This document shows positions 1 to 64,000 of a DNA stretch of 64,000 nucleotides, piece by piece. The stretch is from assembly GCF_001669775.1 (NCBI RefSeq), contig NZ_LXWK01000011.1, positions 124,001-188,000 on the forward strand, given 5' to 3'. The translations under genes were made by a program, and so were the position numbers. The stretch's first letter is position 1. Each line of letters starts with the position of its first letter. Origin of the DNA: Rheinheimera sp. SA_1 (GTDB lineage: Bacteria; Pseudomonadota; Gammaproteobacteria; Enterobacterales; Alteromonadaceae). Below the pieces are notes generated by a model. It ran no database searches. It saw nothing but the letters and a program-made list of their open reading frames with translations, and was not told the DNA's origin.

Positions 1-663
1 TGGTTGGGCAAACAGCGCCGCGCAATTCTCTGCATTGACGCTGCCACCGTAAATAATTCTTACCTTCGAAGCTGCCGCATCATCGTACTTTTTCAGATAA
101 GTTCTGATAAAAGCATGCACTTCTTGCGCTTGCGCCGGACTTGCTGTTTCGCCAGTCCCGATCGCCCAGATTGGCTCATAGGCAATGACCGAATGCTGCA
201 GCAATTCAGGGTGCGCAGCATACACTGCATCCAAATGCTGTGCAAGAACCTGCATGGTTTTTTCTTGCTGTCTTTCGGTTAAAGTTTCGCCAAAACAAAC
301 AATTGGCGTCATTTTAGCCGCAATTGCCCGCTTGGTTTTTGCCAATACCAACGCATCAGTATCACCAAATAATGCCCGGCGCTCTGAGTGCCCGATAATG
401 ACATAACTGGCACCTGCGGTTGCGAGCATATCAGCACTTATTTCACCTGTGAAGGCTCCGCTGACTTCACTGCTGACATTTTGAGCACCCAGTTGATAGC
501 GGTCGGATTTTGGAAAGTCATTCAGAAAGATTACCGGAGGGCAGATCAGAATTTCAGTATTTGATGCTGGTAGCTGCGTCAGCACTTCACAGCATTGAAC
601 GGCCAGTTCACAACTACCATTCATCTTCCAGTTTGCTGCAATTAATGGTCTGCGTTGTGTCAT
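1..663 (-). CDS. tpiA: Triosephosphate isomerase (partial, C-terminus off the left edge)
   Basis: Interconverts dihydroxyacetone phosphate and glyceraldehyde 3-phosphate in glycolysis, in the cytoplasm. The reverse strand from the ATG at 663 reads open to base 1, giving 221 residues of a TIM-barrel protein. Visible hallmarks are NWKMNG with the catalytic Lys13, IIGHSERR with His92, AYEPIWAIGTG with the catalytic Glu163, and the phosphate-binding ILYGGSV near the cut end. About 30 C-terminal residues are missing because the window stops. It lies 172 bases downstream of glmM on the same strand, so it may be read through from folP-glmM or have its own promoter in that gap. Identification is secure from the motifs; the missing end cannot be judged. 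Confidence 0.97.
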   Translation of the reverse strand, partial: MTQRRPLIAANWKMNGSCELAVQCCEVLTQLPASNTEILICPPVIFLNDFPKSDRYQLGAQNVSSEVSGAFTGEISADMLATAGASYVIIGHSERRALFGDTDALVLAKTKRAIAAKMTPIVCFGETLTERQQEKTMQVLAQHLDAVYAAHPELLQHSVIAYEPIWAIGTGETASPAQAQEVHAFIRTYLKKYDDAAASKVRIIYGGSVNAENCAALFAQP

Positions 664-835
664 GCGAGCTCTCCGTAATAAGCGGGCGAGATATTAACGA
701 ACCTCGCCCCGTCAAACAAGAGACAACCGCAAAAAAACGCGGTTACTCACCTGCAAACTTCACATACAGTAAGCCAGAAAATGCCAGCGTTCTATGCTAA
801 ATGCGATGCTGAATATTGAGACTGGCGCAGCTAAA

Positions 836-2170
836 TCAGCTCGCCAACTTCACAGCAGCAGCTATTTTATCTGCAAAATCTTGTACCTGCTGTTGTTCTC
901 TTCCCTCTACCATTACACGAATTAATGGTTCAGTCCCTGATTTTCTGATCAAAACCCGGCCTTGGCCTGCCAATTCAGCTTCGACACCGGCAATAACTTC
1001 CTTCACGTGCAGATTCTCCAAAGGCGCGGTGCCTTTTTCAAATTTGACGTTGACCAGTACTTGCGGCAATTTGGTCATGCCATGACTTAAATCCGCCAAG
1101 GATAATCCAGTATCAATCATCGAAGCCAGCACTTGCAGCGAAGCGATAATGCCATCACCAGTTCCGGCATGATCCAGATTCAGCACGTGGCCGGAGTTTT
1201 CACCGCCAATCCGCCAGCCTTTTTCCAGTAGCATTTCCATCACATACCGATCACCAACTGAGCTGCGAGCAAACGGAATACCCAAATCAGCCAAGGCTAA
1301 TTCAAGACCCATATTGCTCATTAGCGTACCCACAACGCCACCGGTTAAGCGGTTACGTTCTTTTGCAGAGCGGGCCAGCATATAGATAATTTCATCACCA
1401 TCAATCTGCCGGCCAGTGTGATCGACCATCATCACGCGATCGCCGTCGCCATCATAGGCAATACCTAAATCTGCACCTAATTCGACCACCGCTTGTTGCA
1501 GCGCCGCGGTATGAGTAGCGCCGCATTTTTCGTTGATATTTAAACCGTTCGGGCTGCAAGCAATGGTTTGTACTTCGGCGCCGAGTTCTTTAAACACGTT
1601 TGGGGCGATGTGGTAAGTAGCACCGTTAGCGCAATCGAGCACAATTTTAAAATTGCTCAATGACATATGCTTCGGTAAATGGCTTTTACAAAATTCAATG
1701 TAACGGCCTGAAGCGTCTTCAATCCGCTGTGCTTTACCAAGCTTTTCAGAAGTTTCACAGACCATTGGCTGTTCTAATTCGGCTTCAATGGCGCGTTCAA
1801 TTTCGTCATCCAGTTTGCTGCCATTGGCAGAAAAGAACTTAATGCCGTTATCGTAATACGGATTGTGCGAGGCACTGATCACAATGCCTGCTTCAGCTCG
1901 GAAGGTATGAGTCAAATAAGAAACCGCAGGCGTTGGCATTGGGCCTAACAGACGAACATCGATACCAGCAGCAATCAGTCCAGCTTCCAAAGCCGTTTCC
2001 AGTAAATAACCGGAGATGCGGGTATCTTTACCAATCAATACTTTGCGGGTGCCGCGTTGGGACAAAACCCTGCCGGCCGCCCAGCCTAATTTCATTGCAA
2101 ATTCCGGGGTAATAGGAAACTCACCGACCCGTCCACGCACGCCATCGGTGCCAAAATACTTCCTGCTCAT
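836..2170 (-). CDS. glmM: Phosphoglucosamine mutase
   Basis: Converts glucosamine 6-phosphate to glucosamine 1-phosphate on the way to UDP-GlcNAc, peptidoglycan and LPS. The 444-residue length is normal for the family. The start [13 protein letters not shown] is the classic GlmM N-terminus. The phosphorylated serine is Ser101 in the SASHNP loop, the magnesium loop DGDGDR lies near residue 241, and the phosphate-binding SGTEPLIRV is near the C-terminus. Its ATG overlaps the stop of folP by four bases (ATGA), so the two are translationally coupled, as in Escherichia coli. The order ftsH-folP-glmM is conserved in gammaproteobacteria; here tpiA follows. Confidence 0.98.
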
Positions 2171-3006
2171 ACTTGTTCTCCAAAAAAAGTCGCTTGCGCC
2201 ACCGCGATTGCATCTGCGGTTTCTCTGACATCATGGGCGCGAATGATGCGGGCTCCATGCATAACGGCTATTGTGGCACAGGCAATACTGCCTGCCAAAC
2301 GTTCTGAGGTATTCCGATTAAGTAATTGTCCGATCATAGACTTACGCGACATTCCAGCCAGAACCGGTAAACCACTGCTGCCCAGCTCGCCAAGACGAGC
2401 CAGCAACTGGTAGTTATGCGTCATGGTTTTGCCAAAGCCAAATCCGGGGTCGAGGATCAGTTGCGAAGGCGCAATACCAGCATCAACACAAGCACGGATC
2501 CGCGCTTGTAAAAACTGACTGACTTCCGTGATGACATCGCGGTATTGCGGCGCTTGTTGCATTGAATCTGGCTGGCCCTGCATGTGCATCAGGCACACTG
2601 GCACTTGTAGTTTTGCGGCGGCAGCAAGCGCACCTTGTTCTTGCAACGCTTTAATATCATTGATGATATCAGCACCTGCAGCGATAGCTTCTGTCATCAC
2701 TGTTGCTTTGTAAGTGTCCACCGAAATTACCGTATCAAATTCCCGTCGGATCAGTTCAATCACTGGCAGCACCCGGTCTAATTCCTGCTGCAGTGGTACC
2801 TGGATTGCTCCCGGCCTGGTTGACTCACCACCAACATCAATGATGTCAGCGCCATCGGCCAGCATACTGGCAACTTGCCGCAGTGCGGCGTCAACACCCA
2901 CAAATTTGCCACCATCGGAGAATGAATCCGGGGTGATATTTAAAATGGCCATCAACTTGCAACGTTCTAAATTTAATTCACGTTGGCGCGGTAAAACGAG
3001 TTTCAT
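2167..3006 (-). CDS. folP: Dihydropteroate synthase
   Basis: Condenses p-aminobenzoate with dihydropterin pyrophosphate to make dihydropteroate in folate synthesis; it is the sulfonamide target. The 279-residue TIM-barrel protein shows the family motifs [13 protein letters not shown] near residue 25, the pterin-binding [11 protein letters not shown] near residue 60, and LDPGFGFGK further on. A start at 3006 gives a normal-length protein. It lies downstream of ftsH but is separated from it by a Rho-independent terminator at 3131-3157, so it probably begins a separate transcript with glmM through the ATGA overlap. Confidence 0.97.
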
Positions 3007-3130
3007 TGTTACCCCACATAAAAGATATTGGACATTGCGGCGACAGTAGCGATCAAAATCTGCACATGGCTTTGTTTCTGGCGACTATTGTTTTTGAGCT
3101 ACGGCGCAGGCAGTTTATTGTCCCAGAAGT

Positions 3131-3157
3131 AAAAACCCCGACGAAGCCGGGGTTTTG
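3131..3157 (-). terminator. Rho-independent terminator after ftsH
   Basis: Inverted repeat AAAACCCCG / CGGGGTTTT (3132-3140 and 3148-3156) with a 7-base loop. Read on the minus strand it gives a GC-rich stem followed by five Ts. It starts 30 bases past the ftsH stop and lies before folP, so it should end the rlmE-ftsH transcript. Confidence 0.85.
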
Positions 3158-3186
3158 TAGTTGCCTTCAGGCACTGCAGTTGAAAA

Positions 3187-5112
3187 TCAGCTGCTATGGC
3201 TTTCTGCAGGTTTGTCGTCAACAACCGGACCAGTTGATTCAGTATTGTCACCATCAGAAGCACCAGGCTTTTTATCTTTTGGTTCCCAATGCTCTGGCTG
3301 ACGTACTTCACGGCGTGCCATTAAATCTTCGATTTGTTTAGAATCAATGGTTTCATATTGCATTAACGCTTCTTTCATCGCATGCAGGATGTCCATATTC
3401 TGTTCGATCATATCTTTTGCACGGTGATAGTTGCGGTCGATGATCGACTTGATTTCGTTATCAATCAGGCTGGCAGTTTCATCAGACATTTGCTTGGATT
3501 TACCCATGCTACGGCCTAAGAACACTTCACCTTCTTCATCGGCATATAACAATGGGCCCAGTTTTTCTGAGAAGCCCCACTGAGTCACCATATTGCGGGC
3601 AATCGAAGTCGCGTATTTGATGTCTTGCGAAGCGCCGGTCGAAACCGCTTCACCGCCATAAATCAGCTCTTCTGCCAGACGGCCACCATACGCAACTGAG
3701 ATTTTGCTTTCCAGTTTGCGGCGGCTGACGCTGATGGCATCGGCTTCCGGTAAAAAGAAGGTCACACCTAATGCACGGCCACGTGGAATAATGGTCACTT
3801 TGTGCACCGGATCATGCTCAGGGACTAAACAACCTACTATGGCATGGCCTGCTTCGTGATAGGCAGTCATTTCTTTTTCAGCTTCAGACATCACCATCGA
3901 GCGGCGTTCGGCGCCCATCATGATCTTGTCTTTGGCTTTTTCAAACTCATCCATGCTGACAACACGGCGATTGTTACGAGCAGCGAATAACGCAGCTTCG
4001 TTGACTAAATTCGCTAAGTCCGCACCTGAAAAGCCTGGGGTACCACGGGCAATCACGCTAGCTTTGATATCGTCAGCTAATGGCACTTTACGCATGTGAA
4101 CTTTCAGAATTTGTTCACGGCCACGCACATCTGGCAAGCCAACAACCACCTGACGGTCAAAACGACCAGGACGCAATAAAGCAGCATCCAGTACATCAGG
4201 ACGGTTGGTTGCAGCAATAATGATGATGCCTTCGTTACCGTCAAAACCATCCATTTCAACCAGCATCTGGTTTAAGGTTTGTTCACGCTCATCATGACCA
4301 CCACCTAAACCGGCGCCACGCTGACGGCCAACGGCATCAATTTCGTCGATAAAGATAATACAAGGAGCGGCTTTTTTCGCTTGTTCAAACATGTCGCGCA
4401 CGCGGCTGGCACCCACACCAACAAACATCTCAACGAAATCTGAACCAGAGATCGTGAAAAAAGGCACCTTGGCTTCACCGGCAATAGCTTTGGCCAGTAA
4501 CGTTTTACCTGTGCCCGGCGGGCCTACCATCAACACGCCTTTTGGAATACGACCACCCAGCTTTTGAAAACGTGATGGGTCTTTTAAATAATCAACCAAT
4601 TCGGACACTTCTTCTTTGGCTTCGTCACAACCGGCAACATCCGCAAAAGTAGTTTTGATTTGGTCTTCGCCCATTAGACGTGCGCGGCTTTTACCAAAGG
4701 ACATCGCACCTTTGCCACCACCACCTTGCATCTGGCGCATAAAGAAAATCCAGACGCCGATCAATAACAACATCGGGAACCAGGAAATGAAAATCTGGCC
4801 CAGTAAGCTGCCTTCTTCAGGCTGCACGCCGGTGCCATCAACGCCGTTTTCAATCAGGTCTTTTAACAGACCATCATCGTAGCCGCCTGGGATCACAGTT
4901 TGAAAAGTTTGACCATCACGTTTCACGCCAGTGACAGCACCGGTACGATCCACTTTCACTTCGCGGACCTGACCTGACTTCACATCGGAGATAAATTGGG
5001 TATAGCTGGTTTGCCGCTCCGTACGATCGGTGGGACTAAAGCTGTTGAACATCGTCATTAATACGACGGCGATCACCAACCAAACCATTAAATTCTTTGC
5101 CATGTCACTCAA
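3187..5112 (-). CDS. ftsH: ATP-dependent zinc metalloprotease FtsH
   Basis: Membrane-bound hexameric AAA protease that degrades misassembled membrane proteins and regulators such as sigma-32 and LpxC. The N-terminal membrane segment ([16 protein letters not shown]) is followed by a periplasmic domain, a second membrane segment near residue 105, the Walker A GPPGTGKT near 195, Walker B IIFIDEID, the second region of homology, and the zinc motif HEAGH near 417. The C-terminal tail is acidic and low in complexity. The start is ambiguous. The TTG at 5112 (giving LSDMAKNL) has AGAGG eight bases upstream, the ATG at 5118 sits too close to that site, and the ATG at 5103 gives MAKNL directly. It is 45 bases downstream of rlmE, so the two are very likely one operon. 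Confidence 0.97.
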
Positions 5113-5157
5113 GGTCATAACCTCTTATTACCAGAAAATGCTTCTGTTGCTACTTTA

Positions 5158-5787
5158 CTAGAGTTTGAAGCCGGTCGCTACGATATAAGTCTCGCTCGAA
5201 CGTGAACGCGACGAATCGGGCTTGCGGATCCGTACAGTGCTAAATACATTACGAACGTCGAGAACGAATTGATCAAACCCATCGCCGTGAAATACTTTGA
5301 CCACAAAACTGCCATTTTTCTTCAATACTTTGCCACACATTTCCAGCGCTAATTCCACCAGATACATACTACGGCTCTGGTCGACAGTGGCATTCCCACT
5401 CATATTCGGCGCCATATCAGACAACAGCACATCGACATTGCGGCCATCAATGCGCTCAAGCAAAGCATTGAGTACGGCGTCTTCCCGAAAATCACCTTGT
5501 AAAAAGGCAACGCCGGCCAATGGATCCATCGGCAGAATGTCACAGGCAATCACACAACCTTCGGTGCCCACCATTTCTGCCGCAAGCTGCGACCAACTAC
5601 CTGGTGCAGAGCCTAAATCAACCACTGTCATACCTGGTTTGATTAGTTTGTCTTTCGCCTGAATTTCATCAAGCTTAAAAGAAGCGCGTGATCGTAACCC
5701 TAATTTTTGCGCTTTTTGTACAAAAGGGTCGGTTACATGTTCCTGCAGCCATCTGGATGAACTGGCAGAACGTTTTTTCTTGGTCAT
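5158..5787 (-). CDS. rlmE: 23S rRNA 2'-O-ribose U2552 methyltransferase
   Basis: Methylates the 2'-O of U2552 in 23S rRNA during late assembly of the 50S subunit; also known as FtsJ/RrmJ. I use the ATG at 5787, which gives 209 residues starting [17 protein letters not shown], the typical length and N-terminus. An upstream in-frame start at 5868 would add 27 residues overlapping the divergent yhbY promoter region and is unlikely. The SAM-binding motif is [17 protein letters not shown], followed by the catalytic K-D-K region with [10 protein letters not shown] and VVKVFHG. It precedes ftsH by 45 bases; the rlmE-ftsH heat-shock pair is widely conserved. Confidence 0.97.
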
Positions 5788-5870
5788 GGAACTACTCTTA
5801 AATGGTCTTCCATGCAAGATGGCGGTACAATATGGTAATTTCAAGCTTTCCCAATGGAAAAAGTCCACAA

Positions 5871-6167
5871 ATGAGTTTATCTAACAAACAAAAACAGTTT
5901 TTAAAAGCAAAAGCACACGAATTAAAGCCAATCATCCTGTTAGGTGGTAATGGTCTGACGGAAGGTGTGATGGCAGAAATTGATCTGGCGCTGGAGCATC
6001 ATGAACTGATTAAAGTCAAAGTCCCGAGCATTGATCGGGAAGAAAAAGTTGCGGTGATGGACGCCATTGTCCGTGAAGCCAAAGCCGACAAAGTGCAGAC
6101 CATAGGACACATTCTGGTGTTATATCGCGCTGCCAAAGAGAAAAAACTGATCCTGCCACGCGGTTAA
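5871..6167 (+). CDS. yhbY: Ribosome assembly RNA-binding protein YhbY
   Basis: Small CRM-domain protein that binds pre-50S particles and helps ribosome assembly. The ATG at 5871 gives 98 residues, the family norm; a longer in-frame extension to 5802 has no family support. The N-terminus [20 protein letters not shown] and the signature GGNGLTEGV, the GxxG loop of the CRM fold, are clear. It is divergent from rlmE across about 80 bases, the usual arrangement in gammaproteobacteria. Its stop codon overlaps the stop of the convergent gene at 6164. Confidence 0.95.
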
Positions 6168-6619
6168 ATCTGTGACATGGCGACTGTTTCCACTTCAGGC
6201 AACAGTGCTGCATCGGTCATATCTGCAGTTAAAAAACCCGCCGCCTGCAATGACAGGCGCGCTGTGGTTTCATCCACAGCAAAATTTCGTACTAACGCGT
6301 CTGGTCTTTCGACCTCGGTTGCCTTCAGATACTGCCATACCAGCAGCGGGTCGGCTGGCTGAATAATTTCAACGTGTAACAACTGCTGCGCGAAACACCA
6401 ACGGCTATGCTGCCGGAGTAACTCAAAAACTTCCATCGGACTGGGTTGCCAACCACGCAAATCTAATACCAGCGCCCAAGGTTGCTGAACGAGACCACTA
6501 ACTAGCGTGGTAAATTCTGCGATATATTCCCGGGTGTTATGAAGTGTTGCTACCCCTTGTGCAGTCACCCAAAGGCTACGATCTTGCAGTTTTAATAAAT
6601 AAGGTTTTTGATAACGCAC
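6164..6619 (-). CDS. Small uncharacterised protein, STAS/SpoIIAA-like in appearance
   Basis: 151 residues, no signal peptide or membrane segment. The pattern is MRYQKPYLLKLQDRSLWVTA, then a strand-helix-strand reading WALVLDLRGW around residue 50, then a helix with MEVFELLRQHSRW. This alternation resembles the anti-sigma-antagonist (STAS/SpoIIAA-like) fold, but I see no decisive motif, so that is only a structural hint. It faces yhbY tail to tail with overlapping stop codons. The codon pattern and clean start support a real gene. Function unknown. Confidence 0.7.
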   Translation of the reverse strand: MRYQKPYLLKLQDRSLWVTAQGVATLHNTREYIAEFTTLVSGLVQQPWALVLDLRGWQPSPMEVFELLRQHSRWCFAQQLLHVEIIQPADPLLVWQYLKATEVERPDALVRNFAVDETTARLSLQAAGFLTADMTDAALLPEVETVAMSQI

Positions 6620-6732
6620 AATACGGCCTCAGCTGATTGCCTTCCATTTGCTGTACATTATCAAATCTGCAGGTAGATTTCACCGTCATAGGCATTATAT
6701 CGCAACCGTTCAACATGACACGTTGACCCGCA

Positions 6733-6770
6733 TGCTGGTCCGCCTAACCAGCACTCCGCCGTGGCGGAGT
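6733..6770. repeat. Two adjacent perfect hairpins after a TonB receptor gene
   Basis: TGCTGGT/ACCAGCA (6733-6739 and 6747-6753) runs directly into ACTCCGCC-GT-GGCGGAGT (6753-6770). They lie between two minus-strand genes, 24 bases past the receptor stop. Neither has a good T-run, so they look more like a REP-type or 3' protective structure than a classic terminator. Confidence 0.55.
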
Positions 6771-6793
6771 CTGGTATCAGCTTCAGCTGTGAA

Positions 6794-8917
6794 TTAAAAC
6801 CGCACTGTGATGCCGAGTCCCGGAAATGGAAAGTCCGGAAACTCGTAGTCGTCTTCATAACTGCTGTAATCCGCATTCCATTCCTGCTCCTGCACGGTTT
6901 TACTACCATACAGATTCAGCACTTCAAAATACATCGTCACCGGGTACTGGCCCCACTGGGTGCGATAATCAACCCTGGCGTCCAGCCGGTGCAGGGCATT
7001 ACGTCTGCCGCCATTTAACTCACCTTCTATCGGATCATAAAAAATAGGCGGTTTGCTTTGGTCTGGCTGACCATTTTGCTGTGGATATACCGGTTTGGCA
7101 CCAAAAATCTCAGTGAAACGCCGGCCGCTCTGATACCGCCATTTCATGCCCACCTGCCAGGCTTCATCCCACTCATAATTCAACACGACGTTGATAATCA
7201 ACGGAATATCCCATTCATAGTTGAAGTCCTGCCCTGTCAGGTCATTGTGACGTTCCGTTTTGGCGTAACCCACACTCAACCAGCCATACCAGCCATCCGC
7301 TTGGTCGCGGTTAAGCAGAAACTCGGCACCACTGGCCTTGCCACTGCCACCGTTTAAATAGGCGGGTAACTGCACATTGACCGATTGCGACAAGTCAGTA
7401 GCTTGCCTTGCTGGATTACTGACAAATAATTTATCCAGCTTTTTATGATATAAATCCAGTTGCCAGCGCCACAGCGAAGAGATGCGATGCTCCAGCCCCA
7501 GACCCAGATGATCGGCCTGTTCCAGTTCCAGCTCTGGATTGCCAAACACCGCCGATAGCATTTCGACCCGACGAAACCATTGGTGGTGCTTTCCTGCGGT
7601 CAGATCCAGCTGCCAGTCCGGATGAATTTGCCAGGTCAATGCCAAACGCGGTTCAGCAAAAGATTCATCGGTAAAATCATTCTGATCCAGAGCCACCCCG
7701 GCTTTTAGCCACCAGTTCTCGTTCAGCGGCTGGTGATAGTTCAAATGGCCACTAATAAATTGCACATCAACACTGGCATTTTCACTGCGGATAGGCGCGT
7801 AAAAACCTGGCGGACAAACATTCAGTTCCGGATTACAAGGCTGGGCTCGGCCCATGGCCACCCAATCAATTTGTTGTTGCTTCAATTCTGCCCCCCAATG
7901 GAGTTCAGCAGAACCCAGCGAACTGACCGTCGCCGATTTGATCAGCCATTCGCTGATATCATTATCGAGATTCCAGGAAATCCCTTCGGCAATTTCTTCT
8001 GAACGCTTGAGAAAGTTCAGTCCCAGCTTGCTATCGCCAAGCGAACTCTGATTATCCCACAACAGACCCAACTGCTGATAACTGCTTTCATAACCTTCAC
8101 CGCTGGCTAAGTCGGGATTTTTCGCCACGTCCCGGCTGCCTTCATCAAACCGTCGCCGTACTTTGTCTTTGGCCCCTGTGGCAATCACCCGCAGCTGATT
8201 TGTGTCATTGATATCCCACACCAGTTTGCTCTGAAAGTCGTTATTTTTCGGCGGAGTGGAAAAATCAAACTCTTCATCTTCAATAAAATTATCGATATAC
8301 AGGTGAATAAAACTTTGTCGCAGCGAAAAATAAAACGCAGTGTCTGGACTGAGCTGACCTTCGTACAACATCGACGATCGAATGGCGCCGACGTCAAGAA
8401 ACCAACCAGATTGGTCAAACGACGGATCCCGCAATTCGGTGACAATCACCCCACCGGTGGCATCTTTGTATTGTGGATCCCAACTGCTGCTGTACAAGCT
8501 AAAACTTTGAATGAGCAACGGATTGATAGTGCTCAAACCATCATTGTGAAATACATAACCGACCGGCAAAAAATCAGTCTGATATTCGTTGTCAACCGGC
8601 GAACTGCCGCGGATTGCCGGACGTGCCACTGGCCCACCGGTAGCGGGTGTTGCCAGCGTCACCCCGGGCAAGGCTTCCAGAGCCCGGAGCGGGTCATTAC
8701 CGGCCCCTGCCACATTGAGAATTTTCTCACTCCCCAGTTTCAAACCAAAAGGCCGGCGCCCCAGCACCTGCACCACCTCGATGTCGTCTTTGGCAGCTGC
8801 TTCAGCATCATCAAGCGATGCGCTGGTTGGCTCAACTTGCTCAGCACAAACGGGAAGCTGGAACATCAGACCCGCCAGCAAGGCACAAACAGGAACCGGT
8901 TTGTGATGAAATTTCAT
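6794..8917 (-). CDS. TonB-dependent outer-membrane receptor
   Basis: Probable high-affinity outer-membrane transporter or sensor, 707 residues. A signal peptide is visible (MKFHHKPVPVCALLAGLMF ending near VCA). A plug domain follows with NDPLRALEALPGV and AIRGSSPVDN near residues 75-110, then a long beta-barrel, and the protein ends in an aromatic residue (GLGITVRF), as outer-membrane barrels do. No N-terminal carboxypeptidase-like domain is present, unlike the related receptor at 37.8-40.2 kb, which has the same DPL..L..LPG and RG..P.DN plug pattern. The substrate cannot be read from sequence. It is divergent from a membrane-bound LytTR regulator at 9160, which suggests that regulator controls it. 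Two hairpins follow its stop. Confidence 0.9.
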   Translation of the reverse strand: MKFHHKPVPVCALLAGLMFQLPVCAEQVEPTSASLDDAEAAAKDDIEVVQVLGRRPFGLKLGSEKILNVAGAGNDPLRALEALPGVTLATPATGGPVARPAIRGSSPVDNEYQTDFLPVGYVFHNDGLSTINPLLIQSFSLYSSSWDPQYKDATGGVIVTELRDPSFDQSGWFLDVGAIRSSMLYEGQLSPDTAFYFSLRQSFIHLYIDNFIEDEEFDFSTPPKNNDFQSKLVWDINDTNQLRVIATGAKDKVRRRFDEGSRDVAKNPDLASGEGYESSYQQLGLLWDNQSSLGDSKLGLNFLKRSEEIAEGISWNLDNDISEWLIKSATVSSLGSAELHWGAELKQQQIDWVAMGRAQPCNPELNVCPPGFYAPIRSENASVDVQFISGHLNYHQPLNENWWLKAGVALDQNDFTDESFAEPRLALTWQIHPDWQLDLTAGKHHQWFRRVEMLSAVFGNPELELEQADHLGLGLEHRISSLWRWQLDLYHKKLDKLFVSNPARQATDLSQSVNVQLPAYLNGGSGKASGAEFLLNRDQADGWYGWLSVGYAKTERHNDLTGQDFNYEWDIPLIINVVLNYEWDEAWQVGMKWRYQSGRRFTEIFGAKPVYPQQNGQPDQSKPPIFYDPIEGELNGGRRNALHRLDARVDYRTQWGQYPVTMYFEVLNLYGSKTVQEQEWNADYSSYEDDYEFPDFPFPGLGITVRF

Positions 8918-9159
8918 AAAACCTCCATGGATTACTGATCGTCAAATCAGATAAACTAAAAACTACATGTCAAACACATTTAACTAACCAGAACGTAACC
9001 TCAATCGAGCAGAAGTCGACTTTGGTATCGCGTCTTAGGATACTGAGGACGAAAAGTCAGTTCGGTGACAGTTACACCAGTGGGCAGGTTTTTGCACCAA
9101 CGGGCAGACAACAAACCCGCTGGTGCATCAACCGAACAACAAAGGGAAGCCTGATTAAC

Positions 9160-10089
9160 ATGTTGGTTGCTGATTTTGCTAAAAATGAGATGGACCCAAA
9201 AATCTATTTCTATTCAATTGGTTTTATTTTGGCGTTGTTATTTGCCTTACTCGACAGTAATCCACAGGCACTTGCCTTGCCACAGTTACTAGGGATCTGG
9301 TTATTCCAGGGACTGGCGCCAGTGTCGTTATTAATGTTTTGTCAGCAATGGCTGCAAAAAATAGCGTTACTCCAGCAAGGTTCGCCTTGGGTGAAACTAT
9401 TGTGCTGTGGCATTTTTGCCAGTGTGTTATTTGCCGGTCCGGCGTTGCTGGTGGATGTCTGGATGGGTTTGAACCCACATTATTATCGATGGGAAAGCTG
9501 GCTAGAGGCTTGGTTAACTGAAATCGTCGCTATTGCACCTATGGTGACCATCGGCTGGCTTGCGGCCAATGCCCCCTGGTTACTAGGCTGGCGGATGATC
9601 CGGGCAGTACCAGCGTCCGTGATGACGGGCAATGCCCCCGTCACAACCACCCCATTCTCATCTACCGCATTCACCCCGCCCCCTTTTATTACCACATTGG
9701 GCGATCATGCCACAGAGCCCCCACAAAATTTTGGTCGACAAATAGCGCTGCCGGATGACGATGCTTTTGCCGGTTTTCAGCGTCAGTTACCAGTGGACCG
9801 TCGTGGACACATCCTTTACCTGAAAGCAGAACTACATTATTTATTAGTGGTCACCACTCAGGGACGTGCTTTGATCCTCAGTAGCCTGAAAGATGCGGTG
9901 GCTTCGCTCCCTGCCAACAGCGGTTTTCAGCCGCACCGCTCGTATTGGGTCAATCTGGCTGTGGTGAAAAAACTGACCCGCCAGGGTCGGCAGGGCCAAT
10001 TAATTTTGTATGATGGCAGTAAAATCCCCGTCAGCCGCCAGCAACTGGCGAACGTGACAGAGCTGTTACAGCAGCGTGCGAACGAATGA
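9160..10089 (+). CDS. Membrane-anchored LytTR-family transcriptional regulator
   Basis: About 309 residues from the ATG at 9160, which has GGGAAG eleven bases upstream; an open frame continues back to 9022 but without a good start. The N-terminal half has about four hydrophobic segments (for example IYFYSIGFILALLFALL and LLGIWLFQGLAPVSLLMF). A Pro/Thr-rich linker follows, and the last 100 residues are a LytTR DNA-binding domain: HILYLKAELHYLLVVT, FQPHRSYWVNLAVV and IPVSRQQLANV. LytTR domains bind direct repeats upstream of target genes. There is no receiver domain, so sensing would be through the membrane part. The divergent TonB receptor is the likely target. Confidence 0.88.
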   Translation: MLVADFAKNEMDPKIYFYSIGFILALLFALLDSNPQALALPQLLGIWLFQGLAPVSLLMFCQQWLQKIALLQQGSPWVKLLCCGIFASVLFAGPALLVDVWMGLNPHYYRWESWLEAWLTEIVAIAPMVTIGWLAANAPWLLGWRMIRAVPASVMTGNAPVTTTPFSSTAFTPPPFITTLGDHATEPPQNFGRQIALPDDDAFAGFQRQLPVDRRGHILYLKAELHYLLVVTTQGRALILSSLKDAVASLPANSGFQPHRSYWVNLAVVKKLTRQGRQGQLILYDGSKIPVSRQQLANVTELLQQRANE

Positions 10090-10111
10090 CCGCGTGCTCA
10101 CACCACACTGG

Positions 10112-10392
10112 CTAGTTTAAAGACAGCGGCAACACCAGCGTAAACAACTGCTGTTGACGCCAAAAATATTGTCCCTGCAACATTGTAAATATCGAACCGC
10201 CAGTCGACCAGCCAATTACTCGGCCTGCCTCGCCGCTACTGATCGCTGCATCTGGTGTGGCAAAGTGATATCACATTGGCGAAACAAATTGGGCCGAGAG
10301 CGCATCGCCTGATATCGGCTAATCAACAAAGTTGCCGATTAAGCCTGCCAAAGAAGTTCCGAGTACCAGATCTTATCTATTTCCTGCGCCAT
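10112..10392 (-). pseudogene. Decayed remains of a small gene
   Basis: On the minus strand a strong ribosome site AAGGAGGGG precedes ATG at 10392, which opens MAQEIDKIWYSELLWQA and then meets a stop. A second open piece of about 50 codons follows in the same general region and ends at the TAG at 10112-10114; it contains GEAGRVIGWSTGGSIF and QQLFTLVLPLSLN, which read like real protein. The pieces are not in one frame. I interpret this as a broken gene. The parent family was not recognised. Confidence 0.4.
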
Positions 10393-10922
10393 ATCCCCTC
10401 CTTGAAAACAGTAGCCAACAGCGTCTAGCCCAAACCAGCGGCAGTTGGCAACTTTTAATTTTAATGAATCAAGCTCTTTTCAGCTGTGGCAATCGGAAAA
10501 TGTAGACAAATGCGGGCTGAGCAGGCCCGCCAAATGCTGCAGCGCTGGCCAATGAACAGACTTCGAGCCGGTTACGGCAGCCAATTAATGTCATTCTGGC
10601 GACCGGACGATCCAATTAACTGTCCTTCACCACTATTTAATCGAAATTTCATCCCACAGATGACCGCCCATTCATGCGCCAGTGGGCAATAACAGCCTCG
10701 TTCTAACCCCGCACAGTCATCGCTTTAATATATATGAGACGGAAAATTGATTTTTATTTGACATTCAACTTCCGCTTGTCTGGCGACCAATTTGGCTTTG
10801 TTATCCTCGCTGCCGCATTTGGCCATCGTTTCATCACAAGGTTGCCAAACGTTGGTCCGTTAACCCGGCCAGACACAGTCCAGCAACGGCCAGAGGCCAT
10901 TAAGCACAAAAGGAGAGCAAAG
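10393..10922. other. Gene-poor leader before the PKS operon
   Basis: About 530 bases with no convincing gene. It holds a perfect GCGGGC/GCCCGC hairpin at 10512-10530 without a T-run, and an AT-rich stretch (TTTAATATATATGAG) near 10725. The PKS reading frame stays open back to 10734, but that 63-codon extension does not look like PKS. The promoter must lie here or further upstream; no good -35/-10 pair stood out. Confidence 0.5.
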
Positions 10923-13900
10923 GTGAAAGCACGGACTACAGAGATCGCGGTGATTGGCATGGGGTGCCGTTTTCCTGGCGGCGCAGACAACCCGCAGGCA
11001 TTTTGGCAAATGCTGCAAAACGAGGTGGACGGAATTGTCGACGTGCCACCTGAACGTTGGGATATTCGCAAATATTATGACGCCGACCCGCAAAAGTCTG
11101 GCAAAACCTACGCTCGCCAGGGGGGCTTTATTTCACAGCGGCTGGACCATTTTGACCCGCAGCCATTTCAGATGTCACCCAAAGAAGCCGAAGTGATAGA
11201 TCCGATGCAACGCTTGTTACTCGAAGTCGCCTGGGAAACACTGGAAGATGCGGGTCTGACCCAACTACAAGCCCGGCAAAAAACCACCGGGGTTTTTATT
11301 GGTGCTTTTGCCATCGACAATAAAGCGATTCAGCTGGATGGCGACAACCTCTATGAAACCGATTCACATACCGCGTTTGGCGTCACGATGGCGCTGCTGT
11401 CCAACCGCATCTCTTACGCTTTTGATTTAACCGGCCCCAGCTTTACCGTTGATACGGCCTGCTCGGCGTCAATGACGGCATTGCATCTGGCGGTACAAAG
11501 TTTGCGCAGCGGTGACTGCAATATGGCACTGGTTGGCGGTGCCAATGCCATGATGACACCGCATTATCCGGTGGTGATGAGCAAAGGCCAGTTTTTATCC
11601 CATCATAGCCGTTGCAAAGCTTTTGATGCGGACGCCGCCGGTTACGTCCGTGCCGAAGGCGCTGGTATGGTACTACTTAAACCATTGGCCGATGCCCTGA
11701 AAGACGGCGACAACATTCATGCCGTCATTGTTGAAACCGGTATTAATCAGGACGGACAAACCAAAGGGATATCACTGCCAAACCCGGATGCGCAATATCA
11801 GTTGCTGCAACAGGTTTATGGCCGCGCCGGCGTAGCCCCCAGCGATTTATCATATATTGAAGCGCATGGCACAGGCACCCGCGCCGGTGATCCGCTGGAA
11901 ATCAATGCGTTGGGCCGGGCACTCGCCGGACGACCACTCAACCAGCCTTGCCTGGTGGGTTCGGTGAAGACCAATATTGGCCATACTGAAGCGGCATCAG
12001 CGATGGCTGGATTAATTAAAGCCTGCTTGATCGCCCGGGAAAAACAAGTGCCAGCCAATCTGCACTTTCACACCCCCAATCCGGAAATCCCTTTTGATCG
12101 GCTACCACTCAAAGTGGTCACCGAACTAACGCCGCTTGAGCGCGAAAAAACCCACTATATCGGGGTGAATTCTTTTGGTTATGGTGGCAGTAACGGCCAT
12201 GTCATTGTCCGAAGCGCCAGCGCAGCTGAACGGAAGCATCCTACCGGTGGTGCCGTACAGCAGGATCGCTTGATGCTGGTGCCCTTCAGTGCCCGCTCTG
12301 GTCGGGCCTTGCAAGCGGTATTGCAACGTTTTACTGCACTACTGCAACAATCGGACAACATCAAACTCACTGATTTGGTGTACAGCCTGAGCGAACGCCG
12401 GTCAGCCTTAAGTCATCGGTTTTGTATTCTGGCGGAAAATACCACTGACTTACTGCAACAACTACAAGTGTTGCAACAGCAGAACACCGAACTCAACCTC
12501 AATCAGAGCCAGCCACAACTGACGCGGGTGGCGATGGTGTGTACCGGGATGGGCCCGCAGTGGTGGGGTATGGGTCAACAACTCTATCAGGCTGAACCGG
12601 TATTCCGGCATGCGCTGGAACGGGTCGACCAGGTATTTCGTGAAATCTCCGGCTGGTCGATTTTAAGCGAAATGCAAAAAGACCAACATAGTTCGCGCAT
12701 GGCAGAAACACAGGTGGCACAACCGGCCAATTTCGCTTTGCAAGTGGCGTTATTTGAATTATGGGCGCACTACGGCGTCAAGCCAACCGTGTTGATTGGC
12801 CACAGTGTGGGTGAAGTCGCTGCCGCTTATTTGTCCGGGGCTTTGCCCCTGGACGATGCCTGTAAAGTCAGTTTTCACCGCAGCCGCCTGCAACAACAAT
12901 GCTCCGAACTACAAGGGTCGATGCTGGCCGTTGGACTCGACGAAGTCAGCTGTCAGGCGTTATTAGCAGATTTTCCTGCGGTCGAAATTGCCGCGATTAA
13001 CAGTCCGACAGCGCTCACTGTCGCAGGCCCGCGCGACCAGTTGCAAGCCCTGCAACTGCAGCTGGAACAACAACAGGTGTTTTGCCGGGCGCTGCAGGTA
13101 GAAATTGCCTATCACAGCAGCCAGATGGACGGGATCCGGACTGAATTGCTGCAGGTGCTGGCAGATATACGCCCAAGGCCCGGCAACATCCCGCTGGTGT
13201 CGACCGTCACAGGTGCACTGATTTCAGGCAAAGAACTGGGCGCCGGTTACTGGTGGCAGAATGTCCGGCAACCGGTGTTGTTTGCAGCAGGCCTGCAATC
13301 AGTGCTGCAGCTGACCCCAGACGCAATTTTAGAGCTCGGCCCGCACCCGGTGTTAAAAAACAATATCCGCGAGCTGATGCAACAGCAATCGCTTGAACTG
13401 GTGCAACTAGCCAGTTTGCAACGAAAAGCTGATGAACAGCGGTTTTTCCAACAGGAACTGGCCAACTTTTACTGTCAGGGCGGCGCTATTAACTGGCAGG
13501 CATTTTATGGTCCGCTGGCGCATTATGTCGCACTGCCGCTGTACCCGTGGCAACGGGAACACTTATGGCGGGAATCGGGCCGTTCGGTCGAACGGCGGAT
13601 TGGCCGCTCGGGTGCAGTGTACCTGAATGAACAACTGCCCGGCGCTGGTACAGGCTGGGGCGGCGAAATCAACCGTTATTTTATGCCATACCTGACCGAA
13701 CACCAGGTCAACGCCACCGTGGTATTTCCGGGTGCTGGCATCATCGACGCGATATTTTGCGCAGCGGCGGAATTGGGCGGTGGTGCCAGTTTGACACTGG
13801 AGCAATTCCAGATTGAAAAAATGCTGCAAGTCCCGGCGCAGGCGGTGCTGAAAACCGAACTGCGTTACCACAGTACCGAGCGAAAACTTGAATTGTACAG

Positions 13901-16900
13901 CCGTGATCAGGCAGACAAGTTCAGTCAGTGGCAGCTCAACGCCAGTGCCACATTTTGCCAGTTCCCGGTGCCGGTACCTGAACTTAGCGGCGAAGATTTG
14001 TTAACGCTGACAGAAAACCCGGCACAGGTGCAGGCGTTTTATCAACATGCAGCAAGTATCGGGCTGAATTACGGCCCGGCCTTTCAGACGTTGACCGCGC
14101 TGAAAACCACCCCGGATGGCGTGATCGCGAGATTGAAATCAGGTACAGCTGCGCAGCAGGAGGCCGGGCAATATCTGCTGCACCCAACCTTGCTGGATGG
14201 TGCTTTTCAGTCATTGCTGGCGGCCATCAGCGACGGACCGGCGTATGTTCCCAACAGTTGTAGCCGGTTAACCCTGCTGCAGTTACCTGGTGAGCTGTGT
14301 TACAGCCGCTGCCGGATCCTGGAAAAAAACGGTCGCAGCCTGTGGTGCCAGCTGGAACTTTACAATGAAGTCGGCGAGCTGTGTTTGTTGCTGGAACAAC
14401 TGGAATGCCGGGCGATCGAACTAAGTGGCTCACGTCAGCAAGTGCAAAACCCAATGAATTATCAGTTGCAATGGTTCGCGCAATCAGGCAGCCCCGCTGA
14501 ACACCCTTTACCCCGCCAGGTCCTGTTGATTGACGATGGCAGTGAGCTGGCCTTTGGTTGCGCTGCCGCTTTGCAACAACGTGGTGTGACGGTACGCACG
14601 TACAGTGCTGCCGCCTTATTGCAGCTCATCACGACCCTCCCTGATGGAGAATTATTGTCGCAGTCCAGCACCCGGTTGCCTGTGCAGTTACGGGAACAGC
14701 CCGAAGTCCTACTGGATTTCAGCGGTGTGGCATTGGCACAAAGCCCTGAATTACTTGGCGAAATGTTGGTTGAACAACTCACAGTCCAGGCACAAATCAG
14801 CCGGCAATTGCTGGCCGCGCTGGACGATGGACAACGGCGCTGGCGTTATCTGCGTTTTACTGTTGCAGCTTGTCACGTATTGCCAACCGATCGGAATACC
14901 GCACTGGCGCAGGCCACTTTGGCCGGGTTAAGCGCCGCCATCATCAATGAATACCCGATGGTGTTTTGTCAGAACCTGGATTTGAGCGGCGATACCCGCA
15001 GCCAACTGCAACAAGTGCTGCAGGAGCTGCAAATTCGCGATCAGGCCAGCGACACTGCCTGGCGCGATGCGCAGCGTTATCTGCGACAACTCACCGCGCA
15101 ACCAGCCGACGTTGACCTGTGGCAACAAACCGAGGGCAGTACCGCACAAGCCGTCGAACTGCGGGCGCTAACCGCTGATTTGGTGGCCTGGAGTCAGGTA
15201 ACCGCCCCCGAGTCTGGCGATCAGCATGTCAGTCTGAGCGTGCAGACTGCTGCGTTGGCTCCAGCCTATTGGCAAGGCGAAGCCGCCCCATTGCTGGCTG
15301 TGGCTAAGGTGCACCAGTTGCCGGTGATCGCTGAAGCCAACCCGCTGTTGTTGCAACAAGGCGATTTGGTGTTGTGCAGCATGGAGCCACAACGTTTATC
15401 CAGCCAGGTGCTGGCCAATGCCAGCCAGTTATTGCCACTGCCGGCTGGTTTCCCCACCGGTCAGATTGGCCAGTTGCCGCATTATGCCGCAGCCTTTTAT
15501 TGTCTGACTCATCTGCTGCAGCCTGCCAGTCACAGCAGGATCCTGTTGGCCGATCTGCCACCACCGCTGCAACAGGCGCTGGTTCACCTGGCCTCGCACT
15601 TGCAACTTCAGGTGACCGTATTAAGCGATCAACCAGCCAACGAACCAACGGACCATCAAAACCCTGATATCCAACATTTTGGCTGCCACGACCTGAGTTT
15701 CTTCCGGCCATTACAACAGCAGCCGCCTTTTGCGCTGGTGATTTCAGCTGCGGGTACGGAGATCCGCTCCAAGTTGCTGCGTTTTGTCACCGAACAAGGC
15801 AGTTTGATTGATTTGAGTCAGCAGCCGGTGCAGGCAAATGAGCCAATGGGTGAAAAAAATCTGTGGCAACCGGCGCTAGACGCCCTGACCAGCTTGCCTG
15901 CCCATGCTGGTTTGCTAAATACAGCGCTGCAATTTATCCGCGACCATCACGACGCAATGCCACAAGCCAGTTGTTGCCCGGCAGCACTGCTGGCACAAAC
16001 TGACCACAGCAACAACGAATTCAGCGCGGTGCAGCTGCAACAGCAACAACTGCTGTTGTTAGCACCGGTGACCACCCCCTGGTTAGCTCCCGGCAGTTCG
16101 GTGTTAATCACCGGGGGGACCGCTGGTTTTGGTCTGGCACTCGCCCGGCAACTGGCGAGCTGGGGGGCTTCACGGCTGGTGCTGGCCAGCCGCAGTGGTC
16201 AAATCGACGCTGCCAGCCTGCGCCAGTTACAACACCAAGGTGTGCAGGTAGACATTGTTGCCCTGGACGTCACCGACGCTGCGGCTGTGCACCGGGCGGT
16301 TGCGCTTGCCAATCAGCCACAACAGCCGCTGCGGGTGGTCGTGCACTGCGCTGGCGTATTGGCCGATGGCTATCTGCGAGATTTAACCGCAACTGACTTC
16401 AGAAAGGTGCTGGCGCCAAAAGTACTGGGCAGTCTGCACCTGCATCAGGCGCTTGCGACTCTGCCGCAAGGCCAGTTGCAACGATTTATCTGTTGCTCGT
16501 CGGTGTCGGCTTTGGTCGGAAATCCGGGGCAGGCCAACTATGTCATCGCAAATAATTTCCTCGATGAGCTCTGCCACTGGCGGCGTCGTCAGGGCTTACC
16601 GGCGCTTTCGGTGAACTGGGGGGCGCTGGCCGGCGCAGGAATGGTCGCCCGCGACGAGCAGGTGCGTACCATTTTGGCCGAACAGGGCGTTCATGCCATT
16701 GCTGATCTCTATGCCTTTGAACAGCTGCAACAGGCGCTGAATCGCGACGAAACCCAGCTTGGAATTATGGACATCGAATGGCCACTTTGGTTTAACGCCA
16801 ATCAGTCGGCCCGCAGCTCGGGTCGTTTTAGTCAGATTGTGCAGCAATTTGGCCAGCAGCACAGTGCTGGCCGGGCTTTCCGACAACAGCTGATGAGCCT

Positions 16901-17165
16901 GGAACTGCCAGAACGTAAACAAGCGCTGCAGCAGGCCCTGCAACAACAAGTGGCCGCGCTGCTGCGCTACCAGGCGCCCCAGGTAGATGTAAAAGTCAGC
17001 CTGACCCAACTAGGGGTGGATTCGCTGACCACCAACCAGTTGAGTAAACAGCTACTGACGCAATTAGGACTGGGGATTTCCAGTATGGCATTACTGGCCG
17101 GTCCATCGATTGAACAACTGGCACAGGTGCAGCTGGCAGAACTGGCGGCTGAACCCGGCTGCTAA
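10923..17165 (+). CDS. Type I polyketide synthase, KS-AT-DH-(degenerate ER)-KR-ACP
   Basis: Single-module synthase of 2080 residues from the GTG at 10923, with AAAAGGAG eight bases upstream; the open frame reaches back to 10734 without homology. Ketosynthase: Cys180 in VDTACSAS, His315 in EAHGTGT, His354 in NIGHTEA. Acyltransferase: Ser628 in GHSVGE, with AYHSSQMD around His731. Dehydratase: His927 in HQVNATVVFP and Asp1092 in LLDGAFQ. Residues about 1410-1570 follow the layout of an enoylreductase, but the NADPH glycine motif is replaced by a proline-rich stretch, so this part is probably inactive. Ketoreductase: TGGTAGFG near 1730 and Tyr1873 in GQANYVIANN. Acyl carrier: Ser2034 in LGVDSL. 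There is no thioesterase or methyltransferase domain. The architecture suggests an iterative, partially reducing enzyme making an unsaturated acyl chain. It is the first gene of a six-gene operon; the phosphopantetheinyl transferase must be elsewhere. Confidence 0.95.
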   Translation: MKARTTEIAVIGMGCRFPGGADNPQAFWQMLQNEVDGIVDVPPERWDIRKYYDADPQKSGKTYARQGGFISQRLDHFDPQPFQMSPKEAEVIDPMQRLLLEVAWETLEDAGLTQLQARQKTTGVFIGAFAIDNKAIQLDGDNLYETDSHTAFGVTMALLSNRISYAFDLTGPSFTVDTACSASMTALHLAVQSLRSGDCNMALVGGANAMMTPHYPVVMSKGQFLSHHSRCKAFDADAAGYVRAEGAGMVLLKPLADALKDGDNIHAVIVETGINQDGQTKGISLPNPDAQYQLLQQVYGRAGVAPSDLSYIEAHGTGTRAGDPLEINALGRALAGRPLNQPCLVGSVKTNIGHTEAASAMAGLIKACLIAREKQVPANLHFHTPNPEIPFDRLPLKVVTELTPLEREKTHYIGVNSFGYGGSNGHVIVRSASAAERKHPTGGAVQQDRLMLVPFSARSGRALQAVLQRFTALLQQSDNIKLTDLVYSLSERRSALSHRFCILAENTTDLLQQLQVLQQQNTELNLNQSQPQLTRVAMVCTGMGPQWWGMGQQLYQAEPVFRHALERVDQVFREISGWSILSEMQKDQHSSRMAETQVAQPANFALQVALFELWAHYGVKPTVLIGHSVGEVAAAYLSGALPLDDACKVSFHRSRLQQQCSELQGSMLAVGLDEVSCQALLADFPAVEIAAINSPTALTVAGPRDQLQALQLQLEQQQVFCRALQVEIAYHSSQMDGIRTELLQVLADIRPRPGNIPLVSTVTGALISGKELGAGYWWQNVRQPVLFAAGLQSVLQLTPDAILELGPHPVLKNNIRELMQQQSLELVQLASLQRKADEQRFFQQELANFYCQGGAINWQAFYGPLAHYVALPLYPWQREHLWRESGRSVERRIGRSGAVYLNEQLPGAGTGWGGEINRYFMPYLTEHQVNATVVFPGAGIIDAIFCAAAELGGGASLTLEQFQIEKMLQVPAQAVLKTELRYHSTERKLELYSRDQADKFSQWQLNASATFCQFPVPVPELSGEDLLTLTENPAQVQAFYQHAASIGLNYGPAFQTLTALKTTPDGVIARLKSGTAAQQEAGQYLLHPTLLDGAFQSLLAAISDGPAYVPNSCSRLTLLQLPGELCYSRCRILEKNGRSLWCQLELYNEVGELCLLLEQLECRAIELSGSRQQVQNPMNYQLQWFAQSGSPAEHPLPRQVLLIDDGSELAFGCAAALQQRGVTVRTYSAAALLQLITTLPDGELLSQSSTRLPVQLREQPEVLLDFSGVALAQSPELLGEMLVEQLTVQAQISRQLLAALDDGQRRWRYLRFTVAACHVLPTDRNTALAQATLAGLSAAIINEYPMVFCQNLDLSGDTRSQLQQVLQELQIRDQASDTAWRDAQRYLRQLTAQPADVDLWQQTEGSTAQAVELRALTADLVAWSQVTAPESGDQHVSLSVQTAALAPAYWQGEAAPLLAVAKVHQLPVIAEANPLLLQQGDLVLCSMEPQRLSSQVLANASQLLPLPAGFPTGQIGQLPHYAAAFYCLTHLLQPASHSRILLADLPPPLQQALVHLASHLQLQVTVLSDQPANEPTDHQNPDIQHFGCHDLSFFRPLQQQPPFALVISAAGTEIRSKLLRFVTEQGSLIDLSQQPVQANEPMGEKNLWQPALDALTSLPAHAGLLNTALQFIRDHHDAMPQASCCPAALLAQTDHSNNEFSAVQLQQQQLLLLAPVTTPWLAPGSSVLITGGTAGFGLALARQLASWGASRLVLASRSGQIDAASLRQLQHQGVQVDIVALDVTDAAAVHRAVALANQPQQPLRVVVHCAGVLADGYLRDLTATDFRKVLAPKVLGSLHLHQALATLPQGQLQRFICCSSVSALVGNPGQANYVIANNFLDELCHWRRRQGLPALSVNWGALAGAGMVARDEQVRTILAEQGVHAIADLYAFEQLQQALNRDETQLGIMDIEWPLWFNANQSARSSGRFSQIVQQFGQQHSAGRAFRQQLMSLELPERKQALQQALQQQVAALLRYQAPQVDVKVSLTQLGVDSLTTNQLSKQLLTQLGLGISSMALLAGPSIEQLAQVQLAELAAEPGC

Positions 17166-17196
17166 GCAGGAAACAACGTTTTCGCCCGTTAAGGAG

Positions 17197-17222
17197 GGCC
17201 GCCCGCACACTCTGCGGCGGCC
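17197..17222. repeat. Imperfect GC-rich hairpin between PKS and thioesterase genes
   Basis: GGCCGCCCGCA and TGCGGCGGCC form a strong stem with one bulged base and a 5-base loop. It sits in the 90-base gap between the PKS stop and the thioesterase ribosome site. There is no T-run, so it is more likely to modulate or stabilise the operon mRNA than to end it. Confidence 0.5.
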
Positions 17223-17255
17223 TGTTTGGCGCAAAAATTCACAAGGAGTTCGAGA

Positions 17256-18041
17256 ATGTCCAGATTACTTTCGCAATTTAGTGTAATTAAAGCTCTTCGT
17301 TATACCGATCCAATGGCGCCAGCCGTGGTGGCGTTTCATTACGCCGGCGGCAATAGTCGGATTTTCCAGCCCTGGCTCACGGCGTTACCAGCCAACCTCA
17401 ATTTACTGACCGTGCAATTGCCTGGTCGTGATGAACGTCGCCATGAACCTTTGCCGCAAGACCTGCGTAAGCTGGCCATCGAATGTGCCGAAGCACTCCG
17501 GCATTATCCGGGTGACCTGCTGCTGTTTGGTCACAGTATGGGGGCGTTATTGGCATTTGAAACCGCGTTACAGTTACAGGCACTGCACAAACCCGTGCAT
17601 CATTTGCTGTTGTCGGCCAGACCGGCTCCCCAATTGCCGGTCCGGGCAAGGCGTTCGCATTTGACCAACGATATGTTAATTGATGAATTGCGCAGGTTAG
17701 GCGGCACCCCGCAGGAATTGCTGCAGGATCCTCACTTGCTGGCAATGGTGCTGCCGATCCTTCGCGCCGACTACGCCATGTTGGAACGTTATCAATACCG
17801 GCCATGTACCAAAGCCCGTCAGCTACAGGCGACCTTGTTAGCGGGCCGGCAAGACCGGCTGGTCAGTCCGTTTGAAATTACTGCCTGGCGTCAGGTCCTC
17901 GATAGCCAGACCCCCTTGCGACAGTTTGACGGCGACCATTTTTATTTGCATCAGCAAGTCAGTGCCTTGAGTCAGCTCTGTACTGAACTGCTGTTGCCGG
18001 TCAGCCAGCAGGCTGCGGCCGTACTGGAGGAAATGGCATGA
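17256..18041 (+). CDS. Type II thioesterase (alpha/beta hydrolase)
   Basis: Stand-alone thioesterase of 261 residues, of the kind that releases or edits acyl chains on PKS and NRPS carrier proteins. The ATG at 17256 has AAGGAG seven bases upstream. The start AFHYAGGNSRIFQPW is typical of TEII proteins, the nucleophile is the Ser of FGHSMGALLAFE, the acid is likely the Asp of GRQDRLVSP, and the catalytic His is in DGDHFYLH. The synthase upstream lacks its own thioesterase domain, so this enzyme may carry out release itself rather than only editing. Its stop overlaps the start of the GH3 gene by four bases. Confidence 0.92.
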   Translation: MSRLLSQFSVIKALRYTDPMAPAVVAFHYAGGNSRIFQPWLTALPANLNLLTVQLPGRDERRHEPLPQDLRKLAIECAEALRHYPGDLLLFGHSMGALLAFETALQLQALHKPVHHLLLSARPAPQLPVRARRSHLTNDMLIDELRRLGGTPQELLQDPHLLAMVLPILRADYAMLERYQYRPCTKARQLQATLLAGRQDRLVSPFEITAWRQVLDSQTPLRQFDGDHFYLHQQVSALSQLCTELLLPVSQQAAAVLEEMA

Positions 18042-19900
18042 CCCAACATCTGCTTGCAATACCAGCGCAAAAACCTGGCTTGCTGGCGCGGCTGATGCAT
18101 AACGCTGACATCAAACTGATGGCATTGTTGATCCGCGCCAGCATTGCACTGAGTTACTGGCGCGCCATGCGCCGGGCCGACTCCGCCGTCGACCGGGGTA
18201 CATTAAGGCAACAACGAGATTTCAAACTGAAATTTGCCTTAAGTGGCGATCGCGCCATGCGGGGTTTTAAATTCCGCTGTCGTTACAGCCGCTATTATCA
18301 ACTGCAACTGCTAAGCCGGATCTTGCAACAACAAGCCGAAACAGAGTTTGGCCGTCGCCACCGTTTTGCCAGCACCGGCAGTCTGGCCGACTACCGTGTC
18401 CAGGTGCCATTGCAGGATTATGAAACACTACGACCTTATATCCAGCGCCACCTGCACGGTGAAGCCGATGTGTTACTGGCCGGTAAACCCTGTTATTACG
18501 CCACCACGAGCGGGTCTACCGGTCAGCCGAAGTTTATTCCGGTGACGGTGGCACAAAAACAATCGGCTCATCAGGATGCGGCCAGATTGTGGGGTTATAG
18601 TCTGCAGCAAAATCATCCGGGTGCTTTTTCCGGTAAATCGCTGGTCATTGTGTCACCGGCGGTAGAGGGACACGCGCCGGACGGTACCCCTTACGGCTCC
18701 ATTTCGGGACAATATATCCAGGATCTGGACGAGGCTATCCGGCATAAATATCTGCTGCCGTACGACGTGTATTGCATCAGCGACTATGACGCCCGTTATT
18801 ACACCATCCTACGGTTGGGTCTGGCCGATGCCGACGTGAGCCTGGTGTCGTCGACCAATCCGTCCACCTTAAGTTTACTGGCGGAAAAAGGTGCCAAATG
18901 GCAAGAATGGTTGCTGCAGGATCTGGAACAAGGCGGCATTCATCCGCAGTTTGCGATTGAGCCGGAGATCCGTGCCCGCTTGTTGCCGCTGTGCAAAGCC
19001 GATCCGGTCCGGGCTGCCCAGCTACGTATGCTGGCGCAACAAGATCCGCAGCAACTGCTCAGACCTTACCATTATTGGCCCAAACTGGTGGTCATCGCCT
19101 GCTGGACCGGCGGCAATTCGGCTTTTTTTCTGCAAAAAATGCAACAATGGTATGGTCAGGTGCACATCAAAGATCTGGGCTTTCTTGCCTCAGAAATCCG
19201 CGGCTCAGTACCGCTGGCGCTGGATCAGAGTGCTGGCGTGCTGACTATCGATGATAACTTTTTTGAGTTTGCCCCCGTCAGCACGGTGCAACAAGGTGAA
19301 CCTGAGTTTCTACTGGCCGATCAACTGGAAATTGACCAGCATTATTATTTGTATTTCACCAACACCGCTGGCCTATATCGCTATGATTTAAATGATATTG
19401 TGGCCGTTCGTGGCTTTTTAGGCACCACACCGCTGATTGATTTTATTCAAAAAGGCAAAGGTGTCACCAATATCACCGGCGAAAAAATCTATGAGCAGCA
19501 GGTGCTGGCAGCCGTAGCCAGCGCCGAGCAGCAGACTGAGCTAAAACTGGTGTTTTTCCAGTGTCTGGCGTCCGTTAAAGCCGGTGGTTATCAGTTGTTT
19601 GCTGAGTTTTGCCAATCTCCGGGCCAGCCGGACCTGTCGGCTTTTGCCGCGGCGTTTGAACAGGCGCTGCAACAGCAAAATATCGAGTATCGCAGTAAAC
19701 GATTATCCCAACGGCTGGTCCCGGTGCAGGTTCACGCGCTGGCGCCAGGCGCCTTAGAGTTGTTTAAACGTCGCCGGGTTGCTGCTGGCGTACGCGAAGC
19801 CCAGTTTAAAACCGTACCACTGACTGCTGATGAAAGCCTCAGCGCCGCCTTTGACATTATCGGCAGCAGCGCTGCCCAAGGAAATCAACATGTTGCCTAA
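18038..19900 (+). CDS. GH3-family acyl-adenylating amide synthetase
   Basis: 620 residues of the GH3 superfamily, best known from plant enzymes (for example JAR1) that adenylate carboxylic acids and join them to amino acids. The ATP/AMP motif reads YYATTSGSTGQPKF near residues 152-166. The second motif region is LGFLASEIRGSVPL, and the third is GLYRYDLNDIVAV followed by GEKIYEQQV, matching the family's nucleotide-binding strands. The N-terminal 60 residues are basic and partly hydrophobic. It is translationally coupled (ATGA) to the thioesterase and its 3' end overlaps the ribosome site of the next gene. The expected substrate is the acid released from the PKS, with an unknown amine or amino acid. 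The family call is solid; the reaction is inference. Confidence 0.88.
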   Translation: MTQHLLAIPAQKPGLLARLMHNADIKLMALLIRASIALSYWRAMRRADSAVDRGTLRQQRDFKLKFALSGDRAMRGFKFRCRYSRYYQLQLLSRILQQQAETEFGRRHRFASTGSLADYRVQVPLQDYETLRPYIQRHLHGEADVLLAGKPCYYATTSGSTGQPKFIPVTVAQKQSAHQDAARLWGYSLQQNHPGAFSGKSLVIVSPAVEGHAPDGTPYGSISGQYIQDLDEAIRHKYLLPYDVYCISDYDARYYTILRLGLADADVSLVSSTNPSTLSLLAEKGAKWQEWLLQDLEQGGIHPQFAIEPEIRARLLPLCKADPVRAAQLRMLAQQDPQQLLRPYHYWPKLVVIACWTGGNSAFFLQKMQQWYGQVHIKDLGFLASEIRGSVPLALDQSAGVLTIDDNFFEFAPVSTVQQGEPEFLLADQLEIDQHYYLYFTNTAGLYRYDLNDIVAVRGFLGTTPLIDFIQKGKGVTNITGEKIYEQQVLAAVASAEQQTELKLVFFQCLASVKAGGYQLFAEFCQSPGQPDLSAFAAAFEQALQQQNIEYRSKRLSQRLVPVQVHALAPGALELFKRRRVAAGVREAQFKTVPLTADESLSAAFDIIGSSAAQGNQHVA

Positions 19901-21056
19901 AATTTGTCTTCGAATGTTCCAACCTTTTATCTTCGTGACTGTGCTATTCAGTCTGTGGTTGATGCCGTTGTTCAGCCACGCCACCAGCAGCGCCTTTTTT
20001 CAGCTGAATCACAGCGGCAAACAGGGGGTATTGAACTATACCGATCCGCTGCTTAGCCAGTCCGGTAAAACCGTGCGTTATCAGCTGAAATACACCTATT
20101 GGCTACCAGGGCGCAGCAATGGGAAAGCCATCATCTACAATCATGGCCTGCAAAGTCATCGCGGTTGGTTTTATGGCAGTGCTGAGTATCTGAGGATCTT
20201 AGGATACACCGTGTATGCCTTTGATCGGGTCGGCGCGGGTCAGTCATCGGCCGGGGTGTCCCTGGTGCAATTGCCAGTGCCGGCAGATGTGGCTGAGCCA
20301 ACAACAACCAGGCCGGTGTTGATCCGCCAGCCCGGTCATGTCGATCGTTGGCCGGTCTGGACCGACAGTCTGGATCAGATGGTGCAATTGGTGCGTCAGC
20401 GTCATCCGCGGCTGGAGCTGAATCTGTGGGCCAATAGTTTTGCTGCACATATCCTCACCGGTTATATCAACAGTTATCCGGATCGGGGCATTCGTCGTCT
20501 GGTGTTCACCACTCCGGGTCTGTTTTCTAAATTACCGCTGCCTTTTACCATTGCCGATTTGATCAATGCGCCGGCCGGGCAGTATTTTCCTTCAACGATC
20601 CCTGAGCACAACGGTGATAAGGGCGCAGGCCTGTTTACCGCCGATCCGTTTTATCACTGGGCCATCAGCACTGATGGCTATTCGCAGCGTCGTTTTAGCC
20701 GCGAGTTTTACCTCGCCGTTGGCGGTTTGACGCAATTTAACCTGCTGCGGACCACCATTAGTACCGATCCACTGGCGCAGTTGCCACGGTTTTATCTGTA
20801 TGTCAGCGCCGATCCCATGATGGATACCGGACGTTTACGCAGTTATTTACAGATAGCACCGCAAAACACCGTTGCCAAGGCCTATCAGGGCGGGCTGGAA
20901 CAACGCCATTTACTGGCGTTTACCGCAGATATGCAACAAAGCATTCTGGATATTGATGATTTCCTGCATGACCGGCCAGTACAGGCTGCCGACAATTTGC
21001 AGCAAGCCATGCCAAAAGTGCAGCCGCTGATGGTATTGCCGGAGCATTGGTTATGA
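19890..21056 (+). CDS. Exported alpha/beta hydrolase, lysophospholipase-like
   Basis: 388 residues from the ATG at 19890 (AAGGA eight bases upstream). The N-terminus is a long signal peptide or anchor (FIFVTVLFSLWLMPLFSHA). The fold is recognisable from IIYNHGLQSHRGWFY, the oxyanion region, and from VYAFDRVGAGQSS. The likely nucleophile is the Ser of LWANSFAAH; the usual GxSxG glycines are replaced by Ala, which is unusual. The likely acid is in SADPMMDTG and the His in QRHLLAF. An export signal inside a biosynthetic operon suggests it acts on the finished product, or on lipids, outside the cytoplasm. It overlaps the 3' end of the GH3 gene and is ATGA-coupled to the next gene. Confidence 0.85.
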   Translation: MLPKICLRMFQPFIFVTVLFSLWLMPLFSHATSSAFFQLNHSGKQGVLNYTDPLLSQSGKTVRYQLKYTYWLPGRSNGKAIIYNHGLQSHRGWFYGSAEYLRILGYTVYAFDRVGAGQSSAGVSLVQLPVPADVAEPTTTRPVLIRQPGHVDRWPVWTDSLDQMVQLVRQRHPRLELNLWANSFAAHILTGYINSYPDRGIRRLVFTTPGLFSKLPLPFTIADLINAPAGQYFPSTIPEHNGDKGAGLFTADPFYHWAISTDGYSQRRFSREFYLAVGGLTQFNLLRTTISTDPLAQLPRFYLYVSADPMMDTGRLRSYLQIAPQNTVAKAYQGGLEQRHLLAFTADMQQSILDIDDFLHDRPVQAADNLQQAMPKVQPLMVLPEHWL

Positions 21057-22375
21057 CAGCGCTCGGCCGTTTTCATCAGCCATTAGTGATCAGTCACATA
21101 CAGTTGCATCAGATTCACATCCCCTTTGTGCTGAGTTTTAACCATGCCACCCATCAACGCGCTGGAGTGACCGGCATTGTACTGCAACTGACCTCTGCCT
21201 GCGGCAAACAAGGGTATGGCGAAGTGCTGCCGCGCGATTATGTCAGTGGCGAAACGCATCAGTCGGTGGTCGCCGCCCTGAGCACTGTGGTATTACCGGC
21301 CTTAGTAGGCCGGCATTTCACCGATGTTATCGGGGTGCTGGATTATCTGCAGGATTTTTATCTGCTACACCCGACGTTGAAGCCGGACGAAAGTTGTGTG
21401 CGCACTGCAGTAGATTTAGCCTTGTTGGATTTGGCCGGACATTGCCTGAACCAGCCACTGGCGCCTTTACTGGCAGCAGCGGCTGGATTACCCGACGGGC
21501 TGGATGGTGCAGTGCTTTATTCCGGCACCTACGGCATCAGCCAGCAAAAAACACTGGATGTTAGTGAAAAATCCGAACTTGGCCGTTATCAACGCGCTTA
21601 TCAAGCGCTGCAATTGCAGCAATTTAAGCTCAAAGTTGGCTGTGATCTGGATAGCGAACTGGCGTTGTTACGTCATTTGCAGCACCAACATCCACACACC
21701 CGCTGGCGGGTTGATGCCAATGGTGCCTGGACGTTACAGCAGGCCAGGCAGGCGATCCCGGCCTTGTTGGCGTTGGGAGTTGAAAGCATTGAACAACCGC
21801 TTGCAGCTGCTGATCGGCACGGGTATCTGGCGCTCTTTGCGGAGCTGGCAACAGGTTGCTGGCTGGACCGCACCACAGGTCAACCGGTCATCATCATGCT
21901 GGATGAGTCCTGTTGCCGCTTTAGTGATATCAGCTATTTACTCGAAGCAGGATACCAGCCGGCACTGAACCTACGGGTGTCTAAATGTGGCGGCATTTGG
22001 TCAACCTTACAACTGGCACTACAAGCGAGGCAGCACGGCTTAAGGTATCAACTGGGGGCCCAAGTCGGAGAAACGGCGATCCTGACGCGCGCCGGTCAGG
22101 TGGTTGCCGCATTATTAGCTGATTGTGTCTACCACGAAGGTGCATTTGGCGATTATCTGCTCTGTCAGGATCTACAGCAGCCCTCGGTAAAACTGGGCGA
22201 TGGCGGTTGGTTAAGTAACCAACCGCTGCTGACAGAACCTGGATTAGCCGTGGTTGTTTCGCCCGTCCTGCTCGACCAATACACCAGCCACTGCAGTTTC
22301 TGGGATGTAGCCGGCCGTCACGAAGATCAGGAACAAGGCAAAAAATTCAGTAGCGACGAGGTGAGTTGTGTTTGA
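21053..22375 (+). CDS. Enolase-superfamily enzyme, muconate-lactonising/racemase subgroup
   Basis: 440 residues from the ATG at 21053, overlapping the previous stop by four bases. The capping domain is followed by a barrel with the complete superfamily set: Lys192 and Lys194 (KLK), metal ligands Asp221 (VDANGAW), Glu247 (IEQPL) and Asp284 (MLDES), and Lys311 (VSKCGG). A Lys-x-Lys facing a second Lys is the arrangement of dipeptide epimerases, N-acylamino-acid racemases and o-succinylbenzoate synthases, which abstract an alpha-proton. No menaquinone genes are nearby. Next to a GH3 amide synthetase, epimerisation of an N-acyl amino acid is the attractive reading, but the substrate is unknown. 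Confidence 0.88.
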   Translation: MTALGRFHQPLVISHIQLHQIHIPFVLSFNHATHQRAGVTGIVLQLTSACGKQGYGEVLPRDYVSGETHQSVVAALSTVVLPALVGRHFTDVIGVLDYLQDFYLLHPTLKPDESCVRTAVDLALLDLAGHCLNQPLAPLLAAAAGLPDGLDGAVLYSGTYGISQQKTLDVSEKSELGRYQRAYQALQLQQFKLKVGCDLDSELALLRHLQHQHPHTRWRVDANGAWTLQQARQAIPALLALGVESIEQPLAAADRHGYLALFAELATGCWLDRTTGQPVIIMLDESCCRFSDISYLLEAGYQPALNLRVSKCGGIWSTLQLALQARQHGLRYQLGAQVGETAILTRAGQVVAALLADCVYHEGAFGDYLLCQDLQQPSVKLGDGGWLSNQPLLTEPGLAVVVSPVLLDQYTSHCSFWDVAGRHEDQEQGKKFSSDEVSCV

Positions 22376-23000
22376 GTTGTTGCACAAGGTCAAAGGCAAG
22401 GTCGCGCCGCTGCCAGTAGAAGTTCACCAATCAGCGGCAAAAAAGCAACATAACAGCCGTTATCAACGGCTGCTGCGCGCCACCCAGTTTGGGCCGCTGA
22501 CTTTTTTTGTGCTGTACGCCAGTTGGCAAGGTCAGGACGATTTTGCCCGTTGGTTACGCGCATTTGAATACAGCGCCCTGCTGGTGTTGGTGCAGTTTTG
22601 GTTATGCCGACATCAAAGGCCAGTCAACAAACTAATGGTGTCAGCAAACCTGTATCTGCTGTTTGGCGCGGCAGCCAGTCTGCTGGACGGCTATCAGCTG
22701 CAACTGCTGCTGGATCAGTGGCGGGCGCAGGCACTATTTGTGCTGATAGCCACGATCAATCTGTGCTGTACCCTGAGCCACAGCGCCGGGTGTTTATCCA
22801 GTTATCCAATCCGGCGATGGCAAGGTAGATGGGCGTCACTTAGCTTAACAATGGCGAGCCTGCTGGCTATTTTACCCTCCACCCTGAGTGGTGCCTCGTT
22901 GTTGTATGTGGCATTTGTGCCGTTACTGGTGTTGTCATTACTGGAGAAATGGCTCAGTTATCGAGTCAGCCGCCCCAGTTTGGTTTCTCGCCGGCACTAA
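22368..23000 (+). CDS. Uncharacterised multi-pass membrane protein
   Basis: 210 residues from a GTG at 22368 that overlaps the enolase-superfamily gene by eight bases, with GAGG just upstream. About five or six hydrophobic segments are visible after a basic N-terminus: FGPLTFFVLYASW, YSALLVLVQFWL, LYLLFGAAASLL, ALFVLIATINLC, LTMASLLAILP and LLYVAFVPLLVLSLLE. I do not recognise a family. Its place at the end of the operon suggests a role in export of, or self-protection from, the product, but nothing in the sequence proves that. Confidence 0.75.
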   Translation: MFELLHKVKGKVAPLPVEVHQSAAKKQHNSRYQRLLRATQFGPLTFFVLYASWQGQDDFARWLRAFEYSALLVLVQFWLCRHQRPVNKLMVSANLYLLFGAAASLLDGYQLQLLLDQWRAQALFVLIATINLCCTLSHSAGCLSSYPIRRWQGRWASLSLTMASLLAILPSTLSGASLLYVAFVPLLVLSLLEKWLSYRVSRPSLVSRRH

Positions 23001-23218
23001 ACACAAAAACGCCGGGAGCGTTTTTGGACAGCTTCAGCTGGTCCCGCAGGGATTTTCTACATGGATGTAGAAAACACAAAAACGCCGGGAGCGTTTTACA
23101 CTCGCCACATCCATGTAGCTCGCCTTCGGCAACTACGTTGTGCAAAACGGCTATCCTGCCGTTTTGTGGACAGCTTCAGCTGGTCCCGCAGGGATTTTCT
23201 ACATGGATGTAGAAAACA
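23001..23218 (+). repeat. Direct-repeat cluster carrying terminator hairpins
   Basis: A 52-base unit (23025-23076), starting TGGACAGCTTCAGCTGGTCC and ending in CTACATGGATGTAGAAAACA, is repeated without mismatch at 23167-23218. The hairpin AAAACGC-CGGGA-GCGTTTT occurs at 23005-23025 and 23079-23097, and a related hairpin AAAACGGC/GCCGTTTT lies at 23144-23165. Each 52-mer holds the small palindrome CTACATGGATGTAG, echoed by CATCCATGTAG near 23107. The block fills the gap between the convergent PKS operon and greA. Confidence 0.85.
23005..23025 (+). terminator. Rho-independent terminator of the PKS operon
   Basis: Perfect 8-bp stem AAAAACGC / GCGTTTTT with loop CGGGA, five bases past the last stop codon of the operon. 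It can work on both strands. A second copy of the same hairpin is at 23079-23097. Confidence 0.8.
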
Positions 23219-23247
23219 AAAAAGCGACTGATAAAGTCGCTTTTTTT
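23218..23247 (-). terminator. Rho-independent terminator of greA
   Basis: Perfect 12-bp stem AAAAAAGCGACT / AGTCGCTTTTTT with loop GATAA, 15 bases beyond the greA stop. On the minus strand it ends in a run of Ts; it is bidirectional in form. Confidence 0.9.
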
Positions 23248-23262
23248 CATCCTACCCGTGGA

Positions 23263-23739
23263 TTAGAGATACTTCACCTGTGTAATCTCAAACTCAACGA
23301 TGCCGCTTGGCGTATTAATATTCACCACATCTTCGACAATTTTACCAATCAGCCCACGGGCGATTGGCGAATTAACCGAAATGCGGTTGTTTTTAATATC
23401 GGCTTCATCATCGCCAACCACCTGATAAGTCACTTCTTCTTCCGTATCAAGATTCAAAATGGTGACAGTGGCACCGAAAATCACTTTGCCGCTGTTCGGC
23501 AGCTTGGTGATATCAATGATCTGGGCATTCGAAAGCTTGGCTTCGATATCCTGAATACGACCTTCACAAAAACCTTGGGCTTCACGCGCGGCGTGGTACT
23601 CAGCGTTTTCTTTCAGATCACCATGCGCCCGGGCTTCAGCAATCGCCTGAATAATGGCTGGCCGCTTGACGCTTTTTAACTCATGCAGTTCGTCGCGAAG
23701 TGCTTGCGCACCCTGAACTGTCATTGGGATTTGACTCAT
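23263..23739 (-). CDS. greA: Transcription elongation factor GreA
   Basis: 158 residues, the standard length. GreA inserts its coiled coil into the secondary channel of backtracked RNA polymerase and stimulates transcript cleavage. The N-terminal coiled coil carries the signature [19 protein letters not shown] with the acidic tip, and the C-terminal FKBP-like domain ends [14 protein letters not shown]. The start overlaps the carB stop (ATGA), making carA-carB-greA one transcript, a common gammaproteobacterial order. A strong terminator follows. Confidence 0.98.
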
Positions 23740-26700
23740 CCGTTCACTCTCTTGTGTAACTCCTGCACTGAATTGACATTGGCAAATGCATTGGCCGAAT
23801 TGGCATTACATGTGGCAAAAGCTGCGTTCAGTGTGGTGGTGTAATTTGCTTTGTGTTGTAACGCGCCACGGCGTAAGACTTTGGAGTCTTCAATGGCCTG
23901 GCGACCTTCAGTGGTGTTGACGATATAACTGTATTCACCGTTTTTAATCCGGTCCAGAATATGCGGACGACCTTCAAACACTTTGTTGACGGCCCGGCAC
24001 TCAATCCCTGCTGCTGCCAGCGCTTTATGGGTGCCGCCAGTCGCATCAAGTTCAAAGCCAAGTGCCAACATGGTCTTTGCCAGCTCAACTACGCGCACTT
24101 TATCGCTATCCCGTACTGAAAGTAAAGCACGACCACCAGTTGGAATTAAGGTGCCAGCGCCTAACTCGGCTTTAGCAAAAGCTTCAGCAAAAGTTTCGCC
24201 AACGCCCATCACTTCACCGGTTGAACGCATTTCTGGGCCAAGTAACGGGTCAACACCCGGGAACTTGTTAAACGGGATCACCACTTCTTTCACTGAGAAG
24301 TACGGCGGAATGATTTCCTGAGTGATGCCCTGCTCGGCCAGCGAACGACCAGCCATACAACGGGCGCCCACTTTTGCCACCGCCATGCCGGTCGCTTTAG
24401 ACACAAATGGCACGGTACGCGCTGCACGCGGGTTCACTTCAATCAGATAGACTTCGTTGTCTTTTACCGCAAACTGCGTGTTCATCAAACCAACCACACC
24501 CAGTTCCAGCGCCAGCTTTTTCACCTGCTCGCGCATCACGTCCTGAATTTCTTTACTCAGGCTATGTGGTGGTAAAGAACAGGCAGAGTCACCCGAGTGT
24601 ACGCCAGCTTGTTCGATGTGCTCCATGATGCCACCGATAATCACTTCGGTACCGTCACAAATTGCATCGATATCGACTTCAATCGCGTCATCGAGGAAAC
24701 GGTCTAACAGCACTGGCGAATCGTTGGAGACGCTTACGGCTTCGGTCATGTAACGGCGTAAATCCTGATCGTCATAGACGATTTCCATGGCGCGGCCACC
24801 CAGCACGTAAGACGGGCGAACCACCATCGGATAACCGATGTCCGGCGCTTTGGTAATAGCTTCTTCTAAGCTTGTGACAGTCGCGTTTTTCGGCTGCTTT
24901 AAGCCTAAACGCTCAACCGCTTGTTGGAAACGTTCGCGATCTTCAGCACGGTCAATCGCGTCCGGCGAAGTACCAATAATCGGCACACCATTAGCTTCTA
25001 AAGCGCGGGCTAATTTCAGTGGTGTTTGCCCACCGTATTGCACGATCACGCCTTTTGGCTGCTCTTTACGCACGATTTCCAGCACGTCTTCGAGCGTAAT
25101 AGGCTCGAAGTACAAGCGATCTGAAGTATCGTAGTCGGTCGAAACTGTTTCCGGGTTACAGTTGACCATAATGGTCTCGTAACCGTCTTCGCGCAGCGCT
25201 AACGCCGCATGCACACAGCAATAATCGAATTCGATGCCCTGACCGATACGGTTTGGACCACCGCCGATAATCATGATTTTATCGCGATTAGTCGGTGCCG
25301 CTTCACACTCTTCATCATAAGTGCTGTACATATAAGCGGTATCAGAAGCGAATTCTGCGGCGCAGGTATCAACGCGTTTATAAACCGGATGTAAGCCATA
25401 ACCGTGGCGTTTTTTGCGCACTTCGGCCTCAGCGACGCCCAGTAATTCAGCGATGCGCTTATCAGCAAAACCTTTGCGTTTTAATACAGTGAGACGTGCT
25501 TGATCTAAACCGGCAAAACCACCTGCTTTAACCGCAGCTTCTTCTTTGATTAAATCTTCAATCTGCACCAGGAACCATGGGTCGATATTGGTCAGCTTGA
25601 AAATTTCTTCCATGCTCATGCCAAAACGGAAAGCATCACCGATGTACCAAATCCGGTGAGAACCAGGCTCACGCAGTTCGCGGGTGATTTTTTCCTTGGC
25701 ATCAATCGCATTTAAATCGATGATTGGATCCAAACCACTAACGCCGATTTCCAGACCACGTAACGCTTTTTGCAGTGATTCCTGCTGGTTACGGCCAATC
25801 GCCATTACTTCACCGACCGATTTCATCTGGGTGGTTAAGCGATCGTTAGCGCCAACAAATTTCTCGAAGTTAAAGCGTGGCACTTTGGTCACAACGTAGT
25901 CGATACTTGGCTCGAACGACGCCGGGGTGCGACCACCGGTAATATCGTTGGCCAGTTCATCCAGTGTGTAACCAATCGCCAGCTTGGCGGCAACTTTAGC
26001 AATCGGGAAACCGGTTGCTTTGGACGCTAACGCTGATGAACGTGACACCCGCGGGTTCATCTCAATGATCACCATCCGGCCATCGACCGGGTTGATGCCA
26101 AACTGCACGTTTGAACCACCGGTTTCAACACCAATTTCACGCAGTACCGCCAAAGAGGCATTACGCATAATTTGGTATTCTTTGTCGGTCAGGGTTTGGG
26201 CTGGTGCAACAGTGATCGAGTCACCGGTATGCACGCCCATGGCGTCGAAGTTTTCAATTGAGCAAACAATGATGCAGTTATCGTTTTTGTCCCGCACCAC
26301 TTCCATTTCATATTCTTTCCAGCCAATCAGCGATTCATCAATCAACAACTCTTTGGTTGGTGATAAATCGAGGCCGCGGGTACAGATTTCTTCAAATTCT
26401 TCGCGGTTATAAGCAATACCACCGCCTGAGCCACCCATGGTGAAAGAAGGGCGAATAATACAAGGGAAACCAATAGTTTCCAGTACGCCATAAGCTTCTT
26501 CCATGGAATGGGCAAAACCGGCACGTGGACAAGCCAGACCAATGGAACGCATCGCTTTATCAAAACGACCCCGATCTTCTGCTTTATCAATGGCATCAGC
26601 GGTCGCGCCAATCATTTCGACATTGTATTTGGCCAGTACACCGTGACGCTCTAATTCCAGCGCACAGTTCAGCGCAGTCTGCCCGCCCATGGTCGGTAAC

Positions 26701-26957
26701 ACCGCACATGGCCGCTCTTTGGCAATAATTTTTTCCACAACTTGCCAATGAATAGGTTCGATGTAAGTCGCATCGGCCATTTCCGGGTCGGTCATGATGG
26801 TCGCTGGGTTCGAGTTCACCAGAATAACCCGGTAACCTTCTTCTTTCAGCGCTTTACAGGCTTGGGCGCCTGAATAGTCAAATTCACAAGCCTGGCCGAT
26901 GACAATCGGGCCGGCACCAAGGATCAGAATACTTTTTAGGTCAGTACGTTTTGGCAT
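23736..26957 (-). CDS. carB: Carbamoyl phosphate synthase large subunit
   Basis: 1073 residues. It makes carbamoyl phosphate from bicarbonate, ammonia and two ATP for arginine and pyrimidine synthesis. The N-terminus [21 protein letters not shown] and the two homologous ATP-grasp halves are evident, each with a GPNRIGQG- or GPIVIGQA-type dinucleotide-like loop. The ammonia comes from CarA through a tunnel. The C-terminal 130 residues form the allosteric MGS-like domain ([16 protein letters not shown]). It lies 20 bases downstream of carA. Confidence 0.98.
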
Positions 26958-26977
26958 ATCTCGTCTCTTTTCCTGGC

Positions 26978-28108
26978 TTATTTCGCGTTAGCTTGGGTCA
27001 TCAAATCGATAAAATGGTCAAACAATTCAGAAGCTTCATGCGGACCCGGGCTGGCTTCAGGGTGACCCTGGAAGCTAAACGCCGGTTTATCGGTGCGATG
27101 AATACCTTGCAGTGAACCGTCAAACAATGATTTGTGCGTTGCCCGTAAATTGGCCGGCATCGTCGCTTCATCAACCGCAAAACCGTGGTTTTGCGCCGTG
27201 ATCAGCACTTTTTTGTTGTCGAGGTTTTGCACCGGGTGGTTACCACCATGGTGACCAAATTTCATTTTCAGCGTTTTGGCACCACTGGCCAGCGCCAGTA
27301 ACTGATGGCCTAAGCAAATACCAAACACCGGAATATCGGTTTTCAGGAATTCTTCGATGGCTTTAATGGCGTAATCACAAGGCGCCGGATCACCAGGACC
27401 GTTGGATAAGAAGATGCCATCCGGGTTCATTGCCAGCACTTCAGCAGCCGAAGTTTTGGCCGGAACCACCGTTAATTTGCAGCCGCGGTCGACTAACATG
27501 CGCAGAATATTGCGTTTCACCCCAAAATCGTAGGCAACGACGTGAAACTTCGACTCTGGTGCTTTGCGATGACCTTCGCCTAAAGCCCAGCTGCCTTCAT
27601 TCCATTCGTAAGCTTTTGATACGGTAACTTCTTTCGCCAGATCCATGCCAGAAAGGCCAGGGAAGCTGCGCGCCAGCTCTAAGGCTTTGGCTTCATCGAT
27701 ATCCCCGGCCATTAAGCAGCCGTTCTGAGCACCCTTTTCGCGCAGAATTCGGGTCAGTTTACGGGTGTCGATGTCGGCGATGCCAAGAATGTTGTGATCT
27801 TTGAGATATTGACTAAGAGAGCGTTGATTGCGGAAATTGCTGGCGAGAAGAGGAAGGTCACGAATAATCAGGCCCTTGGCCCAAACTTTACCGGATTCTT
27901 CATCTTCATCATTGGTGCCGGTATTACCAATGTGGGGATAGGTCAGCGTGACCATTTGCTCAGCGTACGACGGATCGGTCAAAATTTCCTGGTATCCCGT
28001 CATCGAAGTGTTAAACACCACTTCACCAACTGAAACACCTTCAGCGCCAATGGCTGTACCGCGAAATACGGTGCCGTCTTCCAGTACGAGCAGGGCGGAC
28101 TTAGTCAA
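26978..28108 (-). CDS. carA: Carbamoyl phosphate synthase small subunit (glutaminase)
   Basis: 376 residues from a TTG at 28108. GGAGG lies six bases upstream, and the protein then starts [12 protein letters not shown], matching the family N-terminus. The in-frame TTG at 28120 overlaps that ribosome site, so it cannot be the start. The class I amidotransferase domain shows the nucleophile Cys in [13 protein letters not shown] and the His/Glu pair in [11 protein letters not shown]. It hydrolyses glutamine and passes ammonia to CarB. First gene of the carAB-greA unit; the 260 bases upstream to dapB hold the promoter. Confidence 0.96.
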
Positions 28109-28319
28109 GGTAACCTCCAAACAGCAAAAAACGGGCGAAAACTGACAATGTTTTACAACCCGTTCTGACCAAAATTTGTGTACTCTTTATTGCCGCGATA
28201 CTGTTGACTTTTGAAACGCTGGTAACTTTTTTACCAATGAATCATGGTCAGCAGACCGTTCAGGCAAACCGCAGTATTTTAGGCTATTTGCTGGATTTGG
28301 TCTAATCCTTTTTTGAAAA

Positions 28320-28346
28320 ATTATAAAAATAACGGTTTTGCAGCAA
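28320..28346 (-). promoter_or_regulatory. Candidate carA promoter
   Basis: Read on the minus strand, a perfect -10 TATAAT (28325-28320) follows TTGCTG (28346-28341) with a short 15-base spacer. It lies about 210 bases before the carA start. The spacer is not ideal; other promoters in this gap are possible, and no clear ArgR box was seen. Confidence 0.35.
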
Positions 28347-28370
28347 TTTTGCAGACAATTGCTCAAAAAC

Positions 28371-29219
28371 CTAAGCTAAGTCGGCTAAACCCAGCACTTG
28401 CTGCATAGAATAAAGTCCCGGCTGTTTATTTTGCAACCACAGTGCAGCGCGCATCGCACCTTGGGCAAAGGTACTGCGACTCGACGCTTTATGAGTGATT
28501 TCCAGCCGTTCGCCAAGGTCAGCAAAAAGCACCGTATGGTCGCCAATAATGTCGCCGCCACGCACTGTGGCAAAGCCGATGGTCTGCTGGTCACGCTCAC
28601 CGGTGATCCCTTCGCGGCCATAAACCGCGCACTCGTTTAAATCACGACCGATGGCTTTGGCGATACTGTTACCAATGGCCAGCGCGGTGCCGCTTGGCGC
28701 GTCCTTTTTAAACCGATGATGTGCTTCAATAATTTCGATATCAGCGCTCTGCCCCATCACTTTGGCGGCGGTTTGCACCAGATGCAGCAGCAAATTTACG
28801 CCAACACTCATATTCGGCGCCCAGACAATCGGAATCAGTTTGCTCGCCGCTTGCACCTTGGCATATTGTTCATCCGACAAACCAGTAACGCCAATCACCA
28901 TGGCTTTACCGGCGGCAACTGCCAGTTCCAGCTGTGCCAGCATCGCTTCCGGCATAGTGAAATCAATCCAGACGTCAGCTTCCTGTACTGAGCTAAGTGC
29001 TGTTTCTGTGAGCTTCAGACCATTTTTACCACAACCGGCTAATTCTCCGGCATCCACGCCAATCAGCGAAGAACCGGCGCGTACTGTTGCAGCAGTCAGT
29101 TGCAGTTTTTGTGCTGCGTTGTCATTGCCTTGTAACTGACTGCCTTGCAACTCAGTGGCGACTGTCACCAGCGCACGGCCCATCCGGCCATTGGCGCCAA
29201 AAATTCCGATAGAAGTCAT
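28371..29219 (-). CDS. dapB: 4-hydroxy-tetrahydrodipicolinate reductase
   Basis: Reduces the product of DapA in lysine and diaminopimelate synthesis, using NAD(P)H. 282 residues. The Rossmann motif [13 protein letters not shown] is at the N-terminus, the conserved [11 protein letters not shown] near residue 120, and the catalytic and substrate-binding [16 protein letters not shown] near 165. A segment near residues 28-50 ([18 protein letters not shown]) is longer than in the E. coli enzyme. Its neighbour carA on the same strand is common in gammaproteobacteria (dapB-carAB). Confidence 0.97.
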
Positions 29220-29294
29220 GTCATTACCTTTTTATTCTTTATCTTTTTCCGGCCTGGCCCCGCCACACAAAGTTTTGGGCAGGACGAAATCAAG

Positions 29295-30395
29295 TCAGTC
29301 AAAACAAGCCGCCAGCTGAGATTGCTGCGCGATTAAATCCTGATACAAGCGAATTTGATTCTGCGCCCGTTGCAGGTTGTGGTTGCTGCGCTTAATGGCA
29401 AAATACAGATCGCCATTCAGGTGATCGGCCAAAAAGCGAATGCCAATCATCAGGCACATCACTTTGGCACCGAGCAATAACGATTGTTGTTCAGCTGGCG
29501 TAATCACTCCGGCTAGACCTTGCAGATATCCTTCGGCCAAGGCTTTAAAAATTTCCGGGCGAATATGCACTTTGTCGGTATTCAGCGAATCTTCGGCTTC
29601 CGGCGAGCAACAGGTACGCACCATATCGCCAAAATCAAACAGCCAATACCCAGGCATACAAGTGTCTAAATCAATAGCGGCAATGCCACGACCTTGCTCA
29701 GCGCAATACAGCATGTTATTGATTTTGGTGTCGTTATGGCAGACGCGTAGCGGTAAGGACGGGCATAAAGCGGCAAGCTCATCGACCAAACCTTGTTGCG
29801 CCAGACAAAAATCGACCAGCGGCTGACAAGCTGCGAGACGGCCGGCTTTATTCGCTGTGATGGCCGCTTGCAGCTGGGAAAAACGCATGCCGAGGTTATG
29901 GAAATCCGGTAACACTGTCACCAGAGTACTGGCATCAAAGTCAGCCAGCGCCGCCGCAAACTGGCCAAAGGTCAGCGCTGCGGCAAATGCTTGCTCCGGC
30001 GATTCAACCACTTCAATGCTGCTGCCATGATCAATAAACTGCAATGCCCGTAAATCCTGTGCCTCGCCTGCCAGATAACTGCCGTCGGCTTTGGCTTGTT
30101 GCTGCAGAATTTGCAGCGGATATAAACCTTGTTGTTGTTTCGCCAATAAATGGCGTTCAATTTTCAAAGCGTTTTGCACCAAATCGTTCGCTGACGGAAA
30201 AATTGAAGTATTAATTTGTTGCAGGATCAGTCTTTGATTTGCCGCACTTAATAAAAAGGTTTTATTAATGTGGCCATTACCAAAAGCTTTGATCTGCGTG
30301 TCGGCTGGTAATTGATAAGCAGCAAGCACATCCGGCGTCACCAGCGGATGCGCCTTATTATTTGCTGATGAAGCTACTGCATTTTCTGTCGTCAT
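29295..30395 (-). CDS. Phosphotransferase-family kinase, NahK-like
   Basis: 366 residues of the aminoglycoside phosphotransferase/choline kinase fold. Key motifs are the catalytic loop CHNDTKINNMLY and the metal-binding AAIDLDTCMPG, followed by FDFGDMVRTCC. This motif set resembles N-acetylhexosamine 1-kinases, which phosphorylate GlcNAc or GalNAc at C1. The next gene upstream on the same strand is a sugar nucleotidyltransferase, which fits a two-step salvage route to a nucleotide sugar. The exact sugar is not shown by sequence. A nested hairpin with a T-run (30426-30469) separates the two genes and could attenuate this one. Confidence 0.82.
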   Translation of the reverse strand: MTTENAVASSANNKAHPLVTPDVLAAYQLPADTQIKAFGNGHINKTFLLSAANQRLILQQINTSIFPSANDLVQNALKIERHLLAKQQQGLYPLQILQQQAKADGSYLAGEAQDLRALQFIDHGSSIEVVESPEQAFAAALTFGQFAAALADFDASTLVTVLPDFHNLGMRFSQLQAAITANKAGRLAACQPLVDFCLAQQGLVDELAALCPSLPLRVCHNDTKINNMLYCAEQGRGIAAIDLDTCMPGYWLFDFGDMVRTCCSPEAEDSLNTDKVHIRPEIFKALAEGYLQGLAGVITPAEQQSLLLGAKVMCLMIGIRFLADHLNGDLYFAIKRSNHNLQRAQNQIRLYQDLIAQQSQLAACFD

Positions 30396-30425
30396 ATAAA
30401 AAATCCGGCCTGCTAAAAATTAAAA

Positions 30426-30469
30426 AACAGTGATTGCTCATGGCAAAAGCCATTTTTAGGATCACTGTT
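30426..30469 (-). terminator. Nested hairpin, terminator or attenuator between two genes
   Basis: Outer arms AACAGTGAT / ATCACTGTT (30426-30434 and 30461-30469) enclose ATGGC/GCCAT (30440-30444 and 30449-30453). On the minus strand the outer stem is followed by TTTTTTAATTTTT. The outer arm overlaps the stop codon of the nucleotidyltransferase gene. Confidence 0.7.
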
Positions 30470-31358
30470 GCGAGGATGCATGCTGCGAGAATACCTGTTG
30501 CTGAAAATAGTCGACAATTTCCGCCAAATCTGCCGGATAGGTCACGCCAAACCAACTGTCCGGCGACATGTAAACCCGTAGTTTTTGCTGTTGTTGCAAG
30601 CTACTGTCGACCACCGCTGGCAAATAACATTCAGCTTTACTATCTGGCTTTAATGCGAAAAAGCGACAAAGTGCTTTTTCTAATGCTGGCACAATGCTTG
30701 GGGTAAAACCCCAGATATTCATGGAAACTGCTTGCGTCGCATCAAGCTGCATCGACTCACCTTTTACATCAATACCGCTAAATTTCTGCTCGTGCTGCTT
30801 AATCTGATGCACTTCTGTCACTGCTTGCAAATAATCAGCATTGACCTGACAAATGCCACGATTGACCCCACCATGGGCTGATAAAGTTTTCAACAGAGGA
30901 AAAGCCACCATCGCCCATTCAGCCCGGGTCGTGGCGAAATGTTGCACTAACAACCGCATCGCAGTCTGGCCATAATAATCGTCGGCATTAATCACAATAC
31001 ACGGCTGCTGCGCCAGAAATTGCCGCGCTGACCACAGCGCATGTGCTGTGCCCCAGGGTTTTTGCCGCTGGCTAATATCCACATCTGTAACCGGCAAATC
31101 AGCAGGATTTTGCAGAACCAACTGCACGGTCAAATCTGACGGGAAATATGGCAACACCTGTTGTTGCAGCGCCGCAATAATGTTTTCCCGAACGACCAAT
31201 ACCAAGGTTCGCACACCGGCGGCATAAGCATCCAGCACACTAAAGTGTAATAAAGTACGGCCGGTCGAGCCCAGCACAGCCAGTTGTTTATCGCCACCAA
31301 AGCGGCTCCCCATGCCTGCGGCAAGCACGACCAGAATTGGGGTTTGAGATGCACTCAT
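30462..31358 (-). CDS. Sugar nucleotidyltransferase
   Basis: 298 residues from the ATG at 31358 (a TTG six bases upstream is also in frame). The N-terminal signature LAAGMGSRFGGDKQLAVLG is that of NTP-transferase sugar enzymes, with NADDYYG as the metal-binding active-site Asp region. A sugar 1-phosphate and an NTP are the expected substrates. It precedes a NahK-like kinase that would supply the sugar 1-phosphate, suggesting a salvage pair. It cannot be told from sequence alone whether UTP, GTP or dTTP is used. Confidence 0.85.
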   Translation of the reverse strand: MSASQTPILVVLAAGMGSRFGGDKQLAVLGSTGRTLLHFSVLDAYAAGVRTLVLVVRENIIAALQQQVLPYFPSDLTVQLVLQNPADLPVTDVDISQRQKPWGTAHALWSARQFLAQQPCIVINADDYYGQTAMRLLVQHFATTRAEWAMVAFPLLKTLSAHGGVNRGICQVNADYLQAVTEVHQIKQHEQKFSGIDVKGESMQLDATQAVSMNIWGFTPSIVPALEKALCRFFALKPDSKAECYLPAVVDSSLQQQQKLRVYMSPDSWFGVTYPADLAEIVDYFQQQVFSQHASSQQ

Positions 31359-31433
31359 CTTCAAATCGCTGTTGAATGTTTAGAAATGGCGCACATCATA
31401 CCCGCAGCGGCTAGGGGCTGACCAGCCCTGACG

Positions 31434-31461
31434 AAAAAGCCCGGTATAAGTACCGGGCTTT
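31434..31461 (-). terminator. Rho-independent terminator of the alcohol dehydrogenase gene
   Basis: Stem AAGCCCGGTA / TACCGGGCTT with loop TAAG; on the minus strand it is followed by TTTTTCG. It lies about 130 bases past the dehydrogenase stop. Confidence 0.85.
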
Positions 31462-31589
31462 GGGTTTGGCGATTTGCCTTCAGATATTTAGGTAATAGAC
31501 ACTTCGCTAAACCGCAACTCATCAGCTCAACAACTATCAAAATACGATGAATCACTTACTTCTTTGAAGTTGCCGCAAGTTGCTGCTTA

Positions 31590-32744
31590 TTAGAGCGCGG
31601 CAGTCAGAATTTGCCGTGACACATCAATTGTAATATCACCATGCTCACCCAGTTTAAACATCCGGTGCTGCTCCAATTTCGCCACCAGTGCATCCACCGC
31701 ATCGGCTTTGATGCCATAATCGGCCATCCGGGTTGGCACACCCATTTGCTCAAAGAAAGCGCGGGTGTGGGCGATGGTTTCATCTATCAGCCGTTCTTCG
31801 TCACTGTGCTGCAGGTTAAATACCCGTTTGCCGTATTGGATAAGCTTGGCGCGTTTCTGAGCGCGTTGTTGCTCTAGCAGCGCCGGTAATACAATCGCCA
31901 GTGTCTGTGCATGATCAAGACCATATAAAGCTGTCAGTTCATGACCAATCATATGGGTGGCCCAATCTTGTGGCACGCCCTGACCAATCAGGCCGTTTAA
32001 TGCCATGGTCGCTGCCCACATCACATTGGCGCGCACGTCATAATTTTGTGGGTCTTTTAAAGCCAGCGGGCCTTGCTCGATTAACGTCTGCAGTAAACCT
32101 TCGGCGAAACGATCCTGCACTGCAGCGTTCACCGGGTAGGTCATATATTGTTCCATCACATGCACAAACGCATCAACCACGCCATTAGCTACTTGTTTTG
32201 GCGGCAGGCTAAAGGTAACGGTCGGATCCAACACCGCAAATTGTGGGTACACCAATGGGCTGGCGAACGACAATTTTTCCTGAGTGCTGTAGCGGGTTAC
32301 AACGGAGTTACCGTTACTTTCAGTACCGGTGGCAGGCAGCGTTAACACACAACCTAATGGCATCGCTTTGGTGACCGGCGCTTTTTTCGCCAGAATGTCC
32401 CACGGATCGCCCTCAAACATCACGGCTGCCGCAATAAACTTGGTGCCGTCCACCACACTGCCACCACCGACCGGTAATAAGTAAGTGATGTTTTCGGCTT
32501 TCACCAGTTCGACCGCTTTAAGTAAAGTTTCAAACGACGGATTTGGCTCAATACCCGAAAATTCAACAACGTCAAAGCCTTCTAAGGCTTTAATCACTTG
32601 CTGATACACGCCATTTTGTTTGATAGAACCGCCGCCGTAGGTCAGTAATACTTTGGCGCCTTTGGGGACTAAGGTCGCCAGCTGACTGATTTGCCCTTCG
32701 CCAAACACAATCCGGGTGGGGTTTTGATAAGAAAAATTAAACAT
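31590..32744 (-). CDS. yqhD: NADPH-dependent aldehyde reductase, YqhD-type
   Basis: Iron-containing (group III) alcohol dehydrogenase of 384 residues that reduces short and toxic aldehydes such as those from lipid peroxidation. The sequence follows E. coli YqhD closely throughout: YQNPTRIVFGEGQI at the N-terminus, GGGSVVDGTKFIA for nucleotide binding, and the metal ligands in GVVDAFVHVMEQY and MIGHELTALYGLDHAQ. Cytoplasmic. It stands alone, with its own terminator downstream and a 375-base gap upstream shared with the divergent antiporter gene. Confidence 0.93.
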   Translation of the reverse strand: MFNFSYQNPTRIVFGEGQISQLATLVPKGAKVLLTYGGGSIKQNGVYQQVIKALEGFDVVEFSGIEPNPSFETLLKAVELVKAENITYLLPVGGGSVVDGTKFIAAAVMFEGDPWDILAKKAPVTKAMPLGCVLTLPATGTESNGNSVVTRYSTQEKLSFASPLVYPQFAVLDPTVTFSLPPKQVANGVVDAFVHVMEQYMTYPVNAAVQDRFAEGLLQTLIEQGPLALKDPQNYDVRANVMWAATMALNGLIGQGVPQDWATHMIGHELTALYGLDHAQTLAIVLPALLEQQRAQKRAKLIQYGKRVFNLQHSDEERLIDETIAHTRAFFEQMGVPTRMADYGIKADAVDALVAKLEQHRMFKLGEHGDITIDVSRQILTAAL

Positions 32745-32993
32745 AAAGACTCCGCTTGCTGACGTAATTGGCTGACATGACTACGTTTTACCTCAAGCTG
32801 TTGGATCAAACCGGCAGCTGGGTACTGGCTCTGAATATGGCGTTCAATTACAGAAAATCAACCGCTTTGCCCTAGTATTATGTAAATTGCTAATGTAACG
32901 CACTGCAAACGACTGAATTCAGCCAACGGCTGGGTCACTCCTGTAGTTACTCAACGGCGAAGTCATCACTGCTAAGTCATAACTGAAAGTTAT

Positions 32994-33022
32994 TTGACAG
33001 GACTTCTGGACGTCTTTATATT
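32994..33022 (+). promoter_or_regulatory. Near-consensus sigma-70 promoter of the antiporter gene
   Basis: TTGACA (32994-32999) and TATATT (33017-33022) with a 17-base spacer, about 98 bases before the start codon. The rest of the 375-base gap shows nothing else clear, apart from a TTCAGCCAACGGCTGG palindrome near 32918 that recurs near 49155. Confidence 0.8.
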
Positions 33023-33119
33023 CCAAGGCGTTATATGCGAATGAATTAAAGTAACTTTTTATTGGATCATTTGCACCTGCCGACACCCGTCGCAGATTGA
33101 ATTTTATTGGAGTACGTGA

Positions 33120-34424
33120 ATGAATTTAGTCAACCAACAGCAGGCAAAACTGTCGTTATTGCCGTTATTGCTGTTCGTCTTGTTGTTTTTAGGCACAGGT
33201 CTGTATCTGCAAAGTCAGGGCGTGGCTTATGCTTTTTATCAGTTACCCGGGCCTGTCGCCATTATCCCTGCTTTGGTACTGGCGATTTGGCTGAACCGGG
33301 CACCACTGGCGCAATCTATTGAGGTGATGGTCAAAGGCGCTGGTAATAGCAATATTATTACCATGTGTATCATTTACTTACTGGCCGGCGCTTTTGCCAC
33401 AGTGGCGCAGGCGACCGGTGGTGTTGATGCGATGGTCAACGCCGGATTAAGTCTGGTACCCGCGGCCTGGTTATTGCCGGGTTTGTTTGTGATTTCAGCT
33501 TTAGTCGCCACCGCCATGGGCACCTCCATGGGTACTATCGGTGCATTAGCCCCAATAGCCGTTGGCCTGGCGAAACAAGGCGGCCTGGATCCCGCGCTGG
33601 TGGCGGGTGTGCTGCTCAGTGGCGCGATGTTCGGCGATAACCTGTCGATTATTTCCGATACCACCATTGCCGCAACCCGCACTCAGGGCGCGGAAATGAA
33701 AGATAAGTTTCGCGAGAATTTTAAAATTGCCCTGCCCGCGGCCATCTTGACCTTTATCTTGTTTGCGGTGTTCAGCTCCAGTGAAACGCCAATAGAAATC
33801 AAAGACTTCAGCTGGACTGGCGTGTTGCCATATGCCGCCATTCTGATCCTGGCCGTGGCCGGGCTGAATGTGTTTGTGGTACTGCTGCTGGGGATTGTAC
33901 TGGCCGCGCTGCAAGGAATCGTTTTTGCCGATTATCAACTGGCCAATCTTGGCAAAGATATTTTTAAAGGCTTTGGCAGCATGCAGGAAATTTTCTTGCT
34001 GTCGATGTTTGTTGGCGCGCTTGGCGAATTCCTGAAACAACAAGGTGGCCTGAACTGGATTGCTTCACACATCAATCAACTGGCGGAAAAATTGGTACTG
34101 GCGGGCAACAAAGCCCAGCAATTAGCGATTGCCGCTTTGGTGTTTATCAGCAATCTCTGTATCGCCAATAACACCGTTGCCATTGTGATTGCCGCTGACG
34201 TCAGCAAAGACTTAGCCGAGCATCACAACATCAGCCCAAAACGCAGCGCCAGCCTGCTGGATATTTTTTCCTGTATCAGCCAGGGTTTGGTGCCTTATGG
34301 CGCACAGGCGTTGTTACTTGGCGCTAGTTTTGGTCTATCGCCATGGGATGTGGTGACGCAGAGTTATTATTGTTTTATTTTGGCGTTTGTGGCACTGGCG
34401 GTGGTTTTATTTGGGCGCAAATAG
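33120..34424 (+). CDS. NhaC-type Na+/H+ antiporter family protein
   Basis: 434 residues with about eleven hydrophobic segments, inner-membrane transporter. The NhaC/ion-transporter pattern is seen in AMGTSMGTIGALAPIAVGLA near residue 130, in SGAMFGDNLSIISDTTIAATR near residue 165, and in the repeated half at ISNLCIANNTVAIVIAADV. TGGAG lies seven bases before the ATG. The family exchanges Na+ or organic ions for protons; some members carry malate/lactate or amino acids, so the ion is not certain. The gene has its own strong promoter and no obvious partner. Confidence 0.88.
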   Translation: MNLVNQQQAKLSLLPLLLFVLLFLGTGLYLQSQGVAYAFYQLPGPVAIIPALVLAIWLNRAPLAQSIEVMVKGAGNSNIITMCIIYLLAGAFATVAQATGGVDAMVNAGLSLVPAAWLLPGLFVISALVATAMGTSMGTIGALAPIAVGLAKQGGLDPALVAGVLLSGAMFGDNLSIISDTTIAATRTQGAEMKDKFRENFKIALPAAILTFILFAVFSSSETPIEIKDFSWTGVLPYAAILILAVAGLNVFVVLLLGIVLAALQGIVFADYQLANLGKDIFKGFGSMQEIFLLSMFVGALGEFLKQQGGLNWIASHINQLAEKLVLAGNKAQQLAIAALVFISNLCIANNTVAIVIAADVSKDLAEHHNISPKRSASLLDIFSCISQGLVPYGAQALLLGASFGLSPWDVVTQSYYCFILAFVALAVVLFGRK

Positions 34425-34837
34425 ACGTTTTGGCTGATTAGGCAGCTGCAGCCTCTATTAGCGCATTGTTTATTTTACCAACTGCGTTGCACGGGTTTCG
34501 CCGATGGCGAGTATCTTTCTTTTGCTTTGCCACAACATTGTAGGAGCAAGGGCAAAAGCTTTATCGCGAAAACTAACTTAGAGCGCATCGCGGATCCCAA
34601 AAAACCGATCTTCGTAAAAACCGAACGTCCGATTTGCCTCAATTTCGGCCGTTCGTTGTTTCGTGAAACCGCCAGGTCATAACATAACACTGCTAAAAAG
34701 CTGACCAAATTCAGCGTTCCACTACACATGGACATACATATAAAGTGTGATTGCATGTGATCTGTACACAAGCTGCTTAAGTAGAAACCTTGTATTGGGG
34801 ATACTGAAATATTCCAACGTACAAAGGAAAAATTTAA
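34425..34837. other. Intergenic stretch with one dispersed repeat
   Basis: No supported gene. It contains a 37-base repeat at 34495-34531 (GTTTCGCCGATGGCGAGTAT then CTTTCTTTTGCTTTGCC) that recurs inverted at 41621-41657 with two mismatches. The last 130 bases are AT-rich and must hold the promoter of the MipA-like gene. Confidence 0.6.
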
Positions 34838-35665
34838 ATGAAAAAACTAACAGCTGTACTGACGGCTTTATTTATCCATGCGGTTTTCTTGCCACCAGCA
34901 TTCGCACAGGACGGAAAAACCGCATTGGTGCCTTTGGCGTCGGTCGACGACTTCTCCAGAGGCGAGGATGGCTGGAGTTTTGGTCTCGGCTTTGGTGTTG
35001 AATATGAAACAGCCTACGAAGGATCAGACGAATTTGGCTTGGAAATCGAGCCTGCTGGCGGACTGCAATGGCGTAATGGTGACGATGTGTTCTTTTTTGC
35101 CGGTGAAGCGCTCGGCTGGCGTGGTGTTCGCGCTAATAGTTGGTTGTTCGAGGCACTTGTAGGCTTCGATGAGGGTCGGAAAGAAAGTGATTCCGATGAC
35201 GGCCGATTAGCTGGACTCGGTGAGCAAGATGAAGGCGCTGAGCTGGTGCTGCAAGCGCGTCGTGCTTTTGATGCTGATTGGCGTTATTGGCTGGTTGGTC
35301 GGGTCGTGACGGGTGGCAACGGTAACCTTGGTTTATTTGGTGTTGGGCGCCGCTTCGGCGACCAAATCGACGGCACCGGTTCTGAACTGAACGTTGTAGT
35401 GGTTGTTCACGACAGCGAATACGCCAACAATGGTTTCGGCATCACCTCAGCCCAGGCAATTACATCCGGCCTCAATGAAACCAGGCTGAGTGGTGGATTA
35501 CGCTCTGTCGGAATCAATTACAATTTCCGCGATTATCTCAATGAGAATTGGCAGATTTATGGCGAAGCGTTGTTTGAATATTTTAGTACTGAGGTGCGGG
35601 AGAGCCCCATCGCTCGCAGTAGTTATGAAGCCGAAATAGGCGTCGGAGTTATTTACTTATTCTAA
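34838..35665 (+). CDS. MipA/OmpV-family outer-membrane protein
   Basis: 275 residues with a clear signal peptide (MKKLTAVLTALFIHAVFLPP ending AFAQ). The barrel pattern starts with WSFGLGFGVEYETAYEGSD and ends ESPIARSSYEAEIGVGVIYLF, the typical MipA/OmpV C-terminus with a terminal Phe. In E. coli MipA bridges the lytic transglycosylase MltA and PBP1B; other members are inducible porin-like proteins. AAAGGA lies nine bases before the ATG. It is convergent with a histidine kinase gene; MipA genes are often regulated by adjacent two-component systems, which is a plausible link here. Confidence 0.9.
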   Translation: MKKLTAVLTALFIHAVFLPPAFAQDGKTALVPLASVDDFSRGEDGWSFGLGFGVEYETAYEGSDEFGLEIEPAGGLQWRNGDDVFFFAGEALGWRGVRANSWLFEALVGFDEGRKESDSDDGRLAGLGEQDEGAELVLQARRAFDADWRYWLVGRVVTGGNGNLGLFGVGRRFGDQIDGTGSELNVVVVVHDSEYANNGFGITSAQAITSGLNETRLSGGLRSVGINYNFRDYLNENWQIYGEALFEYFSTEVRESPIARSSYEAEIGVGVIYLF

Positions 35666-35725
35666 GTAGAAGGTTGTGACGGGCTCTGTAAATCGGAATT
35701 AGATCACTACAGCGGTCTGCAGTCG

Positions 35726-37018
35726 TCACCACGAAAGCCTGGCGACGACTCGCTGCTCATCCGCGAGCAGCGTAAACGACCAGCCATTGCGTTCACATAG
35801 CCGTTGCACAATCCCGAGCCCCAGACCATAGCCGTGAGACGACGCATCGGTCGACGTGTACCGTCCATCAGCATCGCTGTACAGTTGATTGGTGATGAAA
35901 AGCTCGTGCGTTTTGATCAGGATCGTAATCGGCCCCTGCCCGGTGTGCGTATGCTCGAACGCATTTCGCACCAGATTATTAACCGCAATAGAAAAAGCCT
36001 GTTGATGGCCCCGGACGCAAGGGTTGTCGAGATGTTCGATTTCAACATCGACCAACTTGCGGCTCAGCAAATGGCGCTGTAAATCGATTGCCTGGCGCAC
36101 CAGCGGTGTCACTAAAAACTGTTCTTGATACAACCCGTCATCGGTTTCGCGCGCGAGGCACAAGAACATTTCAATGGTGGTTTTCATGTCGAGCGTCGCC
36201 CGCCGCACCCGATCCAGCGCCTGCACATCGGCTGCTGACAGCTCACTTTGTTCCAACAACTCCAGCGCGCCGGTAATGACGGTGATGGGTGTGCGTAACT
36301 CATGACTGGCTGAACTGGTAAAGTCGCGCTCCCTGGTAACAAAGGCGCTGATCCGCTCCAGCGTTTTCTCAATGGCACCAGCGAGCACGCCAACCTCGTC
36401 ATCACCAAACCGGCCAGACTCTATGCGTTTGTAATCTTCGGCCGACAGGTGTTCAAGGTCAATGTCCGCCACCGCTTTGGCGAGCTGTGCGACAGGGGCA
36501 ACAGCTCGACGCATCACCACAATTCCCAGCCCGAAACCCAGCACACCAAGCGTTCCCACCAAACCTGAGATCACCAGCAGCAACCACCAGTCCTCGGACG
36601 AGGCGGCCTCAATTCCGGCAACATCGAACACCACATAGGCGTTTTTTTGTGGATTGCCGGTAGCTTGCTTTTCAATGTCGGGAGCCTGCTGTTCGTTGTT
36701 GGTAGCCTGCTTTTTTTTGTTGGTAGAAATGACCGCAACATGCAACTCGTCGGCTTCGAATTCGTACAACCCCTCGGCGGGGTTGGTCTGTGCCCATGCC
36801 CGCAGTGCCAAGGGCAAGCTGGCAATCTCATCGTAGCTACGAAGGTTTGTCGCCAAGACAGGATAGCTGTTGGCGGCAACCTGCAGCTGTTGCGTCAGCA
36901 CCCGGTCTTCGCTGAGCCTGATCGCCGCAAAAAAAGCCAATCCCCAGGCCACGCTGAGTACAGCTACACAAATCGCAAAGGCTAAGGCGACCCGCTGGCG
37001 TAAACTACGACGGTACAT
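35726..37018 (-). CDS. Sensor histidine kinase
   Basis: 430 residues. Membrane segments lie at about 12-34 and 144-168, with a periplasmic loop between them, then HAMP, the phospho-accepting His239 in SASHELRTPITVI, the N box VNNLVRNAFEHT, and the G box GYGLGLGIVQRL. The G1-type DxGxG is partly degenerate (ASSHGYGLGLG). The periplasmic loop contains a low-complexity segment at residues 100-124 (KKKQATNNEQQAPDIEKQAT) encoded by four copies of a 21-base unit. It starts two bases after the response-regulator stop and forms one operon with it and a TonB receptor. Confidence 0.93.
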   Translation of the reverse strand: MYRRSLRQRVALAFAICVAVLSVAWGLAFFAAIRLSEDRVLTQQLQVAANSYPVLATNLRSYDEIASLPLALRAWAQTNPAEGLYEFEADELHVAVISTNKKKQATNNEQQAPDIEKQATGNPQKNAYVVFDVAGIEAASSEDWWLLLVISGLVGTLGVLGFGLGIVVMRRAVAPVAQLAKAVADIDLEHLSAEDYKRIESGRFGDDEVGVLAGAIEKTLERISAFVTRERDFTSSASHELRTPITVITGALELLEQSELSAADVQALDRVRRATLDMKTTIEMFLCLARETDDGLYQEQFLVTPLVRQAIDLQRHLLSRKLVDVEIEHLDNPCVRGHQQAFSIAVNNLVRNAFEHTHTGQGPITILIKTHELFITNQLYSDADGRYTSTDASSHGYGLGLGIVQRLCERNGWSFTLLADEQRVVARLSW

Positions 37019-37020
37019 GA

Positions 37021-37722
37021 CTAATTATCCTGTGCAATGCGGTAGCCGATGCGATGCACCGTATGAATAAGCGGGCTGTCAAAGGGCCTGTCGATGGCCT
37101 GGCGTAGTTTATACATATGCGATCGCAGCGCATCACCATCGGGCAGCTCATCCGCCCACAACAAGGTTTCCAGCGCATCGCGATCCACCACCGCCGGCGC
37201 TTCTTCCATCAATCGTTGTAGGAGTTTCATGCCCGTCGGGTTGAGTTCGACGCGCCGTCCCGCCCGATGCACTTGCAGCGTGGACCTGTTCAGAGTCAGC
37301 TCACCAACAGTCAACAGATTGTCGGTTTTGCCATGACTGCGTTTGTAAAGCGCTTGCAACCTGGCATGCAGTTCCTGTAAGGCAAAGGGCTTGACCAAAT
37401 AGTCGTCAGCCCCCGCCGCAAACCCCTTCAGTTTATCGTCCAGCGTGTCGCGCGCCGTCAGCATCAGCACCGGCTTGTCGATGTTGGCCTCAGTGCGCAG
37501 CTTTTTGCAGAAACTTAAGCCGTCCATCCCGGGAAGCATCAGATCCAATACAATGACGTCAAACGGATTCGTCAACACCAGGTGCATCGCACTGATGCCG
37601 TCGTAGGCAAAATCCAGAATGTAGGGATGCTTTTCCAGATAAGCGGCAATGTTGGCACATATGTCGCGGTTATCTTCGACAATCAACACTCGGATCGGCG
37701 CTTCGCCAAGTATGCGGACCAT
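37021..37722 (-). CDS. OmpR/PhoB-family response regulator
   Basis: 233 residues from the ATG at 37722, which has AGGGGAGGAG just upstream; the longer frame to 37818 runs back into the receptor gene and through tandem repeats. The receiver domain has the acidic pair in VEDN, phospho-acceptor Asp60 in IVLDLMLPG, Thr in MLTARD and Lys in DDYLVKPF. The winged-helix domain follows with ELNPTGMKLLQRLMEEAP and ends TVHRIGYRIA. It is the partner of the histidine kinase immediately downstream. The upstream TonB receptor and the convergent MipA gene are likely targets (inference). Confidence 0.94.
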   Translation of the reverse strand: MVRILGEAPIRVLIVEDNRDICANIAAYLEKHPYILDFAYDGISAMHLVLTNPFDVIVLDLMLPGMDGLSFCKKLRTEANIDKPVLMLTARDTLDDKLKGFAAGADDYLVKPFALQELHARLQALYKRSHGKTDNLLTVGELTLNRSTLQVHRAGRRVELNPTGMKLLQRLMEEAPAVVDRDALETLLWADELPDGDALRSHMYKLRQAIDRPFDSPLIHTVHRIGYRIAQDN

Positions 37723-37789
37723 TTGCTCCTCCCCTTTGCTACCAACTTTTGCTACCCACTTTTTTGCTACTAACTTTTGCGACCAGTTC
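37723..37789 (-). repeat. Short tandem repeat before the response regulator
   Basis: On the minus strand four degenerate units of 13-15 bases follow one another: GTCGCAAAAGTTA, GTAGCAAAAAAGTGG, GTAGCAAAAGTTG, GTAGCAAAGGGG. The last one runs into the ribosome site. They lie between the receptor stop and the response-regulator start. Confidence 0.75.
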
Positions 37790-40177
37790 TTACCAGGCGT
37801 AATCCATTCGAAGGCCAATCAGTGGCTCGGCTTCGCTATCATCCTCCACTTCCACGCCCCGACGGTAGTCAAACTCGGTGTCGTCGCTCGACGAGGCTGA
37901 CGTGACGTTGATGACATCGAGAAAGGCAGTGACATCAATAGGCCCAAATGCCCGCCGATAGTCCACCCGCAGGTTCAGCAAGCTGTATCCGCTTTGTCGA
38001 CCCACATTACGCCGGGTGATCTCTTTTGAAAACCGTAGCGGCTGTCCGGGTCCAAGCACGTCTGAGTGAATAATAAATTCTTGGTCTGGCCTGCCAGAAA
38101 GATATTTATAGCGCCCGGCGACTTTCCAGCGATCGTTGATTTCCCAGGTCAGGCCGAGAGTCGCGACATGCTTACGGCTGAAGTCTGCAGCTAGGTCACC
38201 ACGACCGTCCTGCTGGTCGATGACGATATCGTTGTAAGAGTAGGTTGCAGTCGTGTAAAGGCCTTCGAAAATAGTACCGTTAACCACAATATCGACACCA
38301 TAGGAGCTGCCGTCCCCATTGTTGGCAAAGGTACCCTTTGCCCGATCCAGGTCGACCACCAGATCATCGAGGTTCTGATAATAGCCTTCCGTTAACACAG
38401 ACCAATTGTTGTTCAGAAAGTATTTGAAACCAACACTACTATGGGTGATTTTTTCGTTCTTAAGATTATTTGATGCGTTCGCGGCCAGCTCTAAAAACCG
38501 TGGTGATTGATGAAAAAGTCCAGCGGTCGCAAAATATCGAACCGTTTTACTAGGCTGCCAATTAACGCTAAACCTGGGCGACGCGAAGCTTTCGTCGGCA
38601 AAACCGTCCCGTTCGAGCCGTAAGCCAGTACCAAAATCCCAATCCCCCTGTTCAAAAACCTGATCGACGTAACCTGCATAACTCGTTTCTTTCTGCTTGA
38701 TGGCTGAGTTGATGTTGCCGGGCTCAAGCACAATATAACGCTGTGCCGGGTTTGGTCTGAAATCATTGCTGTCATAGATAAATCGCTGCCAATTGCCATC
38801 TAACACCGTGCTGTAGTCGAGTTCAATTTGGGTGATCTGGCTACCTGCACTAAACACCCCCCATTGATTCGCGGTCTTATAATCGCTGCGCCAGCCTACT
38901 TCCGTTTCAGCTTCACCAATGGTAATAATGTCCTCCCGTATTGGAAAACTTGAGGCAGGTGAACCCGGCGGCACCAGATCAGGAAATGCTTCGCCTTCGG
39001 AGCTTAACTTGTCGCTGTTGCGGTAATAAAGTTTATTGGTCCAAACGGCTTCCTCACCGACCAATGATCGCAACGTCAGACCATACAAATCACTATCTTG
39101 TTTGAAATCCAGCAGCGCCGCATCTTCAAAATTGGGCGATGCAAATACATGAGTGACATCACGAATATAGTCCTCATAGGTGTCCATCAGCAGAATTTCA
39201 ACAGTGTGATTTTCATTCATGGGAACGACCGACTTCACAATGATGTCTCTTAAAACCGGCTCGCCAATGTCCAGCTCTTCAATAGTTTCAAAAAAAGCGC
39301 CGAAATCCAGTCGCCTGGCAGAAATGAGCATGGTCGAGTCATCGGTGATGCCGGTTGGACCGTCGTAACCCACTTCGTAGCCGGCCAAATCATAGCGAAA
39401 ACTTGCGGAAGGGCTTGGATTGCCATCGGCGACTTCTAATTTCAGCAGCGATGCCGCCCGGCCGCCATAAGCCGGTCCCCAGCCACCAGGGGAAAACTCG
39501 GCACCACTGATCACGTTCGGTGCGAAAATCGAGAAACGTCCGCCACCACCCACATCTTCGTCTTCACCCAATGTGGCATCAAAATGCACCGCTTTATCAA
39601 AGGGCAGGTCATCGACAAATAACAAATTATCTCTGGGACCACGGCCGCGCACGCTGAAGTTGGCGAATTCACCGGTGGCGGCAAGGCCAGGTAAGCCGTC
39701 CAGCGACAACAGCGGATCTGCACCACCGCCCACTGCGCTTTGCAACGTTTCCCGGTCGAGATAAGTGCTCGATGCGGATGCAAAGGTATCAGCCTGCCGT
39801 GCCCGAACCTCGACGATTTCAATTGCATCTTCTTTTTGGAGTTCGAATTCAAGCTGGATATTTTTGCGCGTTACTACGCGGACACTTGGCTCATACGAGG
39901 ACGCAAAGCCGCCTTTTGCGACGTTCACCGAGTACAGACCCGGGTCGAGCTGTGCAACAACGATGCGACCTTGGTCGTCGGTTGCTAAAGTTTGCGTGGT
40001 GGAAGTTTCTCGTTTCTTGAACGTGATCTGCACATTTGCGAGTGGTCGGTCAGTATGCTGATCTTTGACGATAACGGTCAGCGCACCGGGCGCCTCTGCT
40101 GCGTGAGCACCAAGTGAAAAACTCATCAGCAGCGCACACAGCGTCAACCCCGATACTTGTCTGAATTGCTTGCTCAT
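37790..40177 (-). CDS. TonB-dependent receptor with carboxypeptidase-like N-terminal domain
   Basis: 795 residues from the ATG at 40177, whose next codons encode a signal peptide (VSGLTLCALLMSFSLGAHA). Residues about 30-120 form a carboxypeptidase-regulatory-like Ig fold (ALTVIVKDQHTDRPLANVQI, GLYSVNVAKGGF). The plug has ADPLLSLDGLPGL and SVRGRGPRDN, and a long barrel follows. Upstream, 15-base tandem repeats keep the frame open to a GTG at 40264, but that start would place a charged KRNDI-repeat stretch before the signal peptide. It is the first gene of an operon with a response regulator and histidine kinase. Its plug resembles that of the receptor at 6.8-8.9 kb, suggesting two paralogous receptor-regulator pairs. 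Confidence 0.88.
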   Translation of the reverse strand: MSKQFRQVSGLTLCALLMSFSLGAHAAEAPGALTVIVKDQHTDRPLANVQITFKKRETSTTQTLATDDQGRIVVAQLDPGLYSVNVAKGGFASSYEPSVRVVTRKNIQLEFELQKEDAIEIVEVRARQADTFASASSTYLDRETLQSAVGGGADPLLSLDGLPGLAATGEFANFSVRGRGPRDNLLFVDDLPFDKAVHFDATLGEDEDVGGGGRFSIFAPNVISGAEFSPGGWGPAYGGRAASLLKLEVADGNPSPSASFRYDLAGYEVGYDGPTGITDDSTMLISARRLDFGAFFETIEELDIGEPVLRDIIVKSVVPMNENHTVEILLMDTYEDYIRDVTHVFASPNFEDAALLDFKQDSDLYGLTLRSLVGEEAVWTNKLYYRNSDKLSSEGEAFPDLVPPGSPASSFPIREDIITIGEAETEVGWRSDYKTANQWGVFSAGSQITQIELDYSTVLDGNWQRFIYDSNDFRPNPAQRYIVLEPGNINSAIKQKETSYAGYVDQVFEQGDWDFGTGLRLERDGFADESFASPRFSVNWQPSKTVRYFATAGLFHQSPRFLELAANASNNLKNEKITHSSVGFKYFLNNNWSVLTEGYYQNLDDLVVDLDRAKGTFANNGDGSSYGVDIVVNGTIFEGLYTTATYSYNDIVIDQQDGRGDLAADFSRKHVATLGLTWEINDRWKVAGRYKYLSGRPDQEFIIHSDVLGPGQPLRFSKEITRRNVGRQSGYSLLNLRVDYRRAFGPIDVTAFLDVINVTSASSSDDTEFDYRRGVEVEDDSEAEPLIGLRMDYAW

Positions 40178-40240
40178 ACTGTTATCCCTCTTAGTGTTAT
40201 CCCTTTTAATGTCATTGCGCTTAATGTCATTTCTTTTAGC
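40178..40240 (-). repeat. 15-base tandem repeat upstream of the receptor gene
   Basis: Four near-identical 15-base units (minus strand, of the form AAGCGCAATGACATT / AAAAGGGATAACACT) end directly at the receptor start codon; the last unit supplies its ribosome-binding GAGGG. If translated they would read KRNDI-KRNDI-KRDNT-KRDNS. A change in copy number would move upstream promoter elements. Confidence 0.75.
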
Positions 40241-40495
40241 GTCATCGGTCTGAGCATAAACCACAGTACTTGTTTCAATTGCTTGATCATCTTGCCAACC
40301 TCCAAAATTCGACGGTATTTATTTGAAGAAATTATTTGAAGAAACGCAGGCAGGCTAGCAGAGCGAATGTGACTAAAAAGTCGCCGAAAGATGAAAGATG
40401 AAAGTTACCTCAAAGCCAGGAGGCCTGCAGCAGGCATCAACTGATAGACATTTCCGGCAACATGCTGTCTAACACGACGAAAATAAGTTTCGGAG
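40241..40495. other. Upstream region of the TonB receptor operon
   Basis: No supported gene. The sequence is AT-rich near 40310-40340 with ATTTGAAGAAATTATTTGAA, a direct repeat of ATTTGAAGAA. It should contain the operon promoter, but I could not choose a -35/-10 pair. Confidence 0.4.
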
Positions 40496-40567
40496 GCCCG
40501 CAATAAAATCAACAGTTTGAGGCGACTGCGCAAACTGTTGATTTTAAAGCGGCTCGCTTTACGGGGA
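40496..40567 (+). repeat. Palindromic dispersed element, left copy
   Basis: A 16-bp perfect stem TAAAATCAACAGTTTG / CAAACTGTTGATTTTA (40504-40519 and 40531-40546) with an 11-base loop, extended by GCCCGCAA on the left and AAGCGGCTCGCTTTACGGGGA on the right. An inverted relative lies at 41451-41576, so the two copies bracket the gene at 40749. Confidence 0.85.
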
Positions 40568-40748
40568 TTAAGAGCAGGAGATATCAGCAAACATTCACTT
40601 TAGTGAAGCAGAAATTCGGCTTAATTTTGTTCATCCCCTAATCATTCACGAGACTTACCTTAAAGGTAAAATTGCCTTTGCTTGAAGGACAGTTCAGTGT
40701 TTGGTAAGTTGAACCAACGGATCAAACCAAAGCTCAAGGAATGAAAAT

Positions 40749-41321
40749 ATGGCTTTAAAATCTCAGTTATTGGCACTTTCGATTTACCTATCTTTTCCTG
40801 TATTTAGCTTGGATTTGTCACAATATGATAAATTGTGCGATGTTCACTTTGCTGCAAATGCAGAACGTCACTGGAAAGTAAAATCAAGTTTCAATTTTTT
40901 ATATAAATCAGAAACATACAAACTACTGTTAGAAGAGTTAAAAGAAAATACACAAGCTCAGCCTTTCCGACTGTACATCGAAATAAACCCTCACATCGAC
41001 TATGTCGCTTTTTTGCTGGAAACCACAAACGACGATTATTGTGTTCAGACTTATCACTCTGAGCATGGTAATCATGTCGAAGAAGCTGGTGAATGTGTAT
41101 TGCCTGAAGTATCTAACCTATTGCTAGAAACAAAACCTGTTAAAGCAGAAAACACCATGAGCTCAGCCATTGGTGCAGTACTTTATATCGAGCAAAAGGC
41201 TGACAAAACAACGACAGCTTTATGCAATGATCGCAACTACCATCCATTTAAATTTTTCGGCAAAGCACTTTTAAAACCAAGGCTTGAGCAGTTAAGAACT
41301 TTAGATCAGAAATCGTACTAA
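40749..41321 (+). CDS. Small secreted protein of unknown function
   Basis: 190 residues with a signal peptide (MALKSQLLALSIYLSFPVFS). AAGGA lies nine bases before the ATG. The mature part has four cysteines (DKLCDVHF, DYCVQTY, GECVLPE, ALCNDRN), which would suit two disulfides in the periplasm or outside the cell. No family recognised. The base composition looks more AT-rich than its neighbours by eye (not counted). It stands alone between two inverted copies of a palindromic element, an arrangement that suggests it was brought in as a unit. Confidence 0.75.
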   Translation: MALKSQLLALSIYLSFPVFSLDLSQYDKLCDVHFAANAERHWKVKSSFNFLYKSETYKLLLEELKENTQAQPFRLYIEINPHIDYVAFLLETTNDDYCVQTYHSEHGNHVEEAGECVLPEVSNLLLETKPVKAENTMSSAIGAVLYIEQKADKTTTALCNDRNYHPFKFFGKALLKPRLEQLRTLDQKSY

Positions 41322-41450
41322 TCACGATCCAACTCCAAACCTTCCAAAGGTTAAAGTCAGACGTGCCGACTAGCACTGTGAATTAAGGGTCAGCTCAAAA
41401 TTAAACGGTATGTCCGCTCTTGACCCAAAGTTACTCTCCAGCCGTTTATG

Positions 41451-41576
41451 TCCCCGTAAAGCGAGCCGCTTTAAAATCTGCTGTTTGAGGTTTTAAACCG
41501 ACAAGTGTCTGAGCGGCTCGACGGTAGCGAACCGCGAGTTTTGTCGGTGCCTCAAACTGCTGATTTTATTGCGGGC
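41451..41576 (-). repeat. Palindromic dispersed element, right copy (inverted)
   Basis: The outer parts (41451-41487 and 41550-41576) match the left copy at 40496-40567 in reverse complement with three and one mismatches. The loop is larger by about 54 bases and contains further pairing, GCGGCTCG/CGAACCGC and CCGACAA/TTGTCGG. Confidence 0.85.
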
Positions 41577-41791
41577 TTTCGAGCGATCCGGGGTCGCCTT
41601 TTCTTTGGTTTCTTTCTTTTGGCGAAGCAAAAGAAAGAAACTCGCCATCGGCGAAACGCTTTTAAAAACAGCCATTTGCTGCCAAATAACAAAAGCCGGC
41701 GTACTACCCTTTGGGTGAGTACGCCCTACGGTCGGAAGTCTGATCCACAGAATACGCCAAAGCAAAAAACGGCTAAACGTTGCCAGAAACG
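41577..41791. repeat. Further structured repeats, no gene
   Basis: Contains a perfect hairpin TTTCTTTCTTTTG/CAAAAGAAAGAAA at 41609-41640, the 37-base repeat 41621-41657 shared with 34495-34531, and a GGCGTACT/AGTACGCC hairpin near 41698-41724. The block ends at the stop of the M48 protease gene. Confidence 0.75.
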
Positions 41792-42613
41792 TTACTTATT
41801 ACAACGGGGTAATGCCCCCTGCGCCTGCCGGGCTTGATAAGCTGCTAATGCAGAAGGCATATCTTTCTGCAATTTCTTAATCCGGTTCTCTGGCACCGGG
41901 TGGCTGGATAAAATTTGTGGCGTGCCGCCGCTGCCTTGTTTGGCCATGTTTTGCCACAATTTCACCGATTGCTCTGGTTCAAAACCGGCTTTGGCCATCA
42001 AGTCTAAACCAATGACATCAGCTTCGGTTTCATGGACACGGCTAAATGGCAGCACTAAACCAACCTGCGCGCCTAAGCCAAAGGCGCTGGAAAGCTCGGC
42101 TTTGTATTGGGTATTCATGGCGCTAAGTGCCACATCGGCGACGCCTAAAGTGGTCTGAATGGCCTGATTGCTGGACAAGCGCTCGTTGGAATGGCCAGCC
42201 ATGACGTGGGCGATTTCATGGCCGATAACTGCGGCTAACTGATGTTGATTTTCTGCCACCAGCAACAAACCGGTGTAGACGCCAATTTTGCCACCCGGCA
42301 GCGCAAAGGCGTTCACCTGATCACTTTCGAAAACAACAATTTCCCATGGATTGGTCTGGTACTTTTGTGGTGTAACTTTTAATACGGCTTGCGCCACACA
42401 CTGCACATATTGATTGGTTTTTTTATCTTTACTGATTGGCGTTTTGGTTTTCAGCTCTTCAAAGGTCTGAATGCCCATTTTATTGACCTGAGTGTTATCA
42501 AATAACATCAGTTGCGGTCGGCCGGTTGGCGATTCAGCACAAGAGCCCAACATCAGCATGGTGGTCACGGCCAACGCTAGTTTCGTCATTAAAGTATTGG
42601 AAGATTTGAACAT
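41792..42613 (-). CDS. M48-family metalloprotease lipoprotein (LoiP/YggG-like)
   Basis: 273 residues. The N-terminus ends in a lipobox LGSC (Cys25), so it is probably anchored in the outer membrane facing the periplasm. The zinc motif HEIAH is at residues 132-136, with the third ligand Glu in HETEADVIGLDLMAKAG. The family degrades misfolded envelope proteins and helps assemble outer-membrane proteins; E. coli LoiP and BepA are examples. Length and motifs fit LoiP/YggG better than BepA, which has a TPR tail. It has no obvious operon partner; dnaJ upstream ends in its own terminator. Confidence 0.92.
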   Translation of the reverse strand: MFKSSNTLMTKLALAVTTMLMLGSCAESPTGRPQLMLFDNTQVNKMGIQTFEELKTKTPISKDKKTNQYVQCVAQAVLKVTPQKYQTNPWEIVVFESDQVNAFALPGGKIGVYTGLLLVAENQHQLAAVIGHEIAHVMAGHSNERLSSNQAIQTTLGVADVALSAMNTQYKAELSSAFGLGAQVGLVLPFSRVHETEADVIGLDLMAKAGFEPEQSVKLWQNMAKQGSGGTPQILSSHPVPENRIKKLQKDMPSALAAYQARQAQGALPRCNK

Positions 42614-42680
42614 CAGGATCCCTTTTTTCTGTTCGTGCAGATAGAACGACTGTTACCCAGTTTATAGCGCTAAAAACAAC

Positions 42681-42702
42681 ACCGCCAGCATATGCTGGCG
42701 GT
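42681..42702 (-). terminator. Rho-independent terminator of dnaJ
   Basis: Perfect palindrome ACCGCCAGCA-TA-TGCTGGCGGT; on the minus strand it is followed by GTTGTTTTTAG. It begins 12 bases past the dnaJ stop. Confidence 0.85.
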
Positions 42703-42713
42703 ATTCATCGGGA

Positions 42714-43853
42714 TTAACCGGTTAAATCATCAAAGAACTTTTTCACACCATCAAAAAAGCCTTTCGATTTTGGCCGGTGTTTGGCTTCGCTGTCACCGCC
42801 CCAGCTTTCATCCAGCTGACGTAACAAGTCTTTTTGTTTATCAGACAAGTTGACTGGCGTTTCGACAACGACTTTACACACCAAATCACCAACCCCGCCG
42901 CCACGTACCGACTGCACGCCTTTACCCCGTAACCGGAACATTTTTTCGGTTTGGGTTTCGGCTGGGATCTTCAGTTTGACCCGGCCATCCAATGTTGGCA
43001 CATCAATTTCGCCACCCAAAGCGGCAATACTGAAGCTAATCGGCACATCACAAGACAGGTTATTACCGTCACGGACAAAAATCGGGTGATCTTTAACATG
43101 CACTTGCACATATAAATCGCCTGCTGGCGCGCCATGCATGCCCGCTTCGCCTTCGCCGGTTAAGCGAATACGATCACCGGTATCCACACCGGCCGGAATT
43201 TTAACGGCCAGGGTTTTGGTTTTTTCGACGCGGCCTTCGCCATGACACTTGGTACATGGGTCCGGAATAATCTTGCCACGACCGCTACAGGTCGGACAGG
43301 TTTGTTGTACGGCGAAAAAGCCCTGACGCATTGTGACCTGGCCAGCGCCATGACAGGTTGGGCAAGACTTAGCTTGCGTGCCTTTTTTCGCGCCGGAACC
43401 GTCACAGACGTCACAGCCAACCCAGGTTGGGATCTTGATGTCGACTGATTTACCGCGGACGGCGTCTTCTAAATTCATTTCCAGGTTGTAGCGTAAATCT
43501 GATCCACGCTGTGCGCGCGATTGACCACCACCACGGCGACCACCACCGAAAATATCGCCGAACACGTCGCCGAAGATGTCACCAAAATCGCCGTTGCCAC
43601 CACCAAAACCACCAGCACCGCGGTTTGGATCCACACCGGCATGGCCGTATTGATCGTAAGCGGCTTTTTTCTGATCATCAGACAGCACTTCGTAGGCTTC
43701 TTGTAATTCTTTAAACTTTTCTTCCAATGCTTTATCACCCTGAGTACGATCCGGGTGATACTTCATCGCGAGGCGTTTATAGGCCTTTTTAATTTCCTTG
43801 TCATCGGCGCCTTTGGCGACACCGAGCACTTCATAATAATCACGCTTTGACAT
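42714..43853 (-). CDS. dnaJ: Chaperone DnaJ
   Basis: Hsp40 co-chaperone that delivers substrates to DnaK and stimulates its ATPase. 379 residues with all type I parts: the J domain with HPD near residue 33, a Gly/Phe-rich linker ([20 protein letters not shown]), the zinc-finger domain with four CxxCxGxG repeats (residues about 145-210), and the C-terminal substrate-binding domains. It lies 126 bases downstream of dnaK on the same strand, and the gap contains two hairpins. It should share the heat-shock promoter ahead of dnaK. Confidence 0.98.
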
Positions 43854-43886
43854 AATGCTGCTTCATGTTGGGTGAGCGGATAGAGA

Positions 43887-43908
43887 AGCGACCGCCGGGG
43901 CGGTCGCT
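43887..43908. repeat. Strong hairpin between dnaK and dnaJ
   Basis: Perfect AGCGACCGCC-GG-GGCGGTCGCT. A second, weaker stem lies at 43939-43963 (ACCGCAGC/GCAGCGGT with one mismatch, T-run on the minus strand). The pair could partly terminate or process the dnaKJ message, giving more DnaK than DnaJ. Confidence 0.65.
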
Positions 43909-43979
43909 CTGTCAGGATCAACTCCTAACCAATTCGCGTAAAACCGCAGCTTAAAGCAGCGGTCTTCGCCAGACAAATG

Positions 43980-45881
43980 TTATTTGTCTTTTACTTCTTC
44001 AAACTCTGCGTCAACCACGTCGTCACCGGCGTTTTTGGCATTATCAGCTGAACCAGGTTGGGCCTGGCCTGGCTGTGCTGCCGCTTGCAGTTTTTGCGCT
44101 GCCTGCATCAGAGTTTGAGTTTTTGCTTCGATTTCTGCTTTGTCACTGCCTTTGATCGCAGTTTCTAAAGCGCTGATCGCCGCTTCAATTTCTTGTTTGT
44201 CGTTGGTCGCTAAGTTAGTGCCAGCTTCTTCGACTTGTTTGCGGGTGGCGTGAACCAGCGCATCAGCCTGATTGCGGGTTTGCACCATCTCTTCAAACTT
44301 TTTGTCTTCTTCAGCGTTCAACTCAGCATCACGTACCATGCGTTCCACTTCTTCATCGGTCAGACCTGAAGAGGCTTTGATAGTGATTTTTTGCTCTTTG
44401 CCAGTGTCTTTATCTTTAGCAGACACATGCAGAATACCGTCGGCGTCTAAGTCGAAAGTCACTTCGATTTGTGGCTCGCCACGACGACCCGGACGGATAC
44501 CTTCTAAGTTAAACTGACCCAGCGATTTGTTGGCAGCCGCTTGTTTACGCTCACCTTGCAGCACGTGAATGGTCACGGCAGCCTGGTTGTCATCCGCAGT
44601 TGAGAAAGTCTGTGACTTCTTGGTTGGGATGGTGGTGTTTTTCTCAATCAGCGCCGTCATCACGCTACCCATGGTCTCGATACCTAAAGACAATGGTGTC
44701 ACGTCTAACAGTAATACGTCGGTCACATCGCCTGACAGTACTGCGCCCTGGATCGCCGCGCCTACAGCTACAGCTTCGTCCGGGTTGACGTCTTTACGTG
44801 GCTCTTTGCCGAAGAAAGCAGTTACAGCTTCCTGTACTTTAGGCATCCGCGTTTGACCGCCGACCAGGATGATGTCGTTAATGTCGCTTACTGACAGATC
44901 AGCATCTTTCAGCGCTTGTTTTAACGGCTCAATGGTACGTTGAATTAAATCTTCCACCAAAGATTCCAGCTTAGCGCGGGTCACTTTGATATTTAAGTGT
45001 TTTGGACCTGTGGCATCTGCAGTGATGTACGGCAGGTTCACTTCGGTTTGTGACGCTGAAGACAGTTCAATTTTCGCTTTCTCACCGGCTTCTTTTAAAC
45101 GTTGCATCGCCAGTGGGTCGTGACGCAGGTCAATGCCCTGCTCTTTTTTGAACTCGTCTACTAAGTAGTTGATAACACGTGAGTCAAAGTCTTCACCACC
45201 TAAGTGGGTGTCACCGTTAGTCGACAACACTTCAAACGTTTGCTCGCCATCAACATCGTCAATTTCGATGATAGAGATATCAAAAGTACCACCACCTAAG
45301 TCATAAACTGCAACTTTGGTGTCGCCTTTTTTCTTGTCCATGCCATAAGCAAGGGCAGCAGCAGTAGGTTCGTTGATAATACGACGAACTTCTAAACCTG
45401 CAATCCGACCGGCGTCTTTGGTGGCCTGACGCTGTGCATCGTTAAAATAGGCTGGTACGGTGATAACAGCTTCAGTCACTGGCTCGCCCAGATAATCTTC
45501 AGCAGTTTTCTTCATTTTTTTCAGCACTTCAGCAGAAATCTGCGGCGCTGCTAATTTTTTGCCTTTGACTTCAACCCAGGCATCACCATTGTCAGCTTTG
45601 ACGATTTGATAAGGCATGATTTTGATGTCACGTTGCACTTCAGCGTCTTCAAAACGACGGCCGATTAAACGTTTGATTGCAAATAAGGTATTTTTTGGGT
45701 TGGTCACTGCCTGGCGTTTTGCCGGCTGGCCCACTAATACTTCGCCATCTTCAGCATAAGCGATGATAGAAGGCGTGGTACGGGTACCTTCAGCGTTCTC
45801 GATAACGCGAGGTTGGTCGCCGTCTAAAATGGCCACACAGCTGTTTGTTGTACCTAAGTCAATACCAATAATTCTACCCAT
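43980..45881 (-). CDS. dnaK: Chaperone DnaK (Hsp70)
   Basis: 633 residues. ATP-driven chaperone for nascent and stressed proteins. It starts [17 protein letters not shown], the phosphate 1 motif; the other ATPase signatures are [15 protein letters not shown] and [13 protein letters not shown]. The substrate-binding domain follows, then a helical lid and a tail that ends in an acidic [10 protein letters not shown], the usual EEV-like end. First gene of dnaKJ; grpE is not in this window. A sigma-32 promoter lies about 50 bases upstream. Confidence 0.99.
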
Positions 45882-45930
45882 AACTGTACTCCGCTTTTGA
45901 TTCTGAACAATTAAAATTGTGTTGACCGGT

Positions 45931-45959
45931 TAATGGGGCTAATCCCTGATCGATTCAAG
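45931..45959 (-). promoter_or_regulatory. Sigma-32 heat-shock promoter of dnaKJ
   Basis: On the minus strand CTTGAAT (45959-45953), 14 bases, then CCCCATTA (45938-45931). Both elements and the spacing match the sigma-32 consensus almost exactly, 50 bases before the dnaK start. The remaining bases up to luxS (to 46192) hold the luxS promoter; no other structure stood out. Confidence 0.92.
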
Positions 45960-46192
45960 GTTATTCCAACAAATTTTTTTGTTTTTTGCAGTTAAAGTGA
46001 CTTTTTTGGCCTTTGACCGCAGTTTTTGTCACCAAATGCCAGTTATGAGCACTAATGCATGGATGCCAGTTTCAACAAAACCAATTCACCTTTGGGGCTT
46101 TTATCTACAGCTACAATTCGCTTCTTCAGGCTGTTTCGGTATAATCCCTTTTATCTGGTTTTTCATTATTACCTCAAGCAGGAATTCAGCTC

Positions 46193-46699
46193 ATGCCATT
46201 ACTTGATAGCTTTACCGTTGATCACACCATTATGAAAGCGCCTGCCGTGCGGGTTGCTAAAAACATGACCACACCAAAGGGCGACGCCATCACGGTGTTT
46301 GATTTACGTTTTTGTGTGCCGAACCAGGAAATCCTGTCGGAAAAAGGCATTCACACGCTGGAACATTTATTCGCCGGTTTTATGCGTGATCATTTAAATG
46401 GCAATGGCGTAGAAATTATTGATATTTCACCAATGGGCTGTCGTACCGGTTTTTATATGAGCCTGATTGGCACGCCGGACGAGCAACGGGTTGCTGATAG
46501 CTGGCAAGCGGCGATGGCCGATGTATTAAAAGTACAGCTGCAATCTGAAATCCCGGAACTGAATGTGTACCAGTGTGGTACTTATGAAATGCATTCTCTG
46601 GATGAAGCCAAGCAAATTGCTAAAAATGTCATCGACCGTGGTGTTGGCGTGAACAAAAACGATGAGCTGACGTTGGCGCCTGAGTTTTTAAAGGGCTGA
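46193..46699 (+). CDS. luxS: S-ribosylhomocysteine lyase LuxS
   Basis: Cleaves S-ribosylhomocysteine to homocysteine and DPD, the precursor of autoinducer-2, and recycles methyl-cycle waste. 168 residues. The metal motif HTLEH is at residues 54-58, the catalytic Cys83 is in MGCRTGFYM, and the third ligand Cys is in [10 protein letters not shown] near 128. Cytoplasmic and monocistronic: divergent from dnaK and convergent with the gene at 46824. No Pfs or LuxPQ/LsrB gene is in the window, so signalling use cannot be judged. Confidence 0.98.
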
Positions 46700-46730
46700 T
46701 ATACCCTTCATCCTTGAAAATTCGGGGTAT

Positions 46731-46773
46731 AAAAAAAGCAGCGTACCGGCTCATCGCTTAGTCGGCACGCTGC
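46731..46773 (-). terminator. Terminator of the secreted chitin-binding protein gene
   Basis: Stem GCAGCGT / ACGCTGC (46738-46744 and 46767-46773), extended inside by CCG/CGG; on the minus strand it runs into seven Ts. It sits in the convergent gap with luxS. Confidence 0.8.
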
Positions 46774-46823
46774 AACATCGCACTCTTTACCTTACAAACA
46801 ATTTTTTATCCAAAAGCCTGTCT

Positions 46824-49028
46824 TTATAAACAAGCTGATCCTTTGGTCCAGACTCCGGCAATACCCGGCGTTTCGTTTTGGGTCCACCACTTCGCGGTAT
46901 ACTCAAAGCCCTGATGCTGCACTTTATTACCGCCGACATACACTTTTGTTGCTTCCCACACCGGTAAGGTGCAACCGTTTGAAGTGCCTTGCTCAAAACT
47001 CACTACCACAGTGGCATCAGCTTTCACCTGTACCAGGCTGAAATTCGCGTTAATCGGTTGCGCTACACCGTTGACCAGAATTGATTTGATGGTAAAGCCG
47101 CTGTTTGGCGTGATCACCAGCGCTAAGTTGGTATTGTCACGCACTTGCTGTACACCCGATGGGCTGACCGTACCGCCGCTGCCACTGACGCTAACCGTTA
47201 CGCTGTGGTAAATGGCATTGGCCGGATCATCAATCGTCACGTCGCTGAAACTGCCCCCTTTTAAGCCAAAGAAATTGGCGGCGGTGAGACTGCTGACGGG
47301 CGTATTCAGCAAGCGGAGGGTTTTGGTGTCCCCTTGTGCGCCAGCGCCGTGCAGACTCAACACCGTGGTGCTGCCATCCTGCGACAACTTCAGCTGCGAA
47401 AAAGTGTAGGGAAAAGCACTTAAATTAATCACGGTATCAGCGGCTTTAAAATAATCCACCACTTTGGCCTGACCCCAACCCCAATTCTGATAACTCAGCA
47501 TCACGGTAAAACCAAGCCGTTGATAACTGCCGGTAATATCAACAAACATCTCCGGATTGAGCTGACTGCGATTGACGTTTTTCAGTTCAATCCAGGAATA
47601 AATACCACCGTCCGCCGCTTGCGTGCCAACAAACAGGCTGCCGCCATCCTGAAAGGCTTTTAAATGTTTAAAGTCGATACCGGCAGTACCGCGGATCTGA
47701 TCCGCCAGCGGATTAAAATTGTTGACGGTACTTTTGCCACTCCAGGCCAACGGATAAATGTTGCCCGCAGTAATCACCGACGCCGGATTGGCCAGTACTG
47801 TTGCCGCACTAACATTTTCCAGCACCAGACTCTGGCTGGCAAAATTGAGCGTTGCGCCATTGGCACCTTGGGTGATCGTCAGATTCGCCAGTGGGTTAGT
47901 ACCGGTCCAGCCGCGCAACAAAATACGGTCATCGCCGACAGTAAAACTTTTCACCAGCGTATTGCCGCCGGCGGATTGATTCAGCTGGATCACATCTTTA
48001 CCGCCACCGGTTTCCACCACATCGTTACCCCAACCGGCAGTTAAGGTTTCGTTGTATGGACTACCGCTGATCAGATCATTGGCTGGCGTGTCAAAAATGG
48101 TCGGATAACCGCCGAATTTGTGGATATATGTGGTGATACAGGTGCCAAGTTCGTCACAAGTAATGTTGTTGTTTGTCAACAGATCGGCTGTGCCCCAGGC
48201 GCCGCGTAAATGTGCCGCCGCCAACAAACCCGACATGGTGGCCTGAATGGTGATGTTATTGCCTTGTTCGTCTTTGCCCGGCCAGGATTTGGCCAGCGCT
48301 TGCGCCCAGGTCATATTGGCTTTGGTCAGTAACTCGGTCATCACGCCATAGTTAAACCGCATGACATCGCGGATCACCATTTCTTGTTTGTCCGGCAGCC
48401 GTAAATCGTTCAGGCTGCTGACGCCGTTTTTACCAACAAATTCACCAAGCCATAAGTTGGTGTCGGTCGCCAGTATATAATTGCCGCCGGATCCCGGAAT
48501 TTCTGAACGTGCTTGTTTCACGCCATTGGCCCAGGTGCTGTCCGGCATAAAAATATAAAAACTATCGAGTTTTTCGTTCGCCAGCTGCACTTGACGCGGA
48601 CTGTAATAACCGGCCGAAATTAGCACCGCCTCGCCTAACTGGTAGCCAATAAAACCCCAGGCATTTAGTGAGTTATATTGCATGGTGCGGAACATCGCCG
48701 CTTCATCCTGCGGATATTCGGCATAAAGATGATTCACCCCAAGCTTGGTGAAGAACTCGCGGATGGTGGTTGGCTCCGGGATCATCGAGCCAGTAACCGG
48801 ATCCCGCACAATTTTGCCAGGCGCGGTAACACGGGCGTAGTTATACACCGGTAAATCCAATTTTTGCCGGTAGAAATCAGCTTTAGCCGGATCAATACCC
48901 GATTCAAAAGCACGCATGGTATCAAGAAAATTTTGAAAGGTGCCTTGGGTTGCTGCGGCTGTGTTGCTTAATCCAAGCATTATCAGTAAGCAGGCTTTTG
49001 AAAGCACTGGTAATTTTTTGTTGTGCAT
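46824..49028 (-). CDS. Large secreted multidomain protein with C-terminal chitin-binding-type module
   Basis: 734 residues with a signal peptide (LSKACLLIMLGLSNTAAA). Residues about 30-320 form a domain I cannot name with certainty; MRAFESGIDPAKADFYRQ and LLAAAHLRGAWGTADLL recall lysozyme- or chitinase-like secreted proteins. Residues about 335-370 resemble a calcium-binding RTX-type turn (LISGSPYNETLTAGWGNDV), once or twice only. Residues about 620-680 form a repeat-type beta domain (VTVSVSGSGGTVSPSG, INANFSLVQVKADATVVVSF). The last 50 residues are a CBM5/12-like chitin-binding module (WEATKVYVGGNKVQHQGFEY, then AKWWTQNETPG). It may bind or attack chitin or peptidoglycan outside the cell. 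Nearby genes support amino-sugar use. Confidence 0.8.
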   Translation of the reverse strand: MHNKKLPVLSKACLLIMLGLSNTAAATQGTFQNFLDTMRAFESGIDPAKADFYRQKLDLPVYNYARVTAPGKIVRDPVTGSMIPEPTTIREFFTKLGVNHLYAEYPQDEAAMFRTMQYNSLNAWGFIGYQLGEAVLISAGYYSPRQVQLANEKLDSFYIFMPDSTWANGVKQARSEIPGSGGNYILATDTNLWLGEFVGKNGVSSLNDLRLPDKQEMVIRDVMRFNYGVMTELLTKANMTWAQALAKSWPGKDEQGNNITIQATMSGLLAAAHLRGAWGTADLLTNNNITCDELGTCITTYIHKFGGYPTIFDTPANDLISGSPYNETLTAGWGNDVVETGGGKDVIQLNQSAGGNTLVKSFTVGDDRILLRGWTGTNPLANLTITQGANGATLNFASQSLVLENVSAATVLANPASVITAGNIYPLAWSGKSTVNNFNPLADQIRGTAGIDFKHLKAFQDGGSLFVGTQAADGGIYSWIELKNVNRSQLNPEMFVDITGSYQRLGFTVMLSYQNWGWGQAKVVDYFKAADTVINLSAFPYTFSQLKLSQDGSTTVLSLHGAGAQGDTKTLRLLNTPVSSLTAANFFGLKGGSFSDVTIDDPANAIYHSVTVSVSGSGGTVSPSGVQQVRDNTNLALVITPNSGFTIKSILVNGVAQPINANFSLVQVKADATVVVSFEQGTSNGCTLPVWEATKVYVGGNKVQHQGFEYTAKWWTQNETPGIAGVWTKGSACL

Positions 49029-49258
49029 CGGTCGTCCCCTGTGTTTTTCGACGGTTAGTCAAATGTTCAGTTAACTAGTGAAGCAACTTTGCAGGTCGCT
49101 TTTTCGTTAACCATGAGCCAACCCGAACACAACGCTGAACCCGAGCCAGGTTCAGCCAACGGCTGGATATCGCAGGCCGTACGCCGTGAACTGCACTTTT
49201 GCACTATCGCACTTGTGCAGCCCGGCGTAGCGGTGTGGCCCGGATGAAATTGAGCTTG

Positions 49259-51808
49259 TTAAAAATCGACACCAACCCGCACGCCAAACATTCTTGGCGG
49301 GTTAAAGGTCGATCGGATAAAACCGTCGCGGAACTGGAAGTAGTTGGCGTTACGCACCACTTCGTCGGTCAGGTTCGAGCCATAAGCTTCCACATACCAA
49401 TCGCCGCTGGCCGGCATTAATTTCACCGATGCATCAACTTTCCAGTACGACGGCTGCGCATCAGATAAATGGGCACCGTCGTAGTTATTCAACGAGGTAT
49501 ACATTTTGCTTTGCCAGTGCGCACTCAGTTGTGGCTCCAGCGCAAAACCAGAGGCCAGTTCAAAAGTGTGACGCACATTTAAAGTGCTGGACCAATCCGG
49601 TGAATAAGGCAGGCTGTTACCACTGATATCAACCACACCGGCGCAAGGTGTTTGGCCGTATTCCAGCCGCTCTGAACAGTAATAAGCGTCTTCAAACGGA
49701 ATATTGTCGACCCGCGCATTTAACCAGGCGACGTAACCAGAAACCCGGCCGCCGGTCCACGGAATGTAATCCAATTCCAGCTCGAGACCTTTGAGCGTGG
49801 CTTCACCAATGTTGGTGGTGACGTTGTGGGTTTTTTCGCTGCCGTCTGGCCGAGTACCGACTTTCTGGTTGTTGGTAACCTGCATATCGGTGTATTCGCT
49901 GTAGAACAACGCCGCTGCGAGGTTCATCCGGCCATCCAATAACGCGCCTTTGTAGCCGGTTTCAAAGTTGGTGACTTCCTCCGGACCGTACGGCAGGTTG
50001 GAATACTGGCCGCAATCACAGATGTCAAAATCTTCGAAAAAACCACCGGCTTTAAAGCCCGTTGCGACAAAGCCATACAACATATCGCCAGATGGCAGGC
50101 GGTAATCGGCACCCACTTTCCAGGTGCCTTTTTCCCAATCTTCAGTGTGATAAGTACGACGCCCTGCCGTCAGCACCTGACCAAGCGGTGGATAAGTGCC
50201 CATGTCTTTGGTTAAGTTGTTCGACTGAATGCTGCCGTGAATTTTTGGATCGTATTTACCGTTGTAGTATTTGTCGCTGAACACCAACTCGTAACCTACA
50301 CCACCGTTGTCGATTTTTTTATCTTTGGTCTGACGATAGCCCAGGGTCAGCTGCAGCTGTTCGGTCAGGCTGTAGTCGAACTGGCCAAACACTGCATCGG
50401 CATTGGCGCGCCGGTCATCCTGTGGGTAAGAAAATGCTGCCGGGTGGTAACCTAAAGCCGAATGACGCAGGCCGTGTACCAGCTCCACATCAAACTTGAT
50501 TTTGTTTTTCTCGCGCATTGAAAACACCCCACTGACAAACTTCAGATCGGCGGCAGTGTAGGTAAATTGCAATTCGTGAATGGTGGAATCAAATGCAGCA
50601 TTGGTGCGGGCGTAACGGTCAAATAACAGCGGATGGCTGAAGCTGTCTAATTTGGCACGCGACGGTGCGGCGGCAAAACCGGCATCTTCGTCAAACAACT
50701 GGTAACGTTCTTGTTGCGCCACACTAAACCGGTAATCGGCCGCCCATTCGTCAGTGAACATCCAGTTCAGATGTGAGCGCAGGCTGTCGATGGTCATATC
50801 CATATCGCCAGGGACGTTGATATTGGCGTAAAACTGCGGTTTGTTACATTGATCAACGGTGCCTTTGGCCTGATCACAATCTTTGAAAAACAGCTCGCCC
50901 GCGCTTTTATCGGCGAAATGTTCTAACGTTAGATCCCAGGTTAGCGTGTCAGTCGGTACCCAACGCGCCAGGCCGCGAATAGCCTGCTTGTTGGAGTTGG
51001 TGTAATAATCTTTTTTGCTGACGCGGCGGTTTTCGCGTTGATCAGTATCAGCAATGCCATCGGCAACCATTGGTTTACCGGTAAATGGATCTTTAATATC
51101 CGGTCGGTTGATGTCGCGGGTATCCATATCCTGCTCGATATAACCGTCGCGGCGATCTGCCATCAAGGCAAAACGCAGCGCAAAGCGTTCATTGACGGCA
51201 ATATTGGTTAAGCCGCGTAATTGCTTGTGGTTGTAGTTGCCATACCCCAATACCACACTGCTATAGCTATTACTGGTGTCAGGTTTGTTTGGAATGACGT
51301 TAATCGAACCACCGGTCGAGTTACGGCCGAACAAAGTACCTTGCGGGCCACGTAATACTTCAACCTGCGACACGTCATATAATAGTGCTAACGCACCTTG
51401 TGGCCGTGGCGAGTAAATACCGTCAATGTGCACACCGACTGCCGGATCGCCGGTTTCGGTATTGTTGCCAGAGCGAACGCCGCGAATAGATGCCTGAATA
51501 CCGGAATCAGTGCCTGACACCACAAACTGGGTATTTGGAATTGCGGTGGTGAGTTCACGTAGTTCTTTCACGCCGCCGCGGGTCAGTGCTTCCTGACTAA
51601 AAGCAGTGACCGCCACCGGTGTTTCCATTAAATAGGTTTTGCGTTTAGTAGCTGTGACGGCAATGCGTTCGATTTTGTTGGTTGCTGCGACATCTTGATT
51701 GCTGGCGGCAACTTGCTCTGCAGCTTGTGCAACTGCGGCAACCGCAACCGGACTGCCCAGAGCCAATCCAATGCATAAACTTAAATAACAACTTTGTACT
51801 GACTTCAT
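49259..51808 (-). CDS. TonB-dependent receptor
   Basis: 849 residues, outer membrane. Signal peptide MKSVQSCYLSLCIGLALGSP ending near VAVAA. A TonB-box-like region IERIAVTATKRKTYLMETP is followed by a plug with SIRGVRSGNNTETGDPAVGV and VEVLRGPQGTLFGRNSTGG, then a 22-strand-type barrel ending FGVRVGVDF. The plug is of the widespread siderophore/sugar-oligomer class, so the substrate is open. The neighbourhood (chitin-binding protein, NagZ-type hydrolase, ABC sugar importer, ROK regulator) suggests a carbohydrate. It has its own promoter region; a palindromic element lies in the presumed leader. Confidence 0.93.
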   Translation of the reverse strand: MKSVQSCYLSLCIGLALGSPVAVAAVAQAAEQVAASNQDVAATNKIERIAVTATKRKTYLMETPVAVTAFSQEALTRGGVKELRELTTAIPNTQFVVSGTDSGIQASIRGVRSGNNTETGDPAVGVHIDGIYSPRPQGALALLYDVSQVEVLRGPQGTLFGRNSTGGSINVIPNKPDTSNSYSSVVLGYGNYNHKQLRGLTNIAVNERFALRFALMADRRDGYIEQDMDTRDINRPDIKDPFTGKPMVADGIADTDQRENRRVSKKDYYTNSNKQAIRGLARWVPTDTLTWDLTLEHFADKSAGELFFKDCDQAKGTVDQCNKPQFYANINVPGDMDMTIDSLRSHLNWMFTDEWAADYRFSVAQQERYQLFDEDAGFAAAPSRAKLDSFSHPLLFDRYARTNAAFDSTIHELQFTYTAADLKFVSGVFSMREKNKIKFDVELVHGLRHSALGYHPAAFSYPQDDRRANADAVFGQFDYSLTEQLQLTLGYRQTKDKKIDNGGVGYELVFSDKYYNGKYDPKIHGSIQSNNLTKDMGTYPPLGQVLTAGRRTYHTEDWEKGTWKVGADYRLPSGDMLYGFVATGFKAGGFFEDFDICDCGQYSNLPYGPEEVTNFETGYKGALLDGRMNLAAALFYSEYTDMQVTNNQKVGTRPDGSEKTHNVTTNIGEATLKGLELELDYIPWTGGRVSGYVAWLNARVDNIPFEDAYYCSERLEYGQTPCAGVVDISGNSLPYSPDWSSTLNVRHTFELASGFALEPQLSAHWQSKMYTSLNNYDGAHLSDAQPSYWKVDASVKLMPASGDWYVEAYGSNLTDEVVRNANYFQFRDGFIRSTFNPPRMFGVRVGVDF

Positions 51809-51917
51809 AACTTGCTTCCCCGTTTCTTATTGTTGCTGTACCGGTCACGCTGAGACAAAGCTGCTGTTCATTTGAATTTGCTGGCCCTTGGCTGCGAGTG
51901 ATGGTAGTGCTTGTGTT

Positions 51918-52052
51918 CCCTTCATCCTTGAAGTTGCAGGGTTGTTGCCTTCACTCGCTCGCTGGGGCGCCAGTCCGACCCAGTCACATAGGCAACTATG
52001 CTCAGGGTCGTACCGACACTTCAAACTCGCTCGTTTGTCGCCTACCTGCAAC
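51918..52052. repeat. Long imperfect palindrome upstream of the TonB receptor
   Basis: Outer arms GTTGCAGG / CCTGCAAC (51933-51940 and 52045-52052) enclose CGACCC / GGGTCG (51976-51981 and 52005-52010) and CATA / TATG at the tip. The word CCCTTCATCCTTGAA at 51918-51932 also occurs at 46704-46718 after luxS, so this looks like a dispersed element. No gene lies in 51809-52199. Confidence 0.7.
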
Positions 52053-52093
52053 GTCAATGATTTTGGGTTTTAGATTCTATTTGTATAAAATTT

Positions 52094-52123
52094 AGTCTAT
52101 TTGCTTTACTAATTATTTGTCAA
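52094..52123 (-). promoter_or_regulatory. Candidate promoter of the TonB receptor gene
   Basis: Minus strand TTGACA (52123-52118), an 18-base spacer, TAGACT (52099-52094), in a very AT-rich stretch. It would give a leader of about 280 bases containing the palindrome. The same stretch shares CTTAATAAAATT (near 52169) and TAAAATTTAG with the operator candidate near the ROK gene. Confidence 0.5.
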
Positions 52124-52199
52124 TCATATTGACTAATTAAATTCGCTATTTTTATAAACGATTAATTCTTAATAAAATTACTTTAACTTAATGAATAAT

Positions 52200-53834
52200 T
52201 TAAAGATGTCCGTCGATCAGCGCTTTTGCGGCGGCAATGGCACTACAACGGCGACTGGAATAACTGCAAAGATAGGTGGCGAGTTCTGGGTAAGCCGCAA
52301 GTTCAGCGTCAGAACGTAGTGCCAGTACCATCACCTGCTCTCGCCACAACCCGACCGCCTGTCGCACTTTTTGTTGCTGCGCCCCAAGGTCTAGCTGGTC
52401 GCCTGGCAGCGGATAGTCTTCGGTGACCAGCACCAGCAACTTTCCTTCCGGCAAGGGCGCCCCGTTCACTAGCTGCTGTTGTAGAGTTGGGTAAGACCAA
52501 AACTCAACGGCTAATGGGCTTCGCTCCAGTTCAGTGCGCAGCACACTACTTGCAGGAATTGGATCGTTCGGACCGATACCACGGCTGTTGCAGATTTTGT
52601 CATAGCCTGCCGGATCCGCTACAAAAGCCAATAGCAGTGATTTTTGTTTTTGCTGCAGCGGAAAAACCCCGGCGCTGTTGCGTAGTAACTTCAGCGCTGA
52701 TTGGGCGGCTTGCGTGGCGACCTGCGTTGCTGGTAATGGCTTGGTAGCTATTGTTTCCGGCAGCTGCGAGGAAAGCTGATAACGCAGACTAAGCACCCGT
52801 TGCAGCGCCTGATTAATCAGCGCTTCGGCCAACTCACCCTGTCGCACCGCTTCAATCACCCCGACAATGGTTTGCGCCTGCAGTTTTTTATAGTCGGTGC
52901 GTTCGTTCTCATAGTGCTCTTCACTGAGCATAATCATATCGGCACCAGCGTTCAGAGCCTGTACCGCCGCCGCCACCGGTGTATAAAACTGCCGCATCGC
53001 GCCCATATTCATACTGTCGGTCAGGATCACCCCGTCAAAACCCAGCTCGTTGCGCAGTAAATCGGTCAGAATTGCCGGCGATAAAGTGGCGGGATACTCG
53101 CCGTCCAGCGCCGGATAAAGAATATGGCTAGTCATGATCAGCGGTACCCCGGCCGCTATCGCCGCCACAAAGGGCTGCAGATGGCTTGCCAGTAACGCCT
53201 TTTTGTCCAATTCAACCCGTGGTAAACCGCTGTGACTATCGGTTGCGGTATCACCATGGCCGGGAAAATGTTTGGCGCAACTTAAGCTACCTGCTTGCGC
53301 TAACGCCTGCACTGCCGTTGCCACATGGCGGCTGACCAGCTCAGGACTTGCACCAAACGAACGTTGGCCAATAATCGGATTGTCCGGATTACTGTTTACA
53401 TCGGCACAGGGCGCCAGAATGGTGTTGTAGCCAAGCGGTAACATCTGCTGGGCATACACCTGATACATCTGAGCCGTTAAAGCTAAATCATCAGTGACGC
53501 CGAGCGCCAGATTACCAGGTCCCAAATCGGTATGCTGCGTCAATACCCCCCAGGCGCCTTCCTGATCGACACCTAAAATCAGCGGCGCGTCACAAGCCCG
53601 CAGTGCCGCCGTATGTTGCAACTCACTGGCAAGCAGTCGCGCCGCTGTCGGATTAGGCGCATTGTCATCGGTCAGATAAAAACCGCCAATGTGAAAGTCA
53701 GCCACCAGCGTTTTGGCATAAGCTAAATCCTGACCGGCAAACGCCAGCATAAACAGCTGCCCGACTTTTTGTTCCAGCGGTAAACTGGCAACCAGCTGAC
53801 TGATCCGGTGTTGCATTTGGATAATTTGCGTCAT
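52200..53834 (-). CDS. Glycoside hydrolase family 3, NagZ-type beta-N-acetylhexosaminidase
   Basis: 544 residues from the ATG at 53834 with AGGAAGAG upstream; a TTG three codons earlier is in frame but too close to that site. There is no signal peptide, so it is cytoplasmic. The loop AKHFPGHGDTATDSH carries the His/Asp acid-base pair that marks the NagZ branch of GH3, and the nucleophile is likely the Asp of ILTDSMNMGAM. A C-terminal GH3_C-like domain (residues about 370-540) is present, as in two-domain enzymes of the Bacillus NagZ kind. It would cut GlcNAc from imported chito- or muro-oligosaccharides. It is 30 bases downstream of the ABC ATPase, closing that operon. Confidence 0.9.
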   Translation of the reverse strand: MTQIIQMQHRISQLVASLPLEQKVGQLFMLAFAGQDLAYAKTLVADFHIGGFYLTDDNAPNPTAARLLASELQHTAALRACDAPLILGVDQEGAWGVLTQHTDLGPGNLALGVTDDLALTAQMYQVYAQQMLPLGYNTILAPCADVNSNPDNPIIGQRSFGASPELVSRHVATAVQALAQAGSLSCAKHFPGHGDTATDSHSGLPRVELDKKALLASHLQPFVAAIAAGVPLIMTSHILYPALDGEYPATLSPAILTDLLRNELGFDGVILTDSMNMGAMRQFYTPVAAAVQALNAGADMIMLSEEHYENERTDYKKLQAQTIVGVIEAVRQGELAEALINQALQRVLSLRYQLSSQLPETIATKPLPATQVATQAAQSALKLLRNSAGVFPLQQKQKSLLLAFVADPAGYDKICNSRGIGPNDPIPASSVLRTELERSPLAVEFWSYPTLQQQLVNGAPLPEGKLLVLVTEDYPLPGDQLDLGAQQQKVRQAVGLWREQVMVLALRSDAELAAYPELATYLCSYSSRRCSAIAAAKALIDGHL

Positions 53835-53864
53835 TTGCGTCAAGTCTCTTCCTGAAATAAATAC

Positions 53865-54638
53865 TTAAGCCGCGACAGCCGCGCCGGTGATCAACGCCAC
53901 CAGATGCTCTTTGCTGACATCAGTCAGCGCTACATCAGCCACTGAATGCCCCTGATACAACACCACTGCCCGGTCACAAGTTTCCAGCACATGCTGCATA
54001 TTGTGACTAATCAGCAGCACCGCTACGCCTTGTGAACTAATCAGTTTAATCAGCGCATTGACCTGCGCGCTTTGCTCCACGCCAAGCGCAGCGGTTGGTT
54101 CATCCATAATCACCACATCAGCGCCCCAGTTCACCGCACGGGCAATGGCCACTGCCTGCCGTTGACCACCCGACAGGTTTTGCACTTTATTCAGGAAATC
54201 CGGCATCCGGCTATTCAGCCGATTCAGCGACTTGCGTGCCTGTTTTTGCATGGCGGTTTTATCCAGCCAGCCCAGCGCACGCAACAACGGGTTTTTACTG
54301 AGAATTTCCCGGTTTAAAAACAGGTTTTCACTGATATCAAATTCGCCGACCATCGCCAGATCCTGAAATACTGTTTCAATGCCAGCGTCGCGCGCCTGCT
54401 GCGGACTACTGATATTGACCACTTTGGCGTTGACTTTAATTTCACCGCCATCCGGCTGATGAATACCGGCGATACACCGCACCAGCGTTGATTTACCAGC
54501 GCCGTTGTCACCCAGTAACGCCACCACTTCACCTTTTTGCACACTAAAACTGACACTTTTTAACGCCTGTACCGCGCCAAAAGATTTGCTTAGATTGGTA
54601 ATTTCCAGCGCCTGCTGGCCTAACTGTGTTCTAACCAT
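53865..54638 (-). CDS. Sugar ABC transporter ATP-binding protein
   Basis: 257 residues with one nucleotide-binding domain: Walker A GDNGAGKSTLVRC, signature LSGGQRQAVAIAR, Walker B VVIMDEPTAALG and H-loop LLISHNM. CUT2 (ribose/galactose-type) systems usually have two fused ATPase halves near 500 residues; this is a single half and must dimerise, as in FrcA-type transporters. Its ATG overlaps the permease stop by eight bases. It energises the permease and binding protein encoded just upstream. Confidence 0.93.
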   Translation of the reverse strand: MVRTQLGQQALEITNLSKSFGAVQALKSVSFSVQKGEVVALLGDNGAGKSTLVRCIAGIHQPDGGEIKVNAKVVNISSPQQARDAGIETVFQDLAMVGEFDISENLFLNREILSKNPLLRALGWLDKTAMQKQARKSLNRLNSRMPDFLNKVQNLSGGQRQAVAIARAVNWGADVVIMDEPTAALGVEQSAQVNALIKLISSQGVAVLLISHNMQHVLETCDRAVVLYQGHSVADVALTDVSKEHLVALITGAAVAA

Positions 54639-55632
54639 TACGGGCCTCCCTCACGCCTATCGCCACTGCAACTATTAAAATCACGCCGCGGGCTATCATC
54701 TGCTCGTTGGTGGAAAACCCACTTAAAATCAGCCCGTTATTAATCATCCCCATCAACCAGGAACCCAGTACGGCACCTATGATACAAACCCGGCCGCCAA
54801 ATAAACTGGTGCCACCAATCGCCACTGCAGCTATCACCGTCAACAAATCGGCTTCACCCAGGGTATAACGAGCGCCTTGCAACCGGCCGGCATACAACAA
54901 ACCAGCCAGCGCCGCGCCGACCGCTGAAATCATCAATGCTTTCACCCGCATACTGCCAAGTGAAATCCCCATCGCCCGCGCCGCCTGCGGGTTGCCACCC
55001 ACTGCCAGCAAATGCCGGCCAAACCGTAATTTATTCAGTAAGATATACCCAAGCGCGGTGATAAGTACGGTCCACAGCAACAACACCGGTACCCCAGCCG
55101 CATCACCGGCGCCAAACCAGAAACTAAAATCCTGATTAATAATCGGCACTGACTCCATACCGGTCAGTTGCCGGGCAATCCCGGCCAGTACACTCATGGT
55201 GCCAAGCGTGATCAATAACGACGACACTTGCAGTTTCTCGGTCAGCACGCCGTTAATAAAACCGACCAGCAAACCGACTCCAAGTGCCGCAACAGTCGCC
55301 AGCGCAATGCCACCTTCCGGCAGAATCAGCGCCGCGACCAGTGCACTGAGTGCCACCACTGCGCCTATTGATAAATCGATATGCCCCACCGCCAGCGCAA
55401 AACTAAGGGCAATCGCCATCACCGTCACCGGCGTGGTCTGACGGACAATATTCATAAAGTTATCAAACGAAAAAAAAGCGGTGTCGTGTAACACAACGGC
55501 GAATAGCGCCAACACCAGCAGGAAAATGTAATAAATGTAGGCATCACGTCGTAGCAAGAATTGTCGCAGCGGTAGCTGCTTGATCTGATGTCTGAGCTGT
55601 TGCGGGCGCAGCTGAGCAAATAATTCCGTCAT
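54631..55632 (-). CDS. Sugar ABC transporter permease, RbsC-like
   Basis: 333 residues, inner membrane, with eight to ten hydrophobic segments. The CUT2 permease pattern is clear: DNFMNIVRQTTPVTVMAIAL, GHIDLSIGAVVALSALVAA and IAAVAIGGTSLFGGRV. It follows the binding-protein gene by 12 bases and overlaps the ATPase gene, so the three are tightly coupled. Substrate class by family: sugars such as ribose, galactose, fructose or autoinducer-2; by context a GlcNAc-containing sugar is possible. Confidence 0.93.
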   Translation of the reverse strand: MTELFAQLRPQQLRHQIKQLPLRQFLLRRDAYIYYIFLLVLALFAVVLHDTAFFSFDNFMNIVRQTTPVTVMAIALSFALAVGHIDLSIGAVVALSALVAALILPEGGIALATVAALGVGLLVGFINGVLTEKLQVSSLLITLGTMSVLAGIARQLTGMESVPIINQDFSFWFGAGDAAGVPVLLLWTVLITALGYILLNKLRFGRHLLAVGGNPQAARAMGISLGSMRVKALMISAVGAALAGLLYAGRLQGARYTLGEADLLTVIAAVAIGGTSLFGGRVCIIGAVLGSWLMGMINNGLILSGFSTNEQMIARGVILIVAVAIGVREARNG

Positions 55633-55644
55633 TGGAAAACTCCG

Positions 55645-56727
55645 TTAAGGTTGAAGTACTGCTTGCAGCAACGGCGGTACCGGGCTGCGAAATGATTGCT
55701 GCCAGCTGCTGGCAACGTTGTCTTGCCGAACTGTGGTAAAGGGCACCAGCGTAAAAGCGGGCAATTTGCGGCCGAGCTCACTCAGTGCCGCCTGTCGCGC
55801 CATCGTCTGGCCAATCAGGTACGGCTGGTCGGCAATGGTCGCCAGCATATTGCCGCTGCGGGCTAAATCGAGCAGATTGTTGACGCCTAAATCATGGGTA
55901 ATCACTTTAATATCAGCTCGCCCGGCTGCGCGCAGCGCTTCAATCACCCCTTCCGCCGCCGCATCCCACGACACATAAATCGCATCCAGTTGCGGCTGCT
56001 GCAAAATCAGCGCTGCCGCGACATCGGCCGTTTCCTGCTCCCGGACAAATCCTTTTTCCGCTACGAGTTGCAGCTGCGGATGTTTCGCCAGTTCCTCGCG
56101 AAAGGCCTGATCACGGTTGTTGGTAATAAAATAACTGGCATCGTGGAAAATGGTGGCGATGCGGGCCGGTTTTGTTTTGTCAGCATCCCGAGCTGAAAAA
56201 TGACTGGCCAGAACTTTGGCAGCTTCCCGGCCCATGCCAAACATATCGTCGGTAACAATACCGGCGTAGTGCTGATTCAGCACAAAGCCCGGGATTGGAT
56301 TGCTGAGCAGCACCAGTTTGGCGCCACCAGCAACGGCTTTTTGCAAACTACCTTTAGCACTAGCGGCATCCACCACCAGCGACAACATAAAATCCGGTTT
56401 CAGCATGCTGATATTTTCGATATCGGATGCTTGTTTGGCTGGATCAAACTGCGCATCGGTCACCGCCACCACTTTCACCCCCATCGCCGCAAATTCAGCA
56501 GTAGCGCCAGCCGTCACGGCGCTGATCCAGGGGCTGGAACCGTGCCAGACCAAAGCGGCGGTCAGTTGTTGCTGTTTGATTTGTTGCTGTTCCGCGGTGG
56601 TGATTTGGATCTGATTGGCAGTTGCGGCTTGCTGTAAGTCAGCAGCTAAATCTGCCCGCACCAACGCAACCGGACTGAAAATGCCGCCAAATAGCAAAAC
56701 ACCCGCTAAATACTTGCTGAAAATCAC
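55645..56727 (-). CDS. Periplasmic sugar-binding protein of the ABC importer
   Basis: 360 residues from a GTG at 56727, with AGCAGG upstream and a signal peptide (MIFSKYLAGVLLFGGIFSPV ending LVRA). The periplasmic-binding type 1 fold is recognisable: AALVWHGSSPWISAVTAGA, VVAVTDAQFDPAKQASDIEN, DAIYVSWDAAAEGVIEALR, and VITHDLGVNNL. It delivers its ligand to the permease. It is the first gene of the operon binding protein-permease-ATPase-GH3, reading away from the divergent ROK regulator. Confidence 0.92.
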   Translation of the reverse strand: MIFSKYLAGVLLFGGIFSPVALVRADLAADLQQAATANQIQITTAEQQQIKQQQLTAALVWHGSSPWISAVTAGATAEFAAMGVKVVAVTDAQFDPAKQASDIENISMLKPDFMLSLVVDAASAKGSLQKAVAGGAKLVLLSNPIPGFVLNQHYAGIVTDDMFGMGREAAKVLASHFSARDADKTKPARIATIFHDASYFITNNRDQAFREELAKHPQLQLVAEKGFVREQETADVAAALILQQPQLDAIYVSWDAAAEGVIEALRAAGRADIKVITHDLGVNNLLDLARSGNMLATIADQPYLIGQTMARQAALSELGRKLPAFTLVPFTTVRQDNVASSWQQSFRSPVPPLLQAVLQP

Positions 56728-56759
56728 GCTACACCTGCTTGGTTGATATTGATATATTG

Positions 56760-56789
56760 GTTATATTACGACCAGCTATAATATGTCAA
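56760..56789 (-). promoter_or_regulatory. Promoter of the ABC importer operon
   Basis: Minus strand TTGACA (56789-56784), an 18-base spacer, TATAAC (56765-56760), about 33 bases before the GTG start. Both boxes are near consensus. Confidence 0.75.
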
Positions 56790-56791
56790 TC

Positions 56792-56810
56792 AATTTTACT
56801 TAATAAAATT
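56792..56810. promoter_or_regulatory. Candidate ROK-regulator operator
   Basis: Perfect inverted repeat AATTTTA-CTTAA-TAAAATT just upstream of the -35 box of the ABC operon and inside the divergent gap to the ROK gene. It resembles the AT-rich NagC/Mlc-type operators. The core CTTAATAAAATT recurs near 52169, ahead of the TonB receptor gene. Confidence 0.55.
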
Positions 56811-56951
56811 TAGCTATGAATATCAGCAACTATTGATATGCTGACCGACTGATTTTATGGCGCTACTGCAGATCAAGCGCCGGAAATAACTCAACAAACA
56901 ATTCAACAAAGTACAATGCAGCGATAGCGTGAGCAGGACAAAAAAAAGCGG

Positions 56952-58178
56952 ATGAAAGGTTCGAACTCTAAACAGAATAAATCGGTGAATTTGCGTCTGG
57001 TATTATCGCAGGTGGTGACGCATGGACCGGTGTCGCGCGCTGATATTGCCCGCGCTACCCATTTGACCAAACAAACCATCACCAATCTGATTGATGAATT
57101 GCTGGCGACTCAGTTAGTGATTGAAACCGGTATCAAAAAAGAAAAAGTCGGCAAACCATCAACCATGCTGATGCTGAATACACAACTGTGTTTTAGCCTG
57201 GCGATCCGGGTGTTCCCGCATCAGGTCGAAGTGGCGTTATGTCAGCTGGACGGCACTGTACTTGGCAATATCCGGCAGCCAGCAAATTCTGAGCAAGCCG
57301 AAACAGTACAACAGCTGGCGACGACGCTGTTAGCACAGCACCAAATCAACCGTAATCAGCTGCTGGGCGCTGGCCTGACGTTAGTGCAATTCGGTGATGT
57401 TGCTGTGGAGCAACGCCAACAACAAAATCAGCTGCTGCAACAACAGCTGATTGGTTTACTGCAGCTGCCGGTCGCTATCGAACATACTGCAGCCGCTTGT
57501 GCCGCTTTTCATCTGCTGCACGGCGAAGCGAAATTACTCGACAGTTTTTGTTATATCCATCTGGGGCAGCAGCTTGATGCAGCGCTGGTGTATGACCGCA
57601 AATTATTACTTGGTCACAATGGCCTGACTGGCGCTTTAGGCGAAATTTTTGTAACGCCGGATCTGGATGAAAAAACCACCGAACTCGGCCGGTTAAATGA
57701 TTATGCCTCGGTCGCCTCGTTGACAAATTTCATCCGCAAAAAGCAGCCGCAATTACAAACACAATCGTTACTGACCATCAATGCCGATAGTGCTGGGGAT
57801 AAACTGGATCCCTGGTTTGCCCTGAGCACTGAGCCAATGCGTATCGCCATTCATACCCTGGAAAGTATATTTAATTGTCAGACCATTATTATTGGCGGTG
57901 AAGTCAGTAGCTGGTTTTTAGATAAGCTAATCAGCAGGTTACGCCCTTTTATTCCATCAGTGGCACAGTTTGGCAAACGGGAAGTGCCGCGGCTGATTAA
58001 AACCCCGGATGTCGAGCTGATTGCGCTCAAAGGGTTGGGAACTTTACCGCTGCACGCGGCTATCCGCCTGGATGCCACCAATACCATCGGCTTGCCGCCG
58101 GTGTCAGCGCTGACGCCGCTGCAACAGCTGATTTTCAGTGATCCGGATCAGACAGCAGCGACCATCGAGGAAGATTAA
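56952..58178 (+). CDS. ROK-family transcriptional regulator
   Basis: 408 residues. The N-terminal winged helix (VSRADIARATHLTKQTITNLI, residues about 26-46) is that of NagC/Mlc/XylR proteins, followed by a ROK sugar-kinase-like domain. The usual zinc motif CxCGxxGCxE is absent: the segment reads GALGEIFVTPDLDEKTTELG, so the conserved sugar-binding His and the cysteines are missing. It may sense a different ligand or none. It is divergent from the ABC importer operon, which it most likely represses; no strong ribosome site precedes the ATG. Confidence 0.88.
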   Translation: MKGSNSKQNKSVNLRLVLSQVVTHGPVSRADIARATHLTKQTITNLIDELLATQLVIETGIKKEKVGKPSTMLMLNTQLCFSLAIRVFPHQVEVALCQLDGTVLGNIRQPANSEQAETVQQLATTLLAQHQINRNQLLGAGLTLVQFGDVAVEQRQQQNQLLQQQLIGLLQLPVAIEHTAAACAAFHLLHGEAKLLDSFCYIHLGQQLDAALVYDRKLLLGHNGLTGALGEIFVTPDLDEKTTELGRLNDYASVASLTNFIRKKQPQLQTQSLLTINADSAGDKLDPWFALSTEPMRIAIHTLESIFNCQTIIIGGEVSSWFLDKLISRLRPFIPSVAQFGKREVPRLIKTPDVELIALKGLGTLPLHAAIRLDATNTIGLPPVSALTPLQQLIFSDPDQTAATIEED

Positions 58179-58250
58179 TACCAGAGAGCGGGGAGTTTTT
58201 AGCGCGATCCACGATGGGCTCTTGCAAAGCACAGAATACCGCGTTGATCG

Positions 58251-60371
58251 CTATGCGCGTTTCAGATTGTCATGCAGCATTTGGCGCAGCGCCGATGGCT
58301 GTTTAGCGCGGGTCGCAGAAGTGGCGTAGTAGTTTGAGGTATCGTTTTTAACCCGGTTCAGGATAATACCGCCGATATTTACCCCGGATTGCTCCAGCAG
58401 TTCCATTTTGGCGGCAAAGTCGACCAGCGGTGTTTTCTTCACATCGACCACCAGCTCTAATTTACCGACACATTTGGCCACCACCATCGCATCACTGACC
58501 GACAAAATCGGCGGACATTCGATAATCACCCGATCATACTTTTTCGCCAGTACTTTCAGAATGGCATCAAACCTTGGCATTGATAAAAACAGCAGCGGGT
58601 TCATTGGTCGAATGCCGGATGACAACACATCGGCGTTCAGTTCTTTGCAATAAAACACACATTGCTCAAAGGTATGAGTTTTTGCTAGTAAGTTGGTAAG
58701 CCCTGGCCGGTGCGGATTTTCGCCGAGTGCTTCAGCCAAAGCCGGAAAACGTAAGTCGGCATCAATGACAATCACCCGCTCCAGTTCCGAAAATGATTTT
58801 GCCAGTTGTAAACAAATACTGGACTTGCCTTCATTCGGAGATATTGAGGTTAGCGCTAAAATTTTCTGCGTATTCAGATGCTTATCTAGCAGAATATTGG
58901 TGCGGATTGATCGGATATATTCCTGATACAAAGTATATTGTTTACCGGACTGGCGGATCACCGGCAAAGCTTTGTCGATGCCTTTAACGCGAATCTGCGG
59001 CACCACGCCAATCAGCTTGTAACCAAAGCGGGCGGCAATATGGCGATATTTCGAAGTGACATCGGCGAAAAAATGCAGGCATAACACTAAAAATACCGCG
59101 CCAATAAAACCAATCATCAAAGCTGCAACTGACAACAAGAGTCGTTTGGGGCCGATTGGCGACATCGGCACTGTAGCCGGATCAACAACAATGATGCTGG
59201 AAGTTTTATTGATATCCTTCATCAATTCAGTTTCTTTCATTTTGTCTGACAAAGTGCCCAACAAATGTAGATTGGCCTGAATTTCAGCTTCCAGCTTTTT
59301 ATGATCCTGTCCCACATTGACCAGGCTTTCCAAACTGGCCGTGGCACTGGCGACTTTGCCTTCAACCTGCAGCAACATCCGGCGTAGATCCGCCTGCCGC
59401 ACTGTGTAGTTGTGCGTCAGTTTGTTAACCTCGGATTTTAGCTGTTGTTTACTAACTTCAATTTTTTTCGCCGCAGCAATATACCTTGGATGTTTTGGCA
59501 GATAACTTAACTTGAGCTGGGCAAATTCTGCTTGTTGCATCGACAATTGCTGCTGCAAAGTGGCAATCACCGGCACTGAACTTACTTCCGGAATATTGCT
59601 GAGCTGCTCAAAATCCTGCTGCAACAGACTGGTTTTACCCAGTAAAATAGTCAATTCCTGCAACTGCCGCGTTAACTCGCGCCGCTCCAGAAACAGCTGG
59701 GCAATTTCTTGCTTGACCAGTTCAACATCACTGCTGATATCGATAATATTGTGCAGCTGGCGGAATTGCTGCAATTTGTTTTCCGACAGCGCTAATTTAC
59801 CTTTAACGTCATCAACCCGTTGGGTGATCCAATCACTCGCCTGGTGGCTATGTTGTTGCATCAGATTGCTCTGATAGGCCATAAAGCTATTGGCCACTAG
59901 ATTAACCACTTCCGAAGAAATATAAGGGTTATGGTGAGTAAAGGTGATTTGCAGCAACGTGGTTTTGGGGACTGCCTGTACCGTCAGGCTACCAAGCAGG
60001 GCCTGCGCATCGTCACGCCGCTGGTCATCCGGTAAACCCAGTTGTAAATCTGCAGGCAATTGCGCCACCACATCTTTGGCAAACTGGGTTGAAGTCAGTA
60101 ATTTGATTTGGGTATCAAGTTCGTCTGTACCATTGCCGGCACCAGGTATTAGCGACTGTAATGGATTGGACGCCAACACCCCTTTCACCATCAAGGTAGT
60201 GGAAGCACGATACATTGACGGCAGCTGCGCCACCATTAAGGTTACCACAGTAAAAATGCTGGCGGTGATCAGCAATATCAACCAGCGGCGCGCCGACAAA
60301 ATGGCGAGAATGACGGTCAGTTCAATGACATCATTGCCTTGTTGCAGGGGTTTCTGGCCGCTGTTTCCCAT
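58251..60371 (-). CDS. Exopolysaccharide chain-length regulator/tyrosine kinase, Wzc-like
   Basis: 706 residues. N-terminal Wzz domain with a membrane segment near residue 35 (WLILLITASIFTVVTLMVA), a long coiled-coil periplasmic region (residues about 170-380) and a second membrane segment near 425. The cytoplasmic BY-kinase domain has Walker A PNEGKSSICLQLAKSF, Walker A' VIVIDADLR and Walker B VIIECPP. The tyrosine-rich tail is short, with only NYYATS visible. Such proteins control polymer length and export through cycles of autophosphorylation. It follows the Wza-like gene immediately. Confidence 0.92.
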   Translation of the reverse strand: MGNSGQKPLQQGNDVIELTVILAILSARRWLILLITASIFTVVTLMVAQLPSMYRASTTLMVKGVLASNPLQSLIPGAGNGTDELDTQIKLLTSTQFAKDVVAQLPADLQLGLPDDQRRDDAQALLGSLTVQAVPKTTLLQITFTHHNPYISSEVVNLVANSFMAYQSNLMQQHSHQASDWITQRVDDVKGKLALSENKLQQFRQLHNIIDISSDVELVKQEIAQLFLERRELTRQLQELTILLGKTSLLQQDFEQLSNIPEVSSVPVIATLQQQLSMQQAEFAQLKLSYLPKHPRYIAAAKKIEVSKQQLKSEVNKLTHNYTVRQADLRRMLLQVEGKVASATASLESLVNVGQDHKKLEAEIQANLHLLGTLSDKMKETELMKDINKTSSIIVVDPATVPMSPIGPKRLLLSVAALMIGFIGAVFLVLCLHFFADVTSKYRHIAARFGYKLIGVVPQIRVKGIDKALPVIRQSGKQYTLYQEYIRSIRTNILLDKHLNTQKILALTSISPNEGKSSICLQLAKSFSELERVIVIDADLRFPALAEALGENPHRPGLTNLLAKTHTFEQCVFYCKELNADVLSSGIRPMNPLLFLSMPRFDAILKVLAKKYDRVIIECPPILSVSDAMVVAKCVGKLELVVDVKKTPLVDFAAKMELLEQSGVNIGGIILNRVKNDTSNYYATSATRAKQPSALRQMLHDNLKRA

Positions 60372-60911
60372 TTAGAAGAAACTCTTATCTATTTTAATCA
60401 CATCACCTGGCAGAATGATGGTATCGGATTTCGCGACAAAAGTGGCTTTGTCCGCCCCACGCTGAATATGCCACTGACTGCGCGAAGCTCGGTCCAGCAA
60501 ACCACCGGACAGCGCGATTGCCTGCTCCAGCGTAATGTCTGGCTGATAAGGGTAACTGCCGGGGCTTCGCACTTCGCCGTAAATAAAAAACGGCCGGTAA
60601 CTATCGACGGTAATTGAAACGCTTGGCGCCACCAGATACCCATCCTTAAGCAACTGCTCCAGATGCTCCTTGGCACTTTGTTGGGTAAGCCCGGTCATTT
60701 TAACACTGCCAAGCAGCGGCATATCGATAAAACCTTGCTGACTGATTTCGGCTGTGACCGATAAATCATCTTCCTGATAAACACTGATTTTGATGGTGTC
60801 ACCAGGGCCAAACATATAACTCTGCAGGGTTGCCGGGGTCGCGTCAGCCTGCGCAGCAATACTGCACATCCAACAAAACATAACCCACAACATCGGCAGC
60901 AGTTTTACCAT
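60372..60911 (-). CDS. Polysaccharide export protein, Wza/GumB-like (short form)
   Basis: 179 residues from the ATG at 60911. Signal peptide (LLPMLWVMFCWMCSIAAQA), then the polysaccharide-export domain YMFGPGDTIKISVYQEDDLS and a SLBB-type domain PSVSITVDSYRPFFIYGEV with PGSYPYQPDITLEQAIALSGG. The length is about half that of E. coli Wza and matches the short GumB-type proteins. No classic lipobox is seen. It would form the periplasmic/outer-membrane part of an exopolysaccharide exporter with the Wzc-like protein next to it. Confidence 0.92.
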   Translation of the reverse strand: MVKLLPMLWVMFCWMCSIAAQADATPATLQSYMFGPGDTIKISVYQEDDLSVTAEISQQGFIDMPLLGSVKMTGLTQQSAKEHLEQLLKDGYLVAPSVSITVDSYRPFFIYGEVRSPGSYPYQPDITLEQAIALSGGLLDRASRSQWHIQRGADKATFVAKSDTIILPGDVIKIDKSFF

Positions 60912-62068
60912 AACCAACTCAATTGCCAGAATATTTCATTGCGGTTGCGTTCGGCATTGGCACTATCTTGTTGCCGGAAGTACGCCAGACTCAGCTGACT
61001 TTGCCACTGTTGATTTAATTGCCAGTCCCAACCAAAGGTAAATTCCTGCCGTTTGCGCTGCAATATTTGCGCATCAAGGCGCGAAGAGCGGCGTCCTAGC
61101 GTAAATGTAAACAGATGCGGATCGCTGAACCGATAATTTAATTGTGCCTGATAGGTGGTATCCAGCTGGGTAATGCTATTGGTGGCATAAGACAACACCG
61201 ATTGCCGGTGGCTACTTAGCAGCAGTTGCCAGTAATCCGACAACTGCCATAAATTTTCCACTTGCCAGTATGAGCCGGAATTTTTAACCCCTAAACTATC
61301 GCGCTGGAAATAACCCCCCAGCACCCGCAGTTTTTGTGAGCCAGCCCATTGCTGCATAAAACCGGCACCGATTTGCTGTAAGTCGGTGTCAATTTGCAAT
61401 TGTTGTTCTTTGCGCAGTTCTGCATTGGCTAAAATGGAGGTGTTTTCGCTGATCCGATGGCCATAATCCAGCTGCAGAAAATCTGAATCCAGCTGATTGA
61501 TCAGTCCGTTATCCAGCACAGATCCAGAATTGACATGAGATCGCAGACGATTTTGTTCGGTGCCGAGGCGCAACGCCAGATTTTGCCGATCTGGCTGCCT
61601 ACCCAGCTGCAAAGCCAGGGCAAAACGCTTTTGATCATTGCGGACTGCAGGCTGTATTGCCGGATCAAGAAATTCAGCGCTACCAATACCGGCGATCAAC
61701 TGTTGCCGCTGAAACCGGCTTTCCAAAGTGACATCGGCAGCTTCTGCCAGGAATAATTTTAACTCAGGTGCAAACTGATAATCCTGATCGTTCAAATCAG
61801 ATTGTTCGCGGTAATGACGACTGGTGATTTTTGCCGGCAAGTACAGGCCAAAGCCTTCATACAGGCTAAGCCAATCATATTGCAGACCTAGTTGCAGGTG
61901 CTGCACCGATTCGGTTGCATCCACAGTGTTATAAAAATTGTTAGTTTGATTTACACCAACTGCAGTCCTGAATTCATTTTGTGCTTTGGTCCAATCAGTG
62001 GCAGCTGAAGCGCTGCTTATCCCTAAAAAAAGCGTTGAAAGTGCAAATATATACGGCCTGAACATCAT
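60905..62068 (-). CDS. Outer-membrane beta-barrel protein of an exopolysaccharide locus
   Basis: 387 residues from the ATG at 62068 (AAGAG eight bases upstream; a GTG two codons earlier is in frame). Signal peptide MMFRPYIFALSTLFLGISSA. The mature protein is a series of amphipathic strands with alternating aromatic residues (QLGLQYDWLSLYEGFGLYLP, YFRQQDSANAERNRNEIFW) and ends QLSWLW, a barrel-type C-terminus. By position it is like the EpsL-type proteins found ahead of export genes. It overlaps the Wza-like gene by seven bases, so the three genes are one operon. Confidence 0.8.
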   Translation of the reverse strand: MMFRPYIFALSTLFLGISSASAATDWTKAQNEFRTAVGVNQTNNFYNTVDATESVQHLQLGLQYDWLSLYEGFGLYLPAKITSRHYREQSDLNDQDYQFAPELKLFLAEAADVTLESRFQRQQLIAGIGSAEFLDPAIQPAVRNDQKRFALALQLGRQPDRQNLALRLGTEQNRLRSHVNSGSVLDNGLINQLDSDFLQLDYGHRISENTSILANAELRKEQQLQIDTDLQQIGAGFMQQWAGSQKLRVLGGYFQRDSLGVKNSGSYWQVENLWQLSDYWQLLLSSHRQSVLSYATNSITQLDTTYQAQLNYRFSDPHLFTFTLGRRSSRLDAQILQRKRQEFTFGWDWQLNQQWQSQLSLAYFRQQDSANAERNRNEIFWQLSWLW

Positions 62069-62298
62069 TTTCACTCTTGAAAAATAAAATATCCCTATTT
62101 TGCCTTTTATTTTTCCCTTACGTCCATGGTAAAGGAGAACGCAGGAAAATTAAAGTGTTTAACAACTTTACTACCAATAGTTGGCAGAATTTGTGCGTTA
62201 TTTGGATAAATCCGGGACAAAACACCACTCTACCTTGTTGTTGTTACCAAAGTAGAGAATAATCAAAGCAGGGATTTTCGGTACCAAGGAGTTCGGCG

Positions 62299-63072
62299 AT
62301 GAAGCATTTGTTCCGTTGGCGGCCAACAAGCCCGGCACTGCTACTGTATCTATTGCCGATGCTGGCATTACCGGCGGTTGCTGCTGAAAAACTAAAGTTC
62401 GTCCTGTATTACCCGCAAGTCCCCCCTTATATGTATCAGGAAGCCAACAGTCAAAAAGTAGTGGGGCTGGTACCGGATTTGGTCAGGGACTTTTTTAGCC
62501 AGGAACAAATCGAGGTTGAATTTATTCTCGATAACCGACGTGGTGCCGAGCACCGGCTATATAGCGGCGATGTCGATGCGATGCTGCTGGCACGGGAATG
62601 GGCGGTGGATCCAGAACAACTGCTGTTTTCTGAACCCGTACTTACCCATCGTGATTTTTTATTTGCTTTGCAACCTTTTAATGCCAAAGAACAACCAGAG
62701 CAATGGCTGGCCGGTAAAAAAGTCTGTACCCGGCAGTATTATGTGTACGAAGCACTGGAACCCTATTTTCGAAAATCTGCTACCCAACGCATTGATTCGT
62801 CAAGCGAACTGGCACAACTACGCATGTTGCAAAACGGCCGCTGTGACTTTGCCTATCTCAATGAACATGTGGCGAAATGGATAGCATCACACCACCTGTC
62901 GGATGCCAAACTTTATCAATCACCGCTCGGCTTTGGGATGGTTGGCCTGACTATCGCCTTTCATCCCCGCTGGCAGGCTTATTTGCCCGGCTTAAATCAG
63001 TATCTGCAGAAAGTACGGCACCAAGGCTACATTGACGAAAAACTAGGTTGGTATATAAAAAAACCAGACTGA
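62299..63072 (+). CDS. Periplasmic solute-binding protein, family 3
   Basis: 257 residues with a signal peptide (LLLYLLPMLALPAVAA). AAGGAG lies seven bases before the ATG. The fold pattern is that of the amino-acid-binding SBP_bac_3 group: KFVLYYPQVPPYMYQEAN, VVGLVPDLVRDFF, YSGDVDAMLLAREWA and RCDFAYLNEHVAKWI. No ABC permease or ATPase lies next to it, so it may serve a remote transporter or act as a sensor component. The neighbouring convergent gene is a chemoreceptor, but a functional link is only a possibility. Confidence 0.88.
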   Translation: MKHLFRWRPTSPALLLYLLPMLALPAVAAEKLKFVLYYPQVPPYMYQEANSQKVVGLVPDLVRDFFSQEQIEVEFILDNRRGAEHRLYSGDVDAMLLAREWAVDPEQLLFSEPVLTHRDFLFALQPFNAKEQPEQWLAGKKVCTRQYYVYEALEPYFRKSATQRIDSSSELAQLRMLQNGRCDFAYLNEHVAKWIASHHLSDAKLYQSPLGFGMVGLTIAFHPRWQAYLPGLNQYLQKVRHQGYIDEKLGWYIKKPD

Positions 63073-63093
63073 GTGATGACTCAATCTGGTTTT
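63058..63093. terminator. Bidirectional terminator between convergent genes
   Basis: AAAACCAGA (63060-63068) pairs with TCTGGTTTT (63085-63093), and TGAGT pairs with ACTCA inside it. A-rich and T-rich flanks allow use on both strands. The stop codon of the solute-binding protein gene lies inside the stem. Confidence 0.85.
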
Positions 63094-63126
63094 GGTGTGG
63101 GTGTCACCACAATCTTAACCGCAGTC

Positions 63127-64000
63127 TTAGATTTTAAACTGCGCCACCACCTGTTTCAGTTCACTGGCAGAGCCATCCAACTGCTTCGCTTCCTGCGTTA
63201 ATTCCAGTGCATGGCTGGCAGTGTTATCAATCAAAGCCGTAATTGAATGTAAACTTTGATTAATATCTTCAGCAACGATGGTTTGCTGTTCAGTTGCCAC
63301 TGCAATTTGCGTGCTTTGTTCCTGTACCACCACAATGGCTTTACTGATCGCCGCCAAAGCGAGTTGCATCGACTGTGCCCGACCGGCGCTGATCTCGGTC
63401 TGGCTGCGACCGCGCTCCATCACTTCTTCAGCCTGCTTGGCAATTTGTTGTAACTTTTCAACCATCCGCCGGATATCATCGGTGCTTTCGCGGGTACGCC
63501 CGGCCAACGACCGTACTTCGTCGGCAACCACCGCAAAACCACGTCCCTGCTCTCCCGCGCGCGCCGCTTCAATTGCCGCATTCAGTGCTAATAAGTTGGT
63601 TTGCTCGGCAATACCTTTAATCACATCGACCACAGTGCCAATACTTTCCGACTCTTTAGCAAGCCCCATTACCACTTGCACCGCTTCGACCATCCGGCTA
63701 TCAAGCTGGTTCATATCGAGCACAGCAAGCTCAGACAGTTTAAAGCCATCCTGACCCTGTTGCTGGGCGTGCGCCGCAGCATCGCTGGTCGATTGCGCGT
63801 TATGACTGATTTCCTGCACAGTTGCTGCCATTTCGGTCACAGCCGCCGATACGGCATCAATTTGCAGTTTACCGTGCTGAATTTCCTGATTGGTTAAACC
63901 AACCACTTGATTCAGATGTTGACTGGAACTTTGCACTTGATGCGCCTGCTCGCGGGTTAACTGCAACGAATGGCGTAATTTCCCGACGAAGGTATTAAAG
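63127..64000 (-). CDS. Methyl-accepting chemotaxis protein (partial, N-terminus off the right edge)
   Basis: The visible 290 residues are the cytoplasmic signalling part; the frame is open to base 64000, so the sensory domain lies outside the window. The highly conserved hairpin tip reads [20 protein letters not shown], flanked by long heptad-pattern helices with methylation-type Gln/Glu residues (for example [20 protein letters not shown]). It binds CheA/CheW at the tip to control flagellar rotation. An in-frame ATG at 63966 is internal and not the true start. Confidence 0.95.

Follow-up and report, generated by a model that had tools for sequence, protein, structure and literature searches.

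The closest described system is the synthesis of ornithine lipids by OlsH and OlsI. OlsH, a GH3-family enzyme, N-acylates ornithine with free fatty acids, and the alpha/beta hydrolase OlsI, which works together with it, functions as an O-acyltransferase; the 2025 paper on OlsH left the functions of other bacterial GH3 proteins open (PMC12493201). The OlsH/OlsI system of Singulisphaera acidiphila resembles the locus described here in having a single operon that encodes both a GH3 and an alpha/beta hydrolase and in taking a free fatty acid as the acyl donor, and differs from it in that the main text of the paper contains no enolase, racemase, or epimerase and describes no polyketide synthase (PKS) in the operon (PMC12493201). 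A gene annotated as GH3-family (RubP3) is also located inside a polyketide cluster in the rubiginone producer Streptomyces, but this is an aromatic angucycline pathway and the passage describing it includes no enolase (PMC8487521). The plant GH3 enzymes JAR1 and GH3.12 share the family and recognizable nucleotide motifs with the present GH3, which belongs to a bacterial subfamily. In the open-access library searched, we found neither a described pathway combining a PKS, GH3, and enolase, which agrees with an earlier note on this DNA, nor a characterized cluster matching the whole gene set, nor a described function for the GH3-enolase pair.

The window analyzed in the present study is a 64,000-nucleotide stretch of contig NZ_LXWK01000011.1 from Rheinheimera sp. 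SA_1. Six plus-strand open reading frames at 10923-23000, none with an internal stop, form an intact operon that encodes a type I PKS (10923-17165; 2080 aa, GTG start), a thioesterase (17226-18041; PF00975, 176.4 bits, with GHSMG and DGDH motifs), a GH3 acyl-acid amido synthetase of an enolase-associated kind, as judged from PF03321/PF23571/PF23572, its motifs, and its tree position (18038-19900), a monoglyceride-lipase-like alpha/beta hydrolase (19890-21056; PF12146, S33-type), an enolase-superfamily enzyme of a KxK/Arg subgroup, as judged from PF13378/PF02746, its residues, and its clade (21053-22375), and a small hydrophobic protein with three hydrophobic segments, possibly a membrane protein (22368-23000). 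The coordinates of the PKS, hydrolase, and enolase are those of later starts chosen over longer open reading frames. The earlier note read these as six co-directional genes with four overlapping junctions after the thioesterase, with which the reading frames agree (thioesterase/GH3, 4 bp; GH3/hydrolase, 11 bp; hydrolase/enolase, 4 bp; enolase/last gene, 8 bp), and Pfam returned the families it had assigned to the first five products, the last falling into no family. The last protein had no match in Pfam or NCBIfam and none in the other named loci compared, and has a homologue in a second Rheinheimera genome (G010). Regarding the terminator proposed for the end of the operon, hairpins are present on its 3' side (23004-23026 and 23218-23246), but the scan of the whole region gave 16 terminator-like hairpins against a shuffle mean of 16.7, i.e., no excess; a promoter scan of the same region gave six, below the shuffles (8.8).

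The PKS comprises a KS (10941-12212, the end of which was set from NCBIfam matches), AT (12537-13466), DH (13644-14420), degenerate ER (approximately 15240-16020), KR (16098-16631), and ACP (16932-17126), the domains being assigned by Pfam. The expected motifs were found in the KS, AT, KR, and ACP as well as in the thioesterase and GH3, and the DH keeps its His and Asp motifs, yet its HxxxG reads HxxxA. When aligned with PKSs in which the ER is intact (L027, L030, and L087), both Rheinheimera PKSs have lost the ER GGVG motif within a degenerate stretch. Judged by its domains, the window PKS is a single module; it has all the domains of an iterative highly reducing type I PKS (a single KS-AT-DH-ER-KR-ACP module) except an intact ER. 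The loss of the ER motif supports a chain that stays unsaturated, and the thioesterase likely releases or edits this chain as a free acid.

The window GH3 belongs to the GH3 family (PF03321), its N-terminal, central, and C-terminal domain models scoring 213.9, 64, and 62.8 bits against a cut-off of 23.6, and carries the motifs TSGSTGQPK, LGFLASE, and GLYRYDLND; the ten solved sequences that it matched are all plant GH3s (JAR1 and relatives). On the OlsH model NF052613, the cut-off of which is 620 bits, it reached 103.5 bits and seven other GH3s from enolase-bearing genomes reached 97-115 bits, while none of 24 genomes rose above the cut-off. We rejected the identification of the window GH3 as OlsH on this score, and since the two are distant, the acceptor of the window GH3 may be something other than an amino acid. 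In a GH3 tree of 56 rows chosen from 83 found, the OlsH-like rows were set apart (100/100), and the 37 GH3s of enolase-bearing genomes formed two supported clades of 23 and 14 rows, which join, in a poorly supported fork, ten GH3s from genomes that yielded no enolase of the present type. At one locus (G497, L154), a single protein combines a fatty-acid-hydroxylase domain with the GH3 and is followed by the enolase.

The hydrolase has a single hydrophobic N-terminal segment at residues 5-23, consistent with a signal peptide, and is probably exported in the lineage of the window; this segment is absent from the hydrolase in many Melainabacteria and planctomycete loci. Its Ser, Asp, and His are invariant in 13 aligned homologues. 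The first 33 Foldseek rows obtained with its structure model (pLDDT 86.0) are monoglyceride lipases, and this resemblance favors a lipid over a peptide as the substrate. The same two enzyme classes in one Singulisphaera operon, with OlsI being an alpha/beta hydrolase in an O-acyltransferase role (PMC12493201), raise the alternative that the operon encodes an ornithine-lipid pathway of the OlsH/OlsI type supplemented by additional genes, in which the GH3 N-acylates and the hydrolase O-acylates. We regard this as quite improbable because the GH3 fails the OlsH model and is placed in a separate region of the tree, Pfam identified no methyltransferase (OlsG) in the window operon, and the hydrolase is probably an exported protein, the profile of which gave 14.9 bits at one and no match at two of the alpha/beta hydrolases neighboring three OlsH-like genes, all three of which were below the OlsH cut-off.

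An enolase profile search of genome contigs yielded at least 376 relatives, the best 80 of which were kept. Among these best 80 loci, a GH3 is beside the enolase or one gene from it in 43 (within 300 bp in 34 and one gene away in nine). Of these 43, 36 have an adjacent hydrolase gene, and no hydrolase was found in the other seven. According to record titles, many of which are those of metagenome assemblies, the GH3-bearing loci among these best 80 span about ten phyla: Pseudomonadota, Bdellovibrionota, Thermodesulfobacteriota, Planctomycetota, Melainabacteria/Cyanobacteriota, Chloroflexota, Omnitrophota, Hydrogenedentota, Sumerlaeota, and Neomarinimicrobiota. For 49 of the best 80 loci, the entire genome was searched; a GH3 was present in 38, and the other eleven were ten Desulfobacterota/Myxococcota and L033, the enolase of which has Lys. 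In these ten, the enolase adjoins a PF03279 lipid-A-type acyltransferase (assigned by Pfam at L048, L056, L066, and L075, and by clustering at the others), and an acyltransferase of this type lies 2.8-4.1 kb from the enolase in the spirochaete loci L088 and L092. Neither partner is nearby in 25 of the best 80 loci, namely, 15 planctomycete loci, nine with Lys-type enolases outside the clade described below, and L033; nine genomes of the 15 planctomycete loci were scanned, and all nine have a GH3 elsewhere.

The association also holds at the genome level. Among 199 genomes of Planctomycetota, a GH3 was present in 22 of 22 with an enolase of at least 250 bits versus 36 of 177 others (Fisher 5.6e-14, a value that ignores shared ancestry and in which GH3 absences in incomplete assemblies may be false), and in 18 of 18 after the removal of four genomes that had already been encountered in the enolase scan. 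The 250-bit threshold was set after viewing the matches, and a GH3 was present in four of the next 11 genomes checked just below it. The distance between the enolase and GH3 in the 22 planctomycetes is 0.8 kb or less in nine and 4 kb in one; in the remaining twelve, the two are distant from each other or on different contigs. Two of 321 genomes of Gammaproteobacteria, one of which is that of the window, have an enolase of at least 250 bits; the GH3 adjoins it or is one gene away in both, and 16 of the 321 genomes have a GH3. The conserved core is a GH3 and enolase, usually with the hydrolase, and the PKS is an addition. It is most improbable that these genes are merely neighbors, with no functional meaning in their pairing; operons can hold unrelated genes and many of the loci come from metagenome assemblies, but the co-occurrence of the GH3 and enolase persists when they are unlinked, the pair recurs in about ten phyla, and the hydrolase and enolase are fused in one protein at one locus (L086). 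The GH3 and KxK/Arg enolase are old partners.

Regarding the enolase, its MR_MLE domains, the KxK on strand 2 (K192 and K194), and the metal ligands D221, E247, and D284 place it in the muconate-lactonizing subgroup, which includes dipeptide epimerases, N-acylamino acid racemases, and muconate cycloisomerases and with which it shares the fold, three metal ligands, and strand-2 KxK. It differs on strand 6, at which R308 aligns with a residue of the Bacillus subtilis epimerase 1JPM that we take to be Lys268, presumably the second catalytic base. The enzyme does not have the second catalytic Lys of Lys/Lys racemases and epimerases, and the assignment to the 'Lys/Lys' class in the earlier note does not hold. 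The enolase tree contained 85 of 104 aligned rows, with five duplicates, one short fragment, and 13 GH3-linked rows, all with Arg, being left out, and the Arg type fell within one clade of 60 rows (100/100) with 58 Arg, one Lys, and one Gly. Arg occupies this position in 32 of 32 GH3-linked and 12 of 12 acyltransferase-linked rows of the tree, and Lys in all 16 dipeptide-epimerase-like proteins of related genomes (L005-L020). Dipeptide epimerases have a DxD motif on strand 8. No DxD was seen in the strand-8 stretch of the window enolase, which reads YHEGAFGD, and DLDGP was present there in seven of the 16 dipeptide-epimerase-like proteins, the other nine being partly or not aligned. RxYVxGE and GxxVGE are invariant in 12 aligned enolase members. 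None of the NCBIfam models for racemases, epimerases, cycloisomerases, and menC reached its cut-off; muconate cycloisomerase TIGR02534 gave 72.4 bits against 334.95, and two of the menC models, for instance, scored 52.1 and 53.1 bits where 130.55 and 200.65 are required. These features point to an enolase-superfamily subgroup that has arginine in place of the second catalytic lysine.

The replacement bears directly on the reaction. Simple two-lysine epimerization is doubtful because 58 of the 60 clade rows have Arg at the position of the second catalytic lysine, and one-base chemistry appears more natural for an active site of this composition, even if Arg could in principle serve. The grounds on which the earlier note proposed epimerization are not supported, given the strand-6 Arg of every GH3-linked enolase in the tree and a strand-8 stretch in which no DxD was seen. 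The alternative that the enolase epimerizes the alpha-carbon of the GH3 product to give a D-amino acid lipid, with Arg as the second acid/base, nevertheless draws on its closest solved sequences, which are an N-succinyl-Arg/Lys racemase (2p88) and dipeptide epimerases, and on the presence of N-acylamino acid racemases among its fold neighbors. We consider this reading unlikely, while giving it some weight: Arg stands at the 1JPM Lys268 position almost throughout the clade, the dipeptide-epimerase-like proteins retain Lys without exception and in part DLDGP, and the fold search with the enolase model (pLDDT 86.6), in which racemases and muconate cycloisomerases rank together, does not separate the two.

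Taken together with the gene content, co-occurrence, residues, trees, and island, which were observed directly, and from which we infer all substrates and every reaction that follow, the reading we favor, at about even confidence, is a horizontally acquired acyl-amide (aminolipid-type) pathway in which a PKS chain is converted to a GH3 amide and the enolase then acts at the alpha-carbon. The single-module PKS, a component added to the core, would be used iteratively to build a custom chain left unsaturated by the degenerate ER. The thioesterase would free this chain as a carboxylic acid. The GH3 would adenylate the acid and form an amide between it and an amino-acid amine, so that the product of the operon is probably a fatty acyl-amino acid of an undescribed kind. 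The KxK/Arg enolase would hold the carboxylate of the acyl-amino acid on its metal ion while the strand-2 lysine takes the alpha-proton, and a one-base reaction, either beta-elimination to a dehydro-amino acid or cycloisomerization, is somewhat more likely than epimerization. The lipase-like hydrolase, probably exported, may then trim or transfer an acyl group; its place in the pathway is unsure because it was not found at seven of the 43 GH3-bearing loci and often has no hydrophobic N-terminus. The unsaturated acyl-amide pathway suggested in the earlier note survives in outline, given the OlsH precedent (PMC12493201), a thioesterase to provide the free acid, and the loss of the ER motif, but not in its enolase chemistry. 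The wide separation of the enolase and GH3 in 12 of the 22 planctomycetes counts against the pathway, as do the possibilities that the enolase acts before the GH3 and that epimerization occurs, which Arg on strand 6 does not alone exclude.

In the gene order MenH-MenC-MenE, the o-succinylbenzoate synthase MenC acts before the adenylating enzyme MenE. Many of the loci have a similar order of hydrolase, enolase-superfamily enzyme, and adenylating enzyme, and o-succinylbenzoate synthase models match the enolase weakly, which suggests a route in which the enolase acts first, on the acid or amine partner, its product is subsequently activated by the GH3, and the hydrolase corresponds to MenH. This order of events is improbable in our estimation because the cut-offs of the o-succinylbenzoate synthase models were not reached, PKS-bearing loci have a hydrolase with a hydrophobic N-terminus, that of the window being lipase-like, and an acyltransferase is the neighbor of the enolase in GH3-less genomes.

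Returning to the favored acyl-amide pathway, its PKS has relatives in other genera. Complete homologous PKSs occur in Pseudoalteromonas sp. MSK9-3 (L186; 42% identical to the window PKS) and Exilibacterium (L187; 39%), both of which retain the enoyl reductase, with HNATGGVG or HNASGGVG. Both loci also carry a 4HBT thioesterase, and both hold the PKS, thioesterase, GH3, hydrolase, and enolase together; the gene set is thus intact in other genera, and neither of the two outcomes that the earlier note named as refuting its reading, a match to a characterized cluster or a gene order unique to one strain with broken members elsewhere, was seen in the literature and genomes covered. The proteins of the two Rheinheimera group with those of Pseudoalteromonas and Exilibacterium in a single clade of the GH3 (100/100) and enolase (99/100) trees, and because both trees give the same PKS-bearing clade, the window-type PKS probably joined the GH3-enolase core once. 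Placed elsewhere in the trees are a Thermoguttaceae cluster (L087/L188), which has a fully reducing PKS with a thioesterase (KS-AT-DH-ER-KR-ACP-TE) along with an AMP ligase, PanE-type reductase, GH3, NAD epimerase, and enolase, and L076, which has a ketosynthase pair. We tentatively propose, at somewhat less than even confidence, that the GH3 and KxK/Arg enolase, which occur together in about ten phyla, constitute a widespread undescribed pathway to lipids or signals of the acyl-amino acid type in which the amino acid is modified. The GH3 or, in other lineages, the lipid-A-type acyltransferase would make the amide, the enolase would give a dehydro-, D-, or cyclized form, and PKS systems would have joined more than once to tailor the chain, once beside LuxI/LuxR quorum-sensing genes. 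The pairing suggests acyl-amide lipids or signals in many phyla, some built on dedicated polyketide chains, and an enolase that recurs as a partner and has an altered active site offers a testable handle on one group of bacterial GH3s. That the widely conserved core is the GH3-enolase pair and not the PKS had been missed in the earlier note.

The operon is part of an accessory island of approximately 16.7 kb (6479..23217) that is absent from the same site in four genomes of the genus. Besides the six genes, it contains a TonB-dependent-receptor-like outer-membrane protein gene on the minus strand (6794..8917) and a LytTR-domain transcriptional regulator gene on the plus strand (9160..10089; PF04397, 68.9 bits; start codon chosen within a longest reading frame beginning at 9022), both of which the earlier note had omitted. 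The blocks common to the window and G005 stop at 6478 and restart at 23218, with a spacer of approximately 247 bp in G005, the flanking proteins of which are approximately 99% identical to those of the window (95% for one of seven); greA adjoins the reading frame at 5158-5868 in all four same-genus genomes fetched (G005, G015, G017, and G020; L182-L185). The GC content of the operon is 0.549 versus 0.484 and 0.496 in its flanks. A reading of the cluster as a plasmid gene set was rejected, with no DNA match in plasmids and only distant protein matches (enolase, 22-28% in the ten rows listed among 98 records; GH3, 21-39% in 11 records).

An enolase orthologue is present in two of the 22 genomes of the genus, that of the window and Rheinheimera sp. 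Bin_57_1 (G010). The latter has all eight genes, at 55-80% identity, at another chromosomal site flanked by what we take to be purH- and dusB-like genes, with the receptor and LytTR genes at the opposite end of the operon from that in the window; its adjoining LytTR homologue is 55% identical. Since all eight genes occur at two sites, they appear to be mobilized together as one block. An 81% identical receptor was found in G010 only, and the four other matching genomes among the 22 searched have proteins of 31-32% identity. The receptor, which may handle the product outside the cell, had no Pfam or PDB match and matched TonB-receptor models weakly (15.8 bits, versus 40.8 bits for its Pseudoalteromonas homologue). 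The Exilibacterium stretch fetched gave no receptor match and contains an RND pump gene and, approximately 9 kb upstream, a LytTR protein. In Pseudoalteromonas, a full-length receptor homologue of 46% identity adjoins the PKS, and the receptor accordingly accompanies the operon in two genera. The same PKS is adjoined by a LuxR-type autoinducer-binding regulator and LuxI-type autoinducer synthase, on account of which the Pseudoalteromonas operon may be under the control of quorum sensing.

Regarding the combination of a polyketide synthase (PKS) with a GH3 enzyme, the cluster found in a Thermoguttaceae genome (locus L188, G193:C6, 4826-19889) is an independent, second PKS-GH3 cluster, in which the genes are arranged in the order of an AMP ligase-ACP, a KS-AT-DH-ER-KR-ACP-TE PKS, a PanE-type reductase, GH3, an NAD epimerase, and the enolase. 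Genes for a LuxR-type autoinducer-binding regulator, a LuxI-type autoinducer synthase, and a receptor adjoin the Pseudoalteromonas PKS operon (L186, G147:C34, 9659-13439). This receptor was 46% identical to that of the window, and the autoinducer synthase additionally showed a weak match to the N-acyl amino acid synthase FeeM.

Fusion proteins also occur among these loci. In L154 (G497:C22), a PF04116 fatty acid hydroxylase is fused to GH3 (9829-12396, minus strand), and the gene is followed by an Arg-type enolase, in which Arg replaces the strand-6 catalytic Lys. The enolase part of the L052 fusion (8840-11146, plus strand), which is joined to a redox domain, Haem_oxygenas_2 (PF14518), belongs to the clade of the window enolase, and GH3 is located next downstream. 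The Chloroflexota locus L086 encodes hydrolase and enolase as a single fused protein (9065-11164, plus strand), downstream of which come genes for GH3, a cyclic-nucleotide-binding protein, and a ketosynthase.

A lipid-A-type acyltransferase gene adjoins or overlaps that of the Arg-type enolase in ten loci (L047, L048, L050, L051, L056, L062, L065, L066, L071, and L075), several of which carry a sensor-protein cluster nearby, identified as GAF/HD-GYP by Pfam in L048 only. In the spirochaete locus L092 (7929-14897), an AMP-binding ligase, enolase, PP-loop ATPase, sensor-cluster protein, and lipid-A-type acyltransferase are consecutive, the last two being named by clustering.

Genes that we take to be Ser/Thr kinase-like adjoin the GH3-enolase-hydrolase genes in L022, L023, L058, L102, and L042, with a kinase Pfam match in L042 only, and a presumably PP2C-like gene is located downstream in L023. 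In a group of related Melainabacteria loci that includes L045, the triad is followed by genes of the NAD-dependent epimerase/3beta-HSD type and by Mpo1-like genes, named by Pfam in L045 and by clustering in the others.

At the island edge, between the operon and greA, hairpin-forming sequence is repeated (window 22999-23226), the copies being 64 nt (95%) and 26 nt (100%) long.
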